From Hysterangium stoloniferum (lineage: Eukaryota > Basidiomycota > Agaricomycetes > Hysterangiales > Hysterangiaceae), in assembly GCA_015178975.1 (NCBI GenBank), contig WHVD01000007.1:310001-374000 (forward strand): 64,000 bases of DNA, in the 5' to 3' direction. Made by a program: the position numbers and the translations under genes. A model generated the notes under the pieces. That model was given only the letters and a program-made list of their open reading frames with translations. It was not told the origin of the DNA and searched no databases. Of the stretch, positions 1 through 64,000 are shown one piece after another. Position 1 is the first letter of the stretch, and each line of letters opens with the position of its first letter.

Positions 1-5
1 AAGCG

Positions 6-1945
6 TCATAGTACTATCCCTCCTCCTGGTTCGGATTGTGTATTGGTGTTACCGAAGAGAAATTGCGGTGGCGCAATGGATGAAACAAGAGCATCGGCAC
101 GCCAAACATGGTCCTCCAACACTGATCTGCAGTGTAAATTAAATGTTACGCACACACCAGTGAACGGTGTGGCGATGACACAAAGGAAGGAATGGGCCGC
201 GACAGTTACGCGTTTAAGGCAGCGACCGAGGTATTGATCGTTGATTGAACCGCGCATTGCGTCACAATGTGGAAGGAGACGAGAGAGAATGGGGATGATA
301 TTGAGGCTGCGCATTGTGGTACACGCGGATTAGATGTCGGAAGATCCAGCTATCAGCTTCAGAGTCACATCAATCAGGTCTTCGCCTGAAAACAGGAGCA
401 ATAAATTTGGACGGTTGTGTGTCAGAATCAGACTGGTCGGATATTTTCATGGGCGGATATGAGATGGTGCTGGAAGGTAAAGCATTGTCAACATACCTTA
501 GGAGGGGTTCAATGAGCGAAGAAACCACATTCAGCTGATGGATCTGATCCGTGCGAAGCGTTCTGTCGTTGAAGAAGGTTTCTAGGGCCTTGGTATTATG
601 CGACAGTGAATTTAACGTGCTGTCATCGATATAAAGTGTCAAGGACGCTATAAGGAGGTGTGCGTCGTCCACTATAACTTCAAAACATCTCCAGCGATAT
701 CTTGAAACCAGGCATCTTGGTGTATGCAACACACCAGAAGCTGCATAGGAGTTCCAAACAAGGAATGTCGATGTGAGTGATTTTGTCTATTGTGGGTTTG
801 GTGGGCCAGATGAAATGATGTGATGTCGCGACGCACGGTTGTGCCCAGAATTCAATGCAACGTCTAATCGCAGTGATCTCCTCTACAGACAGCTGACGCA
901 GGTGGCAAGTTTGTTCCACGAGATACCCAAGCTCGGCGAGGAGGAAGGTACGTTCACAAAAGGATGTTAGATATCCGGCGATCTGTAGAATGAATGCCGA
1001 CGCAACCTCATTCAGGTTGGTGTGTAGCGGTGATTTGATGACAGCATTGTAAAGCGAAGACGTAATCGCAGTTGATGGCCGATCTACATCTCCCCATCGA
1101 GCGCCGGGACACAAATTGAAGGCCCAAGCCAATTCAGCATATGAATTCCCGCACATCTCTAAGACAACTGACGCCTGTTGTCGAATTCGATGCGGGTAAG
1201 TGGGTCTAGAATGGTGAGTATTTTGAGTGTACTCAATGATTGGCGCTGAAGTATCCCCACCTCATTTAGTCAATGGTCTCTTGAATTAATATCCCGATTC
1301 TTCGCAGAGTGAGATGCTTTCGTATTAACTTCTTAAAGGCCCTATCGTCTCCATACGCCATTCGCTTGTATATCATCAACTTTGCCATCAGTGCAGCTGT
1401 CTTTGCGTAGTAAAGAACATTCCTCCCAACCCTTTCCAAACCGACTCCACAGTAATACCCGGGGCTGATTTCAACACTTGAAGATGAACTCTCCGGAGAG
1501 GAGACGAGTCCCCAGTCAATGTCATGCCTACGATATGGACTGAGTTTGGACGTGGCGTTGGTGGATCTCCCTCGTGTCTTAATATTATTCGGTGGGTCAT
1601 GGCAATTTATCTGTCCTTGGCACTGAAAACATCCGCTCTGTGAACAGTCTCCACCAAAAGGATGTTTCGTTTGCGATTCCTCCACACCACCTTCCACGTC
1701 TTCTTCCGACAGTGCTATGTGCTGGTCGTCGTCATATGCTGGGCAACATAAACAGGACCCACGTTCGAGACAGCTACATCGCCCTCCAAGCTTCATCAGA
1801 GGTCTTTCCTTCATTCCAGTTTCATCGATCCCCTGTCGTTCCATCCTCAATACAGCCGGGGAAACCAAGGGTTTAGCCAGTCAACCTCTTGGAGGAGGGA
1901 GAGGGCATCCTGCTCACTCGGAGCTATCTCGTTGGACGTTGACAT
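6..1945 (-). pseudogene. Repeat-family gene copy 1 (type EIA), degraded
   Basis: A near full-length copy of the unrecognised five-exon family, read right to left from an ATG at 1943-1945. All five exon regions can be followed: exon 1 with the family start MSTSNEIAPS, exon 2 with SPGYYCGVGLERVGRNVLYY, exon 3 with CPGARWGDVDRPSTAITSS, exon 4 near 370-732, exon 5 at 6-314. It is broken. A 1-bp loss in the exon 1 stretch after DWL shifts the frame, and a TAA replaces a Leu codon just before the exon 2 donor near 1275. The usual stop after PDIS is lost, so the last frame runs to position 6. Its closest relative is the plus-strand copy at 27.1-29.1 kb, in the equivalent slot of the middle block. 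Confidence 0.7.
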
Positions 1946-2480
1946 TGGTGGGTAGCAGTAGTACTCGGACCGGGATGGAATGCTGCGCCTTTAAGCTGAA
2001 GTTAGCCCGAGAGTCGATTTCCAAGCATAGCATTGTGGCCCTGCTCCTCAGGATACACAGCGTTCAATCCTATCCTGTCTTTGCAAACAACTTGAGGTCC
2101 CACTTATCCTTCTTGAATAATAAAGCCAGGATATCTTCAAGTTACCTTACCCTCTTTACACATATTCCTTCCATTTCAGCAGATGATCTCCCGCAGACAA
2201 CACACATGCCAGCTAAGAATAAATTGACAGGCCGTCACCGCGCAATATGCTACCTTCCGAGTTCTTCAGTGCTAGCTTTCAGGGAAATCCAGCTCTCCCG
2301 TCAAAAGTGACATCTCCACGGATAGAATATGTCAGTGCAGTGGAAGCTATCCATGGCAGTGCTTATTGGGTACAGCCCCAGGCGCTTCCGACTCCGGCTT
2401 CGTGGTCAATTCTTTCATACTTGCAAGCAATCCATTCCAACAATTCATTACTGATGGTAATGGGCGTCATCCTTTAATAT
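1946..2480 (-). promoter_or_regulatory. Upstream block of copy 1 (shared 5' module)
   Basis: This about 500-bp block precedes the ATG of copy 1. It recurs before the other family genes (for example 26.7-27.1, 46.9-47.4, 49.7-50.2 and the right edge of the window near 63.85-64.0 kb). It is conserved between copies but has no convincing long reading frame. The part nearest the ATG carries the recurrent words GCATTGTGGC and ACCCACCA directly before ATG. A promoter and 5' leader role is inferred from position only; no TATA box was identified. Confidence 0.45.
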
Positions 2481-4141
2481 CCTTCTTTGTGCCGACTCCG
2501 TCCGGTTTCTATCAACAAATTGTGCGTGCAATCATTAGTCAATGACTATTAATTACACGCTAGTCTTATTATTACCCTGACCTTCTCAGTAACCTAATTC
2601 GCCCCAGGCTCACCTTATGTATTAAACACTTGTCAATCCGACTCGACAATGTCAAGGTAGATGAAACATTGTGAGACACCATACCTTGACCTCTTGGAGA
2701 GCTCTTCGGGTTTGTAAAGATTCACCATACTCTATATGCGTTTACGTACCCTTTTCCTGCAAACTTGTCCGCCCCTTCGAAGCCGATCGCTCCATTGTCC
2801 CTGGTGACTTCACAAAGGCTGTTGTAGCAATCTTTATTCCCACCCACTGTAGTGATTTCTATCGTATCCGGGGGTATTATGCCAGTTGACCCATTCACGT
2901 TCACTTGTTTTCATGATTCTTGTGTTAGGACTGAATTAGTGCTGTGAGTCTATATCAACTTCTAAGCTCACATCCGTTGGTCCACCGTTGCTAGAACCAT
3001 ATTTGGCCCGCCTTGAAAACATTATACTTGATGGAGGGCCTGAAGCATGATCGATATTTTCTCAGAATGTCCATCTCAAAGCTATGTCATGCTCTCCGCA
3101 GCAGCATTTCGATTTCACTATCCCTACACGCTCTGTACACGCAATGATTAAGGCTTGATCTGTGCGTTCGTTTCGGCCATCATCTCTTCTCCTGACTATT
3201 CACTTTATTTCTCCAAAGGCTAGTGTTTTTCCAGGAGGCTAAACCCCCTTCGAACATTCTTATGGCTCACATCAGGATTGAACCACCTTGAATTGCACTC
3301 ATGCTGCAGTATACTTTCTTGTCTCATTTTAACATTCAGGACCGCTCACCTTTTTCAGAAAAGGTGGTAATTATACTTCATGCAACGTACTCCAACTGAG
3401 ATGAAAGGAGATATCCACTCGGTTTGCACTGAGCGCCATTCCTGTTTATCAACACGTTTGTGCCATTCATAGTCCAGCTATTGGCAAGAACTCTTGAATA
3501 TTTTCGGACTCACAAATATATAGAACGTGTGTATAGCATCAACAAGAAGCTGCCAACCCCACACGTGCGGTAAAAAGTGACTATATGCGCTCTTTAATTC
3601 GCTCAAACTATGTAGCTTTACACAAATTAGAAATATTTCCAAAAGGGGAGCTAAGTAAAGAGTAATAGTATTTTTATTCCTCCTGATGCGCAGATCGTCG
3701 ACGGCAGTGGGCATATGGCAGCTACAAATAGTTTGATGAGCCTTCGCCACATAATGTGGGAACATCCGCTTCGTATTCAATTCTTTCAGAATTCCAATTT
3801 CGATAATTCTTTGCTGAGGGTAAATTGGCGTAACTAGTGAATATGCCTAATTATACGGTCCATCTAAGTGAAGTCAGCTAACAAGAGTAAAGCCCGTAGG
3901 GAAAGTATCAGGCGCCGAGCGGCGAAGTTTGGAAATAGAAGTCCACGGCACGAGATATGATTCCACAAAGCCAGCACATAGAGCGATCGTGGTAGAAAAA
4001 CTTCATGCTATGAATCGTACGCCTCCTGTAATGATAACTTGGATAATAATCACTTGACACGACCTGATTAGGCCTGAGACCTTTAGAGAGATAATGACGA
4101 CAACTTTGAATCGCGAGGAATCATGAAATGGTCGGCGAGAG
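2481..4141. repeat. Shared spacer modules between copies 1 and 2
   Basis: No supported gene. The stretch is a chain of modules found again in inverted order at 61.9-63.8 kb and partly at 45.6-46.9 kb: a block around 2520-2900, a block around 2940-3470, and the gene 3' flank block around 3480-3690. Short ORFs occur (3478-3780 minus, 2671-2889 plus), but their reading frames drift between copies, so I treat them as chance frames in homologous DNA. Confidence 0.55.
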
Positions 4142-4327
4142 ATGCCAAAAGGTACTCGGACGCCAAGGAACGTATTCTCCCGGATAATGGCGACAACATG
4201 TCTCACTCTGATCCTTGTTTGCGGTACTCGGAACACGAATCCCGGCAGGTGCTCATCCCTACCTCATCAAATCAATGATCTCTTGAATTGCTATTCACAG
4301 TATTGGCACCGTGAGATAGCTGAGTAG
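4142..4327 (+). pseudogene. Relic of the small hydrophobic-segment ORF family
   Basis: 61 codons with the segment NVFSRIMATTCLTLILVCG, matching the N-terminus of the longer ORFs at 11158-11613 (plus), 19747-20100 (minus) and 52978-53331 (minus). After the hydrophobic part it runs into antisense sequence of gene copy 2 and stops. The mirrored relic lies at 61772-62005 (minus). Probably a truncated remnant at a recombination junction. Confidence 0.35.
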
Positions 4328-4966
4328 AAACTTGTCAATGACGTTCTGGCCTTCCCATGGTCCACGCGTCATTCGCTCGTATATCATCAACTTGGTCATT
4401 CGGGAAACTTTATTTGCGCTGTAAAGCACTTTATTCCAACCATTTGCAAACCGACTCCACAGTAATACCCGGGGAAAATTTCCACACTTGGCGACGAGCT
4501 ATCCGGCGATGAGACAACCCCAGTCTTTGTCATACTGATGACATGGACTGACTTTGGATGTGGCGTTGGTGGATCTCCCTCGTATCTTAATATTATTAGG
4601 TGGGTCATCGCCAGTTCTCTCTCTTTGAGTCTGAAAAAATCCGGTCTGTACACAGGGTAAAGAAAAAATATTTGCTCTTGCGCACCCATTCCTCGACCCA
4701 ACCTTCCACTCTTCTTCAGACGGTGGTATGTGCTAGTAGTCATCGGGTGCTAGGTAACATAAACCGTTCTCGCGATGGAGACAGCCACATCGTTCTCGAA
4801 TATTAATCAGAGATCGGTCCCTCATTTCGGTCTCATTTATCTCCTGGCGTTCCAAACTCAATATAGCCGGTGAAACCAATGGTTGTAGCCACTCAACCTC
4901 TTGCAGGAGGCGTTCAGCCCGTCCGATATCGTGGCTGCTCAGAGTCGTCGCATTTGAAGTTGACAT
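4257..4966 (-). pseudogene. Repeat-family gene copy 2 (type ATT), exons 1-2 only
   Basis: Starts at an ATG ending at 4966 (MSTSNATTLSSHDIGRAERL) and keeps exon 1 and most of exon 2 (THLIILRYEGDPP in one frame, PGYYCGVGL in the other). Exon 1 meets a stop after LAPDDY. Exons 3-5 are missing: family similarity ends near 4257, where the sequence passes into the small-ORF relic. The mirrored copy at 61269-61886 has almost the same truncation, so the deletion predates the block duplication. Confidence 0.65.
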
Positions 4967-5034
4967 TGGTTGGTAACAGATTGTTGTGAAATCGAAGAGG
5001 ACGCTGCGATTTCAAGGTGCAGGCATAATGGGAA

Positions 5035-7036
5035 CTATTTTCCAGGTATAGCATTGTGGCGGTGCTTTATACAGGATACCCAGCGTTTCATCCCTTCAAT
5101 GGGTAGAGCAAGCGCATCGGCAGGCCAACCATGATCCTTTAACACAGATGTGCAGTTCGAATTAGAGGTTACCGACACGCCGGTAAAAGGTGTGGCGATG
5201 ACGGAAAGGAGGGAATGACCCATGAGGTGTAATCTTTCAAAGCGGATACGGGTGGATTGATCGTTGATGGGGCCATGCATTGTGTCACAATTTGGGAGAA
5301 GACGATCGAGAATCGCGATTATATTGAGGCTGCGCACTGTGGTACACGCGGATTCTATGTCAGAAGATCCAGCTATCAGCTTCAGAGTAACGTCAATCAG
5401 GTCTTCGCCTGACCACAGGAGCCAGGAATTTGGACGCTTGTGTGTCAGAATCAGACTGGTAGGATATGTTCATGGGCAGATATGAGGTGATGCTGGAAGG
5501 TAGAGCATCGGCAACATACCTTAGGAGGGGTTCAATGAGCGAATAAATCACATTAAACTGGTTGATATAATCCATGCGAAGGCTGCTGTTGTCGAAGAAG
5601 GTTTGCAGGGACCAGATATCATTCTGCAGTGACCACGATATCTCCTCATCGATATGAGAAGTCAAGGACGCTATATGGCGGTTGGTGTCGTCCACTAGAA
5701 CCTTCAATACATCTCCAGTAATATATCGAAACCAGCGATCTTGGCTCATGCAACGCGCGAGAAGTTGTATGGCAGATTCATGCAATAAATTTCGGCATTG
5801 GGAATTTTGTCTGTTATGGTTTTGATGGGCGGCAGGATAAAATGATGTGATGTCGGGACGCACGGTTGTCCCCAGAATTCAATGCAACCTCTGATGGTAG
5901 TGAGGTCCTCTACAGACAGTTGACGCACGTGGGAGATCACTTGCACGAGATACACAAGTTCGTCAACGAGGAGGGGATATCGATGGCATGACAAATATCG
6001 TGCGATTTGTAGAATAAACGTCGACGCAACCTCATTCAGGTTGTTATGTAGCGGTGATTTGATTACAGTGTTATAAAGCAATGACGTAATTGCAGTCGAT
6101 GACCGATCTGTATCTTCCCATCGAGCGCCGGGACACCAGTAGAAGGCCGAAGCCAAATATTTCATAAGCATGGCACTGTTACCGTCCTTCCGCCATATAT
6201 CATCTGAAATCCTGACCCCCCCTAAGACCACTGACGCCTGTTGTCGAATTCGGTGTGGGTATATGGGTCTATACACATTGAGTAAGTTGGTCCTATGTGT
6301 TTAATGATTGATGCCATTGTATCCCTACCTCAATAAATCAATGGTCTCTTGAATTACTATTCCGAGTCTTGGCAGAGTGAGGTGCTTTTGTAGGAACTTG
6401 TTAAAGGGCTTGTCGTCTCCATGAACCATTCGCTTGTATACCATTAACTTTGCCATCAGTGCAGCTGTCTTTGCGTTGTAAAGTACAATCCTCCCAACCC
6501 TTTCCAAACCGACTCTACAATAATACCCCGGCTCGATTTTAATACTTGAAGATGGCGATGAGCTCTCATACAGTGAGACCACTCCCCAGTCCACGGCATG
6601 ACTGTAGTATGGACTGAGGTTGGATGTGGCGATGGTGGATCTACCTCCCATTGGAATAATAATCGGTGGATCATGACAATTTGTCTCTCCTAGGAACTGA
6701 ATGCTTCTAGTTTTTCAACAGTTACATACAAGGCTATCTCATTTTGCGTACCCATTCCTCAACCCAAACCTCCACATCTTCTGCAGACAATGGGATATGC
6801 TGGTTGTCTTCTGGAACTCGATAGCACAAACCGTGCCCATGTAAGATGCAGCTCCATCTTTCTCGAAGCTTTACTCGAAATCTTTCCCTCATTCCCGTGT
6901 CAATGATCTCCTCCCGTTCTTCTGAGCCCAATGCCGCTGGCGAAACCAATGGTTGTAGCCACTCAACCTCTTGTAGGAGGGTTTCGGCCGGTCCGATATC
7001 GTGGCTGATCAGAGTCGTCTCGGTTGAAGTTGACAT
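5035..7036 (-). CDS. Apparently intact five-exon member of the unrecognised repeat family, 589 aa
   Basis: Best-preserved member. Exons on the minus strand: 7036-6752, 6696-6329, 6268-5864, 5810-5520, 5455-5035. Introns are 55, 60, 53 and 64 bp; donors read GTACGC, GTAGGG, GTGCGT and GTATGT; acceptors end in CAG or TAG. Phases agree at every junction and there is no internal stop. Exon 1 (1-95) has a charged helix and a Cys pair (RWSCILHGHGLCY). Exon 2 (96-217) holds CHDPP and GYYCRVGLERVGR. Exon 3 (219-352) holds CPGARW at 263-268. Exon 4 (354-449) looks helical. Exon 5 (451-589) holds SSDIESAC and HSLLSVIATPFTG. No signal peptide or clear membrane span. I recognise no domain. The last residues differ from other copies because a junction near 5097 joins exon 5 directly to the region upstream of copy 2; usual members end PDIS. 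The model is inferred from paralogue comparison; function unknown. Confidence 0.7.
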
Positions 7037-7500
7037 GGGTGGGTAGCAGGTGGTTGTAACACCGGAAGGGGATGCTGCACATTTAAGGTACAATTATCAG
7101 GGGAATGAATTTCAAGGCATAGCATTGTGGCGGTGCTTTACACAGGATACCCATCGTTTGATCCTTTCGTTTAAACAACTTGAAGTCCCTCAACCTCCTT
7201 GGTTCCTACAGGCTCTACACGATACTCTCAGGTTCATTCACTATGTTATACTCTAAGTCCTTACTCCTCAACAGACCGTCTGTGGCAGAGAACACATTGG
7301 TAGCTACGAATGGTTTGATCATCCTTCACCCCATAATGTGGCAGCTTCTGACTTATTACGCGCTAGAGGTTTCGGAAATTCATCTTTACGTTATAAGTGA
7401 GATCTCCATTGATAGAATATGTAAATGCAGTGGATACTATCCATGACACAAAGCGCCCCAGGTACAGCCTCTGGCGCCTTCCTCTCGGGCTATGTCTAAC
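7037..7500 (-). promoter_or_regulatory. Upstream region of the intact gene
   Basis: Sequence directly before the ATG at 7036, conserved with the regions before the copies at 58.3 and 30.2 kb. It has the same GCATTGTGGC word about 100 bp upstream and a Kozak-like ACCCACCC before ATG. Antisense ORFs at 7050-7256 and 7180-7446 are not preserved as proteins. It is the best candidate promoter in the window because the gene it serves is open, but this rests on position and conservation only. Confidence 0.4.
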
Positions 7501-8584
7501 GGAAATATGCACTTCGTGTTAAATTCGGAATTACAATAAGCAACCCATTTCACTAATTATTTACTTAGGCTAATTGGCGGCGAACATGAATATGCCTGTT
7601 TGTGGCGAGTCCGACATCTTTTCATTAACACATTGTGCATGTAATCCATATTCAGTCATAATTAATCACACTGGTATGATCACACGGTGCTTCTGAGTGG
7701 AGTAAAATTTGCCGCAGGCTCATGTTAATTATGTGTGTGACGCGACAATGTCACGGTAGATCGTGGATTGTGAGGCAGCACAGCTTGACCTCTTTTAGGC
7801 AGAGCTCGACGGGTTTGTAAAGATTGACCATTCTCGCTATGATTTGCGTGAAATTTTCTTGACACCTTGTCTACCTCTACGACGCTGCCCACTCCATTAT
7901 CCCCTGGATGTTCACAAAGGTTGGTGTAGTAACCTTTATTCCTTCCCACTATAGTGATTCGGTATCGCATCAGGGCTTGCTACGTCAGTTCAACCTTTCA
8001 CTTTCACTTTGTAAATAATCTTGCGCTCTGAATCAATGAGTAGTGTAAGACCGTATGAACTTCTAAGCTCGCATCTGCGGTGCCACTTCGCCTAGAGCCA
8101 CGATATGGGCTAACTAGCCAACAGAAAACTTCATAGCAGGGTCATGGTTGAACCGACTTGAATTCAATTTTGCTCCAGGATACTTTCTGTTCTCATTTCT
8201 ACATGCAGGACCACCCATAGTTGCTACCCAGAACAAATTTCCACTCATATCCGGAACATACGACGTCTCACAGTAGAAGGCCAGAAAAGGTGGTTAACAT
8301 GGCTCCAACCGATATGAAAAGATGTGGGTGTTGATTTCTTGACCTCTCATCCGTCACCTGTCCACTTGTTCCGTGCATTCAAATAACATTAATTCCGTCA
8401 TACTGACTTCATATAAAGCAAAGGCACGATGGGCGGCCGAGCGTATCCTCTCGACTTGCACGGAGCGCCACTCCTGTGCGTGCATACATGCGTGCCATGC
8501 ATTGTCGGGCTATCAGTGAGAACCCTTTAATATTGTTTACTTTGATCGAGAATTTGACGATGCACAATATTCTTTTGAGTTGGC
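7501..8584. repeat. Spacer module with unoccupied LTR target site
   Basis: Matches 22.9-24.4 kb and 56.4-57.8 kb in inverted orientation. Around 7735-7760 it contains the uninterrupted palindromic target GTGACGCGACAATGTCAC, which is occupied by LTRs in the other two blocks. The ORF 7725-7970 (minus, VGRNKGYYTNLCEHPGDNGV) is conserved in all three blocks (23683-23907 and 57076-57276) but short and of unknown meaning. Confidence 0.5.
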
Positions 8585-9727
8585 ATGCTCCAGGCTGTTC
8601 CAGAGGCTATACCATGTGCATGTGCAGGCGCGCATTCTAGATTACGGGGACTTCAATCCGTGAGCAGCCCGGATCGAATACCACTTAACTCATACTTCGT
8701 CTTCTTCAAGTCCCTAATGCTTCTTCCTCTTCATTGTCCTCCCTCAAGCCTCAGCCACAGAATATCGGTCATATACAGGTGTGTCACCCGGTAAGCTTTT
8801 GTATGCCTAACGTGGACCCATTTGCTATCAAGTGGTCCGGGATTCCGGCTTCCTCGCACTTCTCTTGCATCGCTAGCCATCAGGTGTGCATTATATCGGT
8901 CTCAAATGTGCCTTTGGGTGCTCGTGTGACCTTCTTGCAATATTAGCGATGGTATTTTTCCTGAAGTCGAATCCCATGGGAGTGGGGCGCTCCCGCATCG
9001 GGTCAAGGGTTTGAATAGAGCGAAATACCGAATGGAATGCGCCCAACGCCGTTGCTGTTCGTTTTCAAGGCCCCTTCAGTTAATCCAGACTTTGTGCCGA
9101 ATGATAGCAAATCCGAAGATTGAACATAGATTTGGAATATTAGGTGAATCTGATCGAGATAACCTTCCGCATGGATTACTGAATTGTCGGTGTTGTTTGC
9201 TGCTCTTCAATGGCTTGCTTCATGCTATCCCAACTAACTGACACCCTTCTTTCTTTGAAAACTCAGAATGGTATTCTAGCCACGACTACAACCTGCCAAT
9301 ATATGTAACATGTGTATAGCATCAACGAGAAGCTGCCAGGAACACAAAGGAGGTAAGAAGTGCCTATATGCGCTCATTAATTCGCTCAAACTATGTAGCT
9401 TTAAGTTAATTAAGAGTAATAGTGCCATTCTTCCTCTTGGTTCGCATAGTGCCTACGTTCGTGGAGGTGAAGACCATATCCGGACTCTCCTGTGCATTCT
9501 GTGCCTATCGTGGCTTAAATGGCAAGTTGGCAATTTTAAGTAATGAAAAGCATGTGAAGTCGTCGACCCTGCAACAGATTACCCGACGCAGGATAAAAAT
9601 GGAGGTTTGTTGGGAACATGTAAGCAAAAGCCAAGGTGGCTAATGTCTTTACAGCGTCTCACCAGTGTTGCATACTCCTTACAGACCACCTATTACACCC
9701 AACCATTAGATCTCCACCTCTCTTCAT
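8585..9727. repeat. Long-module segment with short conserved ORFs
   Basis: Homologous and inverted to 21.6-22.7 kb and 55.1-56.2 kb. Several 60-77 codon frames (8585-8794, 8734-8946, 9011-9241, 9422-9643, all plus) keep nearly the same translation in the three blocks. For example, 9011-9241 shares CRMIANPKIEHRFGILGESD with 22038-22247 and 55557-55766. They overlap or abut in different frames and may be exons of one older gene, but I could not derive a splice model and give no function. Confidence 0.4.
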
Positions 9728-10039
9728 ATGAGGATAGTGACAGCAAGCTGTAATTGGTCTTGGTCTTCTTTTACTTTCACTAGTCGTCCTGTGGCAACCG
9801 ACGAGTACACTGGCAATGCAAAGCTATCTTCAACCCTCGTATTCGTCCGGCCTCATGATCCTGACTTCTACGCAGGATGGGAAGCCGCGGCCGGCGCTCA
9901 CCCCCACACAAGTGCACCACCTCACATCTTCGTCCCCCCCGCCCGTTTTCACTCAACCACGTTGAGCAGTAGTATGGACACGTCGCAGGCCAAGTCACAA
10001 TCAGTGCTACGCTCCTGCGTTTGCCAGGTTGAGTTGTAG
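9728..10039 (+). CDS. Conserved ORF of about 103 codons, left-block copy
   Basis: One of three copies (others 21230-21541 and 54758-55069, both minus). The translation is proline- and histidine-containing and locally GC-rich, with PHDPDFYAGWEAAAGAHPHT. This copy ends slightly differently because of a small indel after TTLSSS; the other two share the ending HVAGQVTISATLLRLPG. No known domain. The retained frame could reflect coding or simply recent duplication. A gene fragment captured by the repeat module is possible. Confidence 0.3.
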   Translation: MRIVTASCNWSWSSFTFTSRPVATDEYTGNAKLSSTLVFVRPHDPDFYAGWEAAAGAHPHTSAPPHIFVPPARFHSTTLSSSMDTSQAKSQSVLRSCVCQVEL

Positions 10040-10438
10040 TTATCTGTCTTCTACCCGCAGCCTGGACATCGATCGCTATGGAAGCCCTGATATGATTGGA
10101 TTTTGTCATGGTTATGCTCCCTGTTTCCCTCGCTTGACCGGCACAGGTCATGATGCGAAAGCCATATATCGCACTAATTCTTTTAATATATTTGCGAAGT
10201 GAATATATTTTAATGATTTGAAGATGGCTGGTATGTGTGGATTAGTACATAATTACATATATTATTACGTACAAGTCGAGACATTGACGCCTGGGTATCT
10301 AACTTGACGTCCCTGACCCGCAGTGTGTATTTACATATTTGACAATTAAAGAGTGGCTCCTGGTTTTGTAGCGGAGCGAATTGACCAGGTGTGCCTTTCC
10401 AGGTGATGACATTAGATAATACGAGAGTCTAAATCGAC
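10040..10438. repeat. AT-rich conserved spacer between two module ORFs
   Basis: No gene is supported. The middle part (about 10170-10360) is AT-rich, with TATATT and TAATTACATATATTATT runs, and is nearly identical to 20.9-21.1 kb and 54.45-54.62 kb in inverse orientation. It lies between the 3' ends of two converging ORFs, so it may hold 3' ends; I see no defined signal. Confidence 0.35.
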
Positions 10439-10858
10439 TTATGACTCCGGGAAATAGAAGAGGAATACCTTCCTACATGGGTGTTTGGTCGCCAGCGTGT
10501 GGCTGTCTCCACCACCTGGACGGAGATGAGTGAGTGTCGACATTGAATTCATTAACAAGTGGTCGGTACCATTAGCCTGATGCAGTCGTTTAAATGTGTT
10601 ATAGCTGTTAAGAACGAGACTAATCATTAAACACTCAACGATCGATTTTTCAATTGTCGCTGTACTCCTCTCGCGCGATGATTGGCTATAACGATCCATA
10701 GGAGTACGGGATTGTAGAACCTTGCCGAGGCCCATCCCGTCAGCCATAATAAAGCTGTATAGAGCATAGTGGGTCATAGAAATTAAGACAGACATATGGA
10801 CAAACAAGTACCACATAAGCACCCTTGCATATTGGTATTCGACAAGCATTCCAGTCAT
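10439..10858 (-). pseudogene. RAD54/SNF2-like helicase motif fragment, left block
   Basis: 139-codon ORF with FIMADGMGLGKVLQ at residues 36-49 (about 10712-10753). This closely resembles SNF2-family motif I (ADEMGLGKT), whose GxGK part binds ATP. Downstream TATIEKSIVECLMISLVLNS parallels the RAD54 stretch TIEKC..CPSSLV.NW. RAD54 proteins are nuclear ATPases of homologous recombination. The resemblance covers only some 60 residues, the Thr after GK is Val, a shift separates motif I from the TIEK part in sister copies, and the remaining helicase motifs are absent. I read it as a captured, decayed fragment. A TATTTATA element (TATA box on minus) lies about 50 bp before the ATG. Confidence 0.45.
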
Positions 10859-10905
10859 AAAACGTTGGCGGATAGTTCAGATCCTGACGGGGTTCAGATT
10901 GGGTC

Positions 10906-10913
10906 TATTTATA
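10906..10913 (-). promoter_or_regulatory. TATA-like element before the helicase fragment
   Basis: TATAAATA on the minus strand, 48 bp before the ATG at 10858. The same element at the same distance occurs at 20352-20359 in the middle block. The intergenic stretch to 11158 lies between divergent ORFs. Confidence 0.3.
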
Positions 10914-11157
10914 CCTAGTAACTTGACACCGACCTGATGCCTAACAATATTATAGAATACCTTCGAATATAATTAACATAGCTTTGGGTAATATCTCTGT
11001 CATCCCTTCCAAGACTTTCTTCCCTGTAAATACATACAATCCCCAGGAGTTCACTCATAGATACACGCCAAGTTATATAGTTTAATATGTACTGTGGGGT
11101 GCGCAAGTTCCCCACAATGACGATAACTCTGAATCTCCAGGAAGCGTACAATGGTCG

Positions 11158-11613
11158 GTGAAAGATGGGACACGGTGGTCAGACGCGAGGAACGTATTCA
11201 CCTGGATAATGGCGACTACATGTCTCACACTACTCCTTGTTTGCGGAAATGGAAAACAAAAGCCATCTAGGTGCTCAAAGAGGTTCAATTTAAATACAAG
11301 AAACAACTCGGTCGAATTGAAGACTCATCACTGCGATGGTTTTGCGCGCTGGGAGGAAGACGGCGATGTTCCAGACGCTCCACCATATCGAGGGGCAAGC
11401 TATATCACGGGGACTTCCCTCCGTGAGCCGGGCAGATCAAATACCAATTTGCTCATCCATCCTCTTCTTCAAGACATCACGTGTCCTTGGTGCTTCTTCC
11501 TCTTCATATTCCTACGACAAAAAGCAATGACACTTGTGGTGAAGAATAAGAAAGCCGCGGTCACAGCATATCGGTCATCACATGTGTCTCCAGGAAGGCT
11601 TGGTTATGTCTAA
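11158..11613 (+). CDS. ORF with N-terminal hydrophobic segment, left block
   Basis: 151 codons. Residues about 13-31 form a hydrophobic run (VFTWIMATTCLTLLLVCG) followed by a basic, Cys-containing part (KPSRCSKRF) and DGFARWEEDGDVPDAPPYRG. Copies at 19747-20100 and 52978-53331 are 117 codons and begin MGHGAQTPR; here the start differs and the frame continues into the downstream segment. The layout would fit a signal anchor or signal peptide, but the product is unrecognised and the 3' part may belong to further exons. Divergently placed to the helicase fragment. Confidence 0.35.
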   Translation: MKDGTRWSDARNVFTWIMATTCLTLLLVCGNGKQKPSRCSKRFNLNTRNNSVELKTHHCDGFARWEEDGDVPDAPPYRGASYITGTSLREPGRSNTNLLIHPLLQDITCPWCFFLFIFLRQKAMTLVVKNKKAAVTAYRSSHVSPGRLGYV

Positions 11614-11906
11614 TTTAGAACCGTTTGACATCAAGTCGTCATGGCATCTAAATTCCTCTCAATTTTCCTGGATCGCTAAGCAGCAGTTATAGATCTACCC
11701 GCTCTCAAAAGTGGTTTCGGGTGCTCATTTGACTTCTTTGGAATATTCCCGAATGTACCTAGGATCCCATGGGAGCGAAGCACTCCCGTATCGGGTAAAG
11801 GTTTTGAACGGAGAGAAATACGTTATGAAATCCGCCTAACGCCGTCCGTGTACAGCCCCCTGCTTTTATTCCAGAGTTTTGTGCCTCATGATGGCCAATA
11901 AGGATA

Positions 11907-12200
11907 TTGAACATACTAGATGAAACTGACCGAGATAATCGTCGGTATGAATTAGTGAATGATCGTCGCGGGTGGGCTTTGGTGGTCTTCAATGACTTGT
12001 TTCATGCTATCTTAACTGACATGCTTCTTTCTTTGAGACCTCCCAGTGGCATTCTATTTGAAGTGATTCTCGATGATAAATTGGATCTTATTCTTGCGAC
12101 TACTAGGGTTCACGAATATATACAAGGTCAGTATAGCATCAACAAAAGCTGCCAAGCATGTAAAGAGGTTACAAAGTGGCTATATGTGCTCTTAAATTGA
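11907..12200 (+). CDS. Conserved ORF following the hydrophobic-segment ORF
   Basis: 97 codons with ILDETDRDNRRYELVNDRRG and FNDLFHAILTDM, closely matched by 19048-19356 (minus). A distant relative of the same stretch sits inside the module at 9011-9241 (ESDRDNLPHGL...FNGLLHAIPTN), so the module itself has an internal duplication. It could be a 3' exon of the ORF at 11158. The frame is broken in the right block. Unknown function. Confidence 0.28.
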   Translation: MNILDETDRDNRRYELVNDRRGWALVVFNDLFHAILTDMLLSLRPPSGILFEVILDDKLDLILATTRVHEYIQGQYSINKSCQACKEVTKWLYVLLN

Positions 12201-12319
12201 CTTAAACTAGGCAACGTTAAATTACTGGTCAACATTGCCAAAAGGCGAGTTATATCAAGAGTAATACTACTATCCCTTCTCCTGGGTAGGATAAATTGGT
12301 TGGTATTATCGAAGAGAAA
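12201..12319 (-). repeat. 3' flank module of copy 4
   Basis: The block directly after the stop of family genes, recognised by ACTCTTGAT/ACTATTACTCTTTA and the words ACATAGTTTGAGCGAATT and TTGGCAGCTTCTCGTTGATG on the coding-strand side. Found after most copies (for example 3480-3690, 25440-25620, 45590-45760, 52150-52330, 60240-60420, 62640-62800). Possibly a 3' UTR or terminator region; no specific signal proven. Confidence 0.4.
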
Positions 12320-14272
12320 TCATGATATATCGTGCGGAATGGATGGAACAAGTGTCTCGGCTGGCCAGTCATGGTCCTCCAACACTGATCTGGAGTTTGA
12401 ATTGGATGTTACGCGCACGCCGGTGAAAGGTGTGGCGATGACCCAAAGGAAGGAGTGAGCCGCCAGGTTTAGTCCTTCAAAGTAGATACCGAGGCGTTGA
12501 TAGGTGATTGAGCCAAGTATTGCGTGGCAATGTGGAAGAATACGAGCGAGAATGGCGCTTATATCAAGGTTGCGGACTGTGGTACACGCGGATTCGGTGT
12601 CAGAAGATGCAGGTATCAGCTTCAGAGTGACCTTAATTAGTTCCTCCCCTGAAAAGAGGAGCGATAAATAATAATTCGTGTGTCATAATCAGACTAGTAG
12701 GATATTTTAATGGGTGGATTTGAGATGATGCTGGAAGGCAACGATTTTTCAATATACCTTAGGAGGGGCTCGACGACCAAAGAAACCACATACAGCTAGT
12801 TTATCTGATCCGTGAGGAATGTTCGGTCAGGGAAGAAGGTTTTCAGAGCCAGGTAATCACGCCGCAATGCATCAATTGTGTCCCTATCATTATGAAACGT
12901 CCAGGACGGTATATGGATGTTTCCGTCGGCCACTGTGAGCTTCCATACATCTTTAGCAATATATGAAAACAAGGAAACTTGGTGCAAGCAAGAAACGAAA
13001 AGCTTTATAGGACATTTATCCAAGGAAAATCGGTGTGGGGAATTTTGGCTGTAGTGGTTTTGGTGAGCAGGAAGAAATGATGTGATGTCGTGACGCACGG
13101 TTGTAACCAGAATTCAATACAACCTCTGATCGCAGTGCGCTCCTCTACAGACAGTTGACGGACGTGGTAGATGTTTTTCACAATATACACAAGTTCCTCA
13201 AAGAGGAAGGGATATGGATGGCTTGACAAATATCGTGCGATTTGTAGGATAAATGTCGAGGCAACATTATCCACGTTGGTGTGTAGAGGTGACTTGATTA
13301 CAGCATTGTAAAGCGATGATGTAATTCCAGTTGATCTCCGATCTACATCTGACCATCGAGCGCCGGGACACCAGTAGAAGGCCGAACCCAAATATGCCAT
13401 AAGGTTGGCAGTGCGATCTTCTGTCCTCCGCTGTATACCTCTTGAATTCCAGAACGACCCTAAGACATCCCACGCCTGTTTTTGAATTCGACGCGGGTAA
13501 GTGGGCCTAGAAAAACGTGAGTATTCTGAGTGTATTCAATGTTTGGCTGTGAGGTATGCCCACCTAATTAAGTCGATGGTCTCTTGAATTACTATTCCGA
13601 GTCTTGGAAGAGTGAGATGCTTCTGGAGGAACTTGCTACAGGCCCTGTCGTCTCCATACACCATTCGCTTGTATATCATTAACTTTGCCATCAGTGTAGC
13701 TGTCTTTGCAGTGTAGAGCACATTCCTCCCAACATTTTCCAAACCGACTCTACAGAAATACCCCGGCCCAATAGTGATACTTGAAGATATCGATGAGCTC
13801 TCAACCAGTGAGACCGCACCCCAGTCGACGTCATGACTGTCATGTGGGTGGAGGTTGGATGTGGCGTTAGTGGATCTACCTGGCATATTAATAATCGTCG
13901 GTGGATCATGACACGTTGTCTCTCCTCGCAACTGAAAGCGGCCATTTTTTCAACAGTGTACATGAAAGGCTGTCTCATGTTGCGCACCCATTCCTCAACC
14001 CACACTTCCACATCGTCTTTAGACAGTGGTATATGCTCGTCATCTTCGGGAACTCGATAGCACACACCGTCCCCATGTTCTATGCAACTCCATCGGTATC
14101 GAAGCTTGATCCGCAATCTTTCCCTTATCCCAGCGTCAATGATCTCCTCCCGCTCTTCTGAGCTCAATGCAGCTGGGGAGAGAAATGGTTGTAACCACTC
14201 AACCTTTTGTAAGAGGCGTTCAGCCCGTCCGATATCGTGGCCGCTCAGAGTCGTTTCGTTTGAAGTTGACAT
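12320..14272 (-). pseudogene. Repeat-family gene copy 4 (type ETT), nearly intact
   Basis: ATG at 14270-14272 (MSTSNETTLSGHDIGRAERL). Exons 1-3 are open with the expected junctions (VEEW then intron 1; DLIR then GTGGGC; CCC-split Pro before exon 4). Exon 4 has an in-frame TAG at the family position INQL (Gln to stop) near 12797. Exon 5 lacks 2 bp in its ACACAC run. So there are at least two breaks near the 3' end. Unspliced, exon 1 reads through intron 1 into the alternative frame of exon 2, giving a 193-codon ORF (13691-14272), unique among the copies. Expected stop after HDIS at 12320-12322. Exons 3-5 pair best with the copy at 50.2-52.1 kb. Confidence 0.65.
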
Positions 14273-16256
14273 TGGTGGGTAGCAGGTTGTTGTGATACAG
14301 GGAGCGGATTCTGCGCTTTTAAGGTGCAGATATCAGGTAAATGAATTTCTAGCTATAGCATTGTGGCTGTGCTTTATACAGGATACACAGCGTGTCATCC
14401 CTTCCTTTCAAATAAATTGACGCCCCTCAAGTGTTTCATTCGTATAGCCTCCAGGATACTCCCAGGTTCACTCACTATGGTATACAGTAATTCCTGACTC
14501 TTCAAAAGATCGTCTACAGCAGAGAGCACATATGGCAGCCACGAAAGGTTTGATGAGCCTTCACCGCATAATGTGGCAACTTCCGACTTCTTGAGTGGTA
14601 GATTTTTGGGCAATCCGGGTTTTCCGTTTGTTGAGAAGTGACATCATGTTTGAAAGAATATGTCAATGCAGTGATGCTATCCATGACAGTACAGCCTCGG
14701 GCGCTTCGTGTTCAATTCTTTCCGCATTCCAATTTCGATAATTCTTCATTTAGGTTAATTGGCGTCCATCGTGAATATGCCTTTTTATGGGGAGTCCCAC
14801 AGCTCTTCATTCCCAAATTGTGCATGTAATCTATATTTAGTCATAACTAATTACACGTTACTATTACTACACCGCCCTTCTAGTATAGTAATTTTCTACT
14901 AACACGGGTAAAGCCCGGATGGAAAGCAAAAGGCGTCGAGCGGCGAAGTGTAGAAAATAAAAGTTTGCGGCACCGAGATATGATTCCACAAAGCCAGGAC
15001 ACAAAGTGACAGTGGTAGGGACACTTCATGCTATGAACACTATGCCTGCCGTAACGAGAACTTGGACGATAGCCACCCGACTCCCCGATGAGGTCTAAAA
15101 ACCTTAGAGACATAATGACGAGAACTATCAATTGCTAGGACTCGTGAACTGGTCGGTGAGATATGGCACAAGGTGCTCCGACCCCGAGGAACATATTGTC
15201 CTGGATCATAGTGACCACATGTCTCAATCTGGTCCTTGTTTGCGGTACTCGGACAAAAATTCCAGCAGGTGCTCAAAAATGTTCCGTTTGAAGAAAATAA
15301 ATGAGTTGGTCAAATTGGAAACTGATGAGTAAAATGGTTCCAAATGCTGTGAGGAAGCCCGCTAGCTGGGATAGTCCAAGGCATTCCAGTCCGGGCGCAT
15401 TCTAGATTACCGGGACTTTCCTCCGTGAACCGTCCCGATCAAATGTCAATTGACAGAGTCTTCATCTTCTTCAACAGATCCTGTGTCCTTGGTGCTTGCT
15501 CCTCTTCATTTTTCTACCTCAAGAATTTTCAGACAACCAATCAACTCCACATGTGATCAAATATATTCAAGCTGCGGGGACAGAATATCGGTGATATACA
15601 GGTGTGTTACCCGGAAGGCGTTGATATATCTAATTCAGAACCGTTTTTATCAAGTGGCCATGGCATCTAGACTCCTAGCACGTCTTCTGTATCGCCAAGC
15701 CAGTTACGACACAACACCGGTGTCAAAAGCGCCTCGGGGTGCTCTTTTGATATTCAGTGCAATATTCACGACTGTTTTCATTTGAACTTGAATCCCATGG
15801 GAACGAGGCGCTCCAGCGTCAGATAAATGTTTCGAATGGAGAGAAATACTTTATGGAATCCGCTGAACGCCATCCCGGTACGTTCTAAAGGCCCCTCCTT
15901 TTATTCCGGGGTTTTGTGCCTCATGATAGCCGATCTCGAGATTGAACATAGACTTTAAATATTAGATGAATCTGACCGAGATAAAGCTTGCCATGGATTA
16001 GTAAGTGATTGGTGTAGGTGTTCTTTGCTTTTCTTCATTGACCTTTTTATGCTATTCCAACTCACTGACACGAATAGCACGGTGATGGGGCTGACGTTTG
16101 AGAATTATCAGTGCTATTCTATTTGGACTGGTTGTCGCTCATAAATCAGAGGCGATTCTAGCCACGCCTGAGGCTCGCGAATATTATTCTAAATGTGTAT
16201 GGCATGAACGAGAGTCTACCAAAAATTGGCGATGGTAAAAAGCTATAAGGTACACA
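14273..16256. repeat. Mixed spacer between copies 4 and 5
   Basis: No supported gene. It is a patchwork: the upstream block of copy 4 (14273-14800), a more diverged version of the hydrophobic-ORF region (about 15000-15360), and diverged long-module sequence (about 15380-16200, compare 8.6-9.3 kb). Similarity to other modules is visibly lower than between the three main blocks, suggesting an older copy. ORFs such as 15450-15785 are not conserved. Confidence 0.45.
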
Positions 16257-17467
16257 TCAAAGCGTCCTCCCTGGCGATTTTGTCTGTTATGATTTTCGTG
16301 AACATGGTGATAATATGTGCTCGTGCGACGCATGGTTGTAACCGGAATTCAAAGCAATCTCCGATTGCGGTGAGCTCCTGTACAGACAGCTGACGCACAT
16401 GGCAGATATTTTCCACGATATTGCTAAGGCCGGCAACGAGTAGGGTTTGGTGATCGGATGAGAAACATCGTGCAACCTGTGTGATAAATGTGCAAACTCT
16501 TCCAAGTTGGCGTGGAGCTGTGCTTTGAGCAAAGCGATGACGTATTTGCAGTCGATGTCCGATCACTATCTGCCCATCGAGCGCCGGGACACCAAATGAA
16601 GGCCAAAGCCAAATATGTGATAAGCTGACCTTGGGTCGTCCACTGCATATCACTCGAATTCCAGAATCCCCTAATACCACTAAGGGCTGTTGTCGAAATC
16701 GAGGCGGGCAAGTGGGTCTAGAAGACATGAGTATTGTGAGTGTATTCACTCCTTGACACTGTGTTATCCCTGCCTCATTAGATCAACGCTCTCTTGAATG
16801 ACTATTCCCAATCGTGGCTGCGTGACGGGCCTGAGTAGAAAATTGTCAACGCCGTTCTGGCCTTCCCATGGTCCACACGTCATTCGTTCGTATATCATCA
16901 ACTTTGTCATTAGCGAAGCTCTCTTTGCGCTGTAAAGCACTTTCATCGCAACCCTGTCCAAACCGACTGCACAGGAATACCCAGGACTAATTTCCACACT
17001 GGACAATGAGCTATCCGGCGAGGAGACGACTCCCCAAGCCATGTCATACGTGCGAGATGGACTGAGTATGCATGTGGCGTGGGCGGATCTCCCTCGTCTC
17101 TTGATATTATTCGGTGGTTCGTGGTAATTTCTCTCTACTGAAAACATCCTGTCTGTGAACAGTGTACATAAAAAGGACATTTCGTTTCACGCACCCATTC
17201 CTCCGCACAAAATCCGACGTCTTCTTTGGAAAGTGGTATGTGCTGGTCGTCATTGGCTACTCGGTGACATAAACAGTGCCGATGTTCGAGACAGCTAGAA
17301 CACTCCCGAATCTTCATCCGGGATCTTTCGCTCATTCCCCTTTCATTTATCTGCTGCCGTTCCATGCTCAATACAGCTGGGGAAACCAAGGGTTGTAGCC
17401 ACTCAACCTCTTGTAGAAGGGATAGGATATCCTGTCTCCTCAGAGCTATCTCGGTGGAGGTTGACAT
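16257..17467 (-). pseudogene. Repeat-family gene copy 5, diverged and 3'-truncated
   Basis: ATG ending at 17467 (MSTSTEIALRRQDILSLLQE). Exon 1 keeps SKEDVGFCAEEW, exon 2 lies at about 16780-17140 (SPGYSCAVGLDRVAMKVLYS), exon 3 at 16320-16750 with several small indels around CPGARW. Similarity ends near 16257, just inside exon 4. Substitutions relative to other copies are numerous, so it belongs to an older split of the family. Exon 2 carries a local insertion (GPWEGQNGVDNF) not seen elsewhere. Confidence 0.6.
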
Positions 17468-17839
17468 TGGTAGGTAGCAGTTGTAATAATCCCGGAAGGG
17501 AATTCTGCGCTTTTTAGGTGCAGTTAGCCCGCGAGTCGACTTCCAGGCTTAGGATTGTGGCCGTGCTCCTACCCGTTCCATCCTTTCCTTTTAACCAACT
17601 TGAAGGCCCACTAATCCTTCTTCTATAATACAGGCAGGATACTCTCACGTTCCATTACCATTTTTACACTTACTCCTTAGACTTAATCAGATCATCCACC
17701 GCGGAAAATACACATGGCGGCTGAGAATTAATTTAGAGGCGGTCACCGCATAATGGGCTAACTTCCGAGTTCTTGAGCGGTAGATTTCATGGGAATCCAT
17801 TTTTCCGTCAGAAGCGACATCTCCATGTATATAATATGT
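17468..17839 (-). promoter_or_regulatory. Upstream block of copy 5, ending at an inversion junction
   Basis: Diverged form of the shared upstream module of family genes on the minus strand. At about 17840 it passes abruptly into plus-strand exon 3 sequence of copy 6. This is therefore the centre where minus-oriented units meet plus-oriented units. Confidence 0.4.
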
Positions 17840-18932
17840 ATACAGCGGAACGGAGGACGCATTGCCAAGCTTATGGCATCTGTTTGTTCAGCATTCTCCT
17901 GGTCTCCCGGCGCTCGATGGGGAGATAGAGATCGGTTATCAACTGCAATTACGTCATCGCTTACAATGCTGTCATCAAATCACCGTTGCACACCAACGTG
18001 GATGAGGTTTCTTCGACATTCATTCTGCAAATCGCCGGATATTTATTATCCTGTTGTCAAAGTACCCTCCTCCTCGGCGACATTGGGTACGTCGTGGAGA
18101 ATCTGTCCCACGTGCGTCAATTGTTTGTAGAGGAGCTCACGGCGCTCAGAGGTTGTATTGAGTTGTTGTTACAACCGTGCGTCGCGACATCACATCATTT
18201 CTTCCTGCCCGCCCACCAAAACCACAACAGGCAAAATTCCCCACACCGACTTTCCTGGGATGAATGTCCTATACAACTTCTCGTTTCTTGCATGCGCCAA
18301 GATGAGGTATTGCTGGAGATGTATTGAAGGTCATAGTGGCCGACACACACCTGCATATAGCGTCCTTGGCGTTTGATAGGGATACAATTGATTCATTGTG
18401 GCGTAATATCCGGACTCTGAAAACCTTTTTCGCCGACAGAACACTCCTCACGGCTAATATCAACCAGATGAATGTGGTTTCTTCGCTCGTCGAGCCCCTC
18501 CTAAGGTATATTGACAATATTTGCCTTCCAGCATCAACTCATATCCACCCATTATAATATCCTACTAGTCTGATTCTGACACACACGAAGTACAATTTAT
18601 CGCTCCTCTGGTCAGGCGGGGAACTAATTAAGCTGATAGCTGCATCTTCTGATATCGAATCTGCGTGTACCACAGTCCGCAACCTTGATATAAGCGCCAT
18701 TATCGCTCGTATTCATTCACATTGCGACGTAATGCTTGGCTCAATCACCCATCAATGGCTCGGTATCTTCCTTGAAGAACTAACCTTCGCGGCTCACTCC
18801 CTCCTTTGTGTCATCACCACACCTTTCGCCGGTGTGTGTGTGACATTCAATTAAAATTCCAGATCAGTGTTGGAGGACCATGACGGGCTAGCCGATACAC
18901 TTGTTCCATCCATTCCGCACGATATATCATGA
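17840..18932 (+). pseudogene. Repeat-family gene copy 6, exons 3-5 only
   Basis: Begins inside exon 3 (GIAKLMASVCSAFSWSPGARW region) and continues through exon 4 (about 18230-18510) and exon 5 to a TGA at 18930-18932 after HDIS. Exons 1-2 are absent because of the junction at about 17840. Exon 3 is shifted, a small loss in exon 4 (DEVLLEMY region) breaks the frame, and exon 5 has AATTAA giving a stop where others read Asn-Ser. It occupies the slot of copies 4 and 14 in the middle block. Confidence 0.6.
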
Positions 18933-19746
18933 TTTCTCTTTGATCACACCAACCCAATTTATCCTACCCAGGAGAAGGGATAGTAGTATTACTCTTGATA
19001 TAACTCGCCGCTTGGCAATGTTGACCAGTAATTTAAAGTTGCCTAGTTTAAGTCAATTTAAGAGAACATATAGCCACTTTGTACCGTCGTTTGTTGATGC
19101 TATACTGACCTTGTATATATTCGTGAGCCCTAGTAGTCGCAAGAATAAGATCCAATTTATCATCGAGAATCACTTCAAATTGAATGCCACTGGGAGGTCT
19201 CAAAGAACGTAGCATGTCAGTTAAGATAGCATGAAACAAGTCATTGAAGAACAGCAAAGCCCACCCGCAACGATCATTCACTAATCCATGCCGACGATTA
19301 TCTCCGTCAGTTTCATCTAGTATGTTCAATATCTTTATTGCCATCATGAGGCACAAAATTCTGGAATAAAAGAAGGGGGCTGTACAAGGTACACGGACGG
19401 CGTTAGGCGGATTTCATAACGTATTTCTCTCCGTTCCAAACCTTGACCCGATACGGGAGTGCTTCGCTCCCATGTGATCCTACTTGAAACAGGTACATTC
19501 GGGAATATTCTAAAGAAGGTCAAATGAGCACCCGAAACCACTTTTGAGAGCGGGTAGATCTATAACTGCTGCTTACCGATACAGGAAAATTTTGAGAGGA
19601 ATTTAGATACCATGATGACTTGATGGCAAACGGTTCAAAATTAGATATAACAAAGCCTTCCGGGAGACACACATGTGATGACCGATATGCTGTGACCGCG
19701 GCTTGCTTATCCTTCGTCACAAGTGTCATTGCTTTTTGTCGGGTAA
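18933..19746 (-). repeat. 3' flank and long-module start, middle block
   Basis: Collinear (inverted) with 11.6-12.3 kb and collinear with 52.1-52.97 kb. It contains the 3' flank module (18960-19140) and two short conserved frames on the minus strand, 19048-19356 (ILNILDETDGDNRRHGLVND) and 19344-19541, plus 19520-19789. These may be exons downstream of the ORF at 19747-20100; I could not join them with confidence. Confidence 0.4.
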
Positions 19747-20100
19747 TTATTGAGGTAGGAATATGAAGAGGAAGAAGCACCAAGGACACATCATGTCTTG
19801 AAGATGGATGATCAAATTGGTATTTGATCTGCCCGGCTCACGGAGGGAAGTCCCCGTAATATAGCTTGCCCCTCGATATGGTGGAGCGTCTGGAACATCG
19901 CCGTCTTCCTCCCAGCGCGCAAAACCATCACAGTGATGAGTCTTCAATTCGACCAAGTTGTTTCTTGTATTTAAATGGAACCTCTTTGAGCACCTAGATG
20001 GCTGTTCTTTCCCATTACCGCAACCAAGGCGTAGTGTGACACATGTAGTCGCCAGGATCCAGGTGAATACCTCCCTCGGCGTCTGAGCACCGTGTCCCAT
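19747..20100 (-). CDS. ORF with N-terminal hydrophobic segment, middle block
   Basis: 117 codons starting MGHGAQTPREVFTWILATTC, with a hydrophobic run at about residues 12-30 and then a basic Cys-containing region. Nearly identical to 52978-53331; related to 11158-11613. The shared 5' end supports the start ATG. Unrecognised. Candidate signal anchor or secreted product, or the first exon of a longer gene. Confidence 0.35.
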   Translation of the reverse strand: MGHGAQTPREVFTWILATTCVTLRLGCGNGKEQPSRCSKRFHLNTRNNLVELKTHHCDGFARWEEDGDVPDAPPYRGASYITGTSLREPGRSNTNLIIHLQDMMCPWCFFLFIFLPQ

Positions 20101-20351
20101 CTTTCACCGACCATTGTACGCTTCCTGGAGATTCAAAGTTCTCGTCATTGTGGGGAACTTGCGCAGCCCACAGTACATATTAAAATATATAACTTGGCGT
20201 GTATCCATAAGTGAACTCCTGGGGATTATATGTATTTACAGGGAAGAAAGTCTTGGAAGGGATGACGGAGATATTACCCAAAGCTATGTTAATTATATTC
20301 GAAGGTATTCTATAATATTTTCAGGCATTAGGTCGGTTTCAAGTTACTAGG

Positions 20352-20359
20352 TATAAATA
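20352..20359 (+). promoter_or_regulatory. TATA-like element before helicase fragment, middle block
   Basis: TATAAATA located 48 bp upstream of the ATG at 20407; conserved with 10906-10913 on the other strand. Confidence 0.3.
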
Positions 20360-20406
20360 AACCCAATCTGAACCCCGTCAGGATCTGAACTATCCGCCAA
20401 CGTTTT

Positions 20407-20823
20407 ATGACTGGAATGCTTGTCGAATACCAGTATGCAAGGGTGCTTATGTGGTACTTGTTTGTCCTATGTCTGTCTTAATTTATATGACCCACTATGC
20501 TCTATACAGCTTTATTATGGCTGACGGGATGGGTCTCGGAAAGGTTCTACAATCCCGTACTCCTATGGATCGTTATGAGACAATCATCGCGCGAGGGGAG
20601 TACAGCGACAATTGAAAAATCGATCGTTGAGTGTTTAATGCTTAGTCTCGTTCTTAACAGCTATAACACATTTAAACGACTGCATCAGGCTAATGGTACC
20701 GACCACTTCTTAATGAATTCAATGTTGACACTCACTCATCTCCGTCCAGGTGGAGAAAGCCACACGCTGGCGACCAAACACCCATATAGGAAGGTATTCC
20801 TCTTCTATTTCCCGGAGTCATAG
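20407..20823 (+). pseudogene. RAD54/SNF2-like helicase motif fragment, middle block
   Basis: Homologue of the fragment at 10439-10858. The ADGMGLGK motif is readable near 20518-20545. It is in a different frame from the downstream part (LLWIVMRQSSREGSTATIEK), which matches RAD54 spacing well (LLWTLLRQSP...TIEK). The split frames and the early stop after the first 25 codons mark it as broken. Confidence 0.45.
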
Positions 20824-21229
20824 GTCGATTTAGACTCTCGTATTATCTAATGTCATCACCTGGAAAGGCACACCTGGTCAATTCGCTCCGCTACAAAACC
20901 AGGAGCCACTCTTTAATTGTCAAATATGTAAATACACACTGCGGGTCAGGGACGTCAAGTTAGATACCCAGGCGTCAATGTCTCGACTTGTACGTAATAA
21001 TATATGTAATTATGTACTAATCCACACATACCAGCCATCTTCAAATCATTAAAATATATTCACTTCGCAAATATATTAAAAGAATTAGTGCGATATATGG
21101 CTTTCGCATCATGACCTGTGCCGGTCAAGCGAGGGAAACAGGGAGCATAACCATGACAAAATCCAATCATATCAGGGCTTCCATAGCGATCGATGTCCAG
21201 GCTGCGGGTAGAAGACAAGTAACTACAAC
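20824..21229. repeat. AT-rich conserved spacer, middle block
   Basis: Equivalent of 10040-10438. The short plus-strand frame 21111-21296 (TGSITMTKSNHIRASIAIDV) is shared with the reverse of 9780-10151, but it is antisense to the GC-rich 103-codon ORF and not clearly coding. Confidence 0.3.
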
Positions 21230-21541
21230 TCAACCTGGCAACCGCAGGAGCGTAGCACTGATTGTGACTTGGCCTGCGACGTGTCCATTGATGTGACTAC
21301 TGCCCAAAGTGGTTGAGTGAAAACGGGCGGGGGGGGCGAAGATGTGAGGTGGTGCACTTGTGTGGGGGTGAGCGCCTGCCGCGGCTTCCCATCCTGCGTA
21401 GAAGTCAGGATCGTGAGGCCAGACGAATACGAGGGTTGAAGATAGCTTTGCATTGCCAGTGTACTCGTCGGTTTCCACAGGACGACTAGTGAAAGTAAAA
21501 GAAGACCAAGACCAATTCCAGCTTGCTGTCACTCTCCTCAT
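21230..21541 (-). CDS. Conserved 103-codon ORF, middle block
   Basis: Same length as 54758-55069, ending HVAGQVTISATLLRLPG. Contains PHDPDFYAGWEAAAGAHPHT. No domain recognised. Neighbouring sequence is far less GC-rich, so this stretch stands out compositionally and may be a captured host exon. Confidence 0.32.
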   Translation of the reverse strand: MRRVTASWNWSWSSFTFTSRPVETDEYTGNAKLSSTLVFVWPHDPDFYAGWEAAAGAHPHTSAPPHIFAPPARFHSTTLGSSHINGHVAGQVTISATLLRLPG

Positions 21542-23902
21542 ATGAAGATATGAAGAGGGGGTGGAGATCTAATGGTTGCGTGTAATAGGTGGTCTGGAAG
21601 GAGTATGCAACACTGGTGAGACGCTGTAAAGACATAAGCCACCTTGGCTTTTGCTTACATGTTCCCAACAAACCTCCATTTTTATCCTGCATCGGGTAAT
21701 CTGTTGCAGGGTCGACGACTTCACATGCTTTTCATTACTGAAAATGGCCAACTTGCCATTTAAGCCACGATAGGCACAGAGTGCACAGGAGAGTCCGGAT
21801 ATGGTCTTGACCTCCCCGAACGTAGGCATTATCCGAACCACGAGGAAGAATGGTACTATTACTCTTTAGTTAACTTAAAGCTACATAGTTTGAGCGAATT
21901 AATGAGCACATATAGGCACTTCTTACCTCCTTTGTGTTCTTGGCAGCTTCTCGTTGATGCTATACACATGTTACATATATTGGCAGGTTGTAGTCGTGGC
22001 TAGAATACCATTCTGAGTTTTCAAAGAAAGAAGGGTGTCAGTTAGTTGGGATAGCATGAAGTAAGCCATTGAAGAGCAGCAAACAACACCGGCAATTCAC
22101 TAATCCATGCGGAAGGTTATCTCGGTCAGATTCACCTAATATTCCAAATCTATGTTCAATCTTCGGATTTGCTATCATTCGGCACAAAGTCTGGAATAAA
22201 TGAAGGGGCCTTGAAAATGAACAGCGACGGCGTTGGGCGCATTCCATTCGGTATTTCGCTCTATTAAAAACCTTGACCCGATGCGGGAGCGCCCCACTCC
22301 CATGGGATTCGACTTCAGGAAAGATACCATCGCTAATATTGCAAGAAGGTCACACGAGCACCCAAAGGCACATTTGAGACCGATATAATGCATACCTGAT
22401 GGCTAGCGATGCAAGAGAAGTGCGAGGAAGCCGGAATCCCTGACCACTTGATAGCAAACAGGTCCACATTAGGCATAAAAACGTTTACCGGGTGACACAC
22501 CTGTATATGACCGATATTCTGTGGCTGCCGCTGGAGGGAGGACAATGAAGAGGAAGAAGCATTAGGGACTTGAAGAAGACGAAGTATGAGTTAAGTGGCA
22601 TTCGATCCGGGCTGCTCACGGATTGAAGGCCCCGTAATCTAGAATGCGCGCCTGCACATGCACATGGTATAGCCTCTGGAACAGCCTGGAGCATGCCAAC
22701 TCAAAAAAATATTTTGCATCGTGAAATTCTCGATCAAAGCATACAATATTAAAGGGTTCTCACTGATAGCCCGACCATGCATGGCACGCATGTATGCACG
22801 CACAGGAGTGGCGCTCCGTGCAAGTCGAGAGGATACGCTCGGGCCGCCCATCGTGCCTTTGCTTTATATGAAGTCAGTATGACGGAATTAATTATAGTTG
22901 AATGCACAGAACAAGTGGACAGGTGCCGGATGAGAGGTCAAGAAATCAACACCCACATCTTTTCATATCGGTTGGAGCCATGTTAACCACCTTTTCTGGC
23001 CTTCTACTGTGAGACGTCGTATGTTCCGGATATGAGTGGAACTTTTTTCTGGGTAGCAACTGTGGGTCCTGCATGTAGAAATGAGAACAGAAAGTATCCT
23101 GGAGCAAAATTGAATTCAAGTCGGTTCAACCATGTTGTGCGCCTTAAGACCCCGGAACGGGGGTTTAGAATCTTGGGAAGAAGTAAGGCTTTGGGAAAAT
23201 CAAGTGGTAGGTGAGGAGAAGGGATGATGGCAAAAACAAATGCATAGATGGAGCTTTAATTATCGCATGGCTGGATTGGGTAGGAATAGTGGGGATGAAA
23301 AGGCTGCAGCGAGAAGTATGATATAACTCAGAGAAGAAAACTCTGGAAATATACCCACGAGGGTTTCAGACCCTGCTATGAAGTTTTCTGTTGGCTAGTT
23401 AGCCCATATCGTGGCTCTAGGTGAAGTGGCACCGCAGATGTGAGCTTAGAGGTCCATACTGTTAGAAGTCCTAGTGTTGCACGTCGTCGACGCTCGGCTA
23501 ATTGTGTACTATACAGTAGCTTAGTCATCGGATGTATTTAGGTAGGGACTTTGTCATCCCCTCACCCACATGAAATCCCGTTGCATATCCTTACACATAC
23601 GGTCTTACACTACTCATCGATTCAGAGCGCAAGATTATTTAAAAAGGGAAAGTGAAAGGTTGAACTGACGTAGCAAGCCCTGATGCAATACCGAATCACT
23701 ATAGTGGGAAGGAATAAAGGTTACTACACCAACCTTTGTGAACATCCAGGGGATAATGGAGTGGGCAGCGCCGTAGAGGTAGACAAGGTGGCAAGAAAAT
23801 TTCACGCAAATCATAGCGAGAATGGACAATCTTTACAAACCCGTCGAGCTCCGCCTAAAAGAGGTCAAGCTGTGCTGCCTCACAATCCACGATCTACCAT
23901 TG
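21542..23902. repeat. Long-module remainder, middle block
   Basis: Inverted equivalent of 7.75-9.7 kb and collinear with 55.07-57.28 kb. Holds the short conserved minus frames 21569-21841, 22038-22247, 22333-22545, 22485-22694 and 22639-22851 and the plus frame 23683-23907. Segment 23450-23580 is an extra piece not present in the right block. I see no gene I can define. Confidence 0.4.
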
Positions 23903-24172
23903 TGTAAGGTTCGGCTTTAAAGATAGCGTAATCCTTCGGTTTGAGCTTCTTACGAAGAGGAACGAGCAGAGTAGGAATAGGCTCCAATTCGAAATAACTA
24001 CTGTAGCTAATGGGTGGCTTCCCTATTTATGCTAACATTAGTAGACTAAACCCCCTAACGACAGATAATAGAAATGAAACAGTGTAATGATCGGAACCCT
24101 CTCTTTACCCCCTGAGCCAACGGCGGTAGACCGCTCCGTGCCAAGTCCGCCACCAGGTCCGCTCCCGTTACA
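23903..24172 (-). mobile_element. Solo LTR, about 270 bp, flanked by CATTG
   Basis: On the minus strand it starts TGTAACGGGAGC and ends CCGAACCTTACA. It is flanked by direct 5-bp copies CATTG at 23898-23902 and 24173-24177. An internal GCATAAATA resembles the TATA box of an LTR promoter. The uninterrupted site is seen at about 7740-7760. A relative sits at the same site in the right block (57282-57566) in the opposite orientation, and a fragment at 38891-39128. LTR-retrotransposon relic; only the LTR remains. Confidence 0.7.
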
Positions 24173-24482
24173 CATTGTCGCGTCACACAAACAAAGTCTC
24201 ATAATTAACATGAGCCTGCGGCAAATTTTACTCCACTCAGAAGCACCGTGTGATCATCCCAGTGTATTAATTATGACTCAATATGGATTACATGCATAAT
24301 TTGTTAATGAAAACATGTCGGACTCGCCACAAACAGGCATATTCATGTTCGCCGCCAATTAGCCTAAGTAAATAATTAGTGAAATGGGTTGCTTATTAAC
24401 ACCAAGTGCATATTTCCGTTAGACATAGCCCGAGAGGAGGTGGCGGCTGTACCTGGGGCGCATTGTGTCATGGATAGCATCA
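24173..24482. repeat. Spacer and upstream remnant before copy 7
   Basis: Continuation of the spacer module after the LTR, then the distal upstream block of an ETT-type gene up to the word CATGGATAGCATC. There it joins exon 3 directly. No gene. Confidence 0.4.
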
Positions 24483-25424
24483 GTGCCATTCTTATGAAAT
24501 ATTTGGCTTCGGCCTTCTACTGGTGTCCCGGCGCTCGATGGGAAGATACAGATCGGTCATCGACTGCAATTACGTCATTGCTTTATAACACTGTAATCAA
24601 ATCACCGCTACATAACAACCTGAATGAGGTTGCGTCGACGTTTATTCTACAAATCGCACGATATTTGTCATACCATCAATATCCCCTCCTCTTTGTCGAA
24701 CTTGTGTTTATCATGCAAGAGATCTCCCACCGTGCGTCAACTGTCTATAGAGGAGCTCACTGCCATCAGAGGTTGCATTGAATTCTGGGTACAACCGTGC
24801 GTCCCGACATCACATCATTTTATCCTGCCCACCAAAACCATACCAGACAAAATTCCCAATGCCAACATTTATTGCATGAATGTGCTGTAGAGCTTCTCGT
24901 GTGTTGCATGAACCAAGGTCCCTTGGTTCGATATATTGCTGGAGGTTGTATTGAAGGTTCTAGTGGATGACACCAACCTCCATATAGCGTGCTTGACTTT
25001 TCATATCGATGAGGAGATATCGTGGTCACTGCAGAATGATATCTGGTCCCTGAAAACCTTGGCACACAAGCGTCCAAATTCTTGGCTCCTGTGTTCAGGC
25101 AAAGACCTGATTGACGTGACTCTGAAGCTGATAGCTGGATCTTCCGACATCGAATCCGCGTGTACCACAGTGCGCAACCTAGATATAATCGCCACTGTCG
25201 ATCGTCTTCTCCCACATTGTGACATAATGCGTGGCTCAATCAAAGATCAATCCAGTCTTATCCTTGAGAGATTGCGCCTCATGGGTCATTCCCTCCTTTC
25301 CGTCATCGCCACACCTTTTACCGGCGTGTCGGTCACCTCTAATTCGAACTGCACCTCTGTGTTAGAGGATCATGCTTGGCCTACCGATGCGCTTGCTCTA
25401 CCCATTCCACACGATATATCCTAA
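24483..25424 (+). pseudogene. Repeat-family gene copy 7, exons 3-5, internally deleted
   Basis: Counterpart of the intact gene in the middle block. The upstream remnant joins exon 3 at about 24483 (ILMKYLASAFYWCPGARWED), so exons 1-2 are lost. Exon 3 carries a 1-bp insertion near the ISH-VRQ stretch (24728). A deletion joins exon 4 directly to exon 5 (IWSLKTLAHKRPNSWLL), removing intron 4 and the end of exon 4. Exon 5 itself is fully open to the stop after PHDIS at 25424. Confidence 0.65.
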
Positions 25425-26513
25425 TTTCTCTTGGATAACACCGATCCATTATCCGAACCAGGAGGAAGGACGGTGCTATTACTCTTTACTTAAATCGCCT
25501 TTTGGGAATATTTCTAATTTATGTAAAGCTACATAGTTTGAGCGCATCCAAGAGCGCATATAGTGACTTTTTACCGCGTTTGTGTTCTGGGCAGCTTCTT
25601 GTTGATGGCATAGAGAGGTCGCATATATGGGCGGGGCTTAGTCGTGATTAGAATTATATCCGATTTTTCAATGAGAATCACTTCAAATAGAATACCACTC
25701 CGAGGTCTCAAGGCAAGCAGCGTGTCGGTTAGTTCGGATTACACACCCGAGGAGCTCCATCTGCAAGAGGCCAGCTACAGTGGCTCAAAATACTTGATCT
25801 GCCTTGACATTTTCGCGTCGAAGAGGGAGGTCCATAATAAATAACTTGAGCCCAGGGAGAATAGGTTCACTCAACGGGAAAGTCTAAGCAATAATGATTG
25901 AATATAGATTACACATAATTTGTTGGTGAAACCACTGATAGACTGGCCGTAACCTAGAATATTCAGGTTTGACCCCAATAAACATGACTAAGGAATTATT
26001 CAAGTGGATTGATCGTTGGAATTCTGAAATAATTGAACACGGAGCGCATATTTCGGTTGGATATACCCGGAGTCAGAAGTGCCTAAGGCTGTACATGCCT
26101 TGGATAGCATTTACGGCATTTACATATTCCTTGCACGGAGATGTCACTTATTAACTGACAGAAAGGCTGGATTGATATGAAATATAGCGCTCACGAACTG
26201 AGAAGTTACCACATTATGCGGTGAGAGCTTGTCAATATATTCCCAGCGGCCACATGTGGCGTCTGCAGTATGCGATCTGATGAAGTTAAGGAATAGCGGC
26301 AAACTAAAATGGTAAAGTAACTTGAGAGTATCCTGGCTGTATTATTGGAAAAGGACAAACGGGCCCTCAAGTGATTTCAAAGGAAGGGATGAAACGCTGG
26401 GTATCCTGTGTAAAGCACCGCCACAATGCTATACCTGGAAAATAATTCCCCTCATGCCTGCACCTTAGAATCGCAGTGTCCTCTTCGGTTTCACAACAAT
26501 CTGTTACCAACCA
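25425..26513 (+). repeat. 3' flank, spacer and upstream block between copies 7 and 8
   Basis: Collinear with 60.23-61.27 kb. The 3' flank module lies at 25440-25620; the remainder is a spacer plus the upstream block of copy 8. ORFs 25644-25844 and 25969-26154 have relatives at 60481-60711 and 60794-61006, but they are short and undefined. Confidence 0.45.
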
Positions 26514-26690
26514 ATGTCAACTTCAAATGCGACGACTCTGAGCAGCCACGATATTGGATGGGCTGAACGCCTCCTGCAAGAGGTTGAGTGGCTACAACCC
26601 TTGGTTTCACCGGCTATATTGAGTTTGGAACGCCAGGAGATAAATGAGACCGAAATGAGGGAAATACTTCTGATTAAGATTCTGTACCTA
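26514..26690 (+). pseudogene. Repeat-family gene copy 8 (type ATT), exon 1 fragment
   Basis: MSTSNATTLSSHDIGWAERL and about 58 codons of exon 1, then an abrupt join after EILLIK into the upstream block of copy 9. It is the middle-block equivalent of copies 2 and 16, more severely truncated. Confidence 0.65.
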
Positions 26691-27106
26691 ATAAGCACTG
26701 ACATGGATAGCTTCCACTGCACTGACATATTCTATCCGTGGAGATGTCACTTCTGACGGGAGAGCTGGATTTCTCTGAAAGCAAGCACTGAAGAACTCGG
26801 AAGGTAGCGTATTGTGCGGTGACGGCCTGTCAATTTATTCTTAGCTGCCATGTGTGTTGTCTGCGGGAGATTATCTGCTGAAATGGAAGGAATATGTGTA
26901 AAGATGGTAAGGTAACTTGAAAATATCCTGGCTTTATTATTCAAGAAGGATAAGTGGGACCTCAAGTTGTTTGCAAGGAAAGGATTGAACGCTGTGTATC
27001 CTGAGGAGCACGGCCACAATGCTATACTTGGAAATCGACTCTTGGGCTAACTTCAGCTTAAAGGCGCAGCATTCCATCCCGGTCCGAGTACTACTGCTAC
27101 CCACCA
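26691..27106 (+). promoter_or_regulatory. Upstream block of copy 9
   Basis: Matches 1946-2420 inverted. It begins at the deletion junction with copy 8, with the words CATGGATAGCTTCCACTGC, and ends directly at the copy 9 ATG. Confidence 0.4.
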
Positions 27107-29094
27107 ATGACAACGTCCAACGAGATAGCTCCGAGTGGGCAGGATGCCCTCTCCTCCTCCAAGAGGTTGACTGGCTAAAACCCTTGGTTTCCCCGGCTGT
27201 ATTGAGGATGGAACGACAGGGGATCGATGAAACTGGAATGAGGGAAAGACCTCCGATGCAGCTTCGAGGGTGATGTAGCTGTCTCGAACATGGGTCCTGT
27301 TTATGTTGCCGAGCATATGACGACGACCAGCACATAGCACTGTCGGAAGAAGACGTGGAAGGTGGTGTGGAGGAATGGGTGCGCAAACGAAAGATCCTTT
27401 TGGTGGAGACTGTTCACAGAGCGGATGTTTTCAGTGCCAAGGAAAGATAAATTGCCATGACCCACCGAATAATATTGAGACACAAGGGAGATCCACCAAC
27501 GCCACCTCCAAGCTCAGTCCATGTCGTAGACATGACATTGACTGGGGACTCGTCTCATCTCCGCAGAGTTCATCTTCAAGTGTTGAAATTAGCCCCGGGA
27601 ATTACTGTGGAGTCGGTTTGGAAAGGGTTGGGAGGAATGTTCTTTATAACGCAAAGACAGCTGCACTGATGGCAAAATTGATGATATACAAGCGAATGGC
27701 GTATGGATACGATAGGGCCTTTAACAAGTTAATGAGAAAGCATCTCACTCTGCGAAGAATCGGAATATTAATTCAAGAGACCATCGACTTAATGAGGTGG
27801 GGATACTTCAGCGCCAATCATTGAGTACACTCAAAATACTCACCATTCTAGACCCACTTACCCGCATCGAATTCGACAACAGGCGTCAATTGTCTTAGAG
27901 ATGTACTGGATTTCAAGGGTTTTACAGTGGAGGAATGAAGGTGACACTGCCAATCTTATGGTATATTTGGGTTCGGCCTTCCGCTGGTGTCCCGGCGCTC
28001 GATGGGACGATAGAGATCAGCCATCAACTGTAATTACGTCATCGATTTACAATTCTGTCATTAAATCAACGCTACACACCAACCTGAATGAGGTTGCGTC
28101 GGCATTCATTCTACAAATCGCCGGATATTTATCATCTTTTTGTAAACATACCTTCCTCCTCGCCGAGATTGGGTATCTCGTGGAACAAACTTGCCACGTG
28201 CGTCAGCTGTCTGTAGAGGAGATCACTGCGATTAAACATTGCATTGAATTCTGGGTACAACCGTGCGTCGCGACATCACATCATTTCATCTGGCCCACCA
28301 AACCCACAACAGACCACATTACTCACATCGACGTTCCTTGTATGGATCTCCTATGCGGCTTCTGGTGTGTTGCATGCACCAAGATGCCTGGTTTCGAGCT
28401 ATTGCTGGAGATGTATTGAAGGTTATAGTGGACGACGCATACCTCCTTATAGCGTCCTTGACACTTTATCTCGATGGCAGCACGTTAAATTCACTGTCGC
28501 ATAATCCCAAGGCCCTCGAAACCTTCTTCAACGACAGAACGCTTCGCACGGATCATATCCATCAGCTGAATGTGGTTTCTTCGCTCATTGAACCCTTCCT
28601 AAGGTATGTTGACAATGTTTTACCTTCCAGCACCATCTCATATCCACCCATGAAAATATCCGACCAGTCTGATTCTGTCACACACGAGTGAAAACCTTGA
28701 GCTCCTTTTGTCAGGCCAGCAAATAATCGAGGTTACTCTGAAGCTGATAGCTGGATCTTCCGGCATCGAATCCGCGTGTACCACAGTGCGCAGCCTCAAT
28801 ATCATCCCCATTCTCTCTCGTCTTCTTCCACATTGTGACACAATGCGTGGCTCAATCAACGATCAATACCTCGGTCGCTGCCTTGAACGCGTAACTGTCA
28901 CGGCCCATTCCTTCCTTTGTGTCATCGCCACACCTTTCACCGGTGTGTGCGTAACATTTAATTCAAACTGCAGATCAGTGTTGGAGGACAATGATTGGCG
29001 TGCCGATGCTCTTGTTTCACCCATTGCGCCAGCCCAATTTCTCTTGGATAACACCAATACACAATCCGAACCAGGAGGAGGGATAGTACTATGA
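27107..29094 (+). pseudogene. Repeat-family gene copy 9 (type EIA), degraded
   Basis: Starts MTTSNEIAPSGQD. Exon 1 has a 1-bp loss in the CTCTCC run and a TGA after the LRG codons near 27272. Exon 2 (about 27443-27797) is open with SPGNYCGVGLERVGRNVLYN. Exon 3 (27901-28265 region, FRWCPGARWDDRD) and exon 4 (28313-28600) are open. Exon 5 is readable at 28708-29094, with a small break before SGQQIIEV. Like copy 1 it lacks the HDIS stop and runs on to QSEPGGGIVL, showing that this change predates the block duplication. Confidence 0.68.
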
Positions 29095-29431
29095 CGCTTT
29101 CCTTAACTCGCCACTCGCCTGTTGGCAATATATCTAATTTATGCAATGCTACATAGTTTGAGCCCATTCAAGACCGCATATGGTGACTTTGTACCGCCTG
29201 TGGGTTCTTGGCAGCTTCTCGTTGCTGCTAGAGACCATTTTGCATACTGGTGGGCGCTACTATTGGTTAGAATCACGGCTTATTTATCAACGAGAATCAC
29301 TTCAAATAAACTACCACTGAGATATCACAAACAGAACATCATGTAGCGGGGATAGATGAAGCAAGTGATTGAAGAGTAGCAACAGACACCCGCACCAAAC
29401 ATTCACTAATGCATGACAACATTGATCTCGG
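29095..29431 (+). repeat. 3' flank module after copy 9
   Basis: 3' flank module (ACATAGTTTGAGCCCATTC, GCAGCTTCTCGTTGCTGC), then spacer. No gene. Confidence 0.4.
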
Positions 29432-29595
29432 TCAGATCAAAAAGTCCAAAACAGTCACAAAAAGTCCAAAACAGTCCTAAAAAGTCCAAAACAGTCCCAA
29501 AACAGTCCAAAACAGTCCCAAAACAGTCCAAAACAGTCGCAAACAATCTCAAAGAGTCTAGAATAGTTGCAAAAAGTCTAAAAGAGTCGCACTCT
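29432..29595. repeat. Minisatellite of AAAACAGTCC-type units
   Basis: About 15 imperfect tandem units of 10-11 bp based on CAAAACAGTCC / AAAAAGTCC, decaying toward the right. The ORF 29413-29667 spanning it is a repeat artefact (KTVPKQSKTVPKQS). Confidence 0.85.
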
Positions 29596-30197
29596 AGCCT
29601 CCTGAAAACTTACACTTCGTCACTCGGCACCTTATGCTTTCTAACAGGCTTTTCCCTTGTTAGCTGACAAATTACTTCACTCAGAAGGCCCGTGTAATAA
29701 TAGTAGCGTGTAATTAGTTATGACTGAATATTGAATACATGCTCAATTTGTTAATCAAAAGCTGACTGACTCCCCACAACTAGGTATAGTCACGATCGAG
29801 GCCAATTAGCCTAAGTACATAATTATGGGAATTGAAACTCCGAAAGAATTGAACATGAAGCACATTTTCTGTTAGACATAGCCCGAGTGGAAAGCGCCAG
29901 AGGCGGTACCTAAGAGCACTGTCATGGATAGCATCCACTGCATTTACATATTCAATCAATCGAGATGTCACTTCTCAACTAACATAAAAGCTGAATTTCC
30001 CAAAAATCTAAGTGATTGAACTTGAGAGTATCCTGGAGGTCGAGGGGCTTCAAGTTGTGTAAAAGGAAGGGATGAAATGCTGGGTATCCTATATACATCA
30101 CCACCACAATGCTATAGCTGGACACTAATTCACTTGATAACTGCACCTTAAAATCGTAGCATCCCCTTCTGGTGTCACAACAACCTGTTGCACACCA
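29596..30197 (+). repeat. Spacer and upstream block of copy 10
   Basis: Spacer sequence related to 62.2-62.5 and 57.6-58.3 kb, then the upstream block of an ETT-type copy (AGCATCCACTGCATTTACAT; CACAATGCTATAGCTGG). No gene. Confidence 0.4.
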
Positions 30198-32045
30198 ATG
30201 CCAACTTCAAACGAGACGACTCTGAGCAGAGACGATATCATACCGGCTGAAACCCTCCTAAAAGAGGTTGAGTGGCTACAACCCTTGGTTTCGCCAGCTG
30301 CATTGCAACCAGAAGAACAGGAGATCATTGACGCGGGAATGAGGGAATAATTCCATGTAAAGCTGCGAGAACGATGGAGCTGTATCAAAGATGGGCATGG
30401 TGTGTGTTATTGAGTTCCCGAAGACGAACAGCATATACCATTGTCTGCAGAAGAAGTGGAAGTTTGGGTTGAGCAATGGGTGTGCAAAATGAAATACCCT
30501 TTCATGTACACTGTTCATAAACTGCATGCTTTCAGTGCTAGGAGAGACAAATTGTCATGATCCACCGACTATTATTAAAAGGCAATGTAGATCCACCAAG
30601 GCCACATCCAGCCTCAATCTACATATATTATAGTCATGACGTCGACTGGGAAGTGGACTCACTGTATGGGGGCATCATCGACATCTCGAAATGTTGAAAT
30701 TAGCCCCGGGTATTACTGTGGAGTTGGATTAGAAAGCGCTGGGATGAGTATGCTTTTCAACACAATGAAAGCTTCACTGATGGCAAAGTTGATGATATAC
30801 CAGTGAATGGCATATGGAGATGACAGGACCTTTAATAGGTTCATGCGGAAGCATCTCACTCTGCCAAGACTCGGAATAGTAATTCAGGAGACCATTGACA
30901 CAATGAGGTGGGGATACTTCAGCCCCAATTATTGACCATCAACTGGAATTATGTCATCGCTTTACAATGCTGTTATAAAATCACCATTACACACCAATGT
31001 GGATGAGGATGTGTCAACATTCATTCTACACATTGCATGATATTTGTCATGCCATCTATATCCCTTCCTCTTGGACGAACTTGTGGATATCATGCAAAGT
31101 ACCTGCCATGTGCGTCAATTGTCTGTAGAGGAGCTCACTGCAATCAGAGGTTGCATTGAATTGTGGTTACAACCGTGCATCATGACATGACATCATTTCA
31201 TCCTCCCCACAAAAACCACAACAGACACAATTACCCACATCATATTGCTGGAGTTGTATTAAAGGTCATATTGGACAATATAAACTTTATAGTGTCCTTG
31301 ACACTTTACATCAATGACAACATGCTACATTCACTGTTACATGATACCAGCACATTAGAAGCCTTTTTCAATAACAGCACGCTTCACATGGATCATAAGA
31401 GCTGAATGTGGTTTATTTGCTCATTGAGGTTAGAATGAAGAAGAGAGGTGGATATGAAACACAAGAAATGTGAGAGCTCAGACACAGACACAGATGCAAA
31501 TGAGCAAATGCAAATTTCACCAGTGTGCACTATGGACCCACAATGGTACACAACTTGTAGCTACTGTGCCAAGTCACTAAATCTAACAATTGAACCCCTC
31601 CTAAGGTATGTTGACAATGCTTTACCTTACAGCATCATCTCATATCCACCCATGAAAATATCCGACCAGTCTGATTCTGACACACCCAAGTCCAAATTAC
31701 TGGCTCTTCTCATCAGGCAACAAACTAATTGAGGTTACTCTGAAGCTGATAGCTGTATTTGCCAACATGGAATCCACCTGCACCACAGTGCACAGCCTCA
31801 ATGTAACCCCCATTCTGGCTGGTCTTCTTCTACATTGTGATGCAATGCTTGGCTCATTTGACCATCCATTGACCCATACCTGCTGTGCAAAATTAAACCT
31901 CATGGCACATTCCCTCCTTTGCATCATCACCACCTCTTTGGTTGGTGTTTCGGGGACCTCATATTTGAACTCCACATCAGTGTTAGAGGATCATTGGTGG
32001 CCTGATGATGCTCTTGTTCCATCCATTCAGCACCTTTTCTCATAA
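30198..32045 (+). pseudogene. Repeat-family gene copy 10 (type ETT), CpG-decayed
   Basis: Starts MPTSNETTLS (the conserved second codon Ser is Pro). All exon regions are recognisable, but exon 1 has TAA in GMRE* and TGA in CY*VPED, exon 2 is shifted, and the first half of exon 3, including CPGARW, is deleted (join near 30934). Exon 4 is interrupted by a 161-bp insert. Exon 5 ends at 32045. From about 30.9 kb onward most CpG sites of the other copies appear as TpG or CpA, for example CGTGCATCATGACATGAC at 31176 against CGTGCGTCGCGACATCAC elsewhere. Confidence 0.65.
31428..31588. mobile_element. 161-bp insertion with inverted ends and ATTGA duplication
   Basis: Interrupts exon 4 of copy 10 exactly between two direct copies of ATTGA (31423-31427 and 31589-31593). 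The ends read GGTTAGA and TCTAACA, near-perfect inverted repeats of TGTTAGA. Too short for a usual LTR with coding interior. It could be a miniature element or a very short LTR. CpG-free like its surroundings, so probably old. Confidence 0.5.
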
Positions 32046-33724
32046 TTTCTCTTGGAGAACACAGACACATTATCAAAACAAGGAGGAAGGATACCACTAT
32101 TACTCTTTAGTCTCCCCTTTGACAATATGTACAATTCATGTAAACCCACATAGTTTTCAGGAATTCAAGAGTCACTCACTTTTTACCACCTTTGTGTCCT
32201 TGGGAGCTTCTCATTGATGCTATACAGATGTTGCGTATATTGGTGGGCCTTAATAGTGGCCAGAATCACATTCAAAACATATCTCACCTCATTCGAAACC
32301 TTGACCCCATGCTGACTGGGAGATTGCCTACTGCACTCTGATCCTACTTCCTCCACTTTGTGTCACACTCCCCGACACCATAACATAAAGATTACCCATT
32401 TTCCACTCTCTTAGCTTTACAAAGAACCATCTCATATTAAACACTCAATGATCGATTTTTTAAGTGTGTTTCTACTCCCCTCGCACAATGATTGTCTCAG
32501 AACAATCCATTGGATAATCACATTGGATAACCTTGATGAGACCCATCTCATCAGCCATGATAAAGCTTTCTAGAGCACAGTGAATCATGGAAATTAAGAG
32601 AGGCATGTCTCACACTGTTCCTTGTTTGTAGGAATGGGAAAGCAAACCCATCCAGGTGCTCAAAGAGGTTACATTTAAATACAATACTTAACTTGGTCAA
32701 ATTGAAGACTCATTGCTACAATGGTTTTGAGCACTGGGACAAACATGGTGATGGTCCAGATGCTCCACCATATCAAGGTGCATGCGATATTATGAGGACT
32801 TCCCTCTGTGAGCCAGGCAGATAAAATACTAATTTACTCATCCATCCTCTTCTTCAAGACATCATGTGTCCTTGATGTTTCTTCCTCTTCATATTTCTAC
32901 CTCAAAAATTACCCAACAAAAATCAAGGCACTTCAGCATATGGGCCATTACATGTGTCTCCCGGCAGAAATTGTTATATCTAATTTAGAACTGTTTGCAA
33001 TCAAGTCATCATGGCATCTAAATTCCTCTCAATTCTCCTGTATCACTAAGCATCAGTTGTAGATATACCTGCTCTGAAAAGTGCTTTCAGGTGCTCATTT
33101 GGCCTTATTTGGAATATTCCCAATTGTGCCTGTTTCAAGGAGTATCCCATGGGACTGAGGCACTCACCAATCTCAAGGTTTCGAATGGAGAGAAATACTT
33201 TATGAAATCCACCTAATGCCATCCATGTACCTTGTTCAGTCCCCTTCTTTTATTCCAGAGTTTTGTCTCTCATGATGGCCAATAAGGATATTGGAGATAT
33301 GTTTTGCATACTAGATGAAACTGACCAGGATAATTGTCATCATGGATTAGTGAGTGATCATTGTGGGTGGTCTTTGGTGTTCTTTAATGACTTGCTTCAT
33401 GTTATATAAACTGAAATGATGCTTTCTTTGAGACCGCCGAGTGGCATTCTATTTGAAGTGATTCTCAGTGATAAATTGGAGCTGATTCTTGCAACTACTA
33501 GGGCCCATGAATATACTGTATGCAGGGTAAGTATAGCATCAACCAAAGTTGCCAAGGATGAAAAGATGGTACAAAGTGGCTATATGCACTCTTAAATTGC
33601 CTCAAACTATGTAACTTTGAATTACTTGTCAATATTTCCAAAAGGCAAGTTACATCAAGAGTAATAGTACTATCCCTTCTTCTGGTTAGGATACATACAT
33701 TGTTTCGGTTTTATCAAAGAGAAA
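32046..33724. repeat. CpG-decayed long-module fragment
   Basis: A shortened, decayed relative of the long module: 3' flank (32090-32230), helicase fragment (32430-32590), hydrophobic-ORF region (32600-33130), then the region matching 11.8-12.3 kb (33150-33724). CpG is almost absent while the homologous positions in the main blocks retain it. No open gene. Confidence 0.55.
32430..32590 (-). pseudogene. Decayed RAD54/SNF2-like motif fragment
   Basis: On the minus strand FIMADEMGL is readable (32533-32566). The Glu of the canonical ADEMGLGK box is kept here while the main blocks have Gly. The next residues are altered. This older, separately decayed copy strengthens the view that the module once carried an SNF2-type motif I. 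Confidence 0.45.
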
Positions 33725-34104
33725 TCATGGTATATAGTGTGGAATAGATGGAACAGGTTCATTGGGAGGCCAGGCATGGTCCTCCAATACTGATCTGGAG
33801 TTTGACTTGGATGTGATGCACACACTGGTGAAAGGTGTGGCGATGACACAAAGGAAGGAGTGAGTTGCCAGGGTTACTCCTTCAAGGTAGATACTGAGGT
33901 ATTCATTGGTGATTGAGCCAAGAATTGCATTGTAATGTGGAAGAATATGAGGGAGAATGGCAATTATATCAAGGTTGCGGACTGTGGTACAAGCAGATTC
34001 GATGTCAGAAGATGCAGCTATCAGCTTCAGAGTGATCTTAATTAGTTCCTCGCCTGCCAAGAGGAGCCGACAATTGGAATTCATGTGTATCAGAATTAGA
34101 ACAA
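33725..34104 (-). pseudogene. Repeat-family gene copy 11, exon 5 fragment
   Basis: Exon 5 in minus orientation (LLLAGEELIKITLKLIAASS to PHYIP), open for 119 codons and with most CpGs lost. Family similarity ends near 34104, where hAT-derived sequence begins. A short exon 4 piece of the same orientation is found beyond the hAT at 39195-39230. Confidence 0.6.
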
Positions 34105-34395
34105 GAAGTTAAAAAACTCCTCACCCCCCACCACCAAACAATCATCAACTTTCCAAGCTGATCTGGTGAATTCAGATAGCCACAGAAATCCTCCAGCCAT
34201 GGTTCCATCAGTGAACCCACCCTAGCATCCACACCTATCTTGTCCTTGTCATCAGATAGAACTCTCAAGAGCTTATGAAGCTTTGTGAGGTGCCAGTATA
34301 ACCTGAGTTAAATTGGTTGCATTTCCATACATCTTGATATAACAAACTTTATACTGGAAAAATAAAGTGAAGAAATATTTTATGAACCATTATAA

Positions 34396-34818
34396 TTAAA
34401 TGAGAGATGGTTTGGCCAAACTTACAAGTGTCTGTGCTTGCTGTAATGCTTTATCTAATAAGTCAATACCCCAGTGCTTAAGAATGTGCTTTTCCTTTTT
34501 TGATGGATCAAGCACTAACATTAATAGAGTCATTTCATTCATTGAGATAGCCATTGAGATGAACTTACACATTGCAAATGTATAAGCATCAGATTCGGCA
34601 GTACAGTGGTAGTATTCATTAATCTTTTTGGACCCTGCATTCAGAGCATCTTTGAACTTGAAATACTTGGGGCATTCAATTTGAATAAACCATGCCCGAT
34701 GAAGGGCTTCAAGGGCAGGAATAACAAGGTGAAGTGATGGGCCTTCATCTGATGAGAATGCTTGTTGTACATACATTATCAGCATGCTGTAAAGTAAATT
34801 AGGTTCCATCTGCCACAT
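34396..34818 (-). pseudogene. hAT transposase C-terminal region
   Basis: Longest open piece of the hAT transposase, 140 codons. It includes the Trp of the ALEALHRAW stretch and the SDAYTFAM motif near the hAT dimerisation domain, ending past LKHWGIDLLDKALQQAQTLV. The usual C-terminal extension is cut by the stop at 34396. Confidence 0.7.
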
Positions 34819-35519
34819 GAATCAACCACTGCTCACTGCAAGGAGATCCAAGAAAGACTCAACTCCTGTCCATTCCTCCTCTGACAACTGAAGGTCATTG
34901 AGTTTCTGTCACTTGATGCATTCCATTTCTGCTGAGACCAGTGATACAATAAACTGGACAATGATCTGAAGAATCACACCAGTTGAAGTCATAAAAAATC
35001 TGAGATAATATAACACTACTTTCTTCAGAGATGTAGCACATTCAAGCATTACATAGGTGGAAGACCACTGAACTGGCATGTCCAGCAGAAGTTGTTTTGT
35101 GTACTTGAGGCCAGATTCAGTTCGAAGGTCAAGGAAAACCTGCTTGTGTCTACTAGATGAGTGCTCCTTTAATTGCTAGTTAGCAACAACTCAGACAGAA
35201 AGGAATAGTTAAAGACCATACAATAGAGTGGACCAATCCCACTTCATTGTGATCAACTCCATGATCAACTATGAGGTTATCATCAGGCTTTGCAGGGTTG
35301 TAGTGTTTGGATTTTGTATAGGCTGTGATTAAAGCTTGTGTTTCAAGGTTAACAATGTGTGCAATGCAACTAGTAAATGTCTGGTTGGTAGTACTAGTTC
35401 ACAATAATGAGTAGATGACCTACCAGATAAGCTGGTTCTTATGATCATAAGGCTTCCCAGTTGCCTCCTTGATCAGTTTTGAAAAGCGAGCCATCATTGT
35501 GTCATTAGTTGTGGAATTG

Positions 35520-36419
35520 TGTTACGACCGGACAATCCCGCCGGACTCCGGGCACTAACCCGTACGCCCCCACGCGCTACAAGCACCAATCGTCTGTTTA
35601 TAGGATTTCCTGCCCGGACTCCGTTATGTCAAGACTCGTTACGTTCGACCTCATTACGACACATATCAGTCACCGGACTTCCCCCGGACTCCGTCTCTGT
35701 CTATGTCTGTCTTCGTCCCACGCATCAGTCACCGGTCCCCGCTTAGAATCCCGTTACCGCTCTAATCGAGCCCCATTCCCATTTTAGTCAAATGACCTGT
35801 CACTATTTAGGACTCCGCTCCCGCTCCGTTTCCCGTTATGGGTTATGCTTTGTCACTATTCGGACTCCGCTCCGTTCCATTCCGTTCCTAACACCAATTT
35901 GGTGTTTACTATTCCCATTTCATGTTTTGTTAGTTTCGTTTCGCCATTACTGGATTTGGTATGTCATTCACTCCATGGTCTATATAAACTGGCAGATGTT
36001 GTACATACAATCCAGTCAGAAAATTAGCTTAGATTCCCCCCAGTAATCTAATAATATTTCCGCTCTAAAACCTTACTTGATTCACATCGCTCGCACTAGT
36101 TGGAGCCCACGGGCTCCGGCACATCTATCTCTCTCAACCAACTCGACTCACGACCCACGACCTCCGACGTACGACCCACGACCTCCGACGTACGACCCAC
36201 GACCTCCGACGTACGACCCACGACCTCCGACGTACGACCCACGACCCAACTTATGACCTACGACCCACGAACCCCACCCGGACTCCCCGGGATCCCCGTC
36301 CGTCTGTTTGAAATTGGACAACACGATCTAGCGAGGGCGCAGCCTATAAGCTGAAGCCAAGTCCTACCGGATATCCCGCGGGTTTCTCCGGAAACCCGGC
36401 CTGTGTGTGTATCCTAACA
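35520..36419. mobile_element. Solo LTR A, 900 bp, TSD AATTG
   Basis: Begins TGTTACGACC and ends ATCCTAACA, with 5-bp direct flanks AATTG at 35515-35519 and 36420-36424. It contains a TATATAAA box near 35981 and a 21-nt minisatellite near its 3' side. Its right end shares a TATAAGCTGAAGCCAAGTCC segment with LTR B, so both belong to one LTR-retrotransposon family; Ty3/Gypsy is likely but unproven without an interior. CpG-rich in a CpG-poor host element, hence younger than the hAT decay. Confidence 0.8.
36149..36250. repeat. 21-nt minisatellite inside LTR A
   Basis: Four to five tandem copies of ACGACCCACGACCTCCGACG-type units, CpG-rich. The spanning ORF (RPTTSDVRPTTSDV) is a repeat artefact. 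Confidence 0.9.
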
Positions 36420-36867
36420 AATTGTCACAAGTCACATCTGATCTGCATAAATTAATATGTATTGTTCACAAAAGGTTAAAAAATTGTTAACCACTTTACT
36501 TTATGTGCAACACCTAGGTGTGCAACAATTTTATATAGAGCCATACCCAGCCGACCTCCATTGTGTGCACTGTTCATATGAACAAACCCGAATAATACTG
36601 TTCACTTAATCCACTGATTGGCTACTGTTTGATCAATCCAAGAACCAGCAACAGCAAAATAACCATCATTATTGCTCACTTTCCATGCATTGCAGGACAA
36701 ACTGATCAGCCCTTTAGCATGCTTACTTTAGTGCACTTTATAATAAAATCTGTAAACTCCATATACAAGATACATACATTCAGGTGGTTGTGAAGCTTGC
36801 TCAGTTGAGCCTTGAACATATTGACAATTTCCTGTCATGTTTGTTTATGATTGGGAATCTTGACACC

Positions 36868-37506
36868 TGTTATGACTGTGTCGCAACCCCTCACAAGCCA
36901 ACGGCCCCAATGGTATAACGTCATAGTATTTGTCTGTCTTCAATCAGCTCGACATCTCAGACGCCATCAGCGTCCCAACGCTGACATATACCCTCCCGGC
37001 TATTCAAACCCGACTACGCCTTTTCTGTCTGGATATGCTTTGATACGTCCCTTTCCATTATCATCCGTTTTATACTATGTCTCACCTATGTCTATATATA
37101 TATGTAACCCTCGAACTATTTCCTTTTACTGTAGTCCCGCTCTCGGTTATCATCAGCCTCCGAACTAATCATAAACTTCCCGTTCCTAGTCAAGCTTATT
37201 GTTGATACCGTCTTCCACCTTTCTCCCCATTAGTATTTTCTAGACACCTGTTACTTGTATATGAACCCACTGTAGTTGTAGTTACTAGGCAATCAGAATA
37301 TCGACTCAGAACATCCCCCTAGCTCTATTATAAGTATCCCGCCATCTGCATCCTTGGTCTTCAACCTTGGTCTCCGATCTTCACCCGCCCGAAATCTAAG
37401 GACATTCAATGTGAACTTGTGAGGGCACAGCATATAAGCTGAAGCCAAGTCCTTCCGTTCGGTCCCATCGGTTACCCGTCTTTAGCCCGTCAGTCAGTTC
37501 TTAACA
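36868..37506. mobile_element. Solo LTR B, 639 bp, TSD ACACC
   Basis: Begins TGTTATGACT and ends GTTCTTAACA, flanked by ACACC at 36863-36867 and 37507-37511. TATTATAAG near 37325 may be the promoter. Same family as LTR A from its shared 3' segment, but diverged and lacking the minisatellite. The two LTRs are separate insertions, not the two ends of one element, since each has its own target duplication and hAT sequence lies between them. Confidence 0.8.
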
Positions 37507-38640
37507 ACACCATCTTTTGCATGGGCAGCAATGTTCATCATGTTCTGGAATGCAGGGTGTTCAAGGGCCTGAATTGGCTACACAGGTTTTGAGTAAGAAT
37601 TCCTGAAATGAGAACCAACTAAACATACCTGGTCAGTTGGGACCAACCATTTGATCATAGCTTGGCAAAAAACAGGATCAGTATAAGGGACAATACATTC
37701 TTTGATAGGTTGTTCTTGTAAATAAGAGTCAAGGGTCAGCATTGTGACATTTTGTATCTCCTGGCAGCATTGACATGAATCCATTCATTGCTGCCCATGA
37801 AAGATATTCGACCTAAAATATTTGGTAGTAGGTCAGTAATGAAAAGTGAACTATAAGTGAACATATGTAATACCTTATGGCTTGCCTCAATGTGGCATCG
37901 GCATGTTGTTGCATCGGCTACAATCACCACATCTTTTTTTTGTTGTTTCCTAACATAAGATAAGGGAAAGAATAAATAACTAAAATAGATTCAGCTCATG
38001 AGCATTTACAGCACTTGTGAACCATTTTACCACTTGCTTGCTTGAAAGGTGTGGATAAAAAACATTCCACATCCCAAGTGCATAGTTCTCATGAGACACA
38101 ACTGGAGGGCTGAGGATCAATGGGCTGGATCTCAACATCACCATCACCACCCCAAACTTGGCGAGTCAACTCAGACTGCCAGGTGGAAGATAGTTTCCTA
38201 GGAGTTGTGGAATGCACTGTAGAAGGAGTTACATATTAAATAATAGCATAAAAAAGACTGGGAAAACATCAATGATCTCACATACCTGCATGATCATCTC
38301 CCTCTGTGCCCCAATTTCTCACCATCATTCAATGGATCAATAACACATGCAGATGGAACAGCTTTCCACCTAGGTCAAGCATTACCACTGCTTGTCATCA
38401 TGTCTGGGGATAACTCTGTATGAGAAGGAAGGTTTGCGAGGTTGAAAACTTAACCCAAAAACCAGAGATATGGCTCTGTCTAGTGTTGAATACTCATGTA
38501 CCTATACAAATCAATATAGCTAACAAGCAAATAAGCATGTGTAAATCAATGAGAAAAAGGGGCATCTGGACACTTACCTCAATCTAGTATAGAAACAAGA
38601 GTGTCATGTAGTTGGCATATTTAAGTATTAGAGAATATAA

Positions 38641-38890
38641 AACACAGGAGAAATGGATCAAAGTATCAACCATATCTGCCATTTATCGGATCAAAACATG
38701 GACAGTGTTCACACATGTGATGGTGGCAAAGCCATCCCAAAGCCATCCCAAAGCTGTAGCTTGAGCCTGGGGCTCAGGCTTTGCCAGAACACAAGCTGGG
38801 CTTTCCCCCCTCACTGAGCTGTCTAGTCGGCCCGACTAGGCCTGGCTCAACATGGCCCAGCTGTGATGGCTTGGCAGCTTCCGGCCAGGC
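38641..38890. other. Possible hAT terminal region, unassigned
   Basis: Contains short direct and inverted words (AAAGCCATCCC repeated; GCTTGAGCCTGGGGCTCAGGC as a near palindrome). Such GC-rich words occur near ends of basidiomycete hAT elements, but I cannot define a terminal inverted repeat. Confidence 0.25.
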
Positions 38891-39128
38891 ATCACTACTT
38901 AGATGGTAAGGAGTAAAAGAGAAGCACTGGAGTTTACGATCATTAGAGGGTTTCAGACCTACTAGGTGTTGTCAGGGGACATAGCTTACTATTGATAGCA
39001 TAAATAGGTGAACCCCACACTAGTTACATGAGTCTTTTTTCGGATTGGAGCCTAGTCCTACTCTACGTGCTCCTCTTTGCAAGAGCTCACCTGAAGGATT
39101 ATGCTACCTTGCAAAGCCAAACCTTACA
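38891..39128 (+). mobile_element. Truncated LTR related to the 285-bp LTR
   Basis: Matches 57331-57566 from CTTAGATGGTAAG to AAACCTTACA, including the GCATAAATAGGTGAACC promoter-like box. The 5' about 50 bp are missing and no target duplication is seen. LTR fossil, partial. Confidence 0.65.
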
Positions 39129-39423
39129 TGAGGCGTGTGCATTCGGTGAATAATGTTTACAAAGCCAAAATATCACACCACATTGGATAAATTGTGTCAC
39201 TATCAATATAAAGTGTCAAGGACGTTATAGTATAAGATATTCACACATCAACAAGAGGTGGATAAATAGCCACGACAATGACCAGCACTGTAGTGACCAG
39301 TCGACAGAAATAGATGTCAGGATTATTCCTGCAAACCCATCTTTGGAGTGCTGGGCAAGAAAGTCCCTATAGGCCCCCATGCACACCTGTCCTGCCCTTC
39401 TTGTCGAGGAGAAATGAAATATA

Positions 39424-39454
<31 letters not shown>

Positions 39455-40599
39455 TCCATTGTATCTACCTGGCCCTATGGAAGATGTAGTGAGTACATAG
39501 GTTGTTATAGATCTCCTTAGGTGTTTGTCAATGTTTGCAGCCACTAAATGGCTTAGGCATGAGCGTGTCTGTGCCTATGATAGGTGGGGGGGTTATGGTG
39601 GGAATTATGACAGTGTGACTATCAGCTCGGTCCTTGCTTTCTGTCTTTCTGTCTTTTCATCTTCTCATTAATTCCTCCCATTCCTTCAACCTGCTCCTGC
39701 TCCTTCCCCTCTGTGTCTTTGTGATCTCGTTTCTTCTCCTTTGGTTTGTCATCTCTCCTCTCTTTCACTTCTGCATCGTCTCTTTTCCTTCAGTTATGTT
39801 CCTTCGTGTTCCCTTTCTTTGCTTCTGTTTTATGGCATTCTATGAGTTCTCCTCTGTTTGTTGCTGTCTTTTCTGGGGATCTGGAGAAATATATACCCAT
39901 CATCTCTATCAACCCTTACATATATCAACATCAGCTATTAAATCAAACCAGATAGAGCTCTTTGTATGACCAAGGGAAGTTATTATTTGCACAACATCAA
40001 TATTCTGACACTATATTTTGCCAAAGTCGCTGGTCAGTAATTTTTGTACATTTCAATAACTCGTTGTTTTCATTTTCTAATTGATTTTCTTCTGCTCATC
40101 TCAAACATCGAATTCCTTCACACAATTTCCCAGATCTCCTGATTCCGCAGGGTTAATCAGGTATGTCTCATACTAATTGATTTTATTTCCTTCGTTCACT
40201 TTCTTTTCCTGCTTCTTCGATAGGTCGCACCCGAGGTAAAATACGAATTCTAAGCCTGGACTGACGCTCACTTCTTAGCGTTTATATCCTACCATAAAGC
40301 CCATTTTGGAACGTGGGTCCATTTCTGTCCTTTTTGCTTTGGAATTCTATGCCAACAACATTTTCCAATATACAAAAATCCCACAAATTGGGTTTATCTC
40401 CAGTAATGCGTTCAAGGACCGTGTGTGTCCTTCGCGCGGGAAGGGGTTCGATTCTTAAGGTGCGCCATTGTTTTTATCGCAATTGACCATATAAATGTAG
40501 CAGGTTGTGAGGCGTATTACATATATCGCACCGCTTCAGTGATCGTACCTTTCCTCTCTTCCCTATACCGTTTCCAGCCATTACCCCTTGGATTTTTGC
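39129..40599. other. Gene-poor stretch with family fragment, microsatellite and pyrimidine tract
   Basis: 39195-39230 is a 35-bp remnant of family exon 4 (ATATAAAGTGTCAAGGACG). An (AT)n/ATAC microsatellite lies at 39418-39457. A strongly pyrimidine-rich plus strand runs from about 39630 to 39860, giving false ORFs. From 39970 to 40600 I see nothing I can call a gene. Confidence 0.5.
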
Positions 40600-42370
40600 G
40601 TTGAATATGGACTCCTAATTATATCCTGTGAGCTACAATGGGCACCGCATACACTACGCTGAATCTTACGACGACAACGTCGCCATAGGAAATGATCTCA
40701 TCCCCCCTGCCAGCGAACTTTCGCCTCCCAAGCCACTCATTTGGGGTCTATAATCCTTCCAGAATAATGCGCCTTGATATCCCCGCCACTTGAAGTCATC
40801 ATCGATCTGCCGCAACTGCATACTCTCGGTCTCTGTTTATATACACATACGTCTGAGTGCCATCAAGACGTTAATTAGAGGCAGCGAGCGAGCGACTCCC
40901 AGCCAGAATCCTTGTAGTAGTACATAATCGTTTCCCAAATTAATTTACATCGATAGCCATATTTCCTTGTTCGATATCAGAATTCGAGTGAGACATTTAG
41001 CGAAGAGGCACTGATTCCAGAGTTATTTAACGCCCATAAATCAATTTCGGGCGTGAATCATCTCTAATTATATTCTCCAAGTTAGAATGGGCACCGCATA
41101 CACAGTGCTGAATCTTACGACGACAATGTCGCCATCGGAGATGATCTCACCCCCCCCTGCCAGCGAGCTTTCGCCTCCCATGCCACTCATTTGGGGTCTA
41201 TAATCCTTCCGGAAAAATGGGCCTTGATCTCCCCGCCACTTGAAGTCATCTTGTTTACACACACATACATGTGAGTGCCATCGACACGTTGATTAGACGC
41301 AGGGAGCGAGCGACTCCCAGCCAGCAACCTTCTAGTTGTACATAATCGTTGCCCAAATTAATTTACATCGACAACCATATTTCCATATTTGCTTATTCGA
41401 TATCAGACTTCGAATGAGATGATACCTGAAGAGGCACCGATTCCAAGGGTGTTTAACGCCCATTAATCAATTTCTGGTGTGAATCATCTCTAATTATATT
41501 CTCCAAGTTATAATGGGCACCGCATACACTGTGCTGAATCTTACGACGACAATGTCGCCATCGGAGATGATCTCATCCCCCCTGCCAGCGAGCTTTCGCC
41601 TCCCATGCCACTCATTTGGGGTCTATAATCCTTCCGGCAAAATGGGCCTTGATCTCCCCGCCACTTGAAGTCATCGTGTTTACACACACATACATGTGAG
41701 TGCCATCGACACGTTAATTAGACGCAGCGAGCGAGCGACTCCCAGCCAGCAACCTTCTAGTTGTACATAATCGTTGCCCAAATTAATTTACATCGACAAC
41801 CATATTTGCTTATTCGATATCAGACTTCGAATGAGATGATACCTGAAGAGGCACCGATTCCAGAGGTGTTTAACGCCCATTAATCAATTTCTGGTGTGAA
41901 TCATCTCTAATTATATTCTCCAAGCGACAATGGGCACCGCATACACTGCACTGAATCATAAGACGACAACCTCACCATAGGAGATGACCTCATCCCCCCT
42001 GCCAACGAGCTTTCGTCTCCCATGTCACTCATTTGGGGTGAATAATCCTTCCGGAAAAATGCGCCTTGACCTCCCCGCCACTGCGAGTCATAATCGATCT
42101 GCAGCAACTGACGCCCTGCCACTTGATGTAATCACGAATCAACCGCAACTGCGTACTCTCCAACTCTGTCCATATCCACATACGTGTTAATGACACTCAG
42201 CGCGCGAGCGATTCCCAACATCCTTCTAGTAGTACATAATTTTTGCCAGAAAGTTAATTTACCTTGACAGTCATATTTGCTTGTTCGATATCAGAATTCG
42301 AATAAGATAACATTTAGCTGAAGAAGGACCGATTGTGAACGCCCATCAATCAATTTCTGGCGTATCATAC
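40600..42370. repeat. Tandem repeat, four units of about 417-450 bp
   Basis: The word GGGCACCGCATACAC recurs at 40640, 41089, 41515 and 41932 (spacings 449, 426, 417). Each unit continues with GAATCTTACGACGACAA, CCCCCCTGCCAGCGAGCTTTC and ATTTGGGGTCTATAATCCTTCC, then a GCGAGCGAGCGACTCCCAGC stretch and AATTAATTTACATCGA. Units 2 and 3 are most alike; 1 and 4 are more diverged, as expected for array edges. ORFs inside (41068-41262, 41907-42122 minus) are repeat artefacts. The array ends about 260 bp before the DUF6533 gene start. Confidence 0.85.
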
Positions 42371-42633
42371 AGTACTGCCTCTGGCAGCAGTGAAAGATGT
42401 AGTGATTGTAACTTCTACTCTTTGGTTTGATTCAATAATGAGCTAAAATGGAAGTCCTTGAAATTCTTTCCCAATCTCTTTAGAAAAGGTGCAGGTTTTG
42501 TGTGTGATGATGGGGATTCGGCGACACACAGGGACCATATTGATGCCATCGCGACTCCGAGATGTATCCTTATAATGCGTTTCCAATCGTGGTGACAAAC
42601 TGTCGATTCCTTTCTCTCTTCTGTTCGACCATC
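42371..42633 (+). promoter_or_regulatory. Presumed promoter of the DUF6533 gene
   Basis: Single-copy sequence between the tandem array and the ATG. Pyrimidine-rich just before the start (CCTTTCTCTCTTCTGTTCGACC), as is common upstream of fungal start codons. No clear TATA. Confidence 0.35.
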
Positions 42634-44349
42634 ATGTCATACAGCGCTGCTCAAATTGCTTCCTTCGTTCAGGCAGAAAGTGACAGGTAAGTGGCGTTCG
42701 AGAGATGCCTTTGTTGGAACTCATCACAGGTCCTAGCCAGCTTGTTAACTACTGGATCATCGCTGGTTCTGGTACACATATCTTTTCAATTCCACAAATA
42801 TATCTTAATACTATATCTAGTAATTGCGTTATACGACACGATTCTGACATTTCCTCAAGAAGTACAATTTATCTGGATGGGAAAATTGTGGGGGGTAGCT
42901 CTTCTATATGTGGCAGCGCGGTTTTCTATGCTCATATATCAAGCTGGCTTCCCCATCTTCGCCCTCACACCATTGGGGGCAAAGACAAAGGTATGCATTC
43001 CCTGCTTGTGTGCATATTCTCCTAGATATTTATACGACCTCTATCAGTATATCCTTCTTTATGGCTGAGACATAATTGTTCTGATTGGTTTCTTGTAGCG
43101 GGTGTTCCGCACTGTGGAAGGTTTTTTCCTTAAACTGGACAATCATGTCATCTTCATCTGGAGGTACGACACAATTTCTAAAGCCAGGATGATCATGATT
43201 CGAAATAGGAATTTTTTTGATACGTGTCTATGCCATCATGCATTCACAGCCGTATCTGTTATCATGCTTGGGGATCTTATTTCTCTCTCGTTGTGTTTTG
43301 AGCGCGGTAGGTGGGTGATTTTTTCCAAATACCGGAGCTAATATCTCCCAGATAAATCTAAATTTCGAATGGTGTGACGGAGCCTTCCCTTTGCATATGT
43401 ACGTGTCCTTGTGCCACACTTTGCAGTCACTTTCTAACGTCGTTCAACAAGTGGTATATTCGTCAGAGTAGCTCAAGCATCTTGATCTAACCGCCTCGTG
43501 ATAACAGGCGTCATTTTGTACAATGGATTGACAATATTGTACGATGCAGGGATATTCGGTGCAACTGTGTATCGTATATGGACTCTCGTAAAATTGAGAC
43601 GGTCACTCCCTGAGATGACTAGTGGCCCTTCACTTGCGTCGCTGATCCTCAAACAAGGTGAGAATATCATTAATGCGTTAAAATAAACACTAAATGTACT
43701 GTATAGGCGTCCTTCGCTTTTTGTGTGAAATTTCATCCACCGATTACTCCCTTGAGACTTACATAATAATGATGCAGTATAATAATTTCTTGGACACTTC
43801 AAATTGTCATGACCGACTACGTGAGTTCCTTATGCTAATTAAAATTTCTCGATTGACCCTCGTAATCAAAGCTGACTCGAGTAAGACTGTCAATTAATCT
43901 TCATTTGAGATGACTCCTAAATTTTAAAGCCTGGTATCGGAGGTTTGACAGGAAATATTGAGAACCCGTATCTATAGTTTATTACCCACTTATCTCACAG
44001 ATTCACCCTTATGTCCAGTGTCTCAGTTATACTATTTTTACGGTTCTTCCTCGATCTTCGCCAGCTTAATGCCCACCCAAATGGTACATCACAAACAAAA
44101 CACCTGGAACCTTGTCCCTCATTTAAGGCGGCCGCGCGGAGAATCTTAAATACAATAATTGAAGATCTTGGAGATCCGGAGGATGAGGCACTTTTCGCCA
44201 GCCAAGCTAGGAGTGTCTCCGCACAAGTGTTGGGTCCATTAGCTGGAAACGACTCGTCTCCTGCGGTCAATCTTGAGGAATTTCCGTGGGCGGGGGTGGC
44301 AGGGATATTAGACAACGTAGAAGCCGAAACAGGGAACAACGCGGGTTGA
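42634..44349 (+). CDS. DUF6533-type multi-pass membrane protein gene, multi-exon
   Basis: Supported exons: 42634-42686, 42737-42771, 42821-42990, probably 43099-43163 and 43251-43306, then 43508-43657, 43707 onward, and 44001-44349. The first three splice in phase into MSYSAAQIASFVQAESD..., NYWIIAGSVIALYDTILTFP and QEVQFIWMGKLWGVALLYVA. This is the classic DUF6533 start (NYW..A...LYDy.LTF..EV..IW). The 43508 exon gives FGATVYRIWTLVKLRR and, over the 49-bp intron 43658-43706, KQG-VLRFL. The last exon ends the membrane part with SVILFLRFFLDLRQLNAHPN, then a soluble tail to TGA. The family consists of Agaricomycete integral membrane proteins of unknown function. Middle exons do not join cleanly in my hands, so it may be partly decayed or contain an exon I missed. 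Confidence 0.7.
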
Positions 44350-44589
44350 AGACAGTCAGCGTCATCATGAGGATTGAGGCGTGAAATATATATAAGAATA
44401 TGTGTTTGAGGATATGTTCAAGCAACCAATGACATCTACAATATTTAATGAAGTTGTATTTATGTAAGGCTGCCGTCAGTCGCAGCCTCACTAGGTCTCA
44501 GTCCGAATGTTGATAGGGGTCGAGTATATTTGTCTATGAACAAAGACGACGTACACAATAGTGATGGTAAGTAAAAACGACGCTGAAAA
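44350..44589. other. Intergenic, 3' side of the DUF6533 gene
   Basis: AT-rich sequence with GAAATATATATAAG and a small hairpin GGCTGCCGTCAGTCGCAGCC near 44468. Likely the 3' end of the gene; no other feature seen. Confidence 0.3.
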
Positions 44590-45130
44590 CCTAATTTTGA
44601 ATGTTGATATGACATATATGTCCCATTCTTCGTACACTAGGAAGGCAGGGTAGTTGGCATATAATGAGACAGCAGAGACGATCCCTGACCCGACCCCTTC
44701 GTTTTCGGAATCGTTGCAGATAATAAAATGATGTTGACCTGTTCTGGAAGCATGATGATAACTTCCTCCCAAACTACACCACGCTGAATGTAGGACCTTC
44801 AGGAGGGAGATGCTCCGAAATAAAGTTTTAAGCATGAAGGTTGATCACATCCGCATCGCTGAGGTAATGCACTTCATGGAATGCCCCCACTCGTCATCTT
44901 GAATACGTTCCGCACTCTTATACAGCATACTTAGTAGAATCTCCGTTGTCATGGTTAGGCATGGCATATCTGGATTTATCTGCAGAATATCAAAAAAGTG
45001 TCAAATCAGTATCGTTTCTACACTGACTTGAACATCTACTCTCAAAATGCCAACATTTGCTGCGCTGAACATCATTTTGAAGTCTCGGAAATTCTGATTT
45101 GATGGTGCTGGATAGGGGAGGCGTATATGG
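44590..45130 (-). pseudogene. SKI2-type RNA helicase pseudogene fragment
   Basis: Read right to left: SNQNFRDFKMMFSAANVGIL and (R)VDVQ, a clean 48-bp intron 44980-45027, then INPDMPCLTMTTEILLSMLY, a DEVH-box remnant EVHYLSDAD near 44860, [20 protein letters not shown] with LSATIP (motif III SAT, near 44712-44722), and KWDIYVISTFK. This order matches SKI2/SKIV2L, the DExH helicase of the cytoplasmic exosome cofactor Ski complex ([63 protein letters not shown]). Frames shift several times, the region between DEVH and GVVWEE is disturbed, and the rest of the protein is absent. A single-copy host-gene fragment, possibly carried here by recombination. Confidence 0.7.
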
Positions 45131-45589
45131 TCCTGGATTTGCATGACTGCAGGAAATGGATATAGACACAAACAATTTATCTGCACTAGAGGGACCCCAA
45201 GATTTTTGGAGTTGGAAAACCTTTCAGAAAATTTTGCTATTTGCCCAAATTTTCTAAGCATTCTTTGAACTGAAAAATTCTTTGAAAATTTTTAGTTTTA
45301 GTAGGGTTTAATACAAGTCTCAAAAGAGGGGAATAGCAACTCAGTGGGAAATACATGAGGTATTGAAACCATATAACATATGAGAAAGTGGGTACAACAA
45401 AGAAAACGGTAAAATACAAGATGTCTAAAAGAAAATATTGGACACAGTGCACTCACATTTGCAATAGAACCCAAGCAACACAAGACAACAGTCCAGAGGA
45501 TAGGTGCAGAGGAGTACAAAGGCAGGGATGAAGGGGGAAGTAAACAAGAGGTGAATAAGTGACTATGAACACACACACATTATGCGAAT
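45131..45589. other. Unassigned single-copy sequence
   Basis: No gene supported. Minus-strand frames 45237-45452 and 45298-45576 are hydrophobic and pyrimidine-driven, without family resemblance. Could be intron or further decayed sequence of the SKI2 fragment. Confidence 0.25.
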
Positions 45590-47399
45590 AAGGGGGGGGA
45601 ATAGTACTATTACTCTTTAATTAGCTCCCGTTTCGAAATATTTCTAATTTATGTAAAGCTACATAGTTTGAACGAATTCAAGAGCGCATGTAGTCACCTT
45701 TTACCGCACATGTGTGGTTGGCAGCTTCTCGTTAATGCGATACACACGTTGTATGTATTTGTGAGTCCGACGATGGTTTTTATTTCCATAAGGAACGATA
45801 TGGTCGAAAAAACGCTCCAAAGCATTCAAATTTCATGTATTTCATGTGGAGATATGCTCGCATATCGTCTGGACAAATAATATGTCCCTATGACATCAGG
45901 CTAGATTAACCGAGGTAAGAATTTTGAGCTGCGAGACTTAAAACCAGCACTCACTAAAATAATCCTTGTGTCTTGTCAAAGAATCGATAAAAGCATACAG
46001 TATTCAAGAGTACTTGCCAAAAGCTGGATTATGCATTGCACAAACGTGTTCATAAGCATGAATGGCGCTCAGTGCAAACCGAGTGGATATCTGCTTTCAT
46101 ATCAGTTGGAGCATGTCGCATGATGTACAATAACCACCTTTTCTGCCAAAGGTGGGTGGTCCTGAATGTGAAAATGAGACCAGAAAGTATACCGCAACAT
46201 GACTTCAATTCAACTTGGTTCAACCCTGATGTGAACCTTAAGAACGTTCAAAAGAGGTTTGGCCTCCTGAAAAAACACTAGCCATTGGAGAAATCAAGTG
46301 ATTAGTGAGGAGAAAAGATGATGGTTGAAGCAAAGGCACAGATCAAGCTCTAATCATTGGCTGTACAGATCGTGTAGGGATAGTGAAATAAAACTGCTGC
46401 TGCGGAGAGCATGACATAACTTTGAGATGAAAATTCTGAGAAAATAGCGATGATGCTTGCAGGCCCTCCCATCAATTATAATGTATGCAAGGCAGGCCAA
46501 ATATGGTTCCAGCAGGGACGGACCAACGGATATGAGCTTATACGTTGATACATATTCACAGTACTAATTCAGTCTGAACACAAGAATCATGAAAACAATT
46601 GAAGGTGAATGGGTCAACTGGCATAACACCCCCCGGATATGATGGCTCACAATGTTTCATCTGCCTTGACATTGTCGAGTCAAATAGACAAATGCTTGAT
46701 GCATAAAGTGAGCCTGGCGCCAATTAGTTTACTGAGAAAGTCAGGATAATAACAAGACTAGCGTGTAATTAATAGTCACTGAATATTGATTACACACACA
46801 ATTTGTTGATAAAAACCTGACGGAATCGCCACAAAGAAGGATATTCAGGGTTCACGCCCATTAGGATCAGTGATGAATTGTTGGAATGGATTGCTCGTTG
46901 CAATTATGAAAGAATTGAACACGAAGCGCGGATTTCCGTTAAATATCGCCGGAGTCCAAAGCGCCTGGGGCTGTACCCAATAAGCACCGCCATGGATAGG
47001 TCCACTGCGCTGACATATTCTATTCGTGGAGATATCACTTCTGGCGGGAAGGCTGGATTGCCATCAAATATAGCGCTCAAGAACTCGGAAGGTAGCACAA
47101 TGCGTGGTGACTCCCCGTCAATTTATTCTCAGCTGCCATATGTGTCTTCTGCGGGAGATGATCTGATGAAGTGGAAGGAATATGTGTAAATATGGTAAGG
47201 TGACTTGAGAATATCCTGGCTGGATTATTCAAGACGGATAAATGTAATTTCAAGTTGGTTACAAGGAAAGGATTGAACGTGTGTATCCTGAGGAGCACTG
47301 TCACAATGCTATGCCATGCCTGGAAATAGACTCTCGGGCTACCTTCAGCTTCGAAAGCGCAGCATTCCCTCCCGGTACGAGTACTACTGCTACCCACGA
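45590..47399 (+). repeat. Shared spacer modules and upstream block (partial fifth unit)
   Basis: Collinear with 62.63-64.0 kb and inverse to 2.0-3.7 kb: the 3' flank module (45595-45760), the block around 46030-46500, the block around 46560-46800, then the upstream block of an EIA-type gene (46860-47399). The copy 45760-45920 has an insertion absent elsewhere. No gene; ORF 46878-47189 crosses the upstream block and is not conserved. Confidence 0.5.
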
Positions 47400-47469
47400 A
47401 TGTCAACGTCCCATGACATAGTTCCGAATGGGGAGGATGTCCTATCCCTCCTTCAAGAGGTTGATTGGC
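47400..47469 (+). pseudogene. Exon 1 stub of a repeat-family gene (EIA-like)
   Basis: MSTSHDIVPNGEDVLSLLQE-VDW in frame with the family start, then a sudden join at about 47469 to antisense exon 5 of copy 12. It is a head-to-tail inversion breakpoint inside exon 1. Confidence 0.6.
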
Positions 47470-48975
47470 ACGCATCGCCTCACAATGTGGAAGAAGACGA
47501 GCCATAATGGGGATTATATTGCGACTGAGCATTGTAGTACACGCAGATTCGATGTCGGAAGATGCAGCTATCAGCTTCAGAGTAACTTTAATTAATTCCT
47601 CGCCTGACGAAAAGAGACAGTAATTTGGAATCCGGCGTGTCAGAATCAGACTGGTATGATATTTTCAAAGGCGAATATTAGGTGATGCTGGCAGGTAAAA
47701 CACTCTCAACATACCGTAGGAGGGGCTCAATTAGCCAAGGGACAACATTCAGTTGTTTGATATGATGCGTGCGAAGCGTGAAGGTTTTCAAGGACCAGAT
47801 ATCATTCGACAGTGAGTGTGATCTGTCACAATTGATATAAAGGGTCAAGGACACCATATCAATGTTTGTATCGTACACCATAGCATTCAATACAACTCCG
47901 GAAAATCTCGAAACCATACATCTTGTTGGATGCAACCCACGAGAAGCCATATAGGAGCTCCATTAAAGCGTCCTCGTTGACGATTTGTCTAGAATGGGGG
48001 TCAGCAGCCGAGTGAGAAGATGTGATCAGGTGACGCACGGTTGGAACCCGAATTCAAAGTAGCCTCTGTGTAATCCTGGTGGTCTTACGACAGAAACATA
48101 CGTCACACCAACACTGACCGCTCACCTATTGTCTCCCCGATCATCCCTCTTCTGGTGGCCACACCATCCCGCTCGCCTATTGTCACTGGGATTGTTCCCC
48201 TTTTTTCGTCTCACTGCCCTGATCGCAATTATTAATTTCCCGTCTCCGCGATCACTTCCCCCTCGAACAACATTTTCCTTGTGCCTTGGTGCCTTTGTTC
48301 TCCGATTGTTCCGCCGGAAGAAGTCCTTTAAGAGAGAATCTTTTAGTATCTACTCTCATAGAAAAAGAACTCACCTATCACTTACTGTCTTACTGTATAT
48401 CGTTACGATTCGCAATCAGATAACATTGTCCTGTCTGTTGCTGAGTGAGGCTGATACCTACAGCCTTACACTATGATGGGAATAAGCTCCCCTCCAAACA
48501 GCTGACGCATGGGGCAAATGTTTTTCATGACATAAACAAGATCGTCAATGAGGAAGGGATGTTGTTTACATGACAAATATAGGGCGATTTGTACGATAAA
48601 TGTTGATGCAACCTGGTGTTTAAGGGTGAGTTGATTACATTGTTATAAGGCAATGACGTAATTGCAGTTGAAGGCCGATCTCTATCTGACCATCGAGCGC
48701 CGGGACACCAATTGAAAAAACCATAAGCTGTCATGAGCTTGGGAACTGTCTTCATTCCTCCGCTGTATATCCCAGACCCCCTTAAGACCACTGACGCATG
48801 TTGTTGAATTCGGAGGAGGGTATATGGGTCTACAAACATTGAGTAAGTATTTCCTGTGACTTTACTGAGTGACGGTGTTGTTTCCCTACTCCATTAAGCC
48901 ATAGTCTCTTGAATTAGTATTCCCAGTCTTTACAGAGTGAGATACTTTTGTAGAAACTCGTCACCGACCTTTTTG
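47470..48975 (-). pseudogene. Repeat-family gene copy 12, exons 2(end)-5, LTR-interrupted
   Basis: Exon 5 fragment (47470-47655), exon 4 (47678-47990, open for 90 codons, YVESVLPAS), exon 3 in two parts around a solo LTR (about 47991-48068 and 48476-48839, FNWCPGARWSDRD) and the end of exon 2 (to about 48975). The remainder of exon 2 and exon 1 are missing; the next sequence is exon 5 of copy 13. Small losses near LNTRLHQ break exon 3. Confidence 0.6.
48069..48470. mobile_element. Solo LTR, 402 bp, in exon 3 of copy 12
   Basis: Starts TGTAATCCTGG and ends CAGCCTTACA, giving the TGTAA...TTACA ends. Flanks CTCTG (48064-48068) and CTATG (48471-48475) are a 5-bp duplication with one difference, and the family exon 3 sequence resumes at once. 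CpG-containing and pyrimidine-rich. LTR family not determined. Confidence 0.65.
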
Positions 48976-48984
48976 TCTTGCCCT

Positions 48985-49675
48985 GGGGTGGAATTCCTCA
49001 ACGCAGTCACCGAGTAATCGATCGTTGATTGAGCCACGCATTGTGTCACAGTGTGGAAGAAGACGAGAAAGAATGGCGATTATATCGAAGTTACGCACCG
49101 TGGTGCACGCGGATTCAATGTCGGAAGATCCAGCTATCAGCTTCAGAGTAACCTCAATTTGTTCCTCGCCTGAACAGAGGAGCCATAAATTTGGACTCGT
49201 GTTGGTCATAATAAGACTAATAGGATATTTTCACCGGAGGATATGAGATGATGCTGGAAGGTAATAAATTGTACCCGTACCGTAGCAGGGGTCGAATGAA
49301 CGAAAAAGCCATATGCAGCTGGTTAATATAATCCGTGCTAAGCATGCTGTCGTCGAAGAAGGTTTTCAGGGCCCAGATATCACGCCACAGCGGACGTGAC
49401 GTGTTTTCATCAATATGAGGTGTCAAGGAAGCTATATCGAGGTTTATATTGTCCACCATAATCTTCAATACATCTTCAGCAATATCTCGAAACCAGGCAT
49501 ATTTGTGCTGTATAGGAGATTAATACAAGGAACGTAGGTGGAATTTTTTCTGTTGCAGTTTTGGTGGGCAGGATGAAATGATGTGATGTCGCAACTCACG
49601 GTTGTAACCAGAATTCAATACAACCTATGATCGCAGTGAGCTCCTCTAGATAAGCTCCTCTAGATACAGTTGACG
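48985..49675 (-). pseudogene. Repeat-family gene copy 13, exons 3(end)-5
   Basis: Exon 5 (48985-49226, LWLLCSGEEQIEVTLKLIAG to NDRLLGD), exon 4 (49290-49560 with NTSRPLWRDIWALKTFFDDS) and the end of exon 3 (to about 49675), which has a duplicated GATAAGCTCCTCTA near 49645. At about 49676 it meets the plus-strand upstream block of copy 14, another inversion junction. Confidence 0.6.
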
Positions 49676-50218
49676 CACGCCTATTAGCATCAGTAATGCA
49701 TTATTGGAATGGATTCCTCGTTCCCATTATGAAAGAATTGAACACGAAGCGCATATTTCCGTTAGATTTAGCCGGAGTCGAAAGCGCCTGGGGCTGTACC
49801 TAATAAGCACTGCCATGGATAGCGTCCACTGCACTTTCATATTTTATGTGTGGCGATGTCACTTCTGACGGAAAGCTAGACTGCCCTGAAAGCTAGCGCT
49901 CAAGAACTCAGAAGGTAGCACAATGCGCGGTGACGGCCCGTCAATTTATTCTCAGCTGCCATGTGTGTTTTCTGCGGGAGATGATCTGACGAAGTGCGAG
50001 GAATATGTGTGAAGATGGTAAGGTAACTTGAGAATATTCTGGCTGCATTATTCAAGAAGGATAGGTGGGACTTCAAGTTGGTTACAAAGAAGGGATTAAA
50101 CGGTGTGTATCCTGTGGAGCACGGCCACAATGCTATGCCTGGAAACCGACTCTCGGGCTAACTTCAGCTTCAAAAGCGCAGCATTGCCTCTCGGTACGAG
50201 TACGGCTGCTACCCACCA
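49676..50218 (+). promoter_or_regulatory. Upstream block of copy 14
   Basis: EIA-type upstream module, almost the same as 46.86-47.4 kb and inverse to 1.95-2.47 kb, ending CTACCCACCA before ATG. Confidence 0.4.
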
Positions 50219-52140
50219 ATGTCGACGTCCAACGAGATAGCTCCGAGTGGGCAGGACGTCCGATCCCTCCTCCAAGAGGTTGACTGGCTACAACCCTTGG
50301 TTTCCCCGGCTATATTGATGATGGAACGCCAGGAGATCGATGATACGGGAATGAGGGAAAGATCCCGGATGAATCTTCGAGAGCGATGTAGCTGTCTCGA
50401 ACATGGGCACTGTTTATATTGCCGAGCACATGATGACGACCAGCACATAGCACTGTCGGAAGAAGACGTGGAGGTTGGTGTGGAGGAATGGGTGCGCGAA
50501 CCAAACATCCATGTTATGGAGACTATTCACTGACCGGATGTTTTCAGTGGCAAGGAGAGAGAAATTGTCATGAGCCACCGAATAATATTCAGATTCGAGG
50601 TAGATTCAAGAACGCCACATCCAAACTGAGCCCATATGGTAGGCGTACCATAGACTTGGGAATCGTCCCATCGCCGGATAGCTCATCTTCAAGTCTGGAA
50701 ATTAGCCCCGGGTATTACTGTGGAGTCGGTTTGGAAAAGGTTGGGAGGAAAGTGCTTTACCTTGCAAAGACAGCTGCACTGATGGCAAAGTTAATGATAT
50801 ACAAGAGAATGGTGTATAAATCCGGCAGTGCCTGTAACAAGTTACTCCACAAGCATCTCACTCTGCCAAGACTGGGAATAATAATTCAAGAGACCATCGA
50901 CTTATTTAGGTGGGCATACCTCACAGCCAAACATTGAATACACACAAAATACTCACGTTTTTCTAGACCCACTTACCCGCGTCAAATTCAAAAACAGGCG
51001 TGGGAGGTCTTAGAGGGGTTCTGGAATTCAAGAGGTATACAGCGGATGACCGAAGATCGCACTGCCAACCTTATGGCATATTTGGGTTCCGCTTTCTACT
51101 GGTGTCCCGGCGCTCGATGGTCAGATGTAGATAGGCCATCAACTGCAATGATGTCATCGCTGTAATCAAATCACCGCTACACACGAATGTGGATGATGTT
51201 GCCTCGACATTTATTTTACAAATCGCACGATATTTGTCAAGCCATCGATGTCCTCTTTGAAGAACTTGTGTATATTGTGCAAAACATCTATCACGTCCGT
51301 CAACTGTCTGTAGAGGAGCTCCCTGCGATCAGATGTTGTATTGAATTGTTGTTACAACCGTGCGTCGCGACATCACATCATTTCTTCCTGCCCACCAAAA
51401 CCACAACAGGGAACATTCCCCGCACCGATTTTCCTTGGATTACTGTCCTATACAGCTTCTCTTATCTTGCATGCGCCAAGATACCTGGTTTCGAGATATT
51501 GCTGGAGATGTATTGAAGGTCATAGTGGCCGACACAAACCTCCATATAGCGTCCTTGGCGTTTCATATTGATAGGGACACAATTGATTCAATGCAGCGTG
51601 ATATCCGGGCTCTGAAAACCTTCTTCGACGACAGCACGCTTCGCAGGGATCATATCGGCCAGCTGAAAGTGGTCTCTTCGCTCATCGAGCCCCTACTAAG
51701 GTATGTTGACAAATCTTTGCCTTCCCGCATCATCTCATATCCACCCATTAAAATATCCTACTAGTCTGATTCTGACACACACGAATTACAATTTCTCGCT
51801 CCTCTTGTCAGGCGGGGAACTAATTAATGTCATTCACAAGCTGATAGCTGCATCTTCTGACATCGAATCTGCGTGTACCACACTCCGCAACCTTGGTATA
51901 AGCGCCATTCTCGCTCGTATTCTTCCACATTGCGACGCAATGCTTGGCTCAATCACCCATCAATGCCTCCGTATCTACATTGAAGAAGTAACCTTGGCGG
52001 CGCACTGCCTCCTTTGTATCATCGCCACACCTTTCGCCGGTGTGTGGGTAACATTCAATTCAAATTCCAGATCAGTGTTGGAGGACCATGAGTGGCCTGC
52101 CGATGCCCCTGTTCCATCCATTCCGCCTGATATATCATGA
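50219..52140 (+). pseudogene. Repeat-family gene copy 14 (EIA front, copy-4-type back), nearly intact
   Basis: Exon 1 is open from MSTSNEIAPSGQDVRSLLQE to VEEW (donor GTGCGC). Exon 2 starts WQGERNCHEPP after TTTTCAG and is open to DLFR. Exon 3 is open to CPGARWSDVDRPSTAMMSSL, then a 10-bp loss creates a stop. A second 5-bp loss near 51245 restores the original frame, so only about 25 codons are affected. Exon 4 (QDTWFRDIAGDVLKVIV) and exon 5 (SLLLSGGELINVIHKLIAAS to PPDIS, TGA at 52138-52140) are open, with the GTATGT donor and CTACTAG acceptor in place. The second-best member after the 5035-7036 gene. Confidence 0.7.
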
Positions 52141-52977
52141 ATTCTCTTTGATAGCACCGACACAATATATCCTAACCAGGAGGAGGATAGTAGTATTACT
52201 CTTGACGTAACTCGCTTTTTGGCAATATTGACAAGTAATTTGAAGTTACATAGTTTGGGCCAATTTAAGAGCGCATATAGCCACTTTGTACCGTCTTTGT
52301 ATGCTTGGTAGCCTTTGTTGATGTTATACTCACCTTGCATATATTCATGAGCCCGAGTAGTCGCAAGAATCACATCAAATTAATCACCGATAATCACTTC
52401 AAATAGAATGCCACTCGGAGGTCTCAAGGAAAACAGTATGTGGGTTAAGATCGCATGAAGCAAGTCATTGAAGAACACCAAGACCACCCGCGACGATCAC
52501 CCACTAATCCATAACGACGATTATCTCGGTCAGTTTCATCTAGTATTCAAAACATATGTTCAATATCCTTATTGGCCATCATGAGGCACAAAAACTTCGA
52601 ATAAAGGAAAGGGGCTGTACAAGGTACACGGATGGCGTTAGGCGTATTCCATAAAGTATTTCTCTCCGTTTAAAACCTTGAGCCGATACGGGAGCGCTTC
52701 GCTCCCATGGGATCCTACTTGAAACAGTCACAATCGGTAATATTCCAAAGAAGGTCAAATGAGCACCCGAAAGCACTTTTGAGAGCGTAGATCTATAACT
52801 GCTGCTTAGCAATACAAGAAAATTGAGAGGAATTTAGATGCCATGATGACTTGATGGCAAACGGTTCTAAATTAGATATAACAAAGCCTTCCGGGAGATA
52901 CACATGTGATGACTGATATGCTGTGACCGCGGCTGGTTTATCCTTCGTCACAAGTGTCATTGCTTTTTGTCGGGTAA
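52141..52977 (-). repeat. 3' flank and long-module start, right block
   Basis: 3' flank module at 52150-52350, then sequence collinear with 18.96-19.75 kb. Conserved minus frames 52579-52812 and 52793-53020 (RQKAMTLVTKDKPAAVTAYQ) may be further exons of the ORF at 52978-53331. Unresolved. Confidence 0.4.
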
Positions 52978-53331
52978 TTATTGAGGTAGGAATATGAAGA
53001 GGAAGAAGCACCAAGGACACGTGATGTCTTGAAGATGGATGATCAAATTGGTATTTGATCTGCCCGGCTCACGGAGGGAAGTCCCCGTAATATAGCTTCC
53101 GCCTCGATATGGTGGAGCGTCTGGAATATCGCCGTCTTCCTCCCAGTGCGCAAACCCATCGCAGTGATGAGTCTTCACTTCGACCAAGTTGTTTCTTGTA
53201 TTTAACTGGAACCTCTTTGAGCACCTAGATGGCTTTTCCTTCCCATTACCGCAAACAAGGAGTAGTGTGAGACATGTAGTCGCCATTATCCAGGTAAATA
53301 CGTCCCTCGGCGTCTGAGCACCGTGTCCCAT
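52978..53331 (-). CDS. ORF with N-terminal hydrophobic segment, right block
   Basis: 117 codons, MGHGAQTPRDVFTWIMATTC, with a hydrophobic run at about 12-30, KPSRCSKRFQLNTRNN and DGFAHWEEDGDIPDAPPYRG. The best conserved of three copies. Function unknown; hydrophobic N-terminus compatible with signal peptide or anchor. Its upstream region is split by a solo LTR at 53393. Confidence 0.37.
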   Translation of the reverse strand: MGHGAQTPRDVFTWIMATTCLTLLLVCGNGKEKPSRCSKRFQLNTRNNLVEVKTHHCDGFAHWEEDGDIPDAPPYRGGSYITGTSLREPGRSNTNLIIHLQDITCPWCFFLFIFLPQ

Positions 53332-53392
53332 ATTTCACCGACCATTGTACGCTTCCTGGAGATTCAGAGTTCTCGTCATTGTGGGGAACTTG

Positions 53393-53736
53393 TGTTGGAA
53401 TGTACATCAAAGACAACAGATTCCGAAGACCACATCTATTTTTAGGACAACAAAGGAATCACGTCACTTGACCAACTTCCCTTTGTTGCACCTTTTTCTT
53501 TGTTCTGCTGCTTATTGTTCTAACTATCTCATTGTTCTACCAAAGATATATAAGCAGTAGATAATAGTTTACTTTACCTCAGTCCATTATACTTCTTATA
53601 CGAGACTGAGGTAAGCTTTCTTTTAGTATACATGGTATGCTTTATTCATGTATTTTATAGATGTTTTAGGTACTTAACCTAGTCCGTTATACTTCTTATA
53701 CGAGACTGAGATGTTTTAGGGTCTTGATTTTTAACA
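53393..53736 (+). mobile_element. Copia-like solo LTR, 344 bp, TSD ACTTG
   Basis: Begins TGTTGGAATGTA and ends TTTTTAACA, with ACTTG at 53388-53392 and 53737-53741. The start TGTTGGAATGTA and the TATATAAGCAGTAG box near 53549 are typical of fungal Ty1/Copia LTRs. Two copies of a CTTCTTATACGAGACTGAG segment lie near 53590 and 53690. The site is empty in both other blocks (about 20158 and 11118), so this insertion is younger than the duplication. Confidence 0.78.
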
Positions 53737-53987
53737 ACTTGCGCAGCCCACAGTACATATTAAAATATATAACTTGGCGTGTATCTATGAGTGAACTCCT
53801 GGGGATTATATGTATTTACAGGAAGAAAGTCTTGGAAGGGATGACAGAGATATTACCCAAAGCTATGTTAAGTATATTCGAAGGTATCCGATAAAAGTGT
53901 TAGGTATCAGGTCGGTGTCAAGTTACTAGGTATAAATAGACCCAATCTGAACCCCGTTAGGATCTGAACTATCCACCCAACGTTTTA

Positions 53988-54353
53988 TGAAAGGGTGCTT
54001 ATGTGGTACCTGTTTGGTCCTATGCCTGTCCTACAGCTTGATTATGGCTGAAGAGATGGGTCTCCGTAAGGTTCTACAATATTGTACTCCTATGGATCGT
54101 TCTGAGACAATCATCGCGCGAGGGGAGTACAGCGACAATTGAAAAATCGATCGTTGAGTGTTTAATGCTTAGTCTCGTTCTTAACGGCTCTAACACATTT
54201 AAACGACTCCATCAGGCTAATGGTACCGACCACTTCACAATGAATTCAACGTCGACACTCACTCATCTCTGTCCAGGTGGTGGAGACAGCCACACGCTGG
54301 CGACCAAACACCCATGTAGGGAGGTATTCCTCTTCTATTTCCCGGAGTCATAG
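53988..54353 (+). pseudogene. RAD54/SNF2-like helicase motif fragment, right block
   Basis: Same fragment as 10439-10858 and 20407-20823, with MAEEMGLRKVLQ near 54040 and the TIEK stretch near 54135-54165. The 5' part is shortened by about 80 bp and the GxGK Gly is Arg here. Broken. Confidence 0.45.
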
Positions 54354-54757
54354 GTCGATTTAGACTCTCGTATTATCTAATGTCATCAGCTGTAAAGGCA
54401 CACCTGGTCAACTCGCTCCGGTACAAAACCAGGAGCCACTCTTTAATTGTCAAATATGTAAATACACACTGCGGGTCAGGCACGTCAAGTTAGATACCCA
54501 GCCGTCAATGTCTCGACTTGTACGTAATAATATATGTAATTATGTACTAATCCACACATACCAGCCATCTTCAAAGCATTAAAATATATTCACTTCGCAA
54601 ATATATTAAAAGAATTAGTGCGATATATGGCTTTCGCATCATGACCTGTGCCGGTCCAGGAGGGAAACAGGGAGCATAACCATGACAAAATCCAATCATA
54701 TCAGGGCTTCCATACGATCGATGTCCAGACTGCGGGTAGAAGACAGATAACTACAAC
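54354..54757. repeat. AT-rich conserved spacer, right block
   Basis: Third copy of the spacer at 10040-10438 and 20824-21229; no gene. Confidence 0.3.
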
Positions 54758-55069
54758 TCAACCTGGCAACCGCAGGAGCGTAGCACTGATTGTAACTTGG
54801 CCTGCGACGTGTCCATTGATGTGACTACTGCTCAACGTGGTTGAGTGAAAACGGGCGGGGGGGACGAAGATGTGAGGTGGTGCACTTGTGTGGGGGTGAG
54901 CGCCGGCCGCGGCTTCCCATCCTGCGTAGAAGTCAGGATCGTGAGGCCGCCCGAATACGAGGGTTGAAGATAGCTTTGCATTGCCAGTGTACTCGTCCGT
55001 TGCCACAGGACGACTAGTGAAAGTAATAGAAGAACAAGACCAATTACAGCTTGCTGTCACTATCCTCAT
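54758..55069 (-). CDS. Conserved 103-codon ORF, right block
   Basis: Same length and ends as 21230-21541; contains PHDPDFYAGWEAAAGAHPHT and ends HVAGQVTISATLLRLPG. Unknown. Confidence 0.32.
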   Translation of the reverse strand: MRIVTASCNWSCSSITFTSRPVATDEYTGNAKLSSTLVFGRPHDPDFYAGWEAAAGAHPHTSAPPHIFVPPARFHSTTLSSSHINGHVAGQVTISATLLRLPG

Positions 55070-57281
55070 ATGAAGAGGGGTGGAGATCTAATGGTTGGGT
55101 GTAATAGGTGGTCTGTAAGGAGTATGCAACACTGGTGAGACGCTGTAAAGACATTAGCCACCTTGGCTTTTGCTTACATGTTCCCAACAAACCTCCATTT
55201 TTATCCTGAATCGGGTAATCTGTTGCAGGGTCGACGACTTCACATGCTTTTCATTACTGAAAATGGCCAACTTGCCATTTAAGCCACGATAGGCACAGAA
55301 TGCACAGGAGAGTCCGGATATGGTCTTCACCTCCACGAACGTAGGCATTATCCGAACCAAGAGGAAGAATGGTACTATTACTCTTTAATTAACTTAAAGC
55401 TACATAGTTTGAGAGAATTAATGAGCGCATATAGGCACTTCTTACCTCCTTTGTGTTCTTGGCAGCTTCTCGTTGATGCTATACACATGTTATATATATT
55501 GGCAGGTTTTAGTCGTGGCTAGAATACCATTCTGAGTTTTCAAAAAAAGAAGGGTGTCAGTTAGTTGGGATAGCATGAAGTAAGCCATTGAAGAGCAGCA
55601 AACAACACCGGCAATTCACTAATCCATGCGGAAGGTTATCTCGGTCAGATTCACCTAATATTCCAAATCTATGTTCAATCTTCGGATTTGCTATCATTCG
55701 GCACAAAGTCTGGAATAAATGAAGGGGCCTTGAAAACGAACAGCGACGGCGTTGGGCGCATTCCATTCGGTATTTCGCTCTATTAAAAACCTTGACCCGA
55801 GCGCCCCACTCCCATGGGATTCGACTTCAGGAAAAATACCATCGCTAATATTGCAAGAAGGTCACACGACACCCAAAGGAACATTTGAGACCGATATAAT
55901 GCATACCTGATCGCTAGCGATGCAAGAGAAGTCCGAGGAAGCCGGAATCACGGACCACTTGATAGAAAACGGGTCCACGTTAGGCATAAAAAAGCTTACC
56001 CGGTGACACACCTGTATATGACCGATATTCTGTGGCTGCGGCTTGAGGGAGGACAATGAAGAGGAAGAAGCATTAGGGACTTGAAGAAGACGAAGTATGA
56101 GTTAAGTGGTATTCGATCCGGGCTGCTCACGGATGGAAGTCCCCGTAATCTAGAATGCGCGCCTGCACATGCACATGGTATAGCCTCTAGAACAGCCTGG
56201 AGCATGCCAACTCAAAAAAATATTGTGCATCGTCAAATTCTCGATCAAAGCATACAATATTAATAGGGTCTCACTGATAGCCCGACCATGCATGGCACGC
56301 ATGTATGCACGCACAGGAGTGGCGCTCCGTGCAAGTCGAGAGGATACGCTCGGGCCGCCCATCGTGCCTTTGCTTTATATGAAGTCAGTATGACGGAATT
56401 AATGATATTTGAATCCACGGAACAAGTGGACAGGTGCCGGTTGAGAGGTCAAGAAATCAACACCCACATCTTTTCATATCGGTTGGAGCCATGTTAACCA
56501 CCTTTTCTGGCCTTCTACTGTGAGACGTCGTATGTTCCGGATATGAGGGAACTTTGTTATGGGTAGCAACTGTGGGTGGTCCTGCATGTAGAAATAAGAA
56601 CAGAAAGTATCCTGGAGCAAAATGGAATTCAAGTCGGTTCAACCATGTTGTGCGCCTTAAGACCCCGGAACGGGGGTTTAGAACCTTGGGAAGAAATAAG
56701 GCTTTGGGAAAATCAAGCGGTAGGTGAGGAGAAGGGATGGTGGGAAAAACAAATGCATAGATGGAGCTCTAATTATCGCATGGCTGGATTGGGTAGGAAT
56801 AGTGGGGATGAAAAGGCTGCAGCGAGAAGTATGATATAACTTAGAGAAGAAAACTCTGGAAATATACCCACGAGGGCTTCATATCCTGCTATGAAGTTTT
56901 CTGTTGGCTAGTTAGCCAATATCGTGGCTCTAGGCGAAGTGGCACCGCAGATGTGAGCTTAGAGGTTCATACGGTCTTACACTACTCATTGATTCAGAGC
57001 GCAAGATTGTTTAAAAAGTGAAAGTGAAAGGTTGAACTGACGTAGCAAGCCCTGATCCGATACCGAATTACTAGAGTGGGAAGGAATAAAGGTTACTACA
57101 CCAACCTTTGTGAGCATCCAGGGGATAATGGTGTGGGCAGCGTCGTAGAGGTAGACAAGGTGGCAATAAAATTTCACGCAAATCATAGCGAGAATGGTCA
57201 ATCTTTACAAACCCGTCGAGCTCCGCCTAAAAAAGAGGTCGAGCTGTGCTGCCTCACAATCCACAATCTACCGTGACATTG
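55070..57281. repeat. Long-module remainder, right block
   Basis: Collinear with 21.54-23.90 kb. Short conserved minus frames at 55154-55360, 55557-55766, 55862-56056, 55996-56205 and 56150-56362, and plus frame 57076-57276. A gap of about 130 bp relative to the middle block lies near 56970 (the middle block has an extra segment at 23450-23580). No definable gene. Confidence 0.4.
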
Positions 57282-57566
57282 TGTAACGGGAGCAGACGTG
57301 GTGGCGGACTTTGAATCGGGCGGGTAACCGCCCTAGTCTTAGATGGTAAGCAGTAACGAGAAGACACTGGAAGTTTTCGATCATTAAAGGGTTTCAGACT
57401 TATTAGATGTTTTCAGGGGACGTAGCTTATGATGTATAGCATAAATAGGTGAACCCCCACTAGTTAGAGTAGTCTTTTTCGAATTGGAGCTAATTCCTAT
57501 TCTGTTCGTTCCTCTTCGTAAGAGCTCAACTGAAGGATTACGCTATTTCCAAAGCCGAACCTTACA
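57282..57566 (+). mobile_element. Solo LTR, 285 bp, TSD CATTG
   Basis: Starts TGTAACGGGAGC and ends CCGAACCTTACA, with CATTG at 57277-57281 and 57567-57571. GCATAAATAGGTGAACC near 57440 resembles an LTR promoter. It sits at the same target as the 270-bp LTR of the middle block but in the opposite orientation, and the two LTRs differ far more than their flanks do. Confidence 0.75.
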
Positions 57567-58292
57567 CATTGTCGCGTCACACAAACAAAGTCTCATAATT
57601 AACATGAGCCTGCGGCAAATTTTACTCCACTCAGAAACACCGTGTGATCATACCAGTGTAATTAATTATGACTCAATATGGATTACATGCATAATTTGTT
57701 AATGAAAACATGTCGGACTCGCCACAAACAGGAATATTCATGTCCGCCGCCAATTAGCCTAAGTAAATAATTAGTGAAATGGGTTGCTTATTGGAATTCC
57801 GAATTTAACACGAAGTGCATATTTCCGTTAGACATAGCCCGAGAGGAAGGCGCCAGAGGCTGTACCTGGGGCGCTTTGTGTCATGGATAGCATCCACTGC
57901 ACTTACATATTCTATCAATGGAGATCTCACTTATAACGTAAAGATGAATTTCCGAAACCTCTAGCGCGTAATAAGTCAGAAGCTGCCACATTATGGGGTG
58001 AATGATGATCAAACCATTCGTAGCTACCATATGTGCTCTCTGCCACAGACGGTCTGCTGAGGAGTAAGGACTTAGAGTATAACATAGTGAATGAACCTGA
58101 CAGTACCGTGTAGAGCCTGTAGGAACCAAGGAGGTTGAGGGACTTCAAGTTGTTTAAAAGAAAGGGATGAAACGATGGGTATCCTGTGTAAATCACCGCC
58201 ACAATGCTATGCCTTGAAATTCATTCCCCTGATAATTGTACCTTAAATGTGCAGCATCCCCTTCCGGTGTTATAACAACCTGCTACCCACCC
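57567..58292 (+). promoter_or_regulatory. Spacer and upstream block of copy 15
   Basis: Collinear inverse of 7.04-7.75 kb. The last 250 bp before the ATG match the intact gene's upstream region closely. Confidence 0.4.
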
Positions 58293-60232
58293 ATGTCAAC
58301 TTCAAACGAGACGACTCTGATCAGCCACGATATCGGACCGGCTGAAACCCTCCTACAAGAGGTTGAGTGGCTAAAACCATTGGTTTCGCCAGAGGCATTG
58401 GGCTCAGAAGAACGGGAGGAGATCATTGACAGGGGAATGAGGGAAAGTTTTCGAGTAAAGCTTCGAGAAAGATGGAGCTGCATGGGCACGGTTTGTGCTA
58501 TCGAGTTCCAGAAGACAACCAGCATATCCCATTTTCTGCAGAAGATGTGGAGGTTTGAGTTGAGGAATGGGTACGCAAAATGAGATAGCCTTGTATGTAA
58601 CTGTTGAAAAACTAGAACCATTCAGTGCCTAGGAGAGACAAATTGTCATGATCCACCGATTATTATTCCAATGCGAGGTAGATCCATCATCGCCACATCC
58701 AACCTTAGTCCATACTACAGTCATGACGTGGACTGGGGAGTGGTCTCACTGGATGAGAGCTCATCGCCATCTTCAAGTATTGAACTCGAGCCGGGGTATT
58801 ATTGTAGAGTCGGTTTGGAAAGGGTTGGGAGGAATGTACTTTACAAGGCAAAGACACCTGCACTGATGGCAAAGTTAATGGTATACAAGCTATTGGTTCA
58901 TGGAGACGACACGCCCTTTAACAAGTTCCTACACAAGCATCTCACTCTGCCAAGACTCGGAATAGTAATTCAGGAGACCATTGATATATTGAGGTAGGGA
59001 TACAATGGCATCAATCATTAAACACACAGGACCAACTTACTCAATGTGTATAGACCCATATACCCACACCGAATTCGACAACAGGCATCAGTGGTCTTAG
59101 GGGGGGTCAGGATTTCAGGCGGAAGGACGGTAACAGTGCCATGCTTATGAAATATTTGGCTTCGGCCTTCTACTGGTGTCCCGGCGCTCGATGGGAAGAT
59201 ACAGATCGGTCATCGACTGCAATTACGTCATTGCTTTATAACACTGTAATCAAATCACCGCTACATAACAACCTGAATGAGGTTGCGTCGACGTTTATTC
59301 TACAAATCGCACGATATTTGTCATGCCATCGATATCCCCTCCTCGTTGACGAACTTGTGTATCTCGTGCAAGTGATCTCCCACGTGCCTCAACTGTCTGT
59401 AGAGGAGCTCACTGCCATCAGAGGTTGCATTGAATTCCGGGTACAACCGTGTGTCCCGCTATCACATCATTTTATCCTGCCGCCCACCAAAACCATAACA
59501 GACAAAATTCCCAATGCCGAAATGTATTGCATGAATCTGCTATACAACTTCTCGCGCGTTGCATGAGCCAAGATCGCTGGTTTCTATATATTGTTGGAGA
59601 TGTATTGAAGGTTCTAGTGGACGACACCAACCGCCATATAGCGTCCTTGACTTTTTATATCGATGAGGAGATATAGTGGTCACTGCGGAATGATATCTGG
59701 TCCCTGAAAACCTTCTTCGATGACAGCAGCCTTCGCATGGATTATATCGACCAGTTTAATGTGATTTATTCGCTCATTGAACCCCTCCTAAGGTATGTTG
59801 CCAATGTTCTACCTTCCAGCATCACCTCATATCTGCCCATGAGCATATCCTACCAGTCTTATTCTGGCACACAAGCGTCCAAATTCCCGGCTCCTGTGTT
59901 CAGGCAAAGACCTGATTGACATGACTCTGAAGCTGATAGCTGGATCTTCCGACATCGAATCCGCGTGTACCACAGTGCGCAACCTAGATATAATCGCCAT
60001 TTTCAATGGTCTTCTCTCACGTTGTGACACAATGCGTGGCTCAATAAACGACCAATCCACCCGTATCCACCTTCAGAGATTACACCTCATGGGTCATTCG
60101 CTCCTGGCCGTCATCGCCACACCGTTTACCGGCATCTCGGTCACCTCTAATTCGAACTGCACATCTGTGTTAAAGGATCATGGTTGGCCTGCCGATGCGC
60201 TTGCTCTACCCATTCCACCCGATATATCCTAA
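58293..60232 (+). pseudogene. Repeat-family gene copy 15 (type ETT), right-block sister of the intact gene
   Basis: MSTSNETTLISHDIGPAETL. Exon 1 loses 7 bp at the WSC...HG stretch near 58480 and shifts. Exon 2 (58671-58997) is open with EPGYYCRVGLERVGRNVLYK; the GTAGGG donor follows. Exon 3 (about 59055-59450) is open, FYWCPGARWEDTDRSSTAIT. Exon 4 has TAG after DEEI near 59675. Exon 5 (59874-60232) is open and ends PPDIS, showing the normal family C-terminus that the intact gene has lost. Confidence 0.68.
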
Positions 60233-61268
60233 TGTCTCTCTTGGATAACACCGATCCATTATCCGAACCAGGAGGAAGGACGGTGCTATTACTCTTTACT
60301 TAAATCGCCTTTTGGGAATATTTCTAATTTATGTAAAGCTATATAGTTTGAGCGCATCCAAGAGCGCATATAGTCACTTTTTACCGCCTTTGTATTCTGG
60401 GCAGCTTCTTGTTGATGGTATAGAGAGGTCGCATGTATGGGCGGGGCTTAGTCGTGATTAGAATGATATCCGATTTTTAAATGAGAATCACTTCAAATAG
60501 AACACCACTCGGAGGTCTCAAGGCAAGCAGCGTGTCGGTTAGTTTGGATTACAAACCCGAGGAGCTCCATCTGCAAGAGGCCAGCTACAGTGGCTCAAAA
60601 TACTTGATCTGCCTTGACATTTTCGCGTCGAAGAGGGAGGTCCATGATAAAGAACTTGAGCCCGGGGAGAATAGGTTCACTCAACGGGAACGTCTAAGCA
60701 ATAATGATTGAATATAGATTACACATAATTTGTTGGTGAAAACACTGATAGACTGGCCGCAACCTAGAATATTCAGGTTTAACCCCAATAAACATGACCA
60801 AGGAATTATTTAAGTGGATTTATCGTTGGAGTTCTGAAAGAATTGAACACGGAGCGCATATTTCCGTTGGATATAGCCGGAGTCAGCCTAGGGCTGTACA
60901 TGCCTTGGATAGCATTTACTGCATTTACATATTCCATGCATGGAGATGTCACTTATTAACTGACAGAAAGGCTGGATTGATATGCAATATAACGCTCACG
61001 AACTGAGAAGTTACCACATTATGCGGTGAGAGCTTGTCAATATATTCCCAGCGGCAAACTAAAATGGTAAAGTAACTTGAGAGTATCCTGGCTGTATTAT
61101 TGGAAAAGGACGAACGGGCCCTCAAGTGATTTCAAAGGAAGGACTGAAACGCTGGGTATTCTCTATAAAGCACCGCCACAATGCTATACCTGGAAAATAA
61201 TTCCCCTCATGCCTGCACCTTAAAATGGCAGCGTCCTCTTCGGTTTCACAACAATCTGTTACCAACCA
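60233..61268 (+). repeat. 3' flank, spacer and upstream block between copies 15 and 16
   Basis: Collinear with 25.43-26.51 kb. The corresponding about 1 kb is missing in the left block, where exon 5 of the intact gene joins the copy 2 upstream block directly. No gene. Confidence 0.45.
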
Positions 61269-61886
61269 ATGTCAACTTCAAATGCGACGACTCTGAGCAG
61301 CCACGATATCGGACGGGCTGAACGCCTCCTGCAAGTGGTTGAGTGGCTACAACCCTTGGTCTCACCGGCTATATTGAGTTTGGAACGCCAGGAGATAAAT
61401 GAGACCGAAATGAGGGAAAGATTTCTGATTAATATTCGAGAACGATGTGGCTGTCTCCATCGCGAGAACGGTTTATGTTACCCAGCACCCGATGACTGCT
61501 AGCATATACCACCGTCTGAAGAAGAGTGGAAGGTTGGGTCGAGGAAAGGGTGCGTAAGAGCAAATATTTTTTCTTTACCCTGTGTACAGACCGGATTTTG
61601 TCAGACTCAAGGAGAGATAACTGGCGATGACCCACCTAATAATATTAAGATACGAGGGAGATCCACCAACGCCACATCCAAAGTCAGTCCATGTCATCAG
61701 TATGACAAAGACTGGGGGGTTGTCTCGTCGCCGGATAGCTCGTCGCCAAGTGTGGAAATTTTCCCCGGGTATTACTGTGGAGTCGGTTTGCAAATGGTTG
61801 GAATAAAGTGCTTTACAGCGCAAATAAAGTTTCCCGAATGACCAAGTTGATGATAGTAATTCAAGAGATCATTGATTTGGTGAGGT
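61269..61886 (+). pseudogene. Repeat-family gene copy 16 (type ATT), exons 1-2 only
   Basis: MSTSNATTLSSHDIGRAERL, open to a TAG after APDDC, then exon 2 with the same late deletions as copy 2 and a further loss just before IVIQEIIDLVR. Similarity ends at the exon 2 donor near 61886. Confidence 0.65.
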
Positions 61887-62005
61887 AGGGATGAGCACCT
61901 GCCGGGATTCGTGTTCCGAGTACCGCAAACAAGGATCAGAGTGAGACATATTGGCGCCATTATCCGGGAGAATACGTTCCTTGGCGTCCGAGTACCATTT
62001 GGCAT
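61772..62005 (-). pseudogene. Relic of the hydrophobic-segment ORF, right block
   Basis: 77 codons, MPNGTRTPRNVFSRIMAPIC LTLILVCGT, equivalent to 4142-4327, overlapping antisense exon 2 of copy 16 beyond its homology. Confidence 0.33.
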
Positions 62006-64000
62006 CTCTCACCGACCATTTCATGATTCCTCGCGATTCAAAGTTATCGTCATTATCTCTCTAAAGGTCTCAGGCCTAATCAGGTCGGTGTCAAGTGATT
62101 ATTATCCAAGTTATCATTACAGGAGGCGTACGGTTCATAGCATGAATTTTTTCTACCACAGTCGCTCTAGGTGCTGGCTTTGTGGAATCATATCTCGTGC
62201 CGTAGACCTCTATTTCCAAACTGAGCCGCTCGGCGCCTGATGCTTTCCCTACGGGCTTTACTCTTGTTAGCTGACTTCACTCAGATGGACCGTGTAATTA
62301 GGCATATTCACTACTTACGCCAATTTAGCCTTAGCAAAGAATTATCGAAATTGGAATTCCGAAAGAATTGAATACGAAGCGGATGTTCCCGTTAGATATA
62401 GCCGTGGTGGACAGGGCCCGAGGCTGTACCTAAGAAGCACTGTCATGGATAGCATCCACTGCATTGACATATTCTATCAATCGAGATGTCACCTCTCAAC
62501 TCATGTAAAAGCTGAATTTCCCAAAAATCTAGCGCTCAAGAAGTCGGAAGTTGCCACATTATGTGGCGAAGGCTCATCAAACTATTTGTAGCTGCCATAT
62601 GCCCACTGCCGTCGACGATCTGCGCATCAGGAGGAAGAATAATACGATTACTCTTTACTTAGCTCCCCTTTTGGCAATATTTCTAATTTGTGTAAAGCTA
62701 CATAGTTTGAGCGAATTTAAGAGCGCATATAGTCACTTTTTACCGCACGTGTGTGGTTGGCAGCTTCTTGTTGATGCTATACACACGTTGTATATATTTG
62801 TGAGTCCGACAATATTCAAGAGTTCTTGCCAATAGCTGGACTATGCATGGCACAAACGTGTTGGTAAACAAGAATGGCGCTCAGTGCAAACCGAGTGGAT
62901 ATCTCCTTTCATATCAGTTGGAGTATGTTGCATGAAGTACAATTGCCACCTTTTCTAAAAAAGGTGAGCGGTCCTGAATGTCAAAATGAGACAAGAAAGT
63001 ATACTGCAGCAGGAGTGCAATTCAAGGTGGTTCAATCCTGATGTGAGGCATAAGAACGTTCGAAGGGGGTTTAGCCTCCTGGAACAACACTAGCCTTTGG
63101 AGAAATAAAGTGAATAGTGAGGAGAAGAGATGATGGCCGAAACGAACGCACAGATCAAGCCTTAATCATTCCGTGTGCAGAACGTGTAGGGATAGTGAAA
63201 TCGAAATGCTGCTGCGGAGAGCATGACATAGCTTTGAGATGGAAATTCTGAGAAAAATATCGATTATGCTTCAGGCCCTCCATCAAGTATAATGTTTTCA
63301 AGGCGGGCCAAATATGGTTCTAGCAACGGTGGACAAACGGATGTGAGCTTAGAGGTTGATATAGACTCACAGTACTAATTCGGTCCGAACACAAGAATCA
63401 TGAAAACAAGTGAACGTGAATGGGTCAACTGGCATAATACCCCCGGATACGATAGGAAATCACTACAGTGGGAAGGAATAAAGATTGCTACAACAGCCTT
63501 TGTCAAGTCACCAGGGACAATGGAGCGATCGGCTTCGAAGGGGCGGACAAGTTGGCAGGAAAAGGGTACGTGAAGGCATATAAAGTATGGTGAATCTTTA
63601 CACACCCGAACAGCTCTCCAAGAGGTCAGGCTATGGTGGCTCACAATGTTTCATCTACCTTGACATTGTCGAGTCGGATTGACAAGTGTTTAATAAATAA
63701 GGTGAGCCTGGGGCGAATTAGGTTACTGAGAAGGTCAGGGTAATAATAAGACTAGCGTGTAATTAATAGTCATTGAATAATGATTTCACGCACAATTTGT
63801 TGATAAGAGCCGGACGGAGTCGGCACAAAGAAGGATATTAAGGGTTGACGCCTATTAGCATCAGTAATGAATTGTTGGAATGGATTACTTGCAAGTATGA
63901 AAGAATTGAACACGAAACGCTAGCCGGAGTCGAAAGCGCCCGGGGCTGTACCTAATAAGCACTGCCATGGATAGCTTCCACTGCACTGGCATATTCTATC
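62006..64000. repeat. Spacer modules and upstream block of the next gene, right edge
   Basis: Inverse of about 2.3-4.1 kb and collinear with 45.6-46.99 kb: spacer to 62630, 3' flank module 62635-62800, block 62870-63350, block 63400-63830, then the distal part of an EIA-type upstream block (TAATAAGCACTGCCATGG). By order, an EIA-type family gene should start about 250-300 bp beyond the window. Confidence 0.5.

Follow-up and report, generated by a model that had tools for sequence, protein, structure and literature searches.

A probable birth-and-death cluster of a five-exon gene family in Hysterangium stoloniferum, with one open copy fused to the upstream DNA of its neighbour

A cluster of one protein-coding gene family, with introns of about 50–64 bp and no named domain, lies in the 64,000 nucleotides of Hysterangium stoloniferum DNA analysed here (the window; GenBank assembly GCA_015178975.1, contig WHVD01000007.1, positions 310,001 to 374,000 of the forward strand), and we judge it probable that this is a degenerating birth-and-death cluster. 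Almost every copy is broken, and this probably holds also for the one with an open frame, the reference copy (REF) at 5035-7036. An earlier note on this DNA had left the choice between a lineage-specific host family and a mobile unit; the former is the better of the two. The process by which the cluster grew and decayed is ordinary.

Results

Exon-intron plan and inventory of the copies

The REF gene lies on the minus strand, with its ATG at 7036, and its five exons form a 589-codon open frame across four GT-AG introns. The model was built by trying GT..AG introns of 44–89 bp around the four frame breaks of REF; 18 joins exceeded 540 codons, the longest being that of 589 codons, from the ATG at 7036 to a stop at 5037-5035. 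The features of REF are the following.

7036-6752, 6696-6329, 6268-5864, 5810-5520 and 5455-5035 (including the stop), minus strand: the five exons of the 589-codon model (longest splice model)
6751-6697, 6328-6269, 5863-5811 and 5519-5456, minus strand: the four introns (splice model)
5098-7036, minus strand: native part of REF, 569 codons, in which exon 5 is 5455-5098 (splice model, with the frames, GT, AG and intron positions common to the copies)
5035-5097, minus strand: non-native 3' tail of the REF frame, 20 codons and the stop, within the upstream region of K4 (the 3' matches of the family end at 5097-5098)
7037-7751, minus strand: upstream region of REF, common to other copies (5098-7751 against 60214-57566 at 94.8%)

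The REF introns are 55, 60, 53 and 64 bp long, with phases 0, 2, 2 and 2 as given by the exon lengths, and all eight splice dinucleotides are intact. Five exons with agreeing phases and GT/AG borders, no stop and introns of 53–64 bp had been described in the earlier note, and the longest splice model gives the same figures.

Besides REF, a BLAST search placed 16 other gene pieces in the window, 17 in all; two short upstream fragments (3691-3759 and 62508-62622) were not counted as copies.

74-2101, minus strand: K1, all five exons, broken
4255-4966, minus strand: K4, exons 1-2, broken; the region upstream of it extends to 5097
12320-14272, minus strand: K12, five exons, with a stop in exon 4 and a frameshift in exon 5; mosaic, REF-like at the 5' side and K50-like at the 3' side
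16277-17467, minus strand: K16, exons 1-3, broken
17838-18914, plus strand: K18, exons 3-5, broken
24481-25423, plus strand: K24, exons 3-5 with the native 3' end, broken
26514-26682, plus strand: K26, exon 1 fragment, downstream of K24
27090-29026, plus strand: K27, all five exons, broken
30198-32027, plus strand: K30, internally gapped parts of the five exons, broken
33760-34100, minus strand: K34, exon 5 fragment
47249-47469, plus strand: K47, upstream and exon 1 fragment
47460-48961, minus strand: K48, from the end of exon 2 into exon 5, with an internal insertion, broken
48988-49648, minus strand: K49, from the end of exon 3 into exon 5, broken
50219-52140, plus strand: K50, all five exons, exon 3 with two frameshift deletions
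58293-60232, plus strand: K58, at 95% the nearest relative of REF; keeps the native 3' end, disrupted by two frameshifts and two stops
61269-61892, plus strand: K61, exons 1-2, the equivalent of K4; downstream of K58 in the undeleted arrangement

The DNA alignment of the copies covers 14 of the 17 pieces (K26, K34 and K47 were left out). An exon frameshift or stop was found in 13 of the 13 aligned copies other than REF, some of the single frameshift calls being alignment-dependent, and the earlier estimate of about 15 broken relatives is close to the number placed. These relatives had also been said to keep the intron positions of REF, and across the alignment 40 of the 43 donor sites present read GT and all 40 acceptor sites present read AG, with introns 1 to 4 measuring 53–57, 55–60, 50–54 and 63–64 bp, respectively. 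The length of intron 3 (53 nt in REF and K58, 50 nt in nine copies, 54 nt in K18) was also considered as evidence of splicing, an argument that we dropped because the main length difference is a multiple of 3.

Coding character of the exons

The five-exon family is genuine, and before the decay of the copies its exons were evolving as protein sequence, which upholds the earlier reading of a protein-coding family. Reading the 13 aligned relatives in the frame of the model gives 17 stops among 5089 ungapped codons; the two shifted frames give 305 of 5096 and 265 of 5089 (REF, selected for its open frame, was not counted). A second count covered codons of 12 copies that have two states differing at one position, those with more states being left out: stops amounted to 1 of 156 in frame, against 18 of 136 and 9 of 146 in the shifted frames, and third positions take 74 of the 155 sense changes.

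Pairs of diverged copies, which differ at about 14–30% of sites, have an average omega of 0.65 in the true frame (48 pairs); shifting the forward frame raises it to 0.94 and 1.02. The reverse-strand frames gave 0.85, 1.06 and 0.70, so that omega alone is not decisive; the value of 0.70 probably belongs to the reverse frame that keeps third positions third. A maximum-likelihood codon model of 11 copies gave an omega of 0.82–0.84, and a model with omega fixed at 1 was worse by 3.92 log units; the constraint is, on average, weak. The ratio of nonsynonymous to synonymous changes did not differ between singleton and shared changes (p = 0.51), and stronger selection on the old branches is therefore not shown by this test. 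Since the copies share ancestry, the coding and selection counts are not independent. The rows used were 11 of 14 for the frame control (52 of 55 true-frame pairs passed the size limit), 12 of 14 for the codon-change count and 11 of 14 for the codon tree. Indel lengths were uninformative as a coding test: 34 were multiples of 3 and 33 were not in exons, with 11 and 16, respectively, in introns.

The 3' end of REF is a chimera

Nine other copies reach the 3' end of the gene. In eight of them (K1, K12, K18, K24, K27, K30, K50 and K58) the match to REF ends at 5097-5098, and in the ninth, K34, it ends at 5115. Beyond this point, REF 5097-5000 matches the upstream regions of eight other copies (for example, 26383-26480 at 93% and 61138-61235 at 91%). 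The multiple alignment shows REF following K58 as far as ...CTACCCATT and continuing from there with what lies before exon 1 in other copies. The last 20 codons of the frame and its stop therefore do not belong to the gene itself; as read from the alignment, the native ending, P[H/P]DIS and a stop, is kept in five other copies (K12, K18, K24, K50 and K58).

The undeleted arrangement is seen in K58-K61, where K58 keeps its own stop and 3' flank, its homology to K12 extends as far as 60541, and the upstream homology of K61 sets in at 60549. The K24-K26 block is also undeleted, with about 0.98 kb between 25406 and 26383. On the REF side, the equivalents of 60214 and 61138 are directly joined. Set against K58-K61, this join shows that a deletion of about 0.92 kb took the last codons of REF, its 3' flank and the distal upstream region of K4, leaving a frame that reads 20 codons into the upstream DNA of the neighbour. 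REF had been described as an apparently whole member of the family, a description that does not hold for a copy that is truncated at its 3' end and ends in 20 codons foreign to the family. The related claim of one open copy among many dead ones is right as to the open frame of REF and the broken state of all other aligned copies; the open copy, however, is 3'-truncated. A deletion can thus make a truncated copy look whole to a reader who goes by frames.

Recent substitutions in REF

REF and K58 have a dN of 0.046, a dS of 0.055 and an omega of 0.83, with a noncoding K of 0.036. The other recent pairs gave omegas of 1.02 (REF-K24), 1.43 (K58-K24), 0.84 (K27-K1) and 0.57 (K4-K61, on 15 differences, 5 synonymous and 10 nonsynonymous). 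In the comparison of synonymous and nonsynonymous change between copies, which the earlier note had proposed, recent pairs are mostly near neutral, and diverged pairs average 0.65. When polarised, 7 synonymous and 14 nonsynonymous changes fall on the REF branch and 13 and 29 on the K58 branch, with 17 REF-K58 changes unpolarised. The recent substitutions of REF look near neutral, not clearly different from neutral, and since the counts on its branch are small, they leave room for some constraint. In simulations with substitutions only, without indels, the open frame survived 20, 30 and 40 random substitutions with a probability of 0.44, 0.30 and 0.20, respectively; the open frame of REF is therefore weak evidence of function, and no evidence of death either.

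These data bear on the reading of REF as a working, expressed gene whose C-terminus is slightly changed, all other copies being its dead paralogues, which we regard as rather unlikely. The uninterrupted five-exon frame with its full set of splice dinucleotides, the upstream region that REF has in common with other copies and the breakage of the 13 other aligned copies all speak for it, and a foreign tail of 20 residues need not kill the protein. Yet the native end and the 3' flank are deleted, the divergence from K58 is near neutral, and 20–40 random substitutions leave the frame open in 20–44% of the simulations. In addition, a TATAAA-like motif upstream of K12 and K4 is TGTAAA in REF in the alignment. 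Because REF has no stop or frameshift in its 569 native codons and 13 of 13 others are broken, it may have stayed functional longer than they did.

The protein

At the curated cut-off, Pfam-A gave no match for the exon pieces or the whole 589-aa product, in line with the earlier note, which had recognised no domain. Sequence searches of the PDB with profiles of all five exons, as the earlier note had proposed, and with the whole native part returned nothing credible. Of 55 exon pieces, the protein alignments (A1-A5) exclude 15, of which 13 contain stops and two match poorly. The AlphaFold model of exon 5 is all-helical at medium confidence (pLDDT 70), and the comparison with known folds, also proposed earlier, found nothing better than an E of 1.7 in Foldseek for this model. 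The model of exon 3 is mostly helical and poor (pLDDT 48), and was not used for a fold search. No similarity that would suggest a solenoid repeat was found between exons 3, 4 and 5. The native 569 residues have a pI of 5.9 and a mass of 64.6 kDa; the highest 19-residue hydropathy is 1.35, and the N-terminus is not hydrophobic. Going by these predictions, the product would probably be intracellular and alpha-helical; a helical protein of scaffold or binding type inside the cell is our guess, offered with low confidence.

No relative was found among IMG/VR contigs and prokaryotic genomes, non-eukaryotic collections that are uninformative for a eukaryotic gene. Rfam and tRNA searches gave no hits, and nothing came out of a scan for bacterial promoters and terminators, which is not apt for this DNA. 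The titles and abstract openings of the literature searched do not name the family, and from such partial texts we do not claim its absence from print.

Growth of the cluster by blocks and exchange between copies

Self-comparison of the window revealed a large inverted duplication, in which 2321-14690 corresponds piecewise and in reverse to 64000-49809. The identities along it are 95.1% (2321-3772), 96.2% (4382-5097), 94.8% (5098-7751), 93.8% (8143-11109) and 82.1% (11104-14690). Together with a further, partial block, three blocks can be delimited, which are mostly 91–97% alike, and 82–86% alike in one segment.

2.3-14.7 kb: block A
17.8-26.7 kb: block B, partial, in the same orientation as the block at 50-64 kb
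49.8-64.0 kb: block C

Block B is 91.7% identical to 8143-13438; its segment 25060-26682 matches 59865-61437 at 91.5%, and 17838-20161 matches 51035-53392 at 86.0%. Inside the blocks, gene neighbours lie head to tail (K24-K26 and K58-K61). The local amplification of the family, as first noted, is evident in the number of pieces and took place by duplication of copies as blocks.

Some copies also bear marks of exchange. K12 is nearest to REF or K58 over its upstream part and on through the first half of exon 2, and nearest to K50 over the remainder; its intron 2 differs by 3.5% from that of K50 and by 45.6% from that of REF. A single 60-bp window, where exon 5 begins, contains 21 differences between K1 and K27; K1 shares the base of REF at 15 of these sites and K27 at 3. 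This cluster of differences is consistent with conversion of K1 by a REF-type copy. Exons differ more than introns and upstream DNA in three of five pairs (p = 3.9e-5, 0.0052 and 0.022; the others 0.49 and 0.57). In K27/K1, the pair with the lowest p value (3.9e-5), 127 of 1645 exon sites differ against 8 of 362 noncoding sites, and dS is 0.091 against a noncoding divergence of 0.022. Positive selection was considered for this excess and set aside, since the pair is high in synonymous change as well and its differences fall close together; conversion would account for the exon excess of this pair without it.

The excess has a place in another reading, that of a rapidly diversifying family of recognition or allorecognition type, kept polymorphic by conversion and now decaying at this locus, which we consider improbable. 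Such a family could be expected from the high amino-acid divergence of the diverged copies (dN 0.14–0.33), the mosaic copies and the likely conversion tract, the richness in pseudogenes and the exon excess in three of five pairs. Against this, no recognition domain was found, the omega of diverged pairs never exceeds 1 (the highest is 0.99), and in K27/K1 the raised dS and the clustering fit conversion better than positive selection. We likewise see little chance that the window holds the decayed arm of a taxon-restricted, unclassified family that has working members elsewhere in the genome and is diversified by conversion, for instance in self/non-self recognition, with REF and its new 20-residue tail as a newly forming variant and not a dead gene.

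That the gene is the cargo or driver of an undescribed mobile element amplified by transposition, as the earlier note had suggested, is very improbable: there are many copies of similar anatomy with shared flanking DNA, and transposon debris in the window (the solo-LTR-like insertion at 53393), but the copies start and stop at many points, some of them inside exons, homology upstream extends beyond 1 kb in some pairs (74-2974 against 5097-8075) and stops early in others, neighbouring copies were duplicated together as blocks, and no transposase, polymerase or integrase domain was found at the Pfam cut-off in the exons or the 589-aa product. A search of four full copies for inverted repeats gave 12 inverted pairs, none of them marking the ends of a copy. 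The two strongest, of 49 and 27 nt in the K50 region, come from the inverted neighbour fragment K49 and its junction, paired with K50; the remaining ones are imperfect and 14–27 nt long, those in the K12, K58 and K27 regions 14–19 nt. We reject the mobile unit because no constant ends, no terminal repeats in the four full copies searched and no enzyme domains were found; block duplication explains the amplification.

Other elements in the window

One block copy carries a 344-bp insertion at 53393-53736, whose equivalent sites at 11104-11109 and 20156-20161 are without it. It starts with TGTTGG, ends with AACA and has ACTTG on both flanks, and it looks like a solo LTR. Two further insertions, at 57283-57565 and 23899-24167, occupy the same site of two duplicated blocks in opposite orientation; the first is flanked by ACATTGT on both sides, the second has a shortened left copy, and the equivalent site at 7735-7765 is empty. 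They represent a small unclassified element. The frames at 34038-35398 on the minus strand are presumably of the kind typical of hAT transposases of mushroom-forming fungi; the pieces tried were not recognised by Pfam or PDB search. A second repeat family, of about 0.6–1.1 kb, has several copies that adjoin the 3' flank of a gene copy.

8632-9278, 11113-12056, 15111-16071, 19182-20161, 21871-22647, 32604-33451, 52236-53392 and 55520-56158: second repeat family (approximate limits)

In a stretch of the window that has no gene copies, a 417-bp unit is present in three tandem copies at 40834-42082 (90% matches). The 21-bp unit ACGACCCACGACCTCCGACGT is repeated in tandem at 36150-36246 (4.6 copies, 100% matches).

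Discussion

The history of the cluster may be pictured as follows. An older phase of head-to-tail tandem duplication, suggested by the head-to-tail neighbours within the blocks, would have made the diverged copies; more recently, the multi-gene blocks A, B and C were duplicated and inverted. Sequence exchange between copies produced the REF-type/K50-type mosaic of K12 and, as is likely, the conversion in K1, and the deletion at the end of REF removed its native terminus. No copy in the window appears to be under evident selection today, and REF is, most likely, either marginal or disabled not long ago, a gene in which the frame has yet to meet a stop.

The window records, in compact form, the growth and death of a gene cluster by inverted block duplication, exchange between copies and deletion. 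It would deserve more interest only if intact, constrained members of the family exist elsewhere.

Among known systems, the all-helical model of exon 5 recalls the alpha-helical solenoid proteins of the ARM/HEAT type; in contrast to these, the family has no ARM/HEAT Pfam match, no Foldseek match of its exon 5 model better than an E of 1.7 and no repeat similarity among exons 3, 4 and 5. Gene-carrying transposable elements, such as DNA transposons and Helitrons, likewise occur in many copies with shared flanks; here, however, the four full copies lack terminal repeats, constant ends and an enzyme domain are missing, and it is multi-gene blocks that move. The multigene clusters that evolve by birth and death, for example those of the olfactory receptors, differ from the present case, in which the protein lacks any known domain and none of the copies in the window can be called functional with certainty. 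They share with the present cluster the gathering of homologous pieces, here 17, at one locus under one exon-intron plan, as well as segmental duplication, head-to-tail neighbours, exchange between copies, and many pseudogenes beside one open copy.
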